A DNA stretch of 64,000 bases from Cephalotus follicularis (lineage: Eukaryota > Streptophyta > Magnoliopsida > Oxalidales > Cephalotaceae), in NCBI GenBank assembly GCA_001972305.1, contig BDDD01000353.1, positions 186,001-250,000 of the forward strand, read 5' to 3'. A program made the position numbers and the translations under genes. The notes under the pieces were generated by a model. It searched no databases, was not told the origin of the DNA, and saw only the letters and a program-made list of their open reading frames with translations. Shown piece by piece: positions 1 through 64,000 of the stretch (positions are counted from its first letter, which is position 1; each line of letters opens with the position of its first letter).

Positions 1-350
1 GTAGGCATATTCTGTGCCGAACCACTATAAAATGACTATCTCTTTCTACTCTTTCTTTTATCATGTATGTGTGTATGCATGGATGCTATGTCCATATGGT
101 TGTAGGTCTGGTCCTCTGCCGAGGAGACTGAGGATAGGCAAGACCTTGGCGCGTGGCGCCAGTCCGCTGCAGTGGGTAGCGAGGCGCAGGTGGACGTCCA
201 GTCCTCTGCTCTCGTGCTGTACTGGTAAGAGAAAAAAAAGTATGAAGGAGAAGATGACAGAAGGAAATCTATATGACCAGTTTGTGCCGTGGGTTATGGT
301 TAAAGTCATCCCAGTTCTCTTGTCACGGCTCAGGTTTCGGGTCGTTATAG
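1..350 (+). other. Possible 3' end of an LTR-like sequence cut by the window edge
   Basis: The stretch ends in a GGTTTCGGGTCGTTATAG-like terminus. This resembles the 3' ends of plant gypsy LTRs, which often finish in CGGGTCGT followed by a degenerate TACA or GACA. Only the right end is visible, so neither the opposite end nor a target-site duplication can be checked. The open frames here (14-355 plus, 61-309 minus) show no recognisable domain. The boundary and the identity are inferred from the terminus alone. Confidence 0.3.
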
Positions 351-993
351 ATTAAGCTTAAACTTAAGCTCAATATCACCAAATACACAATAAATAACAA
401 AAGTATTTACCCCAAGTTGAGTTACTTGTTTGTGTTGTCAACTAATCCACAATTGATATGTTGAATAAATATAAAAAAGACAAGATTAGATATTAAAAAG
501 CATGCAAGAATTTGTACCTAACATGAAAAAATTAAACAACAGGAAAGGACATTATTAAGCATCAATTAGATATAAATGAGGAAGAGAGCATACTTACAAA
601 TTAAAATCAATAATCACTAGAGGTGTAAGGTGAGAATGTGTATCTAATAGGACCTGAAGGAAGTGTAATTGAATTAGAACTGTTATAGAAATCCTTACAA
701 CGAAAATTGTTTATACATAAACAGTTTTGTATATAAATATAAATATATTTATTTACATATATATAAATGAACATCTATATATATATTTCTAAATATACGG
801 TTAATATATATAATCAGAATACATAACATATATATATAATCTACGATTAATCAGAATATATATATATATATATATCAGTTTATAGAAAAAATATATAAAT
901 ATAATAAATCACTATATATGTAAAGATGATCAAAAAATTATGCTTCAACACCTCATATCGAGGGTGCGTTGCTAAGAAAGAGGGAGCAACGCT
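351..993. other. AT-rich spacer with TA-rich simple sequence
   Basis: No coding region is supported here. Roughly 720-910 is dominated by alternating TA and ATATAA runs, a plant intergenic microsatellite type. I see no terminal repeats or domains. Confidence 0.6.
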
Positions 994-1206
994 GTGAGAA
1001 GAAACAACATAGAGGGATGGTACGTGATCTGGATGGCGTGGCTTCAAGGGAGTGGATCGGAGAAAAGAGTGGACGGCGTGTGGAACGGAGAGAGAGATAA
1101 AGAGAGAGACAAAGACAGCGGTGGTGAGGGAGAGGAAAAAAATGAGAGAGGAAAAAAAGTGAGGAAGAGGAAAGAAAAGGGAGGGAAAAAAAGAAAGGCC
1201 AGGTAG
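994..1206 (+). other. Purine-rich low-complexity tract, not a gene
   Basis: A 70-codon open frame exists only because the strand is GA-rich. Its translation is almost entirely Lys, Arg, Glu and Gly. It lies just inside the CACTA-type terminus and may be interior transposon sequence. No domain is visible. Confidence 0.45.
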
Positions 1207-1362
1207 AATTAGGTCACCGCAAGGGCATGGAGAGGGTATGGTGAGGGCAAAAGTGCCATCGCCATGCCTTTTAAAAAAAAAATGCTCAACGGTGAGGGGA
1301 ATACTATGCCCTCGCTATGCCCTCGCCATTTGCCCTCGCCGTTGACTGTTTTTCTTGTAGTG
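1207..1362. mobile_element. Terminus of a CACTA (En/Spm-type) DNA transposon
   Basis: The segment ends in TTTTTCTTGTAGTG at 1349-1362. Its reverse complement begins CACTACAAGAAAAA, the hallmark terminus of plant CACTA elements. Immediately inside are repeated subterminal motifs of the type GCCCTCGCCAT, GCCCTCGCTAT and GGTGAGGGCA on alternating strands, as expected for transposase-binding subterminal repeats. The flank after the end is AGC, a candidate 3-bp duplication. I found no matching CACTACAAG end between 1 and 1206, so the partner end is outside the window or lost. No transposase remnant is visible. Confidence 0.6.
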
Positions 1363-2590
1363 AGCGTGGAAAATGCTATTAAGAAAGTGATTTGCGAAAA
1401 TATTATTTTTAAATATTATTTGTTTAGCATAAAAATATGTTTTTTTAATGATGTTTTTATGATATTTTTATGCTTGGAATAGACTACTGTGGTTGTTTTT
1501 ATTTGATTTTCAGGTATTATGCTTATTATTGCGGAATAAGAGAAAATGAAGCTAAAACGCTATTTTTTGAGTTAAAGTGGTTTAAAGTCAAAACCCGGTT
1601 CAAGAGTACACTCACTTAAACGAGAGAAGTCAAAATTTAAGCTTCAAAAGATATTTAATATTGGACTCATTTTGTTCATAAAATTATTTGGAGCACTTTT
1701 CATTCTTGGGCTGACTCATTTTGAAGCTCCGATGAAGAAATATTATAAGAAAACAAATGTTGAAGCATGTGGAGCCCACTACTTATGTCATCATGATGTC
1801 ATCTCCATATTTGCAACCATTCATGCCTGCACCATTTAGTCTTCAATTCAACGCCAACAACCATGCAATGTCCACTTCAATGCCCAGTCCATGCGTACAA
1901 GCAACGCATGCATGAAACCAATGAAGCACTCCACGATTCCATGCAGTAATCAGCCATTTCATACAACATTCCTCAAGTCTTCAGCACATGCGCTGCAATT
2001 CAAAGAAAGGAAATAAAAAAATTGCCTTTTAATTAGTTTTAATTTGCACGTATTATTTTCTATTATTTTATTTTAGTCCGTTATTTTATTTTATTTATTT
2101 ATTTCCTGTTTTCAATTATTTTATTATTTTGGCATAATTAGGAGTAGTTTTTAATAGTTTATCTCAAATTTGGTATACTTCGCCTAGGTTAGATAAATTA
2201 TAGCTAGTTTACGTTTCCCTGTGTTCGGCCCGTTACTGCATGATCCGTGCACTTGCGGCTATAAATTTTAAAACATCATATTCTTTTTACGTGAACATTA
2301 TTAATGATATTTTTTATTTTTTATAAAACAATTATTGATGATCAATAACTATTGTGATGTGTTTCTTAAAGGTAGAAGGTATGTGCTTTGTTTATGTAAG
2401 GTGAAAGTTGTTTACAGTGTAGTATGAGATGTATGTAAATAAAATGAATGGGGCTCTTTTTGTTGGGTTCTAGTGTGGCGTAAGTGACATAGAATTGGTT
2501 TTTAGAATTGGATGAGTAAAAGTAAAATTGGGCCACTAATTAAGAAGGGAATTGAGTTTTTGGATTAAAATGTATTAAGTTATTGGACAT
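1363..2590. other. Unassigned non-coding DNA
   Basis: I could not assign this stretch. It is AT-rich with T-rich blocks near 2030-2130 and short open frames that match no domain. A GTGCACTTGCGGCTATAAATTTT segment near 2248-2270 has the look of a retroelement LTR end, but no partner repeat is present. Confidence 0.4.
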
Positions 2591-2599
2591 TATACAAGT

Positions 2600-2825
2600 A
2601 GTCATTTATAATTTCATGTTAATTTTAGTCATTTCAAATGTCCACTGCAGTTTCAGAAAATATATTTACCAAACACATATTCACTGCAGAAGCACTTTTA
2701 GTTGTTGAATTTACCAAACGTCTTCAGCTTCGTCACAAAACTTTTGACAACAGCGCATTTACTAAACGTACTTTCAAAAAGTACTTTTACGAAACACACA
2801 GCATTACCAAACATAGCCTAAGTAG
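2600..2825. mobile_element. Possible remnant of a MITE-like DNA transposon
   Basis: The right edge reads ACCAAACATAGCCTA, whose reverse complement TAGGCTATGTTTGGT is a common plant hAT- or Harbinger-type terminal motif. ACCAAAC recurs inside the segment. No clear opposite terminus or target duplication was found, so it may be truncated. The open frame here has no recognised domain. Confidence 0.3.
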
Positions 2826-2850
2826 AACCAAGAAACTTTAATTTATATAT

Positions 2851-2892
2851 ATGTGTGTGTGTGTGTGTGTGTGAGGGAGAGAGAGAGAGAGA
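2851..2892 (+). repeat. GT then GA dinucleotide microsatellite
   Basis: An uninterrupted run of GT dinucleotides is followed directly by a run of GA dinucleotides. It lies in the pre-insertion DNA just left of the family A composite element. Confidence 0.9.
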
Positions 2893-3339
2893 AATAATAT
2901 TGCTTATTTCAATTTATTCCAAAAACTAAATCATACATTTAACGCTCGGGTCTTTCACAAAATGTAAGATTACAATTTTAATGTAATCTTATTATGGAAT
3001 TAATGAGGATAGTGAAATTCCCAACTTTGATGACGTTTTCCCTTTTATAATGTCGAGTTTTGAAAGAGGAATGATAAGGAATTGTTTAAGGCATTTCGCA
3101 TTGAAGTCGCAATTATGTTGCCCGAAATGGCTAATAAAACATGTTTTTAATGCGCGACAGTAAAGCCCAATGTTCGCTTTTTTATTGCGATTATTTTAGC
3201 GGCGGTTGGATTAATTAATGTCGCAATTCGTGGAATAATCGAGACCAAGACCTTAGTAATTTGCTGGTAAAATACCTAGAAGAAAGAAAAAAACTAATAA
3301 AGAAATGGGGGAGAAGCATTTAAGAAAAAGAAAAAGAGA

Positions 3340-3366
3340 GGCACGGGCGCATAGCGCGCCCGTGCC
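3340..3366 (+). other. Perfect GC-rich hairpin in LTR1
   Basis: The stem GGCACGGGCGC pairs perfectly with GCGCCCGTGCC around the 5-nt loop ATAGC, giving 11 base pairs in otherwise AT-rich DNA. Near-identical copies sit at the same place in LTR2 (9066-9090, ten pairs) and LTR3 (19651-19676, one mismatch). Confidence 0.85.
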
Positions 3367-4532
3367 AAGAAAGAGACATAGGGAGAGAGAGCGAGAGAGA
3401 GTAGGAGAGAGCTCGGAGAAGAGGGAGAGAGACCGCACTGGAGCCAGCCACCGGACCAGGAGACGACGGCGAGCAACCCAAGCCCTCAACTCGCCGGTAA
3501 ACTCTTCCCCCTTCTCTTTTCTCTTCTTTTTCTCTTCTCTTCCCGTCATTGTGCATGCCTCTGCCATGCATTTTCCGGCGTCGTTAGCATTGCGGATGGA
3601 GTGGGTTTTCATCTAGAAGGCCCACTCCTCCCAGTTTGACCACCGTTGAGGCGTTTCTTAGCCGGAATCGACCGGAATCACTTGAGTGAGTCAACTCAGT
3701 AAGTTGACTCACTGCGGCCTGAGACCGCGGGTTTGGCACCGAGTCTCGATGAGTCTTGTGAAGGGATGTGTATAACTGGTGAATGTGTGGCGTTTTTGGG
3801 TGGTGGACGAAGCTAGTGAAGTCATGCGAGTCGACTCAGTGAGTCGCAACTCGCTGCCGCCGGTGACACGGCATTCGGCGCCGATTCACGGCGAGTCTTG
3901 AGTGGCTTTGAGTAGACCGTTCAATGTGGAACCCGTTTATGGGTGTTGCACAAGCTGGGTGAGTAGGTCAGATTCCGGCCGGCGCTCTGGCAACAACGAT
4001 GTCAGTTTCTGTGTGTTGAACGTAATGAAAATGTGTTGTATGTGCAGTGAGCGAGCAGGTATTTTGGTTTGGCAGTGAGGAACGAATAAATTGGCAAGAA
4101 CCGAAATCGGTTCAATGGTAATCGGAAGTGCTCAGCAATTGAACCTGCCGCCCGGTTTGTAGAAGGTAGAGGAAGCTATATACGCAAGTTTCAGTTCAAT
4201 AATATTGTAATGCCATTGATGAAATGCATGGTTTGTGGATTGTGAATTGTGTGATTGTGTTAGGGTTGCTATGAGTAGTTAACCTGTCATGCATATGGTG
4301 TCTTGAAATGATTGTGGACTGTGGATTATGGATTGTGTGACTGTGTTAGGGTTGCTATGAATAGTTAACCCGTCATGCATATTGTGTTTTACAATGATTG
4401 TAGATCGGATGGCATGTGTTGTATGCTTGAACTCTATTGGTTTTGAGACGTGTTGAAGGAACCGTGTTTTGGTTAGCTTAACCATCGGCGCTATGGATTG
4501 TTATATGGAAAATGAGCCTTTTTCATGATAAA

Positions 4533-4805
4533 CGTCGACGCTTAGAGAAAACGTCGACACCATGATACATTGTGTGTGGGAATGGACACGTGTAGCGTTG
4601 ACGCCTGAGGTTCCTACATCAAAGCATCGACGCCAAGGGAATAAGCGCCGATGCTTAATGGTCCATGGCTTGAGCGTTGACGCCGAAGGGATGAGATGTT
4701 GACGTGCGAAGTTCTAGTTTAAAGCGCTGACGCTAAGAGTTAAGCGACGACGCTTAAGTGGCTGGTTTGAACATTAACGCCTATATGGTACATGTTGACG
4801 CGAGT
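4533..4805 (+). repeat. Array of degenerate GTCGAC-centred palindromes in LTR1
   Basis: Some dozen copies of a motif close to GCGTCGACGC recur at irregular spacing of roughly 15-45 bp. The core CGTCGACG is perfect at 4533-4540. Other copies differ mainly by C-to-T or G-to-A changes at CpG (GTTGACG, GTCGATG, ATCGACG). Matching arrays occur in LTR2 (about 10215-10525) and LTR3 (about 20794-21115). Confidence 0.85.
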
Positions 4806-5051
4806 AGAGCCCGTTTGCATTACTAAGCATATGTTTGTATTGCATACAATTATGAATCGAATTGTTGATTGAGCTATCCCCTGATTCCCAAAATGTTCTT
4901 CATTTTGGAAGTGTATAAATGGTTTATTAAATCATTGTTTTATGGAAATGTATGTTTTCCAAAAGGATTGTTATATATATTGAGCAAATATATATGTGTT
5001 TCAAGTGTTTATATTTGTAAATTACTTGAAATGGATTGAGAGACTTGTGAT

Positions 5052-5640
5052 GACTACTAAGCCCTGTTGGGTAAGTAGCCAAGACTGTGAACTGTTTTAA
5101 AAGGACCGATGTACATTTGGAAATGTATTGTTTACAAGTATTATATTTGTTAATAATTACTTGTAATGGATTGATTGATTGTGTTTGGCTGCTAAGCTCT
5201 ATCGAGTAAGTAGTCAGGAATTCCACTACTAAGCTCTGTTGAGTAAGTAGCTGGAGATTCCATATATGGTAGCTACTAAGCTCTGTTAAGCAAGTAGCTA
5301 GGGTTACTAAGATCTGTTGAGTAAGTAGCTAGGGACACCCATATTCGGCGGTTACTAAACGCGGAGCAGAAGTGACCGGGTCACTAAACACTGAGTGGAA
5401 GTGATCAGGTTCTAAACATAGTGTGGAAGCATCCCTAGATTTGATTGATTGTGTGTGGCTGCTAAGCTCTGTTGAGTAAGTAGCTGGAGATTCCATACAC
5501 GGTAGCTACTAAGCTCTATTGAGTAAGTAAGCTCTATTGAGTAAGTAGCCAGGGACTACCTTTTGGTTACTAAGCACTGCTGTGTAATTAACCGATTGCT
5601 AAGCAATGTTGTGTAAGCAACTTGAATTGGATTGATGGGT
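5052..5640 (+). repeat. Serial covarying hairpin array in LTR1
   Basis: About a dozen units of 25-29 nt each fold as an outer stem of 5-7 bp, a small internal loop (AAG or AAA opposite TA or GA), an inner 3-bp stem and a short loop usually TGTT. Outer stems differ between units but stay complementary: CTACT with AGTAG, GTTGCT with AGCAAC, and GGTCACT with AGTGATC. Inner stems also switch as pairs: CTC with GAG, CCC with GGG, CAC with GTG. The array continues with simpler hairpins to about 5775, for example GTCC and GGAC around TTTGA or GCTGA. Confidence 0.8.
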
Positions 5641-6119
5641 CTTAGTGACCTGATTACTGGATTGATTGGCCCGTTAAGGCATAACTGATGGATTGTCTGG
5701 TCCTTTGAGGACATGATTGTGATTGGTCCGCTGAGGACATGATCATGATTGTGTTGATGTAGCCCTAACGGGTTGCAACTGTGTTGTGAATATGCATATA
5801 TAGATACATATATGTATATATTGTAATATATATACCGTACTGCATCACTGTGCATTCATACATGACATGCATTATCATTGAAACCGAACTGTATTTATAC
5901 TTAGCCGAGTGAGGACAAAGGCTAACCCCCTACAATTTCAGATTGATTTAAGGTTGATGCAGTGGATTGTTACTGTTGAGCTCCGTGGAGCGAATGGAGT
6001 TTTTTGTTGTTTTACTTTTGAGAAACGTTAATGGATCATTGTAATAAATGAATCGATGTATTGATGAATATTGTTCACGCTCCGTTTTAGGGCAGTTAAC
6101 TTTGATGATGTTTATTGTT

Positions 6120-6147
6120 GTAGCATGTAGTGTGGGATGCATGTTAC
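6120..6147 (+). other. Conserved-loop hairpin near the 3' end of LTR1
   Basis: The stem GTAGCATG (6120-6127) pairs with CATGTTAC (6140-6147), with one G-U pair, around a 12-nt loop TAGTGTGGGATG. LTR2 (14138-14165) and LTR3 (23831-23858) carry the same hairpin. Related hairpins with other stems but nearly the same loop occur in the LTRs at 11257, 57034 and 60761. Confidence 0.75.
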
Positions 6148-6293
6148 GTTTTAATTCGGCTTATATTTAAATGCTTCCGCAAGTTGTTAATGGCATTGTA
6201 AAGTTTTAAATTTATGGTAAATTGCATAAGCCGGATTTATATGTTGATTGCCACCACTACATATGTTGTTTGTGAAATGGGGTGTGACAACAG

Positions 6294-6305
6294 TGGTATC
6301 AGAGC
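6294..6305 (+). other. Primer-binding site of interior 1 (initiator Met-tRNA type)
   Basis: TGGTATCAGAGC matches the 3' end complement of plant initiator methionyl-tRNA, the usual minus-strand primer. It starts four bases after the end of LTR1. Confidence 0.9.
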
Positions 6306-6405
6306 ATATATCCATTTCTATGCTTAGCTTGGATAAGTTCCTTGGCAATTAACAAATTGTTTCCTTGAGATGATTACTAATGACATATTTTCCATATAGG
6401 AACAA

Positions 6406-7563
6406 ATGGACAGAAGGAGAACACGTGAGAGAGATAGAGCCGCTGAGGCAGATGCTCCCCGGGAAGTGAGTGTTCCGCAAGGGGTGAATGTTCCCCAAAA
6501 TGCAAATGAAAGGAGGGATCCGATGGATCGGATGGCCGATTACTTTCAACAGCAGATGGCTGCTACTACAGCTAACATGGAGGAGATGCGGCGAATGTAC
6601 GCCCAAGCTCAACCGTGAGGTATGGCTCCCGACCAGGGTGTATATCACAAGGGAAGTCAGTTTGGAAGGAACCTTGAAAGGTTTATGAGACAGAATCCAC
6701 CCAGTTTCAGAGGAAAGTTGGATGCTACCATTGCTGAGAAGTGGTTACAAGATCTAGAAAAGATCTTTGAAGTGATGGACTACACCGACGGCCAAAAATT
6801 GAAGTTTGCAGTATATCGACTCTGGGTGAGGCCATCCACTAGAGGGAGATGGTCAAGGCAAAGTGGAAGTCAGCTGGACTCGACGGTACATGGGAAAGGT
6901 TCCAAAGGGAGTTCCTTGACACTTATGTACCTCGAATTGAACAAGAACGCAGAGAGACGGAACTCCTGGAGCTGCAACAAGGAGATATGACTGTGGCCGA
7001 ATACCAGGACAGGATTATGGAGCTAGCCAGACACTCAGCCTATCTGGTAGCCGACGAAGAAAAGAAGATTCGGAGGTTCTTGAGAGGCCTGCGACCGGAT
7101 CTTCGGTCAAGGATTAGAGTGATGGAATTGGGGACTTTTGTATAGGTCGCTCAAAAGGCGAGATTGCTGGAGAGTATCCAAAATGTAGACCACGCTGAGA
7201 GGGCTCACGTGCAGCAGAACAGAAAGTCCCCCACAAAGTCTAGACCAGCTCCATTGAAAGGGCAGGGTAGTGGTTCTCCGACAAAATCATCGAAGAACAG
7301 ACTTCAACAGACCGCTATTCAGGGTACTCCTAGTCAAGGGAGTAATGCGAGGATTGGAGTCTGTCCTTATTGTGGCCGGAAGGGCCATCAACCGGAAGAT
7401 TGCTGGTGGAAGAATGGGTTTAGCACGAAGTGTGGAGCACCTGACCATTTACGGAGGGATTGTCCGACGAGGCAAGTGACAGTGCCCACTAGACCTGCGA
7501 GTGATGGAGGTGCCAAAGCTGTACCTTCACAGCGGAGAGATACCGGTAAAAGCATCATGAGAG
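6406..7563 (+). pseudogene. gag: Broken gag of family A, copy 1
   Basis: This is a gypsy Gag remnant: nucleocapsid and capsid protein that would package element RNA in cytoplasmic particles. The start ATG at 6406 opens a charged Arg/Glu-rich N-terminus, followed by a capsid-type domain (retrotransposon gag family) over about 6680-7145 and two CCHC-type zinc knuckles at about 7360-7470. The first knuckle (CPYCGRKGHQPEDC) is intact; the second has lost its first Cys (Ser instead). Breaks seen against copy 2 are an in-frame TGA at 6616 where copy 2 has CGA, a 1-nt deletion near 6827, and a TAG at 7143 where copy 2 has CAA. The frame then runs into the non-coding tail, and only a few residues resembling the protease junction (GKAFALT) remain before homology stops. 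Confidence 0.85.
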
Positions 7564-8649
7564 GTAAGGCCTTTGCTCTTACTTTTATAGCTTACTTATA
7601 TAGTCCAAAGTACATCATATTGTTATTGATCATAACTGTATTGATTAGATGGTTATGGTTGGCTAGTGTATTGTTATCTATCGTATCGTATTGTTATGGG
7701 ACATTATCAAACGGATAGTGATCGAATGAACCGTTATTGAGGGTTAGTGATTGTATGGACCGTAAATTGTTATGGACCGTGAACGGATATGTATTGTAAA
7801 TAGATATGGAGGGACTGGTTGTGGATATCGAATAGCGATATGTTCTTGTATATTATGAAATAGTATTACATGCACTTTACCTGATTGTTATCACATATAT
7901 CTATTGCATATTGCATATGCATATTGTATACAACCATTCGTTGCTGACATTTTTCATTGAAATGGAGTGGATCAGGTTCAGGTTCAGATGACAGCTACAG
8001 TGATTAGTCTGGACAGGCGCAGGGTAAGAATTTACATTTCTCCACCCTATGTTGTATTATATGAATAAAGTAAGGGAACTGATATTAAGAGACATGTTTT
8101 ATTTAGTTATCGACCTGCCGACATGTGGCAGTGCTTATGAGATATGTGTGTTGATGTATTGGATATGCATGAGCTCATCACTGAGATTAGAGCGATGTGA
8201 TTTTGATTTGTGTTGTGGTTGCTGAGGGCTGAGCCCAAGATTTAAAACTGTGTTTTCTTTACAGGGGGTATAGTCCAATAAATGAAAACATCATGCCCAA
8301 TTTTCGGGAAATTTTAAGAGTTAGTTTTATTTCAGTTGAACCATCCCAGCATATATATTGTGATGAGATATGAAGGTTGATCCCCCAAAGCTATAAACTG
8401 TGGTCTATCAGGTGGAATGGAGTCCGATAAACGGATACTACATGCCCGATTTTTGAGAAATCCTAATAGTATGATTTTGATGGAAGTGTTATGGTGATGT
8501 TATGGGCTTGAGAAAGCCACATGGAACGTGAGGAAGAGGTGAAGGCACTTCCACTGACCAGACAAAGTGACATGGGAACGCGAAGACGAGATGAGAGAGT
8601 GTCACCCTCACTTGTTTTGACATGTTGTAAATTTCGAGGACAAAATTTC
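7564..8649 (+). other. Non-coding tail of interior 1 where pol should be
   Basis: No reverse transcriptase, RNase H or integrase motif is seen in any frame. The tail is shared with interior 2. It contains splice-like signals, including AGAGGTAAGG (7560), GCAGGGTAAGAA (about 8024) and TTTTCTTTACAGGG (about 8252). It also holds a diverged two-copy duplication (about 8225-8335 and 8375-8475) built around ATGCCCAATTTT and ATGCCCGATTTT. Origin unknown. Confidence 0.65.
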
Positions 8650-8665
8650 TTGAAGGAGGGGTGGA
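8650..8665 (+). other. Polypurine tract before LTR2
   Basis: TTGAAGGAGGGGTGGA directly abuts the TG start of LTR2. It is preceded by AATTTCGAGGACAAAATTTC, a sequence typical of plant gypsy 3' ends. It would prime plus-strand synthesis. Confidence 0.85.
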
Positions 8666-11600
8666 TGTAATGCCAGGGTCTTTCACAAAATGTAAGATTA
8701 CAATTTTAATGTAATCTTATTATGGAATTAATAAGGATAGTGAAATTCCTTTGATGACGTTTTCCCTTTTATAACGTCGAGATTTGAGAGAGGAATGATA
8801 AGGAAATGTTTAAGGCATTTAGCATTGAAGTCACAATTATGTTGCCCGAAACGGCTAATAAAACATGTTTTTAATGCGCAACAGTAAAGCCCAATGTTCG
8901 ATTTTTTATTGCGATTATTTTAGCGGCAGTTGGATTAATTAATGTCGCAATTCGTGGAATAACCGAGACCCAGACCCTAGTATTTTGCTGGTAAAATACC
9001 AAGAAGAAAGACAAAAACTAAAAAAGAAATGGAGGAGAAGCATTTAACAAAAGAGAAAAAGAGAGGCACGGGCGCATAGCGCGCCCGTGCAAAGATAGAG
9101 ACATAGGGAGAGAGAGAGAGAGAGTGTGGGACAGAGCTTGGAGCAGAGGGAGAAAGAGGGCGTCGGAGCCAGCCACTGGACCAGGAGACGACGGCGAGCA
9201 ACCCAGGCCCTCAACTCGCCGGTAAACTCTTCCCCCTTCTCTTTTCTCTTCTTTTTCTCTTCTCTTCCCGCCACTGTGAGCGCCTCTACCGTGCATTTTC
9301 CAGCGTCGTTAGCATCGCGGATGAAGTGGGTTTTCATCTAGAAGGCCCACTCTTCCCATTTTGGCCACCGTTGAGGCTTTTCTTAGCCAAAATCGACCGG
9401 AATCACTTGAGTGAGTCGACTCAGTGAGTTGACTCACTGCCGCCTGCGACCACGCGTTTGGCGCCGAAGCTCGGCGAGTCTTGTGAAGGGATGTGTATAA
9501 CTGGTGAATGTGTTGCGTTTTTGGGTGGTGGCCGAAGCTGGTGAAGTCGGGCGAGTCGACTCAGTGAGTCGAAACTCGATGCCGCCGGTGACACGGTATT
9601 CAGCGCCGATTCACGGCGAGTCTTGGGCGGTTTTGAGTAGACCGTTCAATGTGGAACCCGTTTATGGGTGTTTCACAAGCTGGGTGAGTCGGTCAGATTC
9701 TGACCGGCGCTCCGGCGACAACCATGTCGGTTTCTGTGTGTTGAACGTAATGAAAATGTGTTGTATGTGCAGTGAGAGAGCTAGTATTTTCATTTGGCAG
9801 TAAGGAACGAATCAATTGGCAAGAACCAAAATCGGTTCAATGGTAATCGAAAGTGTTCAGCAATTGAACCTGCAGCCCGGTTTGTAAAAGGTAGGGGAAG
9901 CTATACACGCAAGTTTGAGTTCAATAATATTGTAATGTCCTTGATGAAATGCATGGTTTGAGGATTATGAATTGTGTGACTGTGTTAAGGTTGCTATGAG
10001 TAGTTAACCTGTCATGCATATCGTGTCTTGGAATGATTGTGGACTGCGGATTATGGATTGTGTGACTGTGTTAGGGTTGCTGTGAATAGTTAACCCATCA
10101 TGCGCATTGTGTTTTACAATGATTGTAGATCGGATTGCATGTGTTGTATGCTTGAACTCTATTGGTTTTGAGACGTGTTAATGAACTGTGTTTTGGTTCC
10201 CTTAACCGTCGACGCTATGGATTGTTATACGGAGAACGAGCCTTTTTTCGCGATAAACGTCGACGCTTAGAGAAAATTTCGATGTCATGATTCATTGTGC
10301 GTGGGAATGGACAAGTGTAGCATTGACGCCTGAGGTTCCTACCCCAAAACGTTGACGCCAAGGGAATAAGCGGCGATGCTTAATGGTCCATGCCTTGAGC
10401 GTCGACACCAAAGGGATGAGATGTTGACGCGCAAAGTTCTGCTTGAAAGCGCTGACGCTAAGAGTTAAGCGGCGACGCTTAAGTGGCTGGTTTGAACATT
10501 AACGCCTATATGGTACATGTTGACGAGAATAGAGCCCGTTTGCATTACTGAGCATATGTTTGCATTGCATACAATTGTGAATCAAATTGTTGATATAGCT
10601 ATCCCATGATTCCTAAAATGTTCTTCATTTTTAAAGTGTATAAATGGTTTATAATATCATTGTTATATGGAATTGTATGTTTTCCAAAAGGATTGTTATA
10701 TATATTGAGCAAATATATATGTTTTTCAACTGTTTATATTTATAAATTACTTGAAATGGATTGAGAGACTTGTGATGACTACTAAGCCCTGTTGGGTAAG
10801 TTGCAAAAACTGTGAACTGTTTTAAAAGGACCGATGTACATTTAGAAATGTATTGTTTACAAGTATTATATTTGTTAATAATTATTTGTAATGGATCAAT
10901 TGATTGTGTTTGGCTTCTAAGCTCTGTCAAGTAAGTAGTCAGGAATTCCACTACTAAGCTCTGTTGAGTAAGTAGCTGGAGATTCCATATACGGTAGCTA
11001 CTAAGCTCTGTTGAGTAAGTAGCTAGGGTTACTAAGCTCTGTTGAGTAAGTAGCTAGGGACTCCCGTATTCAGCGGTTACTAAACACGGAGCAGAAGTTA
11101 CCAGGTCACTAAACACTGAGTGGAGGTGATCGGGTGCTAAAGACAGAGTGGAAGCATCCCTGGATTTGATTGATTGTGTGTGGCTACTAAGCTCTGTTGA
11201 GTAAGTAGTCAGGAATTCCACTACTAAGCTCTGTTGAGTAAGTAGCTGGAGATTCCTATAACGCCCGAGATTTTCATGTAATGTAATTTCACAATGTACT
11301 TGTACTTTATTTGTGGAATTAATAAACTGATGGACTTTCCGAATTTGGTGATGTTTTCCCAAAATTCCTATAATGTTGAATTTTAGAATTATATGCTAAG
11401 AGAATGTTAAAAGGCTAAAACGACGTTGTTCTGGGGGAAACGCGTCGACGCCTTTGTAATCACGTCGACGTCCTTTAGGAAAAAGGGCGCACGTAGCTCC
11501 ATGCACATGCACATCGATGCATACGAAGACATCGACATCCTCGTGTAAAATGGTGAAAGACATCGACGTCTTTGGAAAGACGTCGACGTGTTAACTTCGA

Positions 11601-11896
11601 ATGCCAGGCATGTTACTCTACTGACAAACAACGTGCAAAGAAGAATCTTTTTAGAGCCTTTCTCAGGCGCCTTGGGACATGATTGATACGTGTTGTGCAT
11701 GCTGGCTTGATACCAGGCATGCAGGTGCCAGAATGGGAGGAAGGGCATGAAACTTGGGTGTACATGCAGGCTATGGTGCCACCCTCAACGTCTGCTCCTA
11801 CAAAAGAAACGGGACAGAACTGGGAAAGAGAGAAAATGGGAAAATGGAACTGTGAGATGCATGCAATGGGCCAGAGAGGGAAGAGAGATGTTCGAC

Positions 11897-11912
11897 CTGC
11901 ATAAAATGCCTC
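11897..11912 (+). promoter_or_regulatory. TATA-like core promoter motif of the solo LTR
   Basis: CTGCATAAAATGCCTC recurs in inverted orientation at 58407-58422 and, slightly altered, at about 62705-62720 in related LTRs. In each it lies upstream of a CCATTGTT-AGCTTGGAGCT leader block. This is inferred to be the Pol II promoter; the start site is not determined. Confidence 0.5.
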
Positions 11913-13310
11913 ATCTCTTCATCCCTGGTTTGGCTGAGACACCTGTGTAAGAAAACAGAGAGTTAAGGAGAGAAAACATTTCCACCATTGTTGAGCTTGG
12001 TTGGAGCTTGGAGCTTGGAGCTGGTGGCTTGCAGCAACAGGAAGGACCTAGAGGCTGCCGTGACCAGTTTGGAACGCAAAGAGGTGGACTTTCCAGTTCC
12101 CAACGTGGAACAAAAGGTAGGGGAAAGCCATAACTGTAATCTTGAGATTTATATTCATCCATGGTCTATGGTTTTGGGTGTATGAAATGCATGATTACTG
12201 AGTTGATTTTGATCACTGGATTGATGCCATAATATGCTAGATATGTGATGAGTATCTGCATGTGGGTTTACTGCCTTGATTACATGTTAATTTGCATGTA
12301 TATGGTTTGTTATGGCCACTGTTTGTTATGTCATGAGGAAGAAGACGACTGTTACCCGATACGCGTCGACGCCTTTTTGTGACATTGACGTCTTTTGATC
12401 ATTTTCTGGGTAACTGATGTGTAAAGGATCGACGTCTTTGGAAGGACATCGACGCCTTAGGATACCTGACTGGGTTTTGACATGTTACACATCGACGTCT
12501 AAGGTTCCCACCTTAACACGTCGACGCTGCAAGCAATACGCTGACGTTTTAAGGTTCCAGACCTTGAGCGTCGATGCGTATGATGGACATCGATGTCTTT
12601 AGAGAGTAGAACGCGTTGTCACTAAGGACTTGGACATCGACGTTAAAGGACAAAGACATCGATGCCTTTTGATAGACATCGACGTCTTTTGGGTACTGTT
12701 TGGAGGTTTCTTCATCTAACGATACGAAACGATCCCGATTCCTGTTAGAGTGCATTTGAGCATTTGTATGCATCGCACATACACTGTTTTACTGCCTGTT
12801 TGTACTGGTTGTACTCGAATTATGATTTCTAATGTGTTATTACTTAGAAATGCATATGTGAATTGAAACTGCTATTTTGGGTACAAAACGAATATTGATA
12901 TCGTATTTTCAAATATCTTTTGGGAGCAATTTCCACTACTGTACTGTTTAAAAGTATTTTCTACTGAAAATGCCTATTTTCAAATGTTGTCACTTTTGGA
13001 AACATTTTGGAAAACAACTGCCTGTTGTGGATCTAAACGATCACTACTGTCCTGTCTACTGTACTGTTACTACTTGAATTCACTCTTTGCTCTGTGAATT
13101 GTTATGTGTTTGTGCTTGAGCCACTAGTTGGCATGGACGAAGAGCAAGTGTTATGTTGTTCTTAGTTTACTATTCTCCTGTTATGTAATAAACTGAGTTG
13201 TTAAGAGATTTCTGATGTACCGTTTTTACAGATTGATTATGGTGGGATTAAACTTGTACCGTGATTCACGCTCCGTTTATGGGCGATTAACTATGTTGGG
13301 ATTATTGTGG

Positions 13311-13338
13311 GTAGCGTGTAGTATGGGATGCACGCTAC
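13311..13338 (+). other. Conserved-loop hairpin, perfect 8-bp stem
   Basis: GTAGCGTG (13311-13318) pairs perfectly with CACGCTAC (13331-13338) around loop TAGTATGGGATG. The stem differs from the family A version, but complementarity is retained. Confidence 0.75.
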
Positions 13339-13585
13339 GGAATTACATCTTATGGATTTTTATGCTTCCGCAACTGACAGCCTGTTTAAAGTTTTAAATT
13401 TTATGGATTTTACATGAGTTGTATTTATGTGTTAATTTCCTTTACTGCTTAAATGTCGTTTCTCTTAAACGGGGTGTGACAATTCCATACACGGTAGCTA
13501 CTAAGCTCTGTTGAGTAAGTAGCTTGGGTTTCCCATATAATTGTTACTAAGCTCTGTTGAGTAAGTAGCAAGGGACTCCCTTTTC

Positions 13586-13641
13586 GTTACTAAGCACTGT
13601 TGTGTAAGTAACCGGTTGCTAAGCACTGTTGTGTAAGCAAC
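13586..13641 (+). repeat. Two adjacent units of the covarying hairpin array in LTR2
   Basis: The unit at 13586-13612 has outer stem GTTACT with AGTAAC. The unit at 13615-13641 has GTTGCT with AGCAAC. Both share the inner stem CAC with GTG and loop TGTT. The two differ at one base on each side of the stem, exactly at paired positions. Confidence 0.8.
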
Positions 13642-14311
13642 TTGAATTGGATTGATGGGTCTTAGTGACCTGAAAACTGGATTGATCGGCCCGTTGAGGC
13701 ATAACTGATGCATTGTCTGGTCCTTTGAGGACATGATTGTGATTGGTCCGCTGAGGACATGACCGTGATTGTGTTGATGTAGCCCTAACGGGTTGCACTT
13801 GTACTGTGAATATGCATATATAGATACATATATGTATATATTTTTATATATATACCATACTGCATCACTGTTCATTCATACATGACATGCATTATCATTG
13901 AACCGAACTGTATTTATACTTAGCCGAGTGAGGACAAAGGCTAACCCCTATAATTTCAGATTGATTTCAGGTTGATGCAGCGGATTGTTACCGTTGTGCT
14001 CCGTGGAGCGAATGGAGTTTTATGTTGTTTTACTTTTGAGAAACGTTAATGGACCATTGTAATAAATGAAGCGATGTATTGATGAATATTGTTCACGCTC
14101 CGTTTGAGGGCAGTTAACTTTGATGATGTTTATTGTTGTAGCATGTAGTATGGGATACATGTTACGTTTTAATTCGGCTTATATTTAAATGCTTCCGCAA
14201 GTTGTTAATGGAATTGGAAAGTTTTAAATTTATGGTAAACTGCATAAGCTGGATTTATATGTTGATTGCCACCACTATATATGTTGTTTGTGAAACGGGG
14301 TGTGACAACAG

Positions 14312-14323
14312 TGGTATCAGAGC
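14312..14323 (+). other. Primer-binding site of interior 2 (initiator Met-tRNA type)
   Basis: TGGTATCAGAGC starts five bases after the end of LTR2, the same arrangement as in interior 1. Confidence 0.9.
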
Positions 14324-14423
14324 ATATATCCATGTACATGCTTAGCTTGGATAAGTTCCTTGGAAATTAACGAATTGTTTCCTTCAGATGATTACTAATG
14401 ACATCTTTTCCATATAGGAACAA

Positions 14424-15573
14424 ATGGACAGAAGGTGAACACGTGCGAGAGCTAGAGCCGCTGAGGCAGATGCTCACCGGGAAGCGAGTGTTCCGCCAGG
14501 GGTGAATGTTCCCCAAAATGCAAATGAAAGGAGGGATCCGATGGATCGGATGGCCGATTACTTTCAGCAACAGATGGCTGCTAATGCAGCTAACATGGAG
14601 GAGATACGGCGATTGTACACCCAAGCTCAACCGCGAGGTATGGCTCCCGACCATGGTGTATATCACGAGGGAAGTCAGATTGGAAGGAACCTTGAAAGGT
14701 TTATGAGACAGAACCAGTTTCAGAGGAGAGTTGGATGCTACCATTACTGAGAGGTGGTTACAGGATCTAGAAAAGATCTTTGAAGTGATGGACTGCACCG
14801 ACGGCCAAAAACTGAAGTTTGCAGTATATCGACTCTGGGGTGAGGCCATCCGCTAGTGGGAGATGGTCAAGGCAAAGTGGGAGTCAGCTGGACTCGACGG
14901 TACATGAAAAAGTTTCCAAAGGGAGTTCCTTGACACTTATGTACCTCGAATTGAACAAGAACGGAGAGAAACTGAACTCTTTGAGCTGCAACAAGGAGAG
15001 ATGATTGTGGCCGAATACCAGGCCAGGTTTATGGAGCTAGCCAGACACTCATCCTATCTGGTAGCCAACGAAGAGAAGAAGATTCAGAGGTTCTTGAGAG
15101 GCCTGCGACCAGATCTTCGGTCAAGGATTAGAGTGATGGAATTGGGGACTTTTGTACAAGTCTCTCAAAAGGCAAGATTGCTGGAGAGTATCCAAAATGA
15201 AGACCGCGCTGAGAGGGCTCACGTGCAGCAGAACAGACAGGCCCCCACAAAGTCTAGACCAGCTCCATGGAAAGGGCAGGGTAGTGGTTCTCCGACAAAA
15301 TCATCGAGGAACAGACTTCAACAAACCGCTATTCAGGGTACTCCTAGTCAAGGGAGTAATGTGAGGATTGGAGTCTGTCCTTATTGTGGCCGCAAGGGCC
15401 ATCAACCAGAAGATTGCTGGTGGAAGAATGGGTTTTGCACGAAGTGTGGAGCACCTGACCATTTACGGAGGGATTGTCCGACGAGGCAAGTGACAGTGCC
15501 CACTGGACCTGCGAGTGATGGTGGTGCCACAGCTGGACCTTCACACGAAGAGATACCGGGAATAGCATCATGA
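14424..15573 (+). pseudogene. gag: Broken gag of family A, copy 2
   Basis: This is the second copy of the same Gag, close in sequence to copy 1. The ATG at 14424 is followed by a TGA at codon 5 (AGA in copy 1). A 5-nt deletion near 14712 and a TAG near 14854 disrupt the capsid region; the TAG is a Trp codon with a G-to-A change. From 15001 the frame is open through the rest of capsid and both zinc knuckles (about 15379-15480). Both knuckles are intact here, including the Cys lost in copy 1. A 1-nt deletion near 15545 shifts the C-terminus into a stop at 15571. The two copies are broken at different places, so neither break set was inherited whole from the other. No pol follows. Confidence 0.85.
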
Positions 15574-16662
15574 GAGGTAAGGCCTTCGCTCTTACTTTTA
15601 CAGCTTACTTATATAGTCCAAAGTACATCATATTGTTATTGATCGTAACTGTATTGATTAGATGGTTATGGTTTGCTAGTGTATTGTTATCTATCGTATC
15701 GTATTGTTATGGGCCATTATCAAATGGATGGTGATCGAATGAACCATTAATGAGTGGTTAGTGATTGTATGGACCGTAAATAGTTATGGACCATGAACGG
15801 ATATGTATTGTAAATAGATATGGAGGGAATGGTTGTGGATATCGAATAGCGATATGGACTTGTATATTATGAAATAGTATTACATGCACTTTACCTGATT
15901 GTTATCACATATATCTATTGCATATTGCATATGTATATTGTATACAGCCATTGGTTGCTGACCTGTTTCATTGAAATGGAGTGGGTCAGGTTCAGGTTCA
16001 TATGACAGCTACAGTGATTAGTCAGGACATGCGCAGGGTAAGAAATTACATTTCTCCAGCCTATCTTGTATTATATGAATAAAATAAGGGAACTGATATT
16101 AAGAGACATGTTTTATTTAGTTATCGACCTGCCGACATGTGGCAGTGCTTATGAGATATGTGTGTTGATGTATTGGATATGCATGAGCTCATCACTGAGA
16201 TTAGAGCGATGTGATTTTGATTTGTGTTGTGGTTGCTGAGGGCTGAGCCCAAGATATAAAACTGTGTTTTCTTTACAGGGGGCATAGTCCAATAAACGAA
16301 TACATTATGCCCAATTTTTGGGAAATTTTAAGAGTTAGTTTTATTTCAGATGAACCCTCCCAGCATATATATTGTGATGAGATATCAAGGTTGATCCCCA
16401 GAGATATAAACTGTGGTCTATCAGGTGGAATGGAGTCCGATAAACGGATACTACATGCCCGATTTTTTAGAAATCCTCAGAGCATGAATTTGATGGAAGT
16501 GTTATGGTGATATTATGGGCTTCATAAAGCCACATGGAACGTGAGGAAGAAGTGAAGGCACTTCCACCGACCAGACAAAGCGACATGGGAACGCGAAGAC
16601 GAGATGAGAGAGTGTCACCCTCACTTGTTTTGACATGTTGTAAATTTCGAGGATGAAATTTC
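15574..16662 (+). other. Non-coding tail of interior 2
   Basis: It is collinear with the tail of interior 1 and likewise lacks any pol domain. It keeps the same splice-like signals (GAGAGGTAAGG at about 15569, GCAGGGTAAGAAA at about 16035, TTTTCTTTACAGGG at about 16267) and the same diverged internal duplication. The shared deletion therefore predates the tandem array. Confidence 0.65.
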
Positions 16663-16663
16663 T

Positions 16664-16678
16664 TGAAAGAGGGGTGGA
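16664..16678 (+). other. Polypurine tract before LTR3
   Basis: TGAAAGAGGGGTGGA directly abuts the LTR3 start TGTAACACCCGGGT, the best-preserved family A 5' terminus. Confidence 0.85.
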
Positions 16679-16781
16679 TGTAACACCCGGGTCTTTCACA
16701 AAATTTAAGATTATAATTTTAATGTAACCTTATTATGGAATTAATGAGGATAGTGAAATTCCCGACTTTGATGACGTTTTC

Positions 16782-19346
16782 TGTAACACCCCCGATCTGT
16801 GGGAGTCACCACAGGTGCATATAACGGAAACTTATCATAACATATCATATTAAAACGTTCATCTTTATTAAAAACGTGATGGTTTAAAGCATATCCAATA
16901 ACATATCGAAACTGATCATAAACTGAAACTTATTCAAAATCCAAAAGTCATAAATTAAAATGAACATATTGTTTATTAAATGGTTCCACTATGACCACAT
17001 AAACATAAAGGGATCAGCTCCTAGATGATCCTCAGACATATGGGAGTCACTCTCATCACACATTGCCCCTTTGCTTCTGATAACCTGATGCATGGAAACA
17101 AAAACGCAGCTGAGCAAACCTCAGTACGGATATAGAATATAAAACAGTAAATGATATTTTAAAGCAAGAAGATTTCAAAATTACCTTAAAAAAGAAATCT
17201 TGCGCAATAAAATAATTTAAACTTACTTTGTAAATGCCCATGGCAAAACATATAAACCAAGTTCATAATTTGAAACCACAAAGTATACCTTTTCAAAACA
17301 TAGGTTCCATAACTGAGCACCAAAACCCATAACATATCAGAAACACATAGTAGCAAGGGGTTCGCGACACCCACATTGCCAAATGGAATTGCAGTATACG
17401 GCACTACACATACAATTCCCATATCCCAAAACATATCCCAAAACATATAACTAGGATCGATCCATACGCCTCTATCCCAAATCCTATCCAAGGATATCCC
17501 AGAGAGACGCCGTAAACAAATCACACCGTTACGGAAAGTGTCATGCCCCCGTGCCAGGCTGACAGCATGCCTATGGTACTCCCATATGTGGTTATAAAAG
17601 CTCAGTATTTCACCATTTCAAAAACTTGATTTCATCAAATCAATTTAAAATACGTAGAAAGGTTTTCCCAAAACATAACCATAAATCGTTATCAAACGAT
17701 ATCGTTTTCCATATATTTTCATAATCAAAATGCAACTCTTTTATTTTCACAATAAAGAGACATTTGCATAGCATTTATTAAACATAGCGGAATCCGTTAA
17801 GCCAGAAAATATATCCAACAAATATAAACTGACTTCATTTCAAAATCCAAACAAAACGGAGTTCATACACCAAAAGGGAACATATTCATAAAACCGAATA
17901 ATAACCCAAAACAAAGAATCTGTATTTATTCTCAAAACAGAACTGAATCAGTAAGAATTTATCAAGGAACGAAAATCCGTACTTTAATCATAAAGGTGAA
18001 ACGGGACAGTTCAAATAAAATTAGATAGCCAAAGAACAGGAAATCCGTACCTTAGCAGGTCGAAAATCTAAACAATTAGAATATCAAACAAAAGCACTCT
18101 ATAAGTATCCTAAACTCCACCAATGATGATATCAACACCTAATCATATGAGTCAAAACATCATATAACATAAAAAGGACAAAACACTAAAACTGCCATAA
18201 AGCATCGACAGTTTGTTCTTAGGCGTCGACGGTTTAGTTGTACAAAAGGACAAAGCGTCGAGCCAAGAGTCGACAGACCAAAGCATAAAACGATACAAAG
18301 CGGCGACGCTCAGAACGAAAGCGTCGACAGTTTGCGTCAGACCCAGAATACCAATCACAGAAAGCAGTTTCAATTTCATGAATAAATCCGATTTTTTATA
18401 AACACAATGCATAACTAACAACATGTAGGTTCAGTGACATGTTATATTATTTCAAAAATGCCAGAATAACCTTATGATTTCATACAAAGAGTAAAATTCA
18501 TTTTGAAACCTAATTTTCTTCCATATAAATATTTCATGCAACCATAACAAATTTTCAAATTTTCTGTATATAAATCCTAAAATTAGTGATATATACATAT
18601 ATCTACATACGTCAATAGCATGATTTCTTTGTTTTTAAGGATCAACATCACTAGTTACGCATAAAACCCGTGAATGAACATATAAAAACAACAGTATAAT
18701 TTAGTTTCAACAGGCTTCCAAAATCATGCTCGAATTCAAGTTATAGTCGGTTTTAATACGAATTAAAAGATGATACAGAAACTACATAGTATAAGCTACA
18801 ATTTTCGTTTAGAGATTACCTTCAGAAAATGTCGACATCAGTGTAGAAAATCATGTTCAAAGCTGCTGTTCGTTTGTAGAAAGTGCAGAAAAGGGTTTAT
18901 GCTTTAAAACGATTTTTGTCTGGTTAAATGCACAAATCCATGTTTTAATTGTCAAAATCGGTATTTTAAGACATTACCATACTAACCAAAACGCGTCAAA
19001 AACTTACGGAAATCGGATAGCCAGAAAAAGGAAAGAATCCAACCTTCCAAAAACACTATCACCGTCCAAACTGATATGGAAAGCCGACTAAAGCGTCGAC
19101 TGTTTACTTAAAGCATCGACGGTTAAGCGCTCAAATACAAAACGCGTCGAAGTCACACGTTTAGGCGTTGACGTGCCACCAAGCAGCCAAAGCGTCGGCG
19201 GTTCTAATAAGAGCGTCGGCGCTTTGTGCCCAGAAAACAAAATAAAAGAAATTCAAACCAAAAATCAAAGCATTCACAAACCATAGCATATATCAAAAGG
19301 TATAAACCCAACATACAACACGTAAGCATAGGAACGGGATATTACA
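16782..19346 (-). mobile_element. Solo LTR of family B inside LTR3
   Basis: A 2565-bp LTR reads TGTAACACCCCCGATC at its left and GGGATATTACA at its right, flanked by TTTTC on both sides (16777-16781 and 19347-19351). The strand is set by its match to the minus-strand family B element, whose 3' LTR (48837-53323) has the same ends and nearly the same net length. GTCGAC-type palindromes cluster at about 18200-18335 and 19090-19225. Conserved blocks include a CTCCTAGATGATCCTC segment and GAGCAAACCTCAGTACGG. Confidence 0.92.
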
Positions 19347-21362
19347 TTTTCCCTTTTATAACGTCGAGTTTTGAGAGATGAATGATAAGGAAATGTTGAA
19401 GGCATTTCGCATTGAAGTCGCAATTATGTTGCCTGAAACGGCTAATAAAACATGTTTTTAATGCGTGACAGTAAAGCCCAATGTTCACTTTTTTATTGCG
19501 ATTATTTTAGCGGCGGTTGGATTAATTAATGTCTCAATTCGTGGAATAATCGAGACCCAGACCCTAGTATTTTGCTGGTAAAATACCAAGAATAAAGACA
19601 AAACTAATAAAGAAATGGGGGAGAAGCATTTAACAAAAGAGAAAACGAGAGGCACGGGGGCATAGCGCGCCCGTGCAAAGAAAGAGACATAGGGAGAGAG
19701 AGTGAGATAGAGTACGAGAGAGCTCGGAGCAGAGGGAGAGAGAGCGCGTCGGAGCCAGTCACCGGACCAGGAGACGACGACGAGCAACCCAGGCCCTCAA
19801 CTCGCCGGTAAACTCTTCCCCCTTCTCTTTTCTCTTCATTTTCTCTTCTCTTCCTGTCACTGTGCGCGCCTCTGCCGTGCATTTTTCGGCGCCGTTAGCA
19901 TCATGGATGGAGTGGGTTTTCATCTAGAAGGCCCACTCTTCCCATTTTGACCACCGTTGAGGCGTTTCTCAACCGAAATTGACCAGAATCACTTGGGTGA
20001 GTCGACTCTACGTGTTGACTCACTGCCACCTGAGACCGCGCGTTTGGCGCCAAGTCTTGGCGAGTCTTGTGAAGGGATGTGTATAACTGGTGAATGTGTG
20101 GCTTTTTTGGGCTGTGGCCGAAGCTGGTGAAGTCGGGCGTGTCGACTCAGTGAGTCGCAACTTGCTACCGCCAGTGACACGGCGTACGACACCGATTCAC
20201 GGTGAGTCTTGAGCGGTTTTAAGTAGACCATTCAATGTGGATCCAGTTTATGGGTGTTGCACAAGCTGGGTGAGTCGGTCAGATTCCGGTCGGCGGTCCA
20301 GCGACAACGATGTCGGTTTCTGTGTGTTGAACGTAATGAAAAGGTGTTGTATGTGCAGTGAGCGAACTAATATTTTGGTTTGGCAGTGAGGAACGAATCA
20401 ATTGGCAAGAACCGAAATCGGTTCAACGGTAATCGGAAGTGTTCGGTAATTGAACCTACAGCCCGGTTTGTAAAACGTAGGGGAAGCTATACACGCAAGT
20501 TTGAGTTCAATAATATTGTGATGTCATTGATGAAATGCATGGTTTGCGGATTGTGAATTGTGTGACTGTGTTAGGGTTGCAATGAGTGGTTAACCTGTCA
20601 TGCATATCGTGTCTTGGAATGATTGTGGACTGTGGATTATGGATTGTGTGACTGTGTTAGGGTTGCTATGAATAGTTAACCCGTCATGTATATTGTGTTT
20701 TACAATGATTGTAAATCGGATTGCATGTGTTGCATGCTTGAACTCTATTGGTTTTGAGACGTGTTGAAGGAATCGTGTTTTGGTTCGCTTAACCGTCGAC
20801 GCTATGGATTGTTATACAGAGAACGAGCCTTGTTTCACGATAAACGTCGACACTTAGAGAAAACGTCGATGCCTTGATTCATTGTGTGTGGGAATGGACA
20901 CGTGTAGCATTGACGCCTGAGGTTCCTACCCCAAAGCGTTGACGCCAAGGGAATAAGCGTCGACGCTTAATGGTCCATGCCTTCAGCGTCGACACTGAAG
21001 GGATGAGACGTTGACGCGCAAAGTTCTGGTTGAAAGCGCTGACGCTAAGAGTTAAGCGGCGACGCTTAAGTGGCTGGTTTGAACATTAACGCCTATATGG
21101 TACATGTTGACGCGAATAGAGCCCGTTTGCATTACTGAGCATATGCTTGCATTGCATACAATTGTGAATCGAATTGTTGATATAGCTATCCCCTGATTCC
21201 TAAAATGTTCTTCATTTTGGAAGTGTATAAATGGTTTATTAAATCATTGTTATATGGAAATGTATGTTTCCCAAAAGGATTGTTATATATATTGAGCAAA
21301 TATATATGTTTTTCAAGTGTTTATATTTATAAATTACTTGAAATGGATTGAGAGACTTGTGA

Positions 21363-22000
21363 TGACTACTAAGCCCTGTTGGGTAAGTAGCTAAGACTGT
21401 GAACTGTTTTAAAAGGACCGATGTACATTCAGAAATGTATTGTTTACAAGTATTATATTTGTTAATAATTACTTGTAATGGATCAATTGATTGTGTTTGG
21501 CTGCTAATCTCTGTCGAGAAAGTAGTCAGGAATTCCACTACTAAGCTCTGTTGAGTAAGTAGCTGGAGATTCCATATACGGTAGCCACTAAGCTCTGTTG
21601 AGTAAGTAGATAGGGTTACTAAGCTCTGTTGAGTAAATAGCTGAGGACTCCCATATTCGGCGGTTACTAAATGCGGAGCAGAAGTGACCGGGTCACTAAA
21701 CACTGAGTGGAAGTGATCGGGTGCTAAACACAGAGTGGAAGCATCCCTGGATTTGATTTATTGTGTGTGGCTACTAAGCTCTGTTGAGTAAGTAGTCATG
21801 AATTCCACTACTAAGCTCTGTTGAGTAAGTAGATGGAGATTCCATACACGGTAGCTACTAAGCTCTGTTGAGTAAGTAGCTTGGGTTTCCCATACAATGG
21901 TTATTAAGCTCTGTTGAGTAAGTAGCCAAGGACTCCCTTTTGTTTACTAAACACGGTTGTGAAAGTAATCGGTTGCTAAGCACTGTTGTGTAAGCAACTT
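21363..22000 (+). repeat. Longest covarying hairpin array, in LTR3
   Basis: About 14 successive units are recognisable. Informative stems include GGTTACT (21662-21668) with AGTGACC (21683-21689), GGTCACT (21691-21697) with AGTGATC (21712-21718), and GGGTGCT (21719-21725) with AGCATCC (21740-21746). Differences between units fall at paired positions or become G-U pairs. Confidence 0.8.
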
Positions 22001-22103
22001 GAATTGGATTGATGGGTCATAGTGACCTGATTACTGGATTGATCAGCACGTTGAGGCATAACTGATGGATTGTCTGGTCCTTTGAGGACATGATTGTGAT
22101 TGG

Positions 22104-23432
22104 TGTTAGATATAGTGACCCGACATGCCATCAGATGGGTTGTTACATTATATCTTACCATGTATAGAACAATCTTATTCTTATATATATGATGCGTGCT
22201 AAATTTGTTATGGCTATATCACTTGTATTTTATCACATAATTGAAGTAGTTTAATTATTACCTACTTATACTAGTGATGCCCTGACATAAGGTTGGATGC
22301 CTGGCATGGAGGCTGTGAGACTGGTTACCTTATTCGGTAATTTATGAACACCTCTCGTTTTAACCAAGATTTTAAAGGGTCCCTGCCTTATAATGATTAG
22401 ATCTTTAATATGTTGGACATATTAAGTCTTGGTGTTAAATATCGGTTGTGTGGATTTTACATTTTGTGGAAACACATATGTTTGATCTTACTCAACCAAT
22501 TTTCGAAGGATACACGAGATCACTAAAAGAGTTAGACTCTTTATGCTTGACTGGCCAAAAGGCGTCGATGTCTTTTACAAAGACATCGATGCCTTTCTCT
22601 GATAAAGACGTCGATGTCTTTTAGAAAGCATCGATGTGTTTTAGTGCCACGTTGCATAGGCGTCGACGTCCTTTGGAAGGCGTCGACGTCTTTGAGCAGA
22701 ACGTGCAACCTGTGCACGACCTCACTTCGTGGGCACTACTTCTCTCACATCCTTAGCCGGTTTATTTTGATTCTACACATTTTAGAAACGTGGGAATCAT
22801 GGCTTCGGACTCCCAGGGAGTGAAGGCCATGATTCTAAGTGAATGGGAGATTGGGGGAGAGAATTGTAGGCTAGTTATAAGCATTTCTGCAGAAAATGGA
22901 AAGTGAGCTTGAGACATTTTTTGCTGGGCAATTGACCTCGAATTCTTCTCTGCAAGTGCGCGTTCCTTCATTTGATATACACCAAGCAAGGCTTATCTAG
23001 GGTGGATTGATTATTGACTTTGTTGGTCATAATCAATACTCCTTTTCTAAGCTAAGTGAGAGGGAGAGTGAGTTCAAGCACTTTGATCTTGCTGGTTGGA
23101 TTACTTGCTATTCCTGAGGCTTGGAGAAGATCAAAGGGAATCTGCTTCAAGCTTGTAGCGGCAAAGAACTAAGGATCCAACACCCACTGGTATAATTCTT
23201 GGTCCTTCTTCTTTATGCCATGCTTGTGTGTCACCATTGTTTGCAATGGTGACACCAATTCAATTCAGTAGATGCTGTGGTGATCCATGTGATCTGTGGA
23301 CGTGTCATTATGGACTTGTTTTGTCATATAGGGTGTTATTCCGCTGCCATGATTGTATGTTTAAGTTTTATTCTACACCCTATACACCTAAGTCAATTTT
23401 TGACATTGGACTTGGTATATCCGATTCCACCA
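22104..23432 (+). mobile_element. Copia-type solo LTR inside LTR3
   Basis: A 1329-bp LTR starts TGTTAGATATAGTGACCC and ends TTCCACCA, flanked by ATTGG (22099-22103 and 23433-23437). It is the same family as the solo LTR at 50902-52824, but lacks about 0.8 kb after GGTTACCTTATT that the other copy has. It keeps a GTCGAC palindrome cluster (22560-22690) that the other copy has mostly lost. The copia assignment is by similarity of LTR blocks to those of Copia-1. Confidence 0.85.
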
Positions 23433-24080
23433 ATTGGTCCGTTCAGGACATGAGCGTGATTGTGTTGATGTAGCCCTAACGGGTTGCACCTGTACTATGA
23501 ATATGCATATATAGATACATATATGTATATATTGTTATGTATATACCGTACTGCATCCCTGTGCATTCATACATGACATGCATTATCATTTAAACCGAAC
23601 TGTATTTATACTTAGCCGAGTGAGGACAAAGGCTAACCCCCTACAATTTCAGATTGATTTCAGATTGATGCAGCGGATTGTTACCGTTGAGCTCCGTGGA
23701 GCGAATGGAGTTTTATGTTGTTTTACTTTTGAGAAACGTTAATGGATCATTGTAATGAATGAATCGATGTATTGATGAATATTGTTCACGCTCTGTTTGA
23801 GGGCAGTTAACTTTGATGATGTTTATTGCTGTAGCATGTAGTATAGAATGCATGTTACATTTTAATTCGGCTTATATTTAAATGCTTCCTCAAATTGTTA
23901 ATGGCATTGGAAAGTTTTAAATTTATGGTAAATTGCATAAGCCGGATTTATATGTTGATTGCCACCACTATATATGTTGTTTGTGAAACGGGGTGTGACA
24001 ATACATCTATTAATAAGAAAGCTAGACAATGAAGCTTAAATGAAGTATAAAATTAAGTATGAAGGTGTCATGAAAATAGA

Positions 24081-24303
24081 GGGTTGTTTGGTACATTATA
24101 ATGTAGAGGGTATTTCGGATATCCTGAGATACTATGCAAATTGATTTTTTTTTTTGTATGAATGTTTTGGATGATATAATACTATAGTAAAAATTTAGAT
24201 AGTCAAATAAATTTGTAAAATGATATATTAAATAAATTTATATTTACATATACCGTAATATTTCACACACCCTCTATCTAATATTGCGGCGTAACAAACG
24301 ACC
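24081..24303. mobile_element. MITE-like element with imperfect terminal inverted repeats
   Basis: The left end GGTTGTTTGGTAC and right end GTAACAAACGACC are inverted repeats with two mismatches. AGAGGGTAT and ACCCTCTA extend the match inside. The 220-bp interior is AT-rich and non-coding. No clear target duplication was seen, so the superfamily is undecided. Confidence 0.5.
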
Positions 24304-24402
24304 ATTGGATAGTAAATTCACTATTAGATATTAATAACAAAGATAATATTATTTTCAATTAAGGTTACAACTGAGAAATGTGATGGTTTCACAACTTCTC
24401 TC

Positions 24403-26608
24403 TGTTATGGGCTCGTGTTAAACCTATTTAGAAATTGGCTGAATCAGAACACTGGATTCTAATGATATAAACCGAAAGTAAAGCGGTGGACAACATCCAA
24501 GTCGATCACGTTATTTGTGTAACGAACATGGACGACATCGTTTTCCACTTTCACAAATATTAGGTTATTAGCATTATATCCTGAATTAATTTAATATGAT
24601 AGTTCTTTCAGATTCTTCTACACTTTCTATAGGAATAAAACTGAGATTATGGTCATTTTAAGCATGAGGTAGACAGGTTGTTCAACTTTAATTTTCATTA
24701 AAGTGGCTCAAACACAATGAACACCCCATAATCTAACACCATCAACGAATATAATCAACCTAGGATCGCTAATCAACAATCCAAATAAACAAACAGTTAT
24801 ATAGATATAGAGAAGGATAGAGTTTTATACCAAGCAACCAACTCCTTCCTTCAAGTATCTGTTCTGAGACTTGAAGCTTTCACTCAAGAACGGACAGCAG
24901 TACACCACCTATAGAAATCAAGCAGTGGTGTGTTTTGGTATATTTTCTCTTCTCTCTGGTTTTGTGCTCTAAGAAGCAAAAACGCCAGACTCACACTCTC
25001 TGCAAAAAGTGTCCAGGTTCTCCTCTTAACAACCCAGCCTCTCCTCAAACATTTTAAACTTCTCTCTCCTTATCCCCAGAGTTTGTTCCCAAAAAATAGG
25101 ATGATAACAACAGCCAAACGTGTTATCAAGATTTCATTCCATTTGAATGCAAATCCCTTTTCCATTTTGTCAACATGACATATGGAATTGATAAGAGAAG
25201 ATATATGTTTAACGTGTTATATTTATTTTTACTGCCACTTACCATATTGGTTGTCTAACCACCAACACGTTGATCACATGTAGCAGACAATGAGGAGACA
25301 GATAAATAATAATCCAATTATTATTTATTACTTAATAAGAGAGTTAATAATCTAATTATTAATTAATACCAAAAAACATATTAGTATATTATGTCAAGTA
25401 ATTACTCACATAACATTACTAATACACCACAATATAACATGTGCCATCACACGTTATAAAACAATACGATATATGTATCTAATACATATACTTGTGAGGC
25501 GGGACCAGAAAGTCCGGAATTAATCGGTAACGATGGTGTGTTATTAAGACGCCTTGCTCTTAAGTAAACTTACCATAAATAGTCCTTGACTACTTTTAAA
25601 ACCCTGAACCTATGACTATCATATTCCAGGTGTGTTAATTAATCCATTGATTAATTTCCACAATTAAGTACGTTTCAGATACATCCGATACTTTATCCTG
25701 ACAACAGTTACCGTGTACTATAATCTCTCGTCATCCTCGGCTCTGATCATGGCCTACGGTAAGGATACGTGTCAACCCTAGGTATGTCGGTATCTATAAA
25801 TCCGTATTTTGCCATCATGACTATCGACAAGCCTTTCCGGAAACCCTAGGTTCCAGCTCGCCATAACCTGGCCAGGTATTTCAAAGTCCACAATGAATAC
25901 AGATACTATAGAGCCAATCACCCTCACATCAGGTGTGACAATCCCTTGTTGCGCACTCACTTACATTCACATAAATCCTGCAAGACCCAAAAGCTGCCTA
26001 TTTTCCTGTCTCGTAAAAGAACTGGGTAAAGCAGAAATCAAAGTCAGACAGTCTCTATGCAATGCACAGCAGCCGCTCAGGTCTAAGGATCAGACAAGTC
26101 CATCAAGAACTTGCTAGACTCGTACAGTCTATACACTACTGTCTCAGATGGGAAACTCTAATGACACGGGATATGTGACCATCCAAATAGAATTTCCATG
26201 GTGGGTCAAGTTCAGTGTACATGCTCAAAGCAAGCACCCCGCATTAGCTTTAGGGTTCAACCCAAGTGGCAATGAGATACTCCACCCTCCCATTCGCGAG
26301 AGCAAGCACAATACGACAAGTCTGTCCGTTTCACGAATGCCCAAAATAAGTGAACCTATGACTTGGAACAGTTTAGTCATAAGGAATAAGGAAGTCGCTC
26401 TCATAGCCCTTGGCTCGACAACCAACCCTTTGATGTGACAGGGCACCATTTATGTAAGCAGTGTCATGTTTCGATTATGTGATAAAGCATATACGGTTAT
26501 GCCAATAATAAATACAATTTGCATAATGTAACATGAATAGAACAAGACTGTATATAATATGAGCAGAGTACAAGTACATTTAACCACCTAGTGGCTTGAC
26601 GGATCACA
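24403..26608 (-). mobile_element. Copia-type solo LTR (minus orientation)
   Basis: The segment begins TGTTATGGGCTCG and ends GGATCACA, with CTCTC on both sides (24398-24402 and 26609-26613). Inside, blocks match the Copia-1 LTR in the same orientation and the 50902 solo LTR in the opposite one, notably GTGTGACAATCCC followed by GCGCACTC (25934-25957) and a segment near 26340 around AAGTGAACCTATGACTTGGA. No coding interior is present. The flanks are low-complexity CT, so the duplication could be chance, and the ends are less secure than those of the other solo LTRs. Confidence 0.6.
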
Positions 26609-26650
26609 CTCTCTCTAACACTTTCAATGTGAATATGTATTCTTACTTCT

Positions 26651-27151
26651 TGATATGGGAAAATTTCATCCCAAAATAAAGCTATCACGTGTCCTCTGGA
26701 AACACTGGACAAATGTCCTCTAGAGCTACAGACACGTGGTCAGGCGTTTTGCAATCTGGAAAGATAATGCTCAATAACGCTCCAGCGTCAAATCAGGGAG
26801 ATGGCGAGATACTCGACTGTTTCCTAGGGGTACAATAATCATCTCCGCAAGTCAAGAAAGGTAGTTACAACCACGTTCTATAAATACTACAAAGAAATTC
26901 ATTACACAGGTCCGCCATTTTTACACTAAAAGAACCTTTGTGCTTTCTTCTTTTTACACTGCCGGACTCAAGCATCGGAGAGTACCCGGGAGTGAAACCT
27001 CCTAGACCTTTGACTAGTTTGTTATTTGTGTGCAGGGAAGATCGTGAAATACTCAACCCAATACCGTTCTTGAAGCATTCACAACATTTTTCTTTACAAA
27101 TCAAACCCTTCCACGTAAGGGACTATTGAGGAGTTGATTCTTGCATCAACA
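26651..27151 (+). repeat. Probable 5' LTR of the Tat element
   Basis: The right end TTGCATCAACA followed by the primer-binding region is typical of Tat-type LTRs. A TATAAATAC box lies at about 26879. The left end is placed at TGATATGGGAAAA by resemblance only. No second LTR is in the window to fix it. Confidence 0.45.
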
Positions 27152-27152
27152 A

Positions 27153-27170
27153 TTGACGTCGTCTGTGGGA
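27153..27170 (+). other. Primer-binding region of the Tat element
   Basis: TTGACGTCGTCTGTGGGA closely resembles the TGGCGCCGTCTGTGGGA motif found just inside the 5' LTR of many Tat-type elements. It differs from the Met-tRNA site used by families A, B and Copia-1. Confidence 0.6.
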
Positions 27171-27208
27171 AACGCAACAAAAAGTTTTCTATTAAAACAC
27201 TTTTAACC

Positions 27209-28990
27209 ATGCCTCTGAGAATAAACAACAGCTCTGCAGCCAACGGCAGCAAAGCACCTGAGAATCAACCTCACACTGCCGGTCAAGTCGTTGCTACAGA
27301 GCAAGCTCCCATCACTGGCAAGCAATTCAACAAGCTACTCCAGGAAATGGGGCAACTCACAACCTTGCTAGCGAATAATTTAGCCAGCCAAAACCAGGCT
27401 GGTCCGAGCAGACAGGTGATCCAGGATAATGCTGTCCGAGCAGGCAAGCCATAGAAGTTCAACAGCCCCAAGGGGCCATGCGAAACCCGCTGAGGAGGGC
27501 CATGCGCCCTCCAAGGTGGTCAGAGGTTGATACATCTCTGAGGAGGAGAACAGACATTGAAACATCTCTAATGGCGGAGTCCTCAAGTGCTAGGGATCAT
27601 AGCTATAATCCATAAGAAGACCTTCCCGAGCAAGACCCAATGGAAGAGATTACTCGGTAGAGGAGGAGACCCGAGCACGTTCCTACGCTTCTCGTAGGAC
27701 AGGAACTCGCCAGAGGAGTAGGTCAGACCACTCAGTCAGGCTTGAAATGGGTACATCGCAAGTTTCTAGTTGGATTAGGAACATTGACGATGTGGAGCAA
27801 ACCATGAATAGAAGGTTTGCTGAGATGGAGAGGAGACTCAGAGGAGTAGAGCATTTGAAGGGGTACCTGTCCGAGGTACGAAATATCAACACCACTCCTT
27901 TCACACTCGAGATTATAAGGGAGAGTATCCCATGGGGATTCCGGTTCCGGAGTCTCAAGGGGTATGATGGGTCAACGGACCCAATCCAGCATGTGCGTTA
28001 CTATACACAAATCATGCTAGTGCACCAGGCCTCGGACGCGGTCCTTTGCCTAGGATTCCCGGCAACATTGAATGGAGCAGCCCAGTCATGGTATTCAACT
28101 CTACCAGTGGATTTGGTGGCAAATTTTGAACAGTTTACAGAATTGCTCATTACCAAATTCCTCAACAGCACCACACAGAGAATGAATTCAAGTCATTTGA
28201 TCAATGTGGTACAGGGAAGGATGAGTCCCTAAGAGAATACCTCACCATATTTAACAAGGAGTCTCTAACAGTGAAGAATTTAGAACCGTCTTTTTCCCTG
28301 GCAGCTCTAAACAGTGGTTGAAAATAAACTCGCCTTATACCTTTTCTCCTATGAAGAAGCCTGCACAGGATATGGCTGACCTCCTCAGAAGAGCTGAGAA
28401 GTATGTAAATGCAGAGGAGGCGATGATAGCTAGGAAGCAAAAGACTTCCTGGTCGAGCCATCAGGCGGAGAAAGAGGAGCACTCACGAAGTGCTCCAGGG
28501 AAGAAATAGAAGAGAAAGAGAGGTCGGAGCTGACCAAAGATGACCTCGGGCACAAGCTCTCCAAAAGGGAGGAATTCCCAAAAAAGGGAACACCAATTCT
28601 GAACTACAACAATTTTTCCCCTCTTTTAGAGTCACGTACCAGGATACTGGCGGTGGAGAAGGACAGGGTCTCGATCCAGTGGCCAGCACCATTGAGATCT
28701 ACGTCGTAGAAAAGGGACTCGGAAAAATATTGCATGTACCATCGTGATCACAGGCACGATACAGAGGAGTTCAAGCATTTAAAGAATCAGATTGAGGACC
28801 TGATTTGTAAGGGTCATCTAAGAAAATATGTTGACAGAGATGCTCTACAGCTGAGAAGGGAGTGCAGAGAAGAAGCTCCATAGCAAGAATAGGAGCAGCA
28901 GCCCAGGGGTGTAATCCACACCATCTCTGGAAGGGTCGCATCTGGTGGCGACCATAGCAAGGCTCGAAAAGCCTATGCTAGACAGACCTT
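27209..28990 (+). pseudogene. gag: Broken gag of the Tat element
   Basis: The probable start ATG (27209) opens a low-complexity Asn/Gln/Ala-rich N-terminus that stops at 27454. The capsid-type domain is open at 27747-28232, with the Tat-type signature KGYDGSTDPIQHV and then AAQSWYSTLP. It breaks at 28232, and further remnants follow at 28318-28509. A block near 28780-28840 reads as an HLKNQIEDLICKGHLRKYV motif that in this lineage precedes protease. Several stops and frameshifts are present. Product: structural capsid protein, non-functional. Confidence 0.8.
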
Positions 28991-28994
28991 TGCT

Positions 28995-29339
28995 GTGCAA
29001 CAATACATGTATAGAAAAAGGTTGAAGTCGGGTGGAGAAGATGAGGTAATATCCTTCTCAGAGGCAGACTATGAGGGAGTATATCTCCCTCACGACGATC
29101 CAGTGGTGGTGACTCTTCAAGTGGAATTATTCACTATGAAGAGGATCCTTATAGACAGTGGGATCTCGGCAGATATCCTTTACAAACACACATTTGATCA
29201 GTTGAGGTTACTGGCCGACCAACTAAGGGTAGTGAAAACTCCTTTGGTGGGATTCGCAGGAGAGATGGTCCATCCTCTAGGATCAATCGACTTGTCAGCG
29301 GTTGCGGGCACGGCCCATGCCAAATCCAGGTACAAATGA
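28995..29339 (+). pseudogene. pol: Aspartic protease remnant of the Tat element
   Basis: The frame contains ISFSEADYEGV followed by LIDSGISADILY. DSG is the catalytic triad of retroviral-type aspartic proteases; the usual residue after it is Ser or Thr, here Ile. It would process Gag-Pol. The frame stops at 29337, and similarity continues in the next frame (29336-29635, VVDTPSPYNAIVGRPGL), so a frameshift separates the domain halves. Confidence 0.8.
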
Positions 29340-29639
29340 CCTTCCTGGTAGTTGATACACCAAGCCCATACAATGCTATAGTCGGGCGACCAGGATTAAA
29401 CTTGATGGAAGCAATAGTGTTGACAAGGCACTTATTGGTGAAGTTCCTGACCAGGTTTGGTGTGGGAGAAGTCCGAGGAGACCAACGGATGGCAAGGTCG
29501 TGTTATAAGATTGCCATAATGGACAAGGGGAAAGAGAAGGCCTTACCCATAGCTAACGTGGAGCTCAGAGGAGAAGTGGAGCCCGAGCGTTGGAGATGTG
29601 GAGAAAGAGGAACTAATAATTTTCCTCATAAATAACAGA

Positions 29640-30530
29640 GAAGTTTTTGCCTGGTCGGCAGAGGAGGTTGCAGGGATCAGTCCATAGGTGATGCTGCATA
29701 AGCTGAGTATAGATCCAATGAGGCCTCCGACCAAGCAAAAGAAAAGAAACTTCGCTCCCGAGAGGCAACAGGTGATAGCAGATGAAGTAAACAAGCTATT
29801 ACAATCGAGGCTTATAAGGGAAGTGCAATATTCTGACTGGCTGGTGAACCCGGTCCTAGTTAAGAAGGCAAATGGCAAGTGGAGGATGTGCATAGACGTC
29901 ACTGGTCTTAACAAAGCTTGTCCAAAAGACTACTTCTCACTCCCGAAGATTGATCAATTGGTGGATGCAACCTCCGGTTACAGAATGTTAAGCTTCTTGG
30001 ATGCGTACTCGGGCTATAATCAAATCCCTATGTATGGGCCAGACGAGAACAAGACAGCTTTCATCACTGACAGGGGCATGTATTGCTAAAAAGTTATGCC
30101 ATTCGGATTAAAGAATGCCAGAGCAACCTACCAACGGTTGGTCAACAAAATTTTTTGAACCTTATATTGGGAGGAACATGGAGGTTTATATTGATGATAT
30201 GCTCGTCAAAACACCAGCAAAGAGTCCTCACATTAAAGACTTGGAGGAGACTTTTGAAGTACTAAGGAGATACAAAATGCGTCTTAATCCTTCCAAGTGT
30301 ACTTTTGGGGTTACTTATGGTAAGTTTCTTGGGTTTATGGTTTCAAGCAAGGGAATAGAAGCCAACCTAGAGAAGATTTCAGCGATTCAGAACATGAAGC
30401 CTCCGCAATCTATTAGGGATGTGCAGAGATTAAATGGGAAAATCTCAGCCCTGACCAAGTTCGTTTCTAACTCAGCAGAGGAATGCTTACCCTTCTTCAA
30501 GGTGTTAAGGGATCCCAAGGGGTTTTCCTA
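29640..30530 (+). pseudogene. pol: Reverse transcriptase remnant of the Tat element
   Basis: RT palm and fingers motifs are readable: VLVKKANGKWRMCIDVTGLN, LSFLDAYSGYNQI and, after an in-frame TAA at 30087 and a frameshift near 30155, the catalytic VYIDDMLVK at about 30183-30210. It continues through a thumb-type segment (LNPSKCTFGV, KFLGFMVSSKGIEAN) to a stop at 30531. The enzyme would copy element RNA into DNA. It is not functional as it stands. Confidence 0.88.
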
Positions 30531-30912
30531 GTCAGAAGAATGGCAAGCATCCTTCGACAGATTGAAGTAACACCTGGCTTCCCCTCCTCTGATATCAAAA
30601 CCAAGAGATGGGGAAGACTTGTATTTGTACCTTGCGGTAACACAAGGCGTAGAAAGTGCAGTGCTTATCAAGGAAGAGGAAACAATTCAAAGGCCGGTGT
30701 ATTATGTGAGCAAGGCCTTGAATGATGCTGAGGGGAGGTATCCAGAGGTAGAGAAGTTTGCCTATGCTCTGATCATAGCAGCAAGGAAGCTAAGGCCGTA
30801 TTTTCAGGCCCATACAATCAAGGTTTTAACCGACAAGCCACTTAGACAAGTGCTAGCAAAGCCAGACATGTTAGGTAGACTAATCAAGTGGTCTATCGAG
30901 CTGGGAGAGTAT
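30531..30912 (+). pseudogene. pol: First RNase H region of the Tat pol, cut by Copia-1
   Basis: After a shift the frame reads YYVSKALNDAEGRYPEVEKF, then TIKVLTDKPLRQVL and KWSIELGEY, the usual RNase H and connection block of gypsy pol. The frame is severed at 30912 by the Copia-1 insertion. The next codons resume at 41283 after the AGTAT duplication with the expected VKFEAKPAIK-type continuation. Confidence 0.85.
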
Positions 30913-33365
30913 TGTTGGGAACGCATGGCCCACACGCAGTGGAAGACTTAACAATACAGACATTATGGTTTATGGCCGATTAACTTTGATTTTCCACCAA
31001 TAGATTAATCCCCAAGCAATGAGATGCCCTAATCTATGTTCGAATTGTCCCAATAAATGCCAAGGAACTCTAATCAACATTCAAACAAACCGAAACCAAA
31101 ACCAAGCATAAGGAAAATGGGATTCGAATAGGGTTGCCATAAACCCTAACAAATGGGCACACACATAGACTCACAATGCAAACACACAATACCCTAGCCT
31201 AATGCCCAAGAAACCCAATTCCAAACATCCCTAACCCTAAGGGATGAGAAGGGAGCACCAACAAACACCTATGGAGGTTCGGCTAGGGTTTTCCAATACC
31301 CTTACCAACACCCACTACCATGGTGACACAAGGGGAGAAGAAGAAGAGACTCTTACAAATGGTGAAGACTCCTTCCTTCAAGATAAGCTCCCTCTCCACT
31401 TGAATCCAAGAACTCCAAGCTCCTCCAAGAAAATCCTCAAACCACGAATGAGGAAGATCAAGGCCAAGTGTTTAACCTAGTCTAAATCACTCTAGGTAAA
31501 GATAAAGAGCAGTGTGCAAGTTATTTCCACCTATTATGAACTTTGAGGGTGAAAGGAGGCTTGAAAATGGCTGCAATTCGCACCAAGCGACGTAGGCGTC
31601 AACGTGTAGGCGATAGGCGTTGACGCGTAAGCAAGCAGGAAGAACAGAAAGCACGGCAGGGAAGAGAGAGAAAGAGGAAGTCTCCAAGTGTGTTCAACAA
31701 GCTTATTTCAAGCCTTTTATAGTGTTGACTTTCTCTCTCCTACTGTAGCGCGCATTAGCCTGTCAAGGCGTCAACGCCATGCGTCTCATATTATCTAGGC
31801 GTCTAGTCTCATTTGTCTTCGCATCAACTCCTAAAACCCATTTCGTCAACACGTAAACCTAATGGTTTTTAAATCGTCAACACCATGCTCTCCATAGCGT
31901 TAACGCCCAGTGGCTCAAGCCAGTTATGGCGTCGACGTGTACCCCTATTGGTGTCGACGCGTAAAGCTACAAGTTTTTCCAGCGTCAACGCAAGCCATTG
32001 GCGTTAATGCTCAGCAACTCAACTAGACATGGCGTCGACGCATGCTCTCCATGGCGTCGACTCCCAAGACAAGAATGAGACATTCTCTACTCATTTCAAA
32101 AGCCTTCGCGTGGAATATTTCATCATGGCATTGCATGGACCTAAATCCATCAAACGAAATACTCACAAGCAAAGCAACTTCTTCCCTGATGTTTTCCTTT
32201 CACTAAATGATATGTGTCCCACCACATATCAACCTGTTCAAAGTCAGGCAGGACCTGAAAGCCTGTCGATCTCCAGTATGATGAAAAATTCCCAGAACAT
32301 CCCGATTTCTGGTACGACCACTCTAACAATACACCGACTATCAGAGCAGCAACTGTGTGAGCATCAGTCACCCCCCCGGATCCGTGTATTACCATGTCTA
32401 ACAATCATGGTCCGAATAGCCAGTTGCTCTATCCAGTCATCGGAATATGTGTCATGTTTCCCTCATCATACTTGGCTCTGATCACAGCCTAGGGTTTGGA
32501 TGAATGTCACCCCTAGTATTGTTGTGATAACTATGAATCTATGATCGCACTGAGACTATCAGTAGACCTCCCATGGGAACCTCTTGTTCCCAGTCCACCT
32601 ATGCTTGATCAGGATTTTTAAGACTACAACGTACATAGATAAATAAAGCCGGTCACCCTCAGCCCGGGTGTGACAATCCCCTATTGCGCACTCGTCCATA
32701 CATCTCAATGTAGCTCCCACAATACCCAAAGACAACCCTTTTGCCAGCACCTGGCTAGTGCTGGGGAAGGCAAAAATGAAAGTCAAGCACTCACCACACA
32801 ATGCATGTTAGCCGCTCAGGTCAAAGGATATAACTCAGGCTATAGATCTAATAGTCACCATAGACTATACACTATCGAAACCATGGGAATCCTATTGACA
32901 TTGGGTATTGACTATCCAAATAGGTTCCCTATTGGTGGGTTTGTTTAGTGTCACACACTGTAGCATACACCTCACATTTAGCTGTTGGGGTAAACCCAAT
33001 TTGCTATGAGATAACCAACCTCCACTGCTAACCCGGGAGCAAGCTTAACCTGACAAGTCTTCACGATTCATCAATGGCCCAAAGAAAGTGAACCTATGAC
33101 TTGGAACATTTGTCATAGGGAATAAGGATCTCATTCTCATAGCCCTCTCGGCAAGAGATCTTTAGTGTGACAAGGCGCTATATGGCATACAGTTAATTAC
33201 GTATAATTATTCTGTTCCTTTTGGTTTGTTGGGATAAGCCATATAGCCTTGCTATTAAATAAATATGCACATAGAATATAAAAGGAATTCATAATTGTAT
33301 TAATCAAGAGTGTTTATATACAAACAAGCCATATCATGGCATACAGGGACACCCCTAACCTAAAA
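30913..33365 (-). repeat. 3' LTR of Copia-1
   Basis: It starts TGTTGGGAACGCATGGCC and matches 38800-41282 throughout. Its inner end has drifted (CCTAACCTAAAA against CCTAACTGAACA). It contains a GTCGAC-type palindrome array (31590-32065) and a GTGTGACAATCCC block (32668-32680) shared with other copia LTRs. Open frames at 31244-31480 and 32029-32481 have no domain. Confidence 0.92.
31590..32065. repeat. GTCGAC-type palindrome array in the Copia-1 3' LTR
   Basis: Repeated motifs of the form GGCGTCAACGCC, GGCGTTGACGCG and GGCGTCGACGTG occur through this stretch. Perfect CGTCGACG cores lie at 31930-31937 and 32033-32040. The 5' LTR has the matching array at about 39475-39985, including CGTCGACGCC near 39972. 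Confidence 0.82.
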
Positions 33366-33377
33366 ATCTCCCACTTG
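33366..33377 (-). other. Polypurine tract of Copia-1
   Basis: TCTCCCACTTGG read on the minus strand is CCAAGTGGGAGA, directly next to the 3' LTR and typical of copia elements. Confidence 0.8.
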
Positions 33378-33545
33378 GCCCTATAGCCACGACGACGGAT
33401 AGCCTAAGCCCATAGCACTCTGATGTCTCTCTAGAACAATGCTTCTCAAGGCCTTGGTCAGTGCGTCTGCTAAATTTGCCTCCATGGCAACTCTCTCAAG
33501 GGTAATGTCTCCTCTGTCGATGATCTCTCTAATCAAGTGATACAG

Positions 33546-34076
33546 TCACTGTATGTGCTTGGAGCGATGATGAGACCGGGATTTTTTGGCTTGTGCAACA
33601 GCCCCATTGTTGTCACAGTATACAACGACTGGACTTGCAATGGTTGGAACCACATCAAGTTCAGCAATGAACTTTCGCATCCAAACAGATTCCTTGGCGT
33701 CATCTGAGGCTGTAACATATTCTGCTTTCATCATGGAGTCAGTAGTAGTCTCCTGCTTGGAACTCCTCCAGCTCACAGCACCTCCGTTCAGGACAAAAAC
33801 ATATCCTGAAACGGATTTGTGATCATCCAGATCACTATTGAAACTAAAGTCTGTAAAGCCCTCTAATTTCAATTCACTGTCTCCTCCATGGACCAAGAAG
33901 GTATCCTGAGTCCTTCTTAGGTATTTGAGTACCCCTTTGACTACCTCCCAGTGTTTCTCACCAGGGTCAGACTGAAATCGACTAGCCATACCCAAGGCAT
34001 AGGCGACATCAGGTCTAGGACATAGCATGGCATACATGATGGAGCCAACAACCGAAGCATATGGCTGCCTACTCAT
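33546..34076 (-). pseudogene. pol: RNase H domain of Copia-1
   Basis: The frame carries the copia RNase H pattern: GSIMYAMLCPRPDVAYALG, LEGFTDFSFNSDLDDHKSVS, then MKAEYVTASDDAKE and YCDNNGAVAQAKKSRSHHRS. The Asp of the usual GYTDADW-like motif is kept, but the motif has drifted (GFTDFSF). The enzyme would degrade the RNA of RNA-DNA hybrids. The frame ends at 33546 before the usual C-terminal segment. Confidence 0.85.
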
Positions 34077-34151
34077 GCGAATCCTCTCCTAATTTGTCTG
34101 TGCAGACATCCTCTTCGAGAGGTGAATTCCCTGGCCAATCGAAAGAAGGCC

Positions 34152-34849
34152 TCACTTGGAATTCTCAAGGCCATACCGTTTCAGCACCTTGCTGATGTAC
34201 TGGCTTTGGGAAAGTCCCAACAACCTATTAGATCTATCTCTATAGATCTTTATACCCAACATATAGGATGCCTCTCCCAAATCCTTCATGGAGAAGTTCT
34301 TGGATAACCATACTTTAACGGACTGCAACATACCCACATCATTCCCTATGATTAGTATGTCATCCACGTATAGTACCAAGAAAGTGATGTTCTAATCAAC
34401 CTGTTTCCGATAGCACAAGGCTCATCCACATTTTTTATTAAACCGAAAGTCTTAATGGTCTCGTCAAAATGGATGTTCCAGCTACGGGATGCTTGATTAA
34501 GACCGTAGATCGACCTTTGGAGCTTACACACTCTCTGTGGATGCTCCAGGGATGCAAACCCCTCGGGTTGGGACATGTAAATGTCCTCTTCAAGAAAGCC
34601 GTTCAGAAAGGCAGTCTTGACATCCATTTTCCATATCTCATAATCGTAATTAGCGACAATAGCAAGAAATATCCGAATGGACTTAACCATAGCGACTGGT
34701 GAGAAAGTTTCGGTATAGTCAACCCCGTGTCTTTGCCTATACCCTTTCGCGACCAATCGCGCTTTATAAGTCTCTATCTTACCATCAGCGCCAATCTTCC
34801 TCTTGAAGATCCATTTGCAACCAATAAGGTTAATACCCTCAAGGTGCAT
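34152..34849 (-). pseudogene. pol: Reverse transcriptase of Copia-1, frameshifted
   Basis: The first part (34352-34849) reads CKWIFKRKIGADGKIETYKA, FSPVAMVKSIRIFLAI and the DVKTAFLNG motif, then KLQRSIYGLNQASRSWN. A frameshift near 34380 separates it from the catalytic LYVDDILIIGND and the KDLGEASYMLGIKI block (34152-34379). The YVDD box is intact. The shift and the gap to RNase H show the polyprotein cannot be made from this copy. Confidence 0.9.
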
Positions 34850-35287
34850 CGACCAAGTTCCATACTTGATTGGTGTCCATGGAGTCCATCTCGGATTTCA
34901 TGGCCTCTAGCCATGCCCGGATTCAGTGCTCTTCACTGACTCCTCATAGCTAACAGGCTCGTCATCATCGATGTCATTGAGTTCCTCAGTGTCCTCAATG
35001 AGAAAGTCATATCTCTCAGGAGGTATGGAAACTCTGCCTGATCTCCTCACAAGAGAAGCGCCTATATGAGATCCACTCTCACGTTGGGAACCTTCCCCAA
35101 CTATCTCTGCAGAGAGTTGAACCTCTAATTCCTCCTCATCCTGTGGGCTTTCACCAGGTGATAACTCTCTCAGTTACACCTTGCTTCCACTGCTCCCTGT
35201 AAGCAGGTATTACTTCTCTAGGAATTTGATAGTAAGCGATACAAAAACCTTTTGATCATTGGGATGGTAAAACAAGTATCATTTACT

Positions 35288-35932
35288 CTACTTAGGATAC
35301 CCCACAAACCGGCAGCGATCTGCTCGTGCCTCCAGCTTAGAAGGATACGCCCTTCTAACATAAGCTGGACAACCCCAAACCCTCAAATGGTTTAGGCTGG
35401 GTTTCCTCCCTTTGTACACCTCGTACAGAGTGGAAGGGACGAATTTTGAAGGAATCCGGTTTAGGATATGCACCGTCGCGTGCAGTGCATAACCCCATAA
35501 TGATATAGGAAGATCTACAAAAGACATCATGGACCGGACCATGTTCATCAAAGTCCAATTCCTCCGCTCGGACAAACCATTATGCTGTGGTGTTCTTGGA
35601 GGTGTCCACTGAGAGAGAATTCTGTTATCATTCAGATAACCCTGGAATTTAGCAGATAGGTATTCTCCACCTCGATCTGACCGAAGGATCTTAATAGTTT
35701 TACCCATTTGATTTTCTACTTCTAGTATGAATTCCTTGAACCTCTTAAAGGCCTCAGACTTGTGTTTCATTAGAAACACATAACTATACATTGACAAGTC
35801 ATCGATAAAGGTTATGAAGTAGGAAAAACCTCCACTAACATTGACCGACATAGGTCCACAGACGTCGGTGTGGACAAGAGCCAGTATGTCCACAAGCCTT
35901 TCTCCTACCCCGGAGAAGAGAGATGTGGTCAT
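35288..35932 (-). pseudogene. pol: Integrase core of Copia-1
   Basis: Catalytic residues of the D,D-35-E core are visible in LVHTDVCGP, ILRSDRGGEY and GLSERRNWT. They are followed by the copia NRIPSKFVPSTLYEVYKGRK and RVWGCPAYV blocks. The frame continues upstream into the zinc-binding GAG-pre-integrase segment through a single in-frame TGA at 35936-35938. Product: integrase joining element cDNA to host DNA; disabled by the stop. Confidence 0.9.
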
Positions 35933-35935
35933 CTT

Positions 35936-36538
35936 TCAAATAAGACATGGCTCACACGTAGGAAAGGACTCCACGTCCTGCATGTCTAAAAGACCATCCT
36001 TAACCAAGCGTGTTAGTCTACCTAGACTAGGATGACCTAATCTACAATGCCATATATATAAAGGGTTTACATCACTTATCTCTCGTTGTCTTTTAGTGCT
36101 TGTTCCAGTTTGAATTGTTAAAGCCATTTGTGCATTTGTATTTAAAACATAGATCCCATTGTCAATGTGTCCATCACATAAAAGAACATTGTTTTGCATA
36201 AGTCTATAGCCATATGTAGAAAAAGTGAGCTCCATGCCCATCTTATATAAATAAGAAACAGATACAACATTTCTAACAAGGTTCTTAACAAAGTAACAAG
36301 GATCAAGTTTAATTACATGGCCATTACATAAAGACAATTCAAAAACAACTATTGCCATGGTGAGAATCCTCGATCCATCACCTAGACGCAAGTCCAAAGC
36401 TTCAGCCACTCTCAGCTGTCTAACGCCTCTTAACTCCTGCAAAGAGTTACAAATATTAGTTCCACAACCTGAATCCAAAACCCAAGTTGAACTGACATTA
36501 GCAACTAGAAAAAGCTCAATCATGAAAGTACTTGACAC
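35936..36538 (-). pseudogene. pol: Protease and GAG-pre-integrase of Copia-1
   Basis: The aspartic protease active site is intact in STWVLDSGCGTNICNSLQEL near the start of the frame. About 130 residues later comes the GAG-pre-integrase zinc segment WHCRLGHPSLGRLTRLVKDG and the CEPC pair. The TGA at its end is in frame with the integrase that follows, so the pair was one polyprotein. Confidence 0.9.
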
Positions 36539-36588
36539 TGAGGCACCTCCTGACTTGGACTTTTGGAACTCACTGCACTGTGATATCC

Positions 36589-37426
36589 AATGTCCATGCT
36601 TCCCACAATAGAAGCAACAGTCATTATCCTGTAGCTGCTGGATCGTATCAAGAACTTATCCCCCAACCACTGGCCCCGTCGGCGAAGCTGTTCTCTTCCC
36701 TTTCTTCTTTTTCCCTTTAGGTTTCATGGACGCCTTGCCCTTGGACGTGGATCCTCTAGATCTGCTCCCTATTGGAGCTGTTCAGGAAGAAGTAGATGGA
36801 AGATACATCACATCAGACTTGGACCTCCCGTGGCCCATGTCGGCTTCGACCGTACGAAGCATTTCCACAAGTTCAGGCAGATTAGTATCCACCTTGTTCA
36901 TGTGGAAATTTGTGATGAACTGGGAGTATGACCTAGGGAGGGATGAAAGAACCAGGTCAATGTAAAAATCAATGTCCATGAAAAGATCTAAGTGAGCCAG
37001 CTGCTCAAGAAGATCAATCATCTTCAATCCATATGCGTGGACTGAAGATCCCTTGGCCATCTTCGTGCAGAAGAGCTGACGGGACAAGTTAAACCTCTCG
37101 GTCCTCGAGCGGGATCCATACAACTCCTGAAGACGAAGAAGTATAGCTCCTAGGATATCAAGCTTCTCGTGATGTCTTTGCAATTCCAGGACCGTACCCA
37201 AAATCTCTAAGCAACGAGCTTGCTCCTCCTCGTCTAACCATTTGGCCCTCTTGGCCTTTTGCTCTTCCGACAGGTTGGTTCCCAATTTGGGGGGGCTCTC
37301 AATCATGACATGAGCAAGCTTTATGCTCGAGAGTGCCAAGCGCAGGTTGCGCTACCAGTCCAAAAAATTTGGACCCGTGAGCTTGTTCGTTTCAAGAACT
37401 CTCAATAGTGTTGTGCCAACTGACAT
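36589..37426 (-). pseudogene. gag: Broken gag of Copia-1
   Basis: A start ATG at 37424-37426 leads to LTGPNFLDW, the conserved copia Gag N-terminal block, where the Trp codon is a TAG stop (about 37351). The frame is open from 37339 to 36782 with an LSSLPRSYSQF and NFHMNKVDTNLPELVEMLRT capsid-type region. It breaks at 36782. A zinc knuckle CFYCGKHGHWISQC is encoded at about 36569-36610 and is intact. The downstream protease is in another frame because of the breaks. Confidence 0.85.
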
Positions 37427-38785
37427 GGTTGTAGAAAATGGTGATAACTAGCAACCTATAAAAGAGGAAACAAGAGAGAGATTAATTAGCAAATCATTCC
37501 ATTTATATTATTACCATAATACTTGATCTTTTGTAATTATGGTTCCTCCCACTATTCTAATCGTATCCCACACCCCCATATGGAATTCGGGAAGCCTCTC
37601 GCTTCCTAGTCGGGATCGAAATCTATCCACAATACTATAACCCCGACTGTGGTCGTGTAAACCATAATATCTGAATATATAGGTATGAATACCAATTTAC
37701 ATTAGGACCTCTCGCCCATATGTAAGATCCGATACTATATTTGGCCTCCCGGCCCTTATGGTCTCTGCTGTGGCATGATGGTAACCATAAGATCCCGGTA
37801 TAAGTCAAACCCACAACCCTCAACCCTCAAAGAAATAGATCAGTTTTGACACCCACACGCTATGGCCTATCAGAGTATCAAAACATGATCATATCCTTCC
37901 AGTGTACCTCACACTGAAATTGAATAGAAATGGTTATATAGGGGACCTCAGCTGTGGCTGGTGCCATCCCCAATATATCCACAACATTCAATGATGATTG
38001 TGGAAGGTCAACGATAGGGCAGCCATATGCCGCACTGGTTATGGACTTATTATTTACAAGTTGGAAGGATTTGGTCTTATCAATTTTAACAAATCACCAA
38101 AGCCATTTTAGATTAATTTTAATCTTCCAATCCATTTGGACGGCTTAACATGCTTGGACATGTTTAGATTGTTAAAGAAAAAACATCCACTCATGCACCC
38201 TAAAAGTGGCCTGACATGGGACTAAAGCTATAAGTGATCACGCGAGCCAACGTGACCACTAGGTCTTCCTAGGTGAACTAATTTAATTAACTCTATTACA
38301 ATTGCTACCACGCATACATGGCCTTCAACTGGTCTTGCAATCTTATTGATCTTCTCTTCAAACTTCATTGATCTCCTTTCTTCAATTTATAGCCATATGT
38401 ACAATTAAATGAAAAGAAATACAATTGACAGAAAAGAGAATTCTACTCTAAGAAAAAGAACAAGAAAATAAATATGGCGCACGCAGGCAGCCTTATTACA
38501 GACCAATTGAATTCCATGAAAGTAACAAAGCAATTAAATCAACCACATAAGAAAACACAAAGCAAGGCCGAGTCCCAAGCCTACCAGCATGATAAGAAAT
38601 TCAAAAATATAACCGATATATAATTGAATAAACACGTAACAATCTGGCATTCTATGGTTCGTCGATTAGTGTGACCAATAAGCAACTCCCACTAAACGTA
38701 GGGCTGCACAACATCGGCCAAGACACATATGCATTCAACAATCCACAAAGCATCAATTTGAGGTCTGATTGTTGTCGATTAGCAC
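37427..38785 (-). other. Long untranslated leader of Copia-1
   Basis: It lies between the primer-binding site and gag, about 1.36 kb. No domain is visible in any frame. Part of it (about 37550-37650) resembles the region upstream of gag in Copia-2 (48600-48836). Confidence 0.7.
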
Positions 38786-38797
38786 GCTCTGATACCA
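38786..38797 (-). other. Primer-binding site of Copia-1
   Basis: GCTCTGATACCA is the reverse complement of TGGTATCAGAGC, matching initiator Met-tRNA. It lies two bases from the 5' LTR start. Confidence 0.9.
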
Positions 38798-38799
38798 CT

Positions 38800-41282
38800 T
38801 GTCGGGAACGCGTGGCCCACGCACAGCGAAAAACTTATCAATACGGACATTAGACTTTAGAGCCGATTAACTTTAATTTTCCACAAATATATTAATCCCC
38901 AAGCTATGGGATGCCCTAATCTATGTTCGAATTGTCCCAATAAATGCTAAGGAACTCTAAACAACATTCAAACAAACCAAAACCAAAACCAAGCATAAGG
39001 AAAACAGGATTCGAAGAGGGTTGCCGTAAACCCTAACAAATGGGCACACACATAGACTCATAAGGCGAACACACAATACCCTAGCCTAATGCCCAAGAAA
39101 CCCAATTCCAAACATCCCTAACCCTAAGGGATGAGAAGGGAGCACCAACAAACACCCATGGAGGTTCGGCTAAGGTTTTCCAAAACCCTTACCAGCACCT
39201 ACTGCCATGGCGACCCAAGGGGAGAAGAAGAAGAGGCTCTTACCAGTGGTGAAGACTCCTTCCTTCAAGATAAGCTCCCTCTCCAATTGAATCCAAGAAC
39301 TCCAAACTCCTCCAAGCAAATCCTCAAACCACGAATGAGGAAGATGAAGGCCAAGTGTTTGACCTAGTCTAAATCACTCTAGGTAAAGATAAAGAGCAGT
39401 GTGTAAGTTATCTCCACCTATTATGAACTTTGAGAGGTGAAAGGAGGCTTGAAATGGCTGCAATTCACACCAAGAGATGTAGGTGTCAATGTGTAGGAGA
39501 TAGGCGTTGACGTGTACGCCAGCAAGAAGAAGAGAAAGCATAGCAAGGAAGAGAGAGAAAGAGGAAGTCTCCAAGTGTGTTCAACAAGCTTCTCTCAAGC
39601 CTTTTATAGTGTTGACTTTCTCTCTCCTATTGTAACGTGCATCAGCCTGTCAAAGCGTCAATGCCATGCGTCTCATATTATCTAGGCGTCAATGCCAAGG
39701 ATAAGATGAAACAGGCACCTAGTCTCATCTGTCTTCCCGTCAACACCTAAAACCCATAGCGTCAATGCGTAAACCTACTGGTTTTTAAATCGTCAACGCC
39801 ATGCTCTCCATAGCGTTAAGGCCCAGCGACTCAAGCCAGTTATGGCAATGACGTGTACCCCTCTTGGCATCGATGTGTAAAGCTACTGGTTTTTCCAACG
39901 TCAATGCAATCCATTCACGTTAACACCCAGCAACTCAACTGGACATGGAGTTGACGCATGCTCTCCATGGTGTCGACGCCCAAGATAAGAATGAGACATT
40001 CTCTTCTCATTTCAAAAGCCTTCGCATGGAATATTTCATCGTGGCATTGCATGGACCTAAATCCATCAAATGAAATACTCATGAGAAAAGCAACATCTTC
40101 CCTGATGTTGTCCTTTCACTAAATGATATGTGTCCCACCACGTATCAACCTGTTCAAAGTCAGGCAGGACGCGAAAGCATGCCGATCTCCTGTATGATGA
40201 TAAATTCCCAGAACATCCTGATTTATGGTATGACCACTCTAACAGTACACCGACTATCAGAGCAATCCCGATGTGAACGCCAGTCACCCCCCAGATCTGT
40301 GTATTACCCTGTCTATCAATCATGGTCTGAATAGCCAGTCGCTCTATCTAGTCATCGGCATATGTGTCATGTTTCCCTCGTCATACTTGGCTCCATCACA
40401 GCCTAGGGTTTGAATGAATGTCACCCCTAGTATTGCTGTGATAACTATGAATCTATGATCGCACTGAGACTATCGGTAGACCTCCCATGGGAACCTCTCG
40501 TTCCCAATCCACCTATGCCTGATCAGGACTTTTAAGTTCCAACATACATAGATAAATAGAGCCAATCACCTCAGGCCGGGTGTGACGATCCCCTATTGCG
40601 CACTCGCCCATACATCTCAATGTAGCTCCCACAAGACCCAAGACAACCCATTTTCTAGCACCTGGATAGTGCTGGGGAAGGCGGAAATCAAAGTCAAGCA
40701 GTCACCACACAATGCATGCTAGCCGCTCAGGTCAAAGGAGACAACGAAGGCTATAGACCTACTAGTCACCATAGACTATACACTACTGAGACCATAGGAA
40801 TCCTAATTACATTGGGTATTGACTATCCAAATAGGTTTCCTATTCGTGGGTCTGTTCAGTGTCATGCACTCTAGCATACACCTCACATTTAGCTTTAGGG
40901 GTAAACCCATTTGGCTACGAGATAACCAACCTCCACTGTTAACCCAGGAGCAAGCTTAACGTGACAAGTCTTCATGGTTCATCAATGGCCCAGAGAAAGT
41001 GAACATATGACTTGGAACATTTGTCACAGGGAATAAGGATCTCATTCTCATAGCCCTCTCAGCACGAGATCCAAGTCTTTAGTGTGACAGGGCGCTATAT
41101 GACATACAGTTAATTACGTATAATTATTCTATTCCTTTTGGTTTGTTGGGATGAGCCATATAGCCTTACCATTAAATAAATATGCACATAGAATATAAAA
41201 GGACTTCAGAATTGTATTAATCAAGAGTGTTTATATACAAATGAGCCATATCGTGACATATAGGGACTCCCCTAACTGAACA
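38800..41282 (-). repeat. 5' LTR of Copia-1
   Basis: It matches the 3' LTR with scattered substitutions and short indels, for example about 20 extra bases near 39690. Outer end TGAACA is followed by AGTAT. It carries the paired palindrome array and the shared GTGTGACGATCCC block (40580-40592). Confidence 0.92.
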
Positions 41283-41886
41283 AGTATGATGTGAAGTTTG
41301 AGGCCAAACCGGCAATAAAATAATAGGTCTTGGCAGATTTTGTAGGAGATAATACACCTACGGAGTGTATGGAAGAAGACTCCTCAGTAAATGAAAAAGG
41401 TTATGGAAACTATCAGTTGATGGTTCATCCTGTGTATCCAGGAGTTGAGTAGGTTTGGTATTGACTAGTCCAGATGGATGGACCTTGGAGTATGCTCTGA
41501 GATTTTGGTTTAAAGCTACAAATAATGAAGTAGAATGGGAAGGTCTAATCACCAGACTGACAATTGCAAAGCGCTTAGAGGTTCAAAAAATAGAAGCCTC
41601 TAGTGATTCTCAACTGGTGGTTGGTCTGGAGAGTGAAGAATACGAAGCCAGGGAAGACACAATGGCTAAGTACTTAGCCCATGTTCAAAATTTGAAGTTA
41701 GCTTTCCAAGTCTTCCAGGTGGTGAAAGTTCCAAGAGTAGAGAAAGCCAGAGCAGACCAGTTGTCAAAACTATCTACAAAGGGGGAATTAGAGAAAAATC
41801 AGACTGTGCTAGTAGACTACTTAGATAGACCCATCATTTCTGAGGTTAATGTGATGGACATTGACATCCGACAAGAGTCAAACTAG
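41283..41886 (+). pseudogene. pol: Second RNase H (archaeal type) of the Tat element
   Basis: After the AGTAT duplication the pol continues. The frame 41455-41886 reads ATNNEVEWEGLITRLTIAKR, EASSDSQLVVG, EYEAREDTMAKYLAHV and then ARADQLSKLS, the second RNase H found in Tat-lineage elements. Stops upstream of 41455 (near 41323 and 41449) break the join to the first RNase H. Confidence 0.85.
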
Positions 41887-42789
41887 ATGACCCCTTTTAT
41901 CAATTGGTTAAGGGATGGAATTTTGCCAAAGGATCCAGAGGAGGCGAGAAGATTGGTATACAGATCCAATCGCTACCAATTCAGAGATGGGGTTCTCTAC
42001 AAGAGGTCATTTTCCTTCCCTTTGTTGAGGTGTCTAGCTCCTTCAGAGCCTAACTACGCACTAAGGGAAGTCCATGAAGGAGTATGTGGAAATCACACGG
42101 GGGGCAGAACCTTGTCAAACAAATTGATAAGACATGGAAATTTCAGGCCCACCATGCATCAAGATACCATCGACTTTGGAGGAAGTGTGATAAGTGACAG
42201 AGGAATGCTAATATAAGCAGAAGACCATCAGAGCCTTTGACGTCCATCACTGCCCCTTGGCCCTTTGAACAATGGGGGATGTATTTTGTCAGACCATTAC
42301 CAGTGGCAACAGGGTAGAGAAAGTACTTGATTGTTGCGTGGGCTACTTCACCAAATGGGTAAAAGCCGAGCCCCTGGCCACAATAACAGAGAAGAATACG
42401 GAAAGTTTTGCCTGGAAGTCAATCATTTTCATATTTGGAGTCCCTAGAGTGATTGTCTCTGATAATGGGAAACAGTTTGATTGTCAGGCTTTCTGAGACA
42501 TTTGCAGAGAATGGAGGATTGAGCATAGGCTTGCCTTAGTAACCTACCCCTAGAGAATTGGCCAGGTGGAGGTTATCAATAGAGAAATCATCTTGGGGTT
42601 GAAGAATCGCCTGGAGGATAGCAAAGGAAGGTGGACAGAGGAGCTACCAAGTGTGTTGGGGGCTTACAGAACCACTCATTGAACAACAACTAGTGAGTCC
42701 CCATTTAGACTTTGTTTTGGGTCAGAAGCAATGATACCGGTGGATATTGGGGTGCACTCTCCCGGAGTTGTGCATTTCAACGAAGCTAA
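41887..42789 (+). pseudogene. pol: Integrase of the Tat element, truncated by Copia-2
   Basis: The frame 41887-42216 shows the linker RDGILPKDPEEARRLVYRSN and the zinc-type LREVHEGVCGNHTGGRTL. The core is broken: 42272-42496 reads YFTKWVKAEPLATI and VPRVIVSDNGKQFD (second catalytic Asp). Later out-of-frame blocks at about 42540-42789 still resemble GLKNRLEDSKGRWTEELP and RLCFGSEAMIPV. The sequence is cut at 42789 after GCTAA by the Copia-2 LTR. Confidence 0.85.
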
Positions 42790-44492
42790 TGTAGGAACCT
42801 TATGGTGATCAAACGACCAATTAAAATCTAGATGCTTACATCCTAAAAGAATTGTTTTATCATCTCATGATTATCAAACCATAATGTTCAATCCCAGGAT
42901 CATTTGAGCATATATGTGCAGTTAGAAAACATATATTAAACAAGAGGAGCAGGCGAAATTTACTCACAAAATGGAGCAGCTCCTTCTTTAATGATTAGGG
43001 GTTCTAGCCTCCAAGAATAACAAGCCTCCAAGGTATCCACACCAAGCTTCAATCACCAACACCAGACTTCTCAAGTCAACAACTCTTGTTCTTTCTGTGT
43101 TTTCTTGTTTTTGAGAGAATTGAAAATGGGAATACCACTGAAGAAGACGTGTTCTCTGTGTTTTTATTGCTAGATAAAAACACGTTAACACTAATGTCTC
43201 AATCTTCTATTTTAGTTAAATATCCCATTTAACATAAATAGCTATTCTTTCCATGTATATTACTTACTTTCCTTAATCACATTAAGGATATTTAATCTCA
43301 TTAAATATAATTAGGAAATAATTATCTTAATTATTTTTCTCTCGTACGGTATCGAAAATATCAACCTGTATTGTGTGTGACCCTATGGGTTCACTATTAC
43401 ACTGGCCGTAGGATTAAATCATGACACTCACGATTATTCGATTAAGTATTTATTATCACATAAAAGAAAATACTTTCTCGGACTTTTTGAATTAAAACTC
43501 TTTTAATTATTTTCTTCCAAGATTAATTATCAATTTAATCTTAGGCATCCTACAGGTTGACATCGACATCTACCAATGCATAACGACCCCCAGGTAATAC
43601 GAATTATTTGCAACCCACGATTTATAGGTACATGCACGTATAGTCCCTCCATTGACAATGCTCTGATTAAATTAGGGTACGGATTATGTCAGACCCCAAT
43701 AATTTAATCTTTAGCCACGTGACTATCTTTCATCAGCCTTAAATAATATTAGAGGTGTCCTTCTAATATTTTACCAATGATATCAGCCTCTTGATAACGT
43801 GGCTACCCTGGCCAGCCACCATATTGCTAATGAAAATCATCCTGAGCATAATCTTCTTTTACTAGAAGCAATGGATTCATTATTGCACGTTCAAATGTCT
43901 CCATACATAAGCGTACTATGTCCAATTAATGCCTGTATACACTTCATTGAATATGTATTTAAGCACCATCAAAACACAGTACCCTATGCACAAGACATCC
44001 AACGACGACTCATATCCAAGGACCACATGCACTACTGTAAAACTAGAATTCTGTCTGACATGCAAGTAAAGCTCCATACAGATATTCTATCAACAGTCAC
44101 CTTCAGTGGACTCATTAATTAATTAATGAGCACCCACGTAGTTGTCATAGCATCATACATACGAGTGGGGATGAGATCAGTCACCCTTTGCTTATCGATC
44201 TGACAGTGCGTGCTAGTTTATTCGGATTGATCATGTCCTAAGTGTCAATCCTATAACCAGGAAGATTCGAAATAAAGTGTACCGAGATTCCAACTCTCAC
44301 ATCATGATCTCATCATGAACTTGGTTCTCTAACTTCATTCCAGGACATTCATTTATTATTAATCATGTATTAAAGAAATGAACTCATAGCCATTGATAAA
44401 ACATAAACATCTCAATCAAATTTATAAATTGTTTTGTACAAGATAGAGTAAATACAAGCTCAACACTGGCTTGCAGGACTTTATCTCCAACA
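42790..44492 (-). repeat. 3' LTR of Copia-2
   Basis: It starts TGTAGGAACCTTATGG, ends TTATCTCCAACA and is followed by a copia polypurine tract. The left end abuts Tat integrase. The partner LTR is not in the window, so the length (1703 bp) is inferred from these ends. It carries no clear GTCGAC array. Confidence 0.82.
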
Positions 44493-44505
44493 ATCTCCCA
44501 CTAAG
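44493..44505 (-). other. Polypurine tract of Copia-2
   Basis: ATCTCCCACTAAG on the plus strand reads CTTAGTGGGAGAT on the element strand, next to the 3' LTR and similar to Copia-1. Confidence 0.75.
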
Positions 44506-44507
44506 GA

Positions 44508-45201
44508 CTAAAGCCAGTTTCCATAGTGTCTCACACCCATAGCATCAAGGTGTCGGTCAAATACCGCCTTTGGTAATGCCTTACTAAGTGGGTCTGCAGT
44601 GTTATCTTCACCTGGAACTCGTTCCACTTTTATATCTCCACGATCAACGATCTCACGTATAAGGTGAAAGCACCTGAGAATTTGTTTAGATTTTGAGTGT
44701 GACCTTGGCTTCTTGGACTGCGCTATCACTCCATTGTTATCACAGTATAAAGATATTGGATCATCAATGCCAGGAACTACACCCAAATCTTCAATGAACT
44801 TCTTCATCCATACAACTTCTTTGGCAGCTTCTGATGCAGCAATGTATTCAGCTTCTGTAACTGAATCCGTAGTGGTAGGCTTTTTGGAACTCTTCCAGCT
44901 CACTGCACCGCCATTCAAGGTGAACACTAAACCCCGAGGTTGACTTTGAATCATCCACATCTGTTTGAAAATTAGAGTCAGTGTAACCCTTAATCTTCAA
45001 ACCTTTTCCTCCATACATCAAGAATAAATCCTTAGTCCTGTTAAGGTAATTAAGGATATCTTTGAGAGCTTTCAAGTGTTGCTCACCTGGATATGACTGA
45101 TATCTGCTTATAACCCTTACAACGTAGGCGATATCTGGTCTAGTGCAAAGCATAGTATACATGATGCTTCCAATTGCCAAAGCAGATGGAATGTGCATCA
45201 T
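44508..45201 (-). pseudogene. pol: RNase H region of Copia-2
   Basis: Two overlapping frames (44508-44960 and 44848-45201) carry copia RNase H blocks: GSIMYTMLCTRPDIAYVV, IKGYTDSNFQTDVDDSKSTS, then TEAEYIAASEAAKE and YCDNNGVIAQSKKPRSHSKS. The catalytic Asp of the YTD motif is present. A frameshift near 44930 separates the two parts. The C-terminal GEDNTADPLSKALP segment is kept. Confidence 0.85.
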
Positions 45202-45204
45202 CCT

Positions 45205-45870
45205 TCATCTTTCTTCAGCTATCTTGGGAGACATCTTCTTAGAAAGTGAAATACCATGATAGAGAGGCAGATAACCTCTTTTGGAATTTTCCATGCCAAA
45301 ATGCTTTAGCACTTTGTTAATGTACAAAGACTGGGACAACCCTATCATCCTTTTTGATCTATCCCTATAGACCTTTATACTTAGGATATATGAAGCTTCT
45401 CCCAAGTCTTTCATGGAGAAAACTGTGGATAACTAGGTCTTTACGCTAGACAACATGATCACATCATTTCCTAAAAAGAGTATGTCGTCAACGTACAAGA
45501 CCACAAAGGTCACTGAGCTCCCACTAAGCTTTTTGTACACACATGGTTCTTCTTGATTCTTTATGAAACCAAACTCTTTGATCGTTTTATCGAATCAGAT
45601 GTTCCAGCTTCTCGAATCTTGCTTTAATCCATAAATGGACTTTTGAAGTTTGCACACTTTCTGGTCCACACCAGCAGATATGAAACCCTCAGGTTGGGTC
45701 ATATATATGTCTTTATCAATGATTCCATTAAGGAAGGCAGTCTTCATATCCATTTGCCATATCTCATAGTCAATATGTGCAACTAGAGCAAGTAAAATCA
45801 GAATGGATTTAAGCATGGCTACGGGGGATACAGTTTCCTAATAATCAATCCCTTCTCGTTGATTGTAGCC
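45205..45870 (-). pseudogene. pol: Reverse transcriptase region of Copia-2
   Basis: Separate fragments remain. The frame 45595-45816 has DMKTAFLNGIIDKDIYMTQP and CKLQKSIYGLKQDSRSWN. The YVDD box can be read at about 45480-45495 in another frame. The frame 45205-45414 has MKDLGEASYILSIKVY and LSQSLYINKVLK. Stops and shifts separate all three. No functional enzyme is possible. Confidence 0.85.
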
Positions 45871-46389
45871 CTTGGCTATGAGCCTAGCTTTGAAGGTCTT
45901 TGCCTTCCCATCATCTCCAAGCTTTCTTTTGAAAATCCATTTGCAACCTGAGGGTTTACATCCACTAGATTCCAAACTTGATTGGAGTACATGGATTCCA
46001 TTTCAGAATTCATGGCTTTAAGCCACTTCTCTGAGTCCATATCACATATGGCCTCTTTGTAGCTAACTGGATCATCATTCATGAGGTTTACATCTTGCGT
46101 ACCTTCAATGAGAAAACTACCATAGTATCTCTCAGGTTCCCTAGGTATTCAGGTAGTTCTACACAGAGTTTGTATGTCTGTTTACATTGGTGTTTCAGGC
46201 TCATTAGCTTGAACAGGAACGGATAGGTCCTCAACTTGTGGTTCTTTAGATTACTCATCTAACTCTATCATGCTCCCACTACTCTCTTCCAATAGGAATT
46301 CCTTCTCAAGAAAAGTAGCTTGCTTGGCTACAAACACTTTGTTGTCAGGTGGATAATAGAAATAATATCCTCTTGTTTATTTAGAATAT

Positions 46390-47060
46390 CCCACAAGTTT
46401 ATATTTTATGGACCTAGAGTCCAATTTATCTACTACTGCCTACTTGATATATGCAAGCAGCCACATATTCTCAGATAACTAAGATTAGGTTTCTTCCCAT
46501 TCCACATCTCATATGGAGTCCTGGAAGCATATTTTGTTGGAGTCCTGTTTAATATGAGAACAGCAACCTCCAAGGCATAACCCCAAAAAGACAGTGGAAG
46601 TCCAGCATCACTCATCATTCTGCGCACCATGTCAAGCATGGTACGATTTCTCCTTTCAGATACACCGCTATGCTGTGATGTTCCAGGAGGCGTCCACAGA
46701 GAGATAATTCCATTATCTCTAAGATAAGTTAAGAACTCGGTGGAAAGATACTCACCACCTCAATCTGATCGAAGAGTCTTCAGACCTTTACCAGACTGCT
46801 TTTCTACTTATTGTCTGAATTCCTTGAACTTTTTAAAGGATTCAGATTTGTATCGCATAAGGTACAAATAACCAAACTGTGAATGATCATCAGTAAAGGT
46901 TATGAAGTCGGAATATCCACCTCAGGCATTCACTGTTATCGGTCCACACATATTAGTGTGCACTAGACCCAACAGTTCTGGGGACCTTTCCCCTTTCCCT
47001 GTGAAGGGAGATTTTGTCATTTTTCCTTTGAGACAGGGTCCACAAGTTAGAAACAATTGA
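46390..47060 (-). pseudogene. pol: Integrase remnant of Copia-2
   Basis: The C-terminal half of the core is open at 46433-46639 (LPLSFWGYALEVAVLILNRT and TPYEMWNGKKPNL). Upstream, the catalytic region can be traced across stops by the same block order as Copia-1. This copy is heavily decayed. Confidence 0.75.
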
Positions 47061-47062
47061 TA

Positions 47063-47608
47063 CTATGAAAAATCAAAGTATCCATCCGAGATCAATCGGC
47101 GCACTCTTTTCTCACCAATATGACCAAGTCTGCAGTGCCATAGGTAAGATGGATTACTTTCATCTCTCTTTCTTTTATTGTCCTTTTGCATATTGAAAAC
47201 AATCTCATATCTATTCAATACATATAATCCTTCATGAAGGAAACATTTTGCATATATGACATCATTTATTAAAATGGTACAACACTTGTCCTTAAAAATA
47301 ATATTAAAACCTTCGGCGTCTAACGCCGGAATAGATATGATGTTCTGCAAAATGCGAGGTGAATAAACGCATTGTTTAAGTACAAAGCTCTGGCCCGAAG
47401 GCAACAAAATACTAACTAATCCTACAGCTATGGCTTCAACAACCAAGCCATCCGTAAGCCATAGATCTCCCTCACCCTTCTCAATGTTTCTTCTGTCCGT
47501 GAGGGCCTGTAAATTAGAACATATGTGAGTGCCACATCCACTGACTAAAATCCAGGAAGATGAATCAGGAATATACATATTCACCTCTATATAAGACAAA
47601 TTGGGCAT
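47063..47608 (-). pseudogene. pol: Protease and GAG-pre-integrase of Copia-2, active site lost
   Basis: The protease motif reads SSWILVSGCGTHICSNLQAL. The catalytic Asp of DSG is replaced by Val, so this protease could not work even if expressed. The GAG-pre-integrase block WHCRLGHIGEKRVRRLISDG follows near the end of the frame. Confidence 0.88.
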
Positions 47609-47639
47609 TCCTTCGCCAATTGACTACAAGAATGTCGCA

Positions 47640-48511
47640 CAATTCCTTTTCCAATGTCCTGGCTTCCCATAGTAGAAGCATGGTCCCTTAGCAGGAGGTT
47701 CTGAGGTACTCTCCTTAGCAGGTGCAACTCTTGCAGCAATATCTGGCGCAGCAATAGCATACTGCTTTCCTTGACTTTGTGGTCTGGCTACCCCTGGTTT
47801 GAAAGATGCCGGTCATGGTGGCAGCGCCCCATTTTTAGCCTTCCCCTTTGCAGAGGCAGACTTGCCCTTCCTCTTGGGCCTGCGGGATGGTCGTACCATC
47901 ATGACAAGCGTCTTGCCCTTATACATGTTCACTTATGGCTCCCTCAGCATGTTTAGGAGGTCAACCAGAGTAGCTGTTATCCTATTCATGTTAAAATTGG
48001 TGATGCAACCAGAAAAGGAGGGTGGAAGCGAATGAAGGATCAGATTTGTGCTTAGTTCAGCATTCTGAATGATGCCAAGAGCAGTAAGATGTTCAATCGC
48101 ATTGATCATCTTGAGCACATGATCATTAACTGAAGATCCTTCAGCCATTTTTGTTCCATATAGCTCAGTGGTGAGCTGGAACCGAGCGTTCCTATTGTTC
48201 TCTCCATATAACTCACGGAGGTGCAGCAGAATAGCCCTAGAGTCTCGTATCGTCTCATGCTGGACTTGTAGGGCATTACTCATCGAGGCCATAAGATAGC
48301 TTCTGACTTTCTTTTCATCAGCTACTCATTTCTTATAAATGGCATGATCCTCGGTTGAGGCATCTTAAGCAGGTAGTGCTGGCATAAAGGCCTCTAGGAC
48401 ATAGTCAATGTCCTCGGAATTCAAAACGATTTTGACATTCCGTAGTTAGTCCACATAATTTGGACCTGTTAGCTGATTCCTCTCAAGAATGATAGCTAGT
48501 GGATTTTTCAT
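47640..48511 (-). pseudogene. gag: Broken gag of Copia-2
   Basis: A start ATG at 48509-48511 is followed by LTGPNYVD, and the conserved Trp codon after it is TAA. The capsid-type part is open at 47933-48292 (MASMSNALQVQHETIRD, LRELYGENNRNARFQL, LHSLPPSFSG). The zinc knuckle near 47640-47685 reads CFYYGKPGHWKRNC, with the second Cys changed to Tyr. Stops lie between the parts. Confidence 0.82.
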
Positions 48512-48836
48512 TGCGATGTCTGTAGATATAAAATGAAAAAAACAATAATTTAAATCAGATAAATTCAATTTCAATGTTTAAAACCATAAAGATTTGGTCT
48601 TTAATCTTTTAGGTACATTTGCCTCTCATGTTCTCATTGTTTTACGCGAATCCCATAACCCTCATAAATATGGGAGATGAGAAACAACAATCCAAGTCTC
48701 ATGGATCTCATTTCTGAGTGGGGATCGGTGTCCTGGCAACTTATTCAGTATAACCTTGACATGGGCCAAAACATTATATTGAATCTTACAGTTAGGCAAA
48801 ACTCTTGCCAACTATACAATAGCATGATTCCCGATC
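48512..48836 (-). other. Part of the Copia-2 leader
   Basis: Non-coding sequence upstream of gag, similar in layout to the Copia-1 leader. It ends in CGATC (48832-48836), which should be the target duplication of family B. Confidence 0.7.
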
Positions 48837-50229
48837 TGTAACACCCCCGATGGTGGAAGCCCTTACAGGTCATAATACCAAACTAAACATAACAGAATAT
48901 CTAAGCATGAACTTTACGCAAAACGGATGTGGTGGTCTGAAAACATAACTTATAACAAAACTGATGTTAAACAAAGTCTGAATACTTTAACAATTCATAA
49001 CAAACCATAATCCGATATCCAAAAGTGTTTAAGAAGAAACTAGTCTGACATTGTCTCAAAATATGATCGATACTACTGAAAACACAATTGACCAACTCCT
49101 AGATGATCCTCTGACAAGTGGGTAACTCTCATCACACGTTTCCCCCATCATTCTGAAAACCTGTCGCATAGAAACAAAAATACGGCTGAGCAAACCTCAG
49201 TACGGATAAAGAAGTAGAAGTAAAACAGTAAACGGCAAAAGAAATATCTCGAACATTAAATTTCAGTAAAGTAACATAGTAAATATCCTTTGAAATGTAA
49301 AGCAGAATATTTAAAAACGAGCAGTTATAAAATCATAACTTTACGAAAAACATAACATCATAATTCAAAACCTTATCTGATTTCATAATTCCATAACAGA
49401 GAATTCTGATATACATACATATATAGGTGCAAGGGGTTCGCGAGGCCCACATTCTCTAACGAAAAAGTCGTGTATGGCACTACACAAACAATCCCAATAC
49501 TGAATTCTGACATTAACTAGAGTATACTCATACGCCTCAAAAGGATCCATATCCTACCCTTATGATATATATTTAAAAGAGACGTCGTAGACTAATCACA
49601 CTGCCACGGTAAGTGTCATGCCCTTCGTGCCAAACAACATGCCTATGATATCTCATAGGTAGGGTTTTTCTCTGTATGTTATTATGCTAAAACATTGTTT
49701 CATTCGAAAACAACTTTAAGATATACTTATGTAAACTGTCTCTAGACATATCCGAAATTATAAACATACTTTCATATCTGAAATCATAATCCGATTCGTA
49801 TCTGAAGTTTAACATACTTCCTAAAGTGGAAGCCATGTCCAAAATAAATAACGTATTTTCGATAGTGGAAAACATGCATATCAATATCTGATATAACAAT
49901 ATTAAAGATCCATTCCGATAAAGTTATTGTCCAAACGAGAATATACGTACCAAAATATGAATTTTAATTCGAATAAAATCCAGAGCAAAATCATAGAAGC
50001 ATAGTTCCGATTTACTTTAAATCGATAGGAGTTTATCAAAGAACGATGTATCCGTACCTTAGTAGTTCGAAAAATCAAATCAAATACGAGTACCGAACAA
50101 AAGCACCCTGAAAGTGTCCTAATCTCCACCACGAATGATATCAAGACCTAAACATATAAGCCCAAACATCATATAACATAAAAAGAAGCAATTATCAAAA
50201 CTGCCTTAAAGCGACGACGATTAACTATA

Positions 50230-50317
50230 GGCGTCGACTGTTTCATTGCATAAAAGGAAAAAGCGCTGAGCAAGGCGTTGACTGTTTCATTGCATAAAAG
50301 GAAAAAGCGCTGAGCAA
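50230..50317. repeat. 44-bp tandem duplication within the palindrome array
   Basis: Two consecutive 44-bp units (50230-50273 and 50274-50317) differ at one CpG position, GGCGTCGAC against GGCGTTGAC. The corresponding stretch of the solo LTR at 16782 has one unit, so the duplication is recent and specific to this LTR. Confidence 0.85.
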
Positions 50318-50901
50318 AGCATCGACTAAACACAGCATAAAACAGTACAAAGCGGCGACGCTCAAAATACAAGCATTGATGGTTTGCGTCGAACACAAAA
50401 TGCAGAAAACAGTTTTAAATCCTTGGCCAAGTATGATTTTTCTTAAACACAACGCATAAATACCAACATGCAGGTTCTTAAGACGTTATTTATAAGTTCA
50501 AAACGCCAGATATACATATGATTACATACAAAAAGTAAAACACATTTTGAAACATAATTTTCTGGTATATAAACAGTTTATGCAAAATCTTGAGCTATAA
50601 TCTAATTTTCATTTCCCAGAGTAATTAACAGTAACATATATGTATCTATAGCGTACTTTATTTGATTAAAATACCAGTATAATGAAATATGCACATAAAT
50701 TTCATATATTAACAATTTAAGAACAACAAAAAATTAGTTTCAGCAAGCATCTAAAATCATGCTCGAAATTAAATTATAATAGTTTCTAATACTAAACGAT
50801 GATTGATATCAAAACTACGTAGTTAAAACTATAATTTTTGTTTAGAAAATACCTTCAAAAGACATCAAAAAGATAAAGATCGAGGCTGATGAAGTTGCTG
50901 C

Positions 50902-52824
50902 TGTTAGATATAGTGACCCGACAAGCCATTGGATGGACTGTCATTTTATATCTATTCTTGTATGGAACAATCTTATTCCTTATATATATGATGCGTGCTA
51001 ATTTGTTATGGATATATCACTTGTATTTTATCACATAATTGAAGTAGTTTATTAATTACATACTTATACTTGCGATGCCCTGACATAAGGTTGGATGCCT
51101 AACATGGAGGCTGTGAGACTGGTTACCTTATTCCTTATGTCAAATTAGTTCTGAGTCATAGGTTCACTTTGTGGGCATTAGTGAACCGGATAGACTTGCG
51201 CGTATGTTGCCTGCTCATGGAATTGGAGGATGGATTCTCTCACTACCATCTGTCTGTTGGACACTATGGCAAATACGGGGTGCGCGCTCGGAGCGTGTAC
51301 ACTAAACTGGACCCGCGTAGGAGACACTATTTGGATAGTCGCTATTCTTGTGTCAGTAGTGACTCCTACTTGTTGCGGTTGTGTGTAAGTGATCATCACT
51401 TAGCGAGTTCTTAAACTCGTGTGATCCTTAGACCTGAGTGACTACTCTATATTGTATGGAGACGGTTATGCTTTCATCTCCACCTTACTCAGTCCTTATG
51501 CAGGGATGGCAATCGGGTGGTCTTTGAGTATGATCGAATCTATACGAATATAAGTGAGTGTGCAATAAGGGATTGTCACACCTGAGCGAAGGTGATCGGC
51601 CCTATTATGGTCTGATTATACTTTGGACTTATGAAATCCTTGGCCAAGGTTTAGGTAGACTGGAAATTAGATTTTCGGAGAGTTTACCAAAGGTCCTAGT
51701 AATGATCAGATATTTTAGCCATTGAGGTATTATCTAGGGTTGACACATATGCTTACCCTAGACCTCAATCGGGGCCAAGCATGACAAGGGATTATAGTAC
51801 ACGCGAACCGATGACTAAGAAAATTAGGGTTTATGAGGTGTGGGAAAATTAATTAGATTAATTTTTCCATCTGGATAATATTTGGATATTATTCCAATAG
51901 CATTTAAATTGGTCAAGGACCATTTAGAATGGCTAAACCGGACCCTAGAGGTATTTCGGTAATTTATGAACACCTCTTGTTTTAACCAAGATTTTAAAGG
52001 GTCCCTGCCTTATAATGATTAGTTTTTTAATATGTTGGACATATTAAGTCTTGGTGTCAAATATCGGACGTCTTTGAGCAGAACGTGCAACCTGTGCACG
52101 AGCTCACTTCGTGGGCACATTTTCTCTCTCATCTCCAGCAGCCATCTCCCATTCTTGCATGTTATGGGAACATGGGGATCATGGCCACAGACTCCCTAGG
52201 AGTGAGGACCATGATCCTAAGTGAATGGGAGAGTGGGAGAGAGAAGAAGGAGGCTAGTGATAAGCATTTTCTGCAGAAAATGTAAAGGGAGAGAATGAGG
52301 TTTTTGCTGGGCAATGTGACTTTGGATTCTTCTCTGCAGAGTGTGTTCCCTTCATCTGTGATACACCAAGCAAGAGCTTATCTCGGGTGGATTGATTTTT
52401 GACTTCATTGGTCAATATCAATTTACCTTTCCTAAGCTTGGTGAGAGAGAGAGAGAGTTCATACACTTTGTTCTTGGTTCTTGCTGGTTGGAGTAGCTTC
52501 TGTACCAGGGATTTTGGAAGTGACGTGTTTGGTGTCTTCCCAAGCGTGTAGCGGAAAAGAAAGAAGGAGCCTTCACCCGCTGGTATAACTCTTGGTCCTT
52601 CTCTTCTTGCCATGCTTGTGTGTCACCATTGTTTGCTATGGTGACACCAATTCAATTCTGTTGATGATGTGGTGATCCATATGGTCTGTGGACATGCCTT
52701 ATGGACTGTCTTTAGTTTTTAATTGGGTGTTCTTCTGTTGCTATATTGTATGTTTTTTTTTGTTCTACACCCTATATGCCTAAGTTCGTTTTTGGCTCCA
52801 TATTCGGTTTATCCGTTTCCATCA
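50902..52824 (+). mobile_element. Copia-type solo LTR inside the family B 3' LTR
   Basis: It starts TGTTAGATATAGTGACCC and ends TTTCCATCA. The flanks are GCTGC (50897-50901) and GCAGC (52825-52829), a duplication with one mismatch. It is the longer relative of the solo LTR at 22104-23432. It keeps a central 0.8-kb segment the other lacks, including the conserved block at 51561-51583 (TGCAATAAGGGATTGTCACACC), but has lost most of the GTCGAC cluster, retaining only GGACGTCTTTG near 52067. Confidence 0.85.
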
Positions 52825-53323
52825 GCAGCTCTGGTGTGTTTTGAATAAAATGTACAGATGGTTTTTGAAGAACAAAGCATGAAATCAGATTTTAAAAAGC
52901 CAAAAAACGTGTAATATAATGATAAAACCATATAACTTAAGAGTTTCCTTTCATACATATTCGGTTTCGAACAAATAAGGAAAATTGGATCAACAAAAAT
53001 GGGAAAAACCCCCTTTTCCTTAAACAACTCACCATCCAAACTGGTATGGACAAAGACGACTAAAGCGTCGACAATTTACTGAAAGCGTCGACGGTTAGGC
53101 CTTAAGTTACAAAACGCGTCAAAGTCACACGCTTTGGCGTTAACGTATCTCACAGCACCCAAAGCGTCGGGGGTTCTAATAAGAGCGTCGGCGCTTTGTG
53201 CCCAGAAAACAAACATACAAGAAAATAAAAAAAATCAAGGAGTTCACACACCACAGCATATAACAAAAGGTAAAAACCCAACATAAAACGATAAACATGT
53301 AAACATAGAAACGGGATATTACA

Positions 53324-53336
53324 TCCACCCCCCCTT
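53324..53336 (-). other. Polypurine tract of family B
   Basis: TCCACCCCCCCTT is the complement of AAGGGGGGGTGGA, directly inside the 3' LTR and preceded on the element strand by a GGGACGAAATCC sequence typical of gypsy 3' ends. Confidence 0.88.
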
Positions 53337-53376
53337 AAAAAGGATTTCGTCCCGAAATCATAACCATACACATACC

Positions 53377-53658
53377 TTATTCAAATAGGCGAGGATAATC
53401 CTCTCGAATATGTTCCTCCAACTCCCAAGTAGCTTCGCTTTCGGGATGATTTTTCCACAAGACTTTTACAAAAGGGATGGTCTTACTACGAGTAACCCTC
53501 TCTTGTCTATCCAGAATAACCTCAGCCTCCTCATCGCAAGACAAGTCCTCGCGAATGCTATCAAAAGGGTAGTGAACCACGTGCAAGGGATGGTACTGAT
53601 AACTCCTCAACATAGACACATGGAACACGTTATGGACATGAGATAACTGTGGAGGCAA
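53377..53658 (-). pseudogene. pol: Integrase C-terminus with chromodomain-like segment, family B
   Basis: The frame begins LSHVHNVFHVSMLRSY, the conserved gypsy integrase C-terminal block. It ends with VKVLWKNHPESEATWELEEH, a chromodomain-like motif found in chromovirus integrases, thought to guide insertion to particular chromatin. Upstream stops (near 53700) separate it from the core. Confidence 0.85.
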
Positions 53659-53841
53659 AGCTAACCGGTAAGCAACCGCTCCAACCTTTTCCAGAACTTA
53701 AAACGGTCCGATAAACCGTGGACTCAACTTTCCTTTCAGCCCGAACCTTTGGACTCCTTTCCATGGTGAAACTTTCAGAAATACGTGTTCACCAACTCTA
53801 AACCCCAATTCCCTCTGATGTTTGTCTACATAACTCTTCTG

Positions 53842-54890
53842 TTAGGATTGAGCTGCCTTCAGTCTTTCCCTAGCTACAGTCACTTTCTCCGTAGTGATCT
53901 GAACTAGCTTAGGTCCTTCGATGACTCTCTCTCCAACTTCATCCCAACATGTCGGAGATCGACATTTCCTCCCACACAAAGCTTCGAACGGAGCCATTCG
54001 AATGCTAGCATGACAACTATTATTATACGCAAACTCCACCAAGCTCAGATACTCATCCCAGTTTCCAGCCCACTCTAATACACAAGACCTCAACATGTCC
54101 TCTAAAGTCTGGATGGTCCTCTCCGACTATCCATTTGTCTGTGGGTGAAAAGTTGTACTGTAATTGAGCCGTGTTCCCCGAGCCTTATGGAATCCCTTCC
54201 AAAATCTAGACATGAAATGAGGATCCCTATCCGAAACAATGGATACAGGTGTCCCGTGTAGTCTCACAATTTCTCGCTGGAAAACCTCCGCCAATCGGTC
54301 TCAGAAAAGTCCTCCCGGATAACCAAGAAATGTGATGATTTTGTCAAACGGTCTACCACTACCAAGATGGCATAATTCCTCTTGAACGTCCTTGGTAATC
54401 CTGTAACAAAGTCCATCACTAAGCTTTCCCATTTCCAGACTGGAACCTCCAAGGGCTGTAACAAACCACTGGCTCGTTGGTGCTCAATCTTAACCTGATG
54501 ACAGACCAAACACCTCCCAACATACTCTGCTACATCCCTCTTCATTCCATTCCACCAGAAGTTTCGCTTCAAGTCCCTATACATTTTTGTATAACCTGGA
54601 TGTATATAGAACGGAGAGCTGTGCGCCTCTGACAAAACAGCATCTCTGATAGTAGTATCCGACGGCACGCACAATCGACTACCCAACCAGATCACTCCAT
54701 GTTCATCCACACGGAACTCTGACTGTTTACCCTCATCAACATTCTGGACTAAGGCCCATAGTTCACCATCATCACTCTGAGCCGCCTTAATCCGAGATAC
54801 AAGGGTAGGCTCTATATTCATACTAGCCATATATCCTCCAGAACCCCAAACAAACAAGTTTAAGTCCAACTGTTCCATTTCTGCTATCAA
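53842..54890 (-). pseudogene. pol: Integrase core of family B, frameshifted
   Basis: The frame 54264-54890 contains the zinc region (HPGYTKMYRDLKRNFWW, then CLVCHQVK) and the first catalytic Asp in SLVMDFVTGLP. It shifts near 54300. The middle part reads across an in-frame stop where NG-stop-SERTIQTLED holds the catalytic Glu (about 54110-54140). The frame 53842-54096 finishes with WDEYLSLVEFAYNNSCHASI and MAPFEALCGRKCRSP. Order and motifs are those of chromovirus pol. Confidence 0.87.
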
Positions 54891-55025
54891 TTGCGGCTAT
54901 GTAAGCAAAGCCACTACACTCCCAGAACTCTTCCTACTCAAAGCATCGGCTACCACATTTGCTTTTCCAGGGTGGTACTGATTATTCAGGTCATAGTCTT
55001 TCAAAAGCTCCAACCACCTCCTCTG

Positions 55026-55334
55026 TCACATGTTCAACTCCTTTTGCGTGAAGATGTGCTTAAGACTCTTGTGATCAGTGAAAACATCACAAGTTTCTCC
55101 ATACAAATAGTGCCTCCAGATTTTCAACGCAAAAACCACAGCTGCTAACTCCAGATCATATGTAGGGTAGTTCACTTCATAAGGCTTCAACTGTCTTGAA
55201 GCATAAGCTATCACATGACCGTGCTGCATTAGAACACATCCCAATCCTTTCTTGGAAGCATCGCTGTAAATCTGGTATCCCCCTGACCCAGACGGTAACC
55301 AAAGAATTGGTGCAGACACCAGACCATTCTTCAA
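55026..55334 (-). pseudogene. pol: RNase H of family B
   Basis: The catalytic pattern is visible: [36 protein letters not shown], then [20 protein letters not shown]. All three acidic positions expected in the window are kept. A stop (TGA) at 55026 interrupts the usual RRWLELL continuation, whose remnant follows in frame. Confidence 0.88.
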
Positions 55335-55349
55335 TTTCTCAATACTTGC

Positions 55350-56200
55350 TTACCGTTCTTCATTCCACACAAACTTGGCTCCTTTTCTTAAAAGTTGTGT
55401 CTGTGGCAAGGCTATGGATGGGAAGCCTTCCACAAACCGCCTATAGTAGCATGCCAGACCCAAAAAGCTTCTAACTTTAGTTACTGTAGTAAGCCTCAGC
55501 CATTTGGTAATAGCCTCAACCTTAGCAGGATCCACACTAATACCATCTGCTGTAACCACATGACCTAAGAATATCACCTACTCCAACCAAAATTCACATT
55601 TCGAAAACTTCGCATAAAGCTGATTCTTCCCAAAATACCCAGCACTATAAAAAGTTGAATTTCATGTTCTTCTCTCGACTTGGAATACACGAGGATGTCA
55701 TCAATGAACACAATCACAAACTTGTCCAAGTATTCATGAAACACCCAATTCATCAGATCCATAAAGACTGTCGGTGCATTTGTAAGTCCAAACAGCATCA
55801 CCAGAAACTCATAATGCCCGTACCGTGTACGAAAAGCAGTCTTCGTTATGTCTTCATCTTTCACCCGTAACTGATGATAACCAGATCTCAAATCGATCTT
55901 AGAAAAATACCGTGCACCTTGGAGTTGATAAAAAAGGTTGTCAATCCTAGGCAAAGGGTATTTATTTCTGATGGTAATCCGGTTCAGCTCTCTATAGTCT
56001 ATGCACAGCCTCATGGACCTGTCCTTCTTCCTAACAAAAAGAACCGGAGCTCCCCATAGCGAAACACTAGGCCGGATAAAACCCCGATCCAACAACTCTT
56101 GCAACTGCTCCTTCAGTTCTTGCAATTCCAACGGTACCATTCTGTAAGGTGCTTTAGATATCGATGTCGCTCTGGGAATGAGCTCGATGGTAAACTCCAC
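55350..56200 (-). pseudogene. pol: Reverse transcriptase of family B, frameshifted
   Basis: The frame 55574-56200 carries all main RT boxes: [40 protein letters not shown] and the catalytic [20 protein letters not shown] (FIDD at residues 165-168). A frameshift near 55660 moves the thumb into another frame, with [20 protein letters not shown] and [16 protein letters not shown] at 55350-55577. Product: RT, non-functional in this copy. Confidence 0.9.
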
Positions 56201-56347
56201 TTTCCGTTACGGTGGCAAACCCGGTAACTCCTCCGGAAACACATCTGAAAACTCTCTAACAACCGGATAGTCCTCAAGGCGAGGCTCATCCTTAGAGACG
56301 TCTTTTACAATAGCTAGGTATCCCTCAACACCCTTAGCTACCAACTT

Positions 56348-57033
56348 TCAAGCCTTCAAAGCAAAAATGACCTTAACTCCTTTTCTCGGCTGTGAATCCT
56401 GATAAATAAAATCAGGCCTATCCACATCCACAAACAGAACCCTCAAAGAGTGACAGTCAATCATGGCACAATGGCAATCTAACCAATCCATGCCAAGAAT
56501 CATGTCGAAGTCATACATATCTATCGGGAAAAGATCCGCATCTCGAACGCGATCATCAAAACCGATAGGACAAGCATGAAAGCATTCATATATCACAACA
56601 GATGTCCCCATAGGGGTCAAAAGAACCAAAGCTGGATCCAGAGATAGAGATGGCACCCAAAGATGCCGAACAAAAGACCTCTCTACTACAGAGTGAGTCG
56701 ATCCAGTATCGTACAAAACATAAGCCATACGGCTACAAATAGAGACATAACCCGAAAAAGTACCTGGAGCACCCGCTGCCTGATAAGTAGTCAAAGCAAA
56801 AACTCGGCCACCTATATTGCACTGTCCCGCATCTCCGCCATTACCTTTCCTCTCCTTTGCTCGAGGGTCTATGCAATCCATAAAACAATGGCCCTGCTGT
56901 CCGCACAAAAAGTATGCTCCCGAAGCCTTGTAACAATTCCCAACCGGATGCCTCTTTCCACAAGTCTCGCACTGTCCAATCTGAACATTGGGGCTACCCC
57001 CACCAGTAGCTCCCCTGATTCTGCCTTTGATCA
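56348..57033 (-). pseudogene. gag-pol: Gag nucleocapsid end and protease of family B
   Basis: The frame contains a CETCGKRHPVGNC knuckle and a second knuckle reading YFLCGQQGHCFMDC, whose first Cys is now Tyr. About 55 residues later is the protease active site MAYVLYDTGSTHSVVERSFV (DTG intact), followed by DVILGMD-like FDMILGMDWLDCHCAMIDC. The upstream part of gag is separated by the solo LTR 57034-58984. Confidence 0.88.
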
Positions 57034-58984
57034 TGTCACACCCCGTTTATCGAGAAGGCAACATTAAAGCAGTAAGGCAATTAACATATAAATACATCTC
57101 ATGTAAAAACCATAAAATTTGAACTCATAACAAGATGTCAGTTGCGGAAGCATAAAATTCATAAGTTGTACCCCGTAGCGTGCATCCCATACTACGCGCT
57201 ACTCAAGACAAGTCCGTCATTGTTAATCGCCCGCAAAAAGGAGTGTGATCATAGTACAAGTTTTAATCCCACCGTAAAACAATCCATAAGAATGGTACAT
57301 AAGAAATCCCTTAACAACCCAGTTATTACAAAACAGGAGAATAGTAAAACTAAGAACAACATAACACTTGCTCTTTGTCCATGCCAATCCAACAGGTCCA
57401 CTGCATCAATCTGTAAAGTAGGGGGGTTAGCCTTTGTCCTCACTCGGCTAAGTCATAAGAGTAGTTTGGGGCTAAAATTAAAAGCATGTCATGATATGAA
57501 TGCATGGATGATGCAGTGCAGTATAAATCCTAGTTTATATATATGGAAATATATATGTTTAACGGTACAGTAAAATATCAGTGGGGCATATATATATATA
57601 AATACATGTATGCAACAACAATACAGTAGTAACCTGGCCAGGGCCACATCAACAAGCACAGCATTGTCCGAGAAGGACAAACAGGCAGTACAAGATGTCC
57701 ACATAGGACCACAACAGTCAGGCAGTATGTGTAGCGCCGCCAACTCCTGGCCCCACGCTACACTCCCACTCCGGTCCCTGCTCAAGGAAACGGAGCGAGG
57801 CAACACTACAGTGAGTTACCCAGTCGACTGCTCTGCGAACCAGTAGCATGCAAATCGATCTATCTACTCCAACGGATCATGGTAAGCAGATAATTCAAGC
57901 TCAAGAACAGGAATACAACTACAGGTTGTCATATCATCCATATAACAGTTCATCCAACATTCATTTCATCATGCAAGCCAAAACCATGTAAGGGATCAAC
58001 ATGCATGCGCATAATCACATTTGATTCTCAGTAGCAAGCATAACATATGGGAAAACAGTAGCAACCACATCCTAAAACCAGTAGCTACAACTCTCGCAAC
58101 CAGGCATTTAAATCATTGAGCATGCAGTAATTTTCAGCTCAAAATACCATTACAACTTCGCCTACCTTTTGATTCCAAGTTAGGAATCTGTAAGTCCACC
58201 TCTTTGTGTTCCAATAGAGACGTTTTGAGCTCCCCAGAAGCTCCAACTCCAAGCCCAGCAGCTCCAAGAACAGCCCAACAGCTCCAACCCGAGCTCCAAG
58301 CTTCAACAATGGAAAAACACTCTTCTTCCCTCTTTTCTTTGTGTTTTTCTCTACTGTTTCCTTTGGTTCTTTGGCCTCTCAGTACCTGGACAAGAGAAGT
58401 GAGGAGAGGCATTTTATGCAGAGGCTTTTCTCTTCCCTTCTCCGTTAGCTCCCTCACATGGCACTAAATGCCACCCTCCCTCATTCACATGCATGCACAC
58501 ACTCACAGGTTTAATTTCTCTGCCCCATGAAGTTTGCATGATCCACAGGTGTCCCCTTTATCCTTTCCTTTAGCTGGATGAAGCACAGATGGCATCCACT
58601 TCCATCTGTCAGTTGTAGCATGTGAATTCTGCCACATGCAACAAAACAGAGCACGATCCAGTCGGCTGACCACACCCAGCAGCCGGCTGCTCTCCTAGCA
58701 GTTCGTTGCCAGCTGGCTCAACAGTTGGCCAGTCGCCTGGTTCATCCCACCAGTCGACTGCTCCCATACGCAGCCATCCAGTCGGCTGGTCTTCTGTGCC
58801 AGTCGACTGCCTCCAGTGTACATACCAAGTAATCACACTTCTAAGTACATAATCGGTTTAACATCAACATCATCTTAGTTCGGAAAAACATCATCAAATT
58901 AGGAAAAATCCAACATTTTATTGATTCCACAATAAAGTATATTACATTGTCAAATTACAATACATGAACTTTTCGGGCGTTACA
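57034..58984 (-). mobile_element. Solo LTR (D-related gypsy) inserted in the family B gag
   Basis: A 1951-bp LTR reads TGTCACACCCCGTTTATC at the left and TTTTCGGGCGTTACA at the right, flanked by GATCA (57029-57033 and 58985-58989). On the minus strand its structure parallels the solo LTR at 11257 and the D LTR: TATA-like motif (58407-58422), AGCTTGGAGCTC leader, GTGAGGACAAAGGCTAA block (57426-57445) and conserved-loop hairpin (57175-57202). CAGTCGACTG palindromes occur at 58751-58760 and 58800-58809, with GTCGGCTG variants around 58658-58790. Confidence 0.93.
57175..57202 (-). other. Conserved-loop hairpin in the 57034 LTR
   Basis: On the plus strand GTAGCGTG (57175-57182) faces CGCGCTAC (57195-57202) around CATCCCATACTA, the reverse complement of loop TAGTATGGGATG. 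Seven of eight pairs hold. Confidence 0.7.
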
Positions 58985-59898
58985 GATCATTACCAGGTTG
59001 TCCACCTCCTCGGTTATTATTTTTCTTTTCATGCTTACCATCTCGGCCCTTACCTTGCTGTCCCGAGTTTTGGCCATGAGAATCTCCCCTATTTCTCTTC
59101 TTTTCTCCTTATAGACGAGCAGCCTGAAAATCCAACCTTTCCATTTCTATGTTCTTCGCGGCGTTCGCAACCTCCGAAACGTCAGCGATCCTCGAGTTAA
59201 TCAGCTTACCCCTAAGCTGATAGTGCAACTTCCATTTAAACTATTCTTCCTGCTCCGCTGCTGACCTCACTGCAGGTCCCTTAAAACCCGCCAACCTGGT
59301 AAACCGGGCTAAAAACTCAGTAACAAATACACCTTCCTTCTGTCTCGTCATCAGAAACTCCGTTGTATAAGCCTCTTTATCAGCAGTGGGGAAATACTGC
59401 TGATAAAAGATCTCACAGAAATTAGACCAAGACAAAGTCTTGACAAAACCTCCACCCTTAGCTGTCTTCAAGGTCTTCCACCATGTCTGGGCATCACCCT
59501 CCAGCTTATATGCGGCCAACTTAACCTTCTGATCATCGCCACATCCCAGTACATAAAAAAATCTTCTCCAAATGGGCAATCCAGTGCTCAGCCTCCACTG
59601 GTATTGGCGCCGAACTAAAGGATCGCGGTCTCTGTTTTTGGAACCTTTCTAGCCATACATAAACTGGAGTGTCAAGATGGTCCACAGCTCCCCTAGCTAC
59701 ATGGGCATCAACTGGTACATTCTCCTCAGCTACTTGCTCACGGTGACCCTGCTCATAATTTTGTTATTGCTGCATTACTCGGTTCACTTCCTGAGCCACA
59801 GCCTGTCTAACCATCTCGTCCATTGCAGGCTCATTTCTTGCTCCATCCTGACCAAAAATTGGTTCGGTTCTCTTAGGGGTGTTCCTTGTTCGTGCCAT
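58985..59898 (-). pseudogene. gag: N-terminal and capsid part of the family B gag
   Basis: A start ATG lies at 59896-59898 and opens a frame beginning MARTRNTPKRTEPIF, usual for chromovirus Gag. The capsid domain is open at 59241-59579 with KVKLAAYKLEGDAQTWWKTL, FYQQYFPTADKEAYTTEFL and FVTEFLARFTRLAGF. Breaks lie near 59580 and 59240. The solo LTR at 57034-58984 then splits gag before the zinc knuckles. Confidence 0.87.
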
Positions 59899-60055
59899 CT
59901 ACGCAACAGAAAATAGGACAAGATAAAGACAAAAGAGTCAGAAGGCCAAAACAAATGACATATCAAAAGATTGTAACGAACAAGTCCTATCCTAGTGTCT
60001 ACGCAATCTCACAGGTCACACCTAGTTAGGTCATCTAAGGAAACAAAACCTATCT

Positions 60056-60066
60056 CTCTGATACCA
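60056..60066 (-). other. Primer-binding site of family B
   Basis: CTCTGATACCA is the reverse complement of TGGTATCAGAG, matching initiator Met-tRNA. Five bases separate it from the LTR. Confidence 0.9.
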
Positions 60067-60071
60067 CAATC

Positions 60072-60760
60072 TATAACACCCCCGACGGTGGGAGCCTTAC
60101 AGGTCATAATACCAAACTAAACATAACAGAATATCTAAGAATGAACTTTACGCAAAACGGATGTGGTGGTCTGAAAACATAACTTATAACAAAACTGATG
60201 TTAAACAAAGTCTGGAATCTTTAACAATTCATAACAAACCATAATCCGATATCCAAAACTGTTTAAGAAGAAACTAGTCTGACATTGTCTATAAATATGA
60301 TCAATACTACTGAAAACACAATAGACCAACTCCTAGATGATCCTCTGACAAGTGGGTAACTCTCATCACACGTTTCCCCCATCCTTCTGAAAACCTATCG
60401 CATAGAAAAAAAAACGCAGCTGAGCAAACCTCAGTACGGATAAGGAAGTAAAACAGTAAACGGTAAACGAAATATCTGGAACATTAAATTTCAGCAAAGT
60501 AACATAGTAAATATCCTTTGAAATGTAAAACAGAATATTTAAAAACGAGCAGTTATAAAATCATAACTTTATGAAAAACATAACATCATAATTCAAAACC
60601 TTATCTGATTTCATAATTCCATAACAGAGAATTCTATCATACATACATATATAGGTGCAAGGGGTTCGCGAGGCCCACATGCTCTGACGGAAAAGTCATG
60701 TACAGCACTACACAAATAATCCCAATACTGAATACTGAATTCTGACAATAACTAGAGTAT
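60072..60760 (-). repeat. 5' LTR of family B (inner part only)
   Basis: It begins TATAACACCCCCGACGG, decayed from TGTAACACCCCC, and matches the start of the 3' LTR (48837 onward) closely. It is interrupted after AACTAGAGTAT, where the 3' LTR continues with ACTCATACGCCTC. The remaining part should follow the D element beyond 64000. Confidence 0.92.
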
Positions 60761-60900
60761 TGTCACACCCCCGTTTTCCAAGAAGGCAACATTACAGTGG
60801 TAAGGCAATCAACACAACATAATTCAGCTTATGTGATAAAATATAAACAAAAACCTTGAATAGCGGAAGCTATAACATGAAGTAAGCTGAATTAAAATAT

Positions 60901-60928
60901 GTATCACGCATCCCATACTACGTGATAC
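60901..60928 (-). other. Conserved-loop hairpin in the D LTR
   Basis: GTATCACG (60901-60908) pairs perfectly with CGTGATAC (60921-60928) around CATCCCATACTA. The stem differs at several positions from the family A and 11257 versions, but each change is matched on the other arm. Confidence 0.75.
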
Positions 60929-61914
60929 CCACAGAGTTTATAAAACCCAACATCATTGTCGATCGCCCATAAACGGAGCGTGATGATACAGTACGAAATA
61001 AAATAAACCCACGTTACAATAATCCAGTTTAGATAGTCATTGTTCAGTAATCTCGTACATAAAATAAGAGAAACAACTTAGTCCTCTCCTTAAGTCTCCT
61101 TGCGTGCTCCATATCCAAACCCACTTCATCAATCTGTTACAGTAGGGGGTTAGCCTTTGTCCTCACTCGGCTAAGTAGAAAAGGTTATGCATACAGTTCA
61201 AGGTCAAAGGTAATGAGTATCATAATGAATGCATAGTGATGCAGTATGACATGTAATTTTTACAGTAATTATATCTCCGTATATACATATAAAAATATAT
61301 GCATGGTTACAGTACAGGTATAACCTTATAAGGTTATATCAAACACAGGTAGTAAGTATGTCCCCAAAAGGAACCAGGCAAGCAGGTCAACATAACCGTC
61401 GCCACCTCTTGGCCCCAACGTCATGCACTCTTACCCCATCCCCATTTGCGAACGTCTTGGAGCAAGTCCTCCGTATGTTGCTTAGCACGGAGGCTAAACC
61501 AACAGTAGGTTACTAGCACAGAGGATGAGTAATCAAGAGGTTACAAACACAGTAAAGTACAAGTCAAGCAACAAAATATGATTACTTGATCAAAATATAT
61601 TTGTTTAAAATATATTACTCCGTTATCAGGTTGTTATGAGTTGTAACAATACATTTCTCCGTTTTTCTATGGAAATACTTCCCCAGTCGTTCGAAAATAT
61701 ATATTTATGTTTGTCAAATATACATTTTCTTACCCAAAATGATTATAATATTCATGCAAGTTTCAAGATGGTTAATACATCCAGTAATCAACCACAATCA
61801 AATTTATAGTACAGTAGCAGTTCAAATGCAGGGAAAACATATGCTCAGAATGCACCTAGGGTTATGGGTATTTAACCTAGGCCTATCACCTTCTCTAAAG
61901 GTCCAATTTCTGCT

Positions 61915-62145
61915 ATAACAGTCGGCTGTTTTCTCATAACAGTCGACTGTTTCCTAGAGTCAGTCGACTGTTATCCCCCAACAGTCGACTTGTTCATCAC
62001 GAGTAATCAGTAGTAGGCTGTCTTCCTTCGAAAGTCGACTGTTCTGGGCGAGAACGCATGCACAGCCGACTGTTCTTACTTGACAGTCAGCTGGATGATC
62101 AAGTAGTCGACTGTTTTACTTAAACAGACGGCTGTTCTGGGCTGG
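61915..62145. repeat. CAGTCGACTG palindrome array in the D LTR
   Basis: Repeated ACAGTCGACTGTT-type motifs occur at roughly 20-30 bp spacing, with a perfect ACAGTCGACTGT at 61940-61951. The core GTCGAC is the one found in the other families' arrays, but here the flanks are AG and CT instead of CG and CG. Confidence 0.85.
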
Positions 62146-63261
62146 ACAGCACCAGTAATTCACTTCTAATCCATTCAACAAGCAATTGAAACTTATCCAC
62201 ACGTATTCAGACCCCAGATTATCACCAGTAGTCATATCCCGGTCTAAAACACAACTCAATTCATTCATTATTCTCCGTTTTCATCGTAGTTTAAATGAAA
62301 TCGAAACATTGTATTGCATGAAAACCAATCCAAAACTCCATGCAAAACTCAGTGTGCATGTCAGGTTGATTATTAACAGTAACCACAACATTAATACAGA
62401 AATCCACAGCCAAACAACTACATCATTCATTTATAACATCATTACTCTTAAACTCAAAATGCATGCATAGAATTCTCTACCATTTCCCCTACCTTTGATT
62501 TCAAGTTAGAAATCGGAAGTCCACCTCTTTGTGTCTCCTTTCCAGTATCTTTGAGCTTCCCAGTAGCTCCAAGAACAGTCCAATAGCTCCAATCCGAGCT
62601 CCAAGCTTAACAATGGAAAATCCTCTTAATTTCTCACTATTTTCTTTCTCAATTTCTCTGGTTCTTTCTTATCAGGTTGCAGGGTGAGAGAGACGAAGAG
62701 AAGAGAGCATTTATGCAGTCCTTTCTTCCTCCACCCGTTTTTGCATGGCACTAAGAGCCCTTCTGTCACATTATCACTTGCATGCACACACACTTGTCAC
62801 TCTTTCTCTTCCCCTCTGTCCTTGCAGGTCCTGGCATGGTGGTGCATGCTCAACACGATTTATTTCACGTGATGGGGCCTGAAGATGCCTTTCCCCCATC
62901 AGTTTGCATGTGATTTCTCCATTTGTCACAAAAACGGGGCATGAACCAGTCGGCTGCCCTTCCCTGGCAGTCGGTTGTTCACCTGGAAATCTGTTGCCAA
63001 GTGTCATGACAGTTGGCCAGTCGGCTGGTTCCTCACGCCAGTCGACTGCCCCACACCTCAGCCCAACAGTCGACTGGTATATCGTACCAGTCGGCTGTCA
63101 AAGCCAAAATTCCCATAATTATGCTTAGAATCACACTTGTAAATGCTCTAAGTTAATTTAAATTCAAGATATCAACCAGGAAATTCAACTTTTATTAATT
63201 CAAGGTAAAAACTACATCGAGGATTACAATAATACATGAAATCGAATTTCCGGGCGTTACA

Positions 63262-63280
63262 ATCCCCCATCCTTCAAAGA
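63262..63280 (-). other. Polypurine tract of family D
   Basis: ATCCCCCATCCTTCAAAGA complements TCTTTGAAGGATGGGGGAT, next to the 3' LTR and following a CGAGGACGAATT sequence on the element strand. Confidence 0.85.
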
Positions 63281-63304
63281 AATTCGTCCTCGAATTTACA
63301 TATA

Positions 63305-64000
63305 CTAAAACAAGTGAGGATAATTCTCCTGAATATCCTCTTCCCGTTCCCAATTTGCCTCATCCGGACGATGAAACTGCCATTGAACCTTTACCATCGG
63401 AATGGTTCGGTTCCTCAATACTTGTGTCTTCCGATCCAGGATTCTCACGGGTGACTCCTCGCAAGAAAGATCATCCCTCACCGTAACCGAGTCACAATCC
63501 AAGACATGTGATGGGTCTCGGATATAACCTCGTAGCATTGATACGTGGAAGACATCATGTACACTCGACAATGTAGGAGGCAAGGCTAGCTGATAAGCTA
63601 CTTCCCCAACCCTCTCCATAATCTCAAAAGGACCAATATAGCGTGGCGCTAGCTTGCCCTTCCTCCCGAATCTTTAAACCCCTTTCCACGGAGATACCTT
63701 TAAAAACACGTGATCTCCAACACTGAAGGTCAAAGGCCTTCTCTTCACACTGTCGACATAGCTCTTTTGCCGACTCTGTGCTGCTAGTAACTTCTCTTTG
63801 ATGAACTTGACTTTCTCCGAAGTCTCCTCCACCAAATCTGACCCAAGAAATGGTCGTTCACCAACCTCGTCCCAACAGATGGGTGACCTACAATTCCTCC
63901 CATATAGTGCCTCTTATGGAGCCATACCAATACTCGCGTGATAGCTATTATTGTACGAAAACTCTATCAAAGGAATATGGTCTTCTCATGTCCCAACAAA
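63305..64000 (-). pseudogene. pol: Integrase C-terminus of family D, truncated by the window edge
   Basis: The frame 63305-63619 reads VGEVAYQLALPPTLSSVHDV, FHVSMLRGYIRDPSHVLD and VKVQWQFHRPDEANWEREED, a chromodomain-like gypsy integrase end. A TAA near 63674 interrupts the frame just upstream. Beyond it, remnants of the core (for example the YGRNCRSPICWDEV-type block near 63870-63905) continue toward the window edge with a further stop near 63915. Similar in order to family B. Confidence 0.82.

Follow-up and report, generated by a model that had tools for sequence, protein, structure and literature searches.

Family A LTR retrotransposons of Cephalotus follicularis carry a serial array of short hairpins that is a real, structured and abundant RNA feature, and probably a selected one. 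The pairing within these hairpins is likely to be preserved by selection on the structure of the sense-strand RNA, as judged from the sequences by which stem changes are shared between contigs. Long plant LTRs are hard to analyse, and to our knowledge it is poorly understood how the RNA of plant LTR retrotransposons is chosen for packaging. In the accessible part of one report, plant Metaviridae LTRs could not be modelled, their length being too variable (PMC3601003). Here, a single genome offers unit copies in the thousands, many versions of the array and a built-in neutral control (the changes acquired after insertion), which make selection on RNA structure in LTRs directly measurable. The comparison of private with inherited changes, and of G·U with A·C, is applicable to any high-copy element.

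The hairpin array and its retrotransposon

Self-comparison of the window, the whole 64,000-nt stretch of DNA that was analysed, revealed three LTRs of the same family in tandem with two internal regions, in the order LTR1-internal-LTR2-internal-LTR3 (2940-24000), an arrangement that presumably came from recombination between copies. In LTR2 the array is interrupted by a solo LTR of a different family, at 11258-13481, with the 5-bp target duplication ATTCC.

2940..6289, plus strand: LTR1, family A; start approximate, ends ...GGTGTGACA before the PBS (self-comparison and sequence)
5051..5623, plus strand: LTR1 array, 13 units
5057, 5192, 5229, 5276, 5307, 5355, 5384, 5412, 5462, 5509, 5527, 5570 and 5599, plus strand: core starts of the LTR1 units
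5217..5340, plus strand: short inverted repeats between units, GGAATTCC (5217-5224), GGAGATTCC (5253-5261) and GGGACACCC (5332-5340)
5349..5435, plus strand: class-2 trio, with stems like GGTCACT/AGTGATC and inner CAC/GTG
6290..8665, plus strand: internal region 1, with PBS-like TGGTATCAGAGC and a broken gag (Retrotrans_gag PF03732, zf-CCHC), with no homology to protease beyond it
8666..14308, plus strand: LTR2, family A, split by the solo LTR (self-comparison)
10776..11248, plus strand: LTR2 array, first part, 10 units
13495..13643, plus strand: LTR2 array, second part, 4 units
14309..16678, plus strand: internal region 2, with gag; no protease homology 3' of gag
16679..24000, plus strand: LTR3, family A, with other sequence inside at about 16781-19341 and 22104-23433
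21363..22000, plus strand: LTR3 array, 14 units

The 41 window units were first chosen by motif, and a sequence-only profile built from the same 41 counts 13 units in LTR1, 10 + 4 in LTR2 and 14 in LTR3. This agrees with the earlier note, made from the sequence of the window, which had given about a dozen units for LTR1, a split set for LTR2 and 14 for LTR3; the outer and inner stem pairs that it quoted are likewise present. A structure model of the unit, built from 33 of the 41, returned 33 matches in the window. Of these, 30 were full units with E<1e-5 and one was a partial unit (4e-4); the remaining two, at chance level (E 0.48 and 1.8), fall elsewhere. It missed 10 of the 41 units, mostly in the class-2 trios.

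A class-1 unit reads CTACT-AAG-CTC-TGTT-GAG-TA-AGTAG, comprising an outer stem, an internal loop, an inner stem and an apical loop; its inner stem can reach 4 bp if G in AAG pairs with U in UA. Across units the outer stem measures 5-8 bp, the internal loop is A-rich and asymmetric (mostly AA facing A), the inner stem has 4 bp (3 bp in class 2) and the apical loop 3-4 nt; class-2 units combine a 3-nt loop with an AAA/GA internal loop. Of the 979 family-A-like units, 829 have G·U at columns 12-24 and 114 have A·G; among the 83 divergent units the same columns show G·U (29), A-U (20), G-C (20) or no pair (14). Spacers between units contain inverted repeats, the counts being 93 for GGG-TTT-CCC, 87 for GGG-ACT-CCC and 76 for GGA-GAT-TCC with a counting pattern that itself demands such ends. 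Unit number lies between 10 and 15 in 53 of the first 61 array pieces and ranges from 4 (half of the split LTR2 array) to 19 (a region with two arrays). In the latter region, locus L014, the two arrays are consecutive, so whole arrays duplicate too. Protein-coding repeats were ruled out by the 14 to 22 stops in each sense frame of the LTR1 array, and a known RNA family by Rfam, which gave no match in the window at gathering threshold.

A domain search of the window element found Retrotrans_gag (PF03732, E=3.1e-16) and zf-CCHC (E=6.2e-5), and a Ty3_capsid match to its Gag scored under the cut-off. Both internal regions carry broken gag pieces with a Retrotrans_gag domain and a CCHC knuckle. All ten homologues listed for the window Gag fragment are from C. 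follicularis, where homologues with RVP_2 occur; with the Ty3_capsid match under its cut-off, the Ty3 (Metaviridae) lineage is at most a candidate placement for the element. We examined 12 internal regions (window 1 and 2, L066, L067, L068 and L138-L144). Gag is readable in six of them (window 1 and 2, L066, L138, L141 and L144); the other six (L067, L068, L139, L140, L142 and L143) gave no gag match and are uninformative on pol. Ten Gag-protease relatives match the gag part of the six readable regions, and homology ends before the protease in five; in L144 it reaches residue 181 of 257 of the relative P0003, near the protease start. No pol-like long frames were seen by eye in the internal regions. 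The class of the family A element is now clearer, namely gag-only and non-autonomous: by protease homology and long frames judged by eye, it appears to lack pol as far as tested. TR-GAG elements are non-autonomous LTR retrotransposons with gag only. The window element is like them in its direct LTRs with a PBS, its gag domain and, as far as tested, the absence of pol; it departs from their description in its LTR, about 3.35 kb long in family A, with a hairpin array.

The unit is abundant. In the 1.58-Gb assembly, window included, exact matches to the core pattern CTAAGCNCTGTTGNGTAAG number 4,707, against 44 for its reversed control, and a first look yielded 2906-3727 array candidates depending on the query, all unconfirmed. 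We sampled 37 regions (every place outside the window that one search listed), 20 + 20 from further searches, and 16 regions out of the first 100 core-pattern places; these are best or first matches and not a random sample. Loci L001-L008, L089-L118 and L135-L137 were left out of the counts, and units were recognised by the sequence profile only, with pairing not used. Array architecture is retained at the 14 divergent loci L119-L132, 12 of which keep the same six array positions in unchanged order (in one the array is broken by an insertion) and two of which keep five. Pairwise identity over the shared array region averages 0.88, with a minimum of 0.69. Viral contigs scanned with two unit patterns gave no matches.

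Selection on pairing in the sense strand

A retrotransposon copy decays freely after insertion, and variants present in several contigs have passed through transposition. We traced each unit variant to the closest variant commoner than itself, no more than two differences away, and sorted the changes by contig number. This covered 1073 units (one of 1074 was left out for its loop length); variants lacking such an ancestor were set aside, 67 of them private, one present in two contigs and 12 inherited. Private stem changes, those in one contig, kept the pair in 106 cases and broke it in 226, counting each two-sided variant as two changes (98:226 in an alternative tally), with a G·U:A·C ratio of 74:64. 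Variants in at least three contigs had a keep:break ratio of 16:3 (P=7.7e-6) and a G·U:A·C ratio of 13:1 (P=0.0041). One inherited A·C mismatch is present, at columns 6-29. Variants in exactly two contigs resemble private ones (keep:break 8:16, G·U:A·C 6:8). With the threshold at two or more contigs, keep:break is still significant (24:19, P=0.0034) and the G·U:A·C contrast is lost (19:9, P=0.21). The effect on pair keeping and on G·U rests on few inherited events.

Controls in which the pairing partner was slid were flat in five of six cases (P>0.25), and the slide of +2 gave P=0.029 on four inherited events. Inherited changes in unpaired columns (n=10) were G>A in 7 and T>C in 3, and those in stems were C>T 10, A>G 5, G>A 2, T>C 2, A>T 1 and G>T 1. 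Thus, mutational bias does not explain the rarity of pair-breaking, since the unpaired columns inherit just those kinds of change that break stems. A tree-based count, whose tree includes the stem columns, gave keep:break ratios of 34:15 for at least three contigs, 10:19 for two and 37:99 for private changes (P=3.5e-7, first versus last), in agreement with the tree-free test.

Because a G·U pair in the sense strand is an A·C mismatch in the antisense strand, these ratios point to selection acting on sense RNA, and not on duplex DNA or minus-strand cDNA. The suggestion in the earlier note that RNA structure is under selection is therefore supported, at the threshold of three or more contigs, by the contrast between inherited and private changes, the former accepting G·U and seldom A·C. 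Folding is also strand-biased. Among 526 distinct units the sense strand was the more stable in 434, the antisense strand in 86 and neither in 6, with mean MFE values of -9.14 (sense), -6.17 (antisense) and -4.84 (shuffled). The MFE structure was the proposed fold (at least 4/7 outer and at least 2/4 inner pairs) in 427 of the 526. A scan of LTR1 gave mean z-scores of -1.9 for the array against -1.0 for the rest in the sense direction, and -1.6 against -1.5 in antisense. Predicted stability of array windows is thus modestly greater than that of the remaining LTR1, and the folding signal appears to reside in single units. The regional z-scores are weak as evidence and carry no weight in our reading.

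These data bear on the view that the array is a DNA-level cis-regulatory repeat, made of palindromic protein sites or enhancer copies, with RNA pairing and small RNAs as by-products. The closest published parallel, the palindromes of Sirevirus LTRs, is cited as cis-regulatory in the accessible part of PMC10760457, and the units lie together in a single part of the LTR beside a TATA-like sequence. However, palindromic DNA is strand-symmetric, yet the inherited G·U:A·C ratio is 13:1 at three or more contigs and the sense folds are the stabler; the arms also vary between units with pairing kept. We regard this view as distinctly unlikely.

Evidence for compensatory change is weaker than that for selection. 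We aligned 33 of the 41 window units, 31 of them distinct. In the distinct units 91.6% of stem cells were paired; shuffled units reached 80.4%, and those with the partner slid by 1-3 columns no more than 54.5%. Two-sided changes affected 43 stem cells against 14.2 in shuffles. Pairs with a two-sided change (6 versus 4.8) and further pair types (17 versus 15.3) were not clearly above shuffles, and RNAalifold on the 33 units recovered the outer stem only. For larger sets we used a home-made null in the style of R-scape, in which the G statistic is calculated with average-product correction and substitutions are re-placed along the tree. In 545 distinct paralogous units, pair 14-22 in the middle of the inner stem covaried (E=0.005), and the other 12 of 13 pairs were not significant. 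A run with 287 rows agreed, with 7 of the 13 stem pairs among the top 30 of 496 column pairs.

An alignment of orthologous array positions (92 arrays, five of 97 left out; 415 columns, 87 stem pairs) gave no significant stem pair out of 87 under the tree-aware null. The best pair, which does not stay paired, reached E=132 over all column pairs and 0.13 over the 87 alone. Stems at these positions are on average 91.7% paired and are mostly conserved without covariation. Since orthologous positions yield no significant pair, much of the apparent compensation consists of old differences among array positions, and the independent events are not numerous enough for scoring. The earlier note had claimed compensatory change between tandem copies, to be checked by an R-scape-type comparison; that claim is supported for the inner-stem pair 14-22 of paralogous units and lacks significant support for the 12 other unit pairs. 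The outcome that the note named as refuting, covariation no higher than expected, applies at orthologous positions but not to the inner stem of paralogous units.

Tandem duplication combined with template-switch correction of quasi-palindromes could match the arms without selection. Units clearly duplicate, L014 has two arrays, and two-sided differences lie mainly between array positions, with none significant within orthologous positions. However, conversion of one arm by the other gives Watson-Crick pairs, which leaves the inherited preponderance of G·U relative to A·C unaccounted for, and private changes break pairs freely (226/332), so there is no strong correction of the arms after insertion. 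This explanation seems improbable to us, and we retain selection on the sense RNA as the preferred reading.

Possible functions of the array

We tentatively propose that the array is a multivalent protein-docking platform in the sense RNA, possibly for packaging by Gag, a statement that, taken whole and with its structural part included, we consider possible without being probable. Each LTR would contribute a row of about 13 imperfect hairpins required as structure in the sense RNA; the array would fall within the transcribed part of the LTR and act in cis, each hairpin with its internal loop being recognised. As a most likely guess, the protein that the platform would concentrate on the genomic RNA is either Gag, in which CCHC zinc knuckles are present, or an RNA-binding protein of the host, and docking might aid packaging or dimerisation of a gag-only element whose pol is supplied by another element. 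A more specific version would be unlikely: in it, a dozen interchangeable hairpins with a characteristic internal loop, which evolve through duplication of blocks and through changes that keep pairs, would attract Gag or a protein of the host and so let the pol-less element compete for packaging.

The recognised feature may lie at the internal loop, although we now suggest this less firmly than at first. The loop is AA facing A in 958 of 979 family-A-like units against 51 of 83 divergent units, where other forms are GA/A (18) and AA/G (8). Across 979 units the five internal-loop columns had 36 private and 2 inherited changes (at least two contigs); for the apical loop these numbers were 42 and 16 (P=0.007). 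The core stem had 223 private and 26 inherited changes, so the internal loop is no more constrained than the core stem (P=0.55). Both this and the variation of the internal loop in divergent units lower our confidence in docking and packaging.

Pararetrovirus leaders form a single large hairpin. Control in the leader, either by ribosome shunting past upstream AUGs or by pausing or jumping of reverse transcriptase at serial hairpins, is in our judgement a somewhat unlikely function for the array, which is without a large hairpin of that kind; a mere roadblock, moreover, needs no conserved internal loop such as that of family A. It would account for the variable number of units between arrays, as jumping of reverse transcriptase between units could give, and the 1.4 kb before gag (4991-6405) contain 38 ATGs, many for a scanning ribosome (32-45 expected by chance). 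Shunting is used by pararetrovirus leaders, according to the accessible part of PMC5902531.

Hairpins of 25-35 nt with internal loops are short for dicing. This counts against a host-facing double-stranded RNA that feeds small-RNA production, as the unit hairpins are of just this size and form, and selective upkeep of a silencing trigger is hard to explain. In the part of PMC10760457 available, maize LTR hairpins correlate with small RNAs, but maize Ty3 elements are generally without an obvious structure peak. Such a function is, on balance, very unlikely.

We consider it extremely unlikely that the hairpins mask splice donors. In 730 of 857 class-1 units the 3' arm contains the proposed donor GTAAGT, and an acceptor-like CTAAC...TTTCAG is present downstream near 5920-5945 and is similar at divergent loci. 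However, class-2 units mostly have GGAAGT or GGAAGC (106/122) and divergent families often have C or A instead of T. An array of splice donors was rejected, as the predicted spliced junction had 3 matches genome-wide against 2 for its control.

A retroviral packaging signal consists of several short hairpins in the genome that Gag packages. The docking platform that we propose would be like these signals, described as multi-stem-loop in the accessible part of PMC7599994, in having several short hairpins, with a role for Gag only proposed here; unlike them, the window units are tandem near-copies, are many more and lie inside the LTR. Retrozymes, as presented in the part of PMC4918200 available, are non-autonomous plant retrotransposons with hammerhead ribozymes, and the likeness is that a folded RNA, here putatively functional, is encoded by a non-autonomous plant retrotransposon. 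Identity with retrozymes was rejected, the window having neither a hammerhead nor another Rfam family at gathering threshold.

The closest known system is the LTR cis-region of maize Sirevirus (Copia) elements, with its clusters of palindromes (Bousios et al. 2016, via the accessible parts of PMC10760457 and PMC5311732), in which the simple palindrome CACCGGACNNNGTCCGGTG is a common motif (PMC10760457, PMC5311732). So far as these sources extend, in both systems self-complementary motifs cluster inside plant LTRs, RNA structure is predicted and the sequences vary greatly. Unlike the simple palindromes of those Copia elements, the present array has two-stem units with an internal loop, occurs in a gag-only element and shows a sense-strand bias of inherited changes. 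Identity with Sirevirus palindrome LTRs was rejected, CACCGGACNNNGTCCGGTG having no match in the window at up to three mismatches. Among titles and the starts of abstracts, a set with most subscription papers outside it, no such array was described in a Ty3-like or gag-only element.

Flanking hairpins and other LTR families

Further hairpins lie around and within the LTR1 array.

4999..5031, plus strand: AT-rich hairpin TTTCAAGT...ACTTGAAA directly upstream of the array; covariation not significant
5132..5166, plus strand: AT-rich hairpin TTACAAGT...ACTTGTAA in the gap between units 1 and 2; covariation not significant
5638..5738, plus strand: second hairpin series, GGTC/GACC (5638-5650), GCC/GGC (5669-5680) and GTCC/GGAC (5700-5712 and 5726-5738)
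5758..5777, plus strand: hairpin TGTAGCCC-TAAC-GGGTTGCA; the consensus fold pairs this stretch otherwise
5901..5925, plus strand: shared hairpin TTAGCC...GGCTAA, with two more occurrences on the window's minus strand

The second series, reported in the earlier note with GTCC/GGAC and GCC/GGC arms, is present in LTR1. Its arms hardly vary among copies and are too invariant for covariation to be judged (77 of 81 pieces; four without an end anchor were left out). By flanking anchors, the hairpin at 5758-5777 has a counterpart in another LTR family, TATAACCT-TATA-AGGTTATA at 61319-61338 (minus strand). Between TGTAGCCC/GGGTTGCA and TATAACCT/AGGTTATA, in this one comparison made by eye, two of eight pairs have changed on both sides and two on one side, and none is broken.

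The stretch 5901-5942 holds a strongly conserved sequence, TTAGCCGAGTGAGGACAAAGGCTAACCCCC, and after it, at about 5933-5942, the acceptor-like TTTCAG; counterparts lie at 23612-23644 and, on the minus strand, at 57419-57451 and 61142-61174. The conserved sequence is common to LTR families that are otherwise unlike. Around the minus-strand TTAGCC...GGCTAA modules, LTR-like stretches carry, as judged by eye, other hairpins at the place of the array. In another LTR-like stretch, at 57690-57800 (minus strand), the place expected for the array, upstream of the shared module, is taken by a long two-stem hairpin GTGTAGCG...CGCTACAC with inner GCC/GGC.

The conserved LTR block starts at 4961-5007, just before the array and beside a TATA-like sequence. 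Over the 46-273 nt upstream that were covered, L035 matches the equivalent position in the window, and L023, L122 and L125 do not. Clusters of the short palindromes CGTCGACG, CATCGATG and GTCGAC occur at 4530-4800, 11440-11600, 12340-12690 and 22558-22690, and on the minus strand at 58650-58840 and 61917-62160. Lying upstream in the LTRs of several families, these clusters are possibly U3 regulatory sites.
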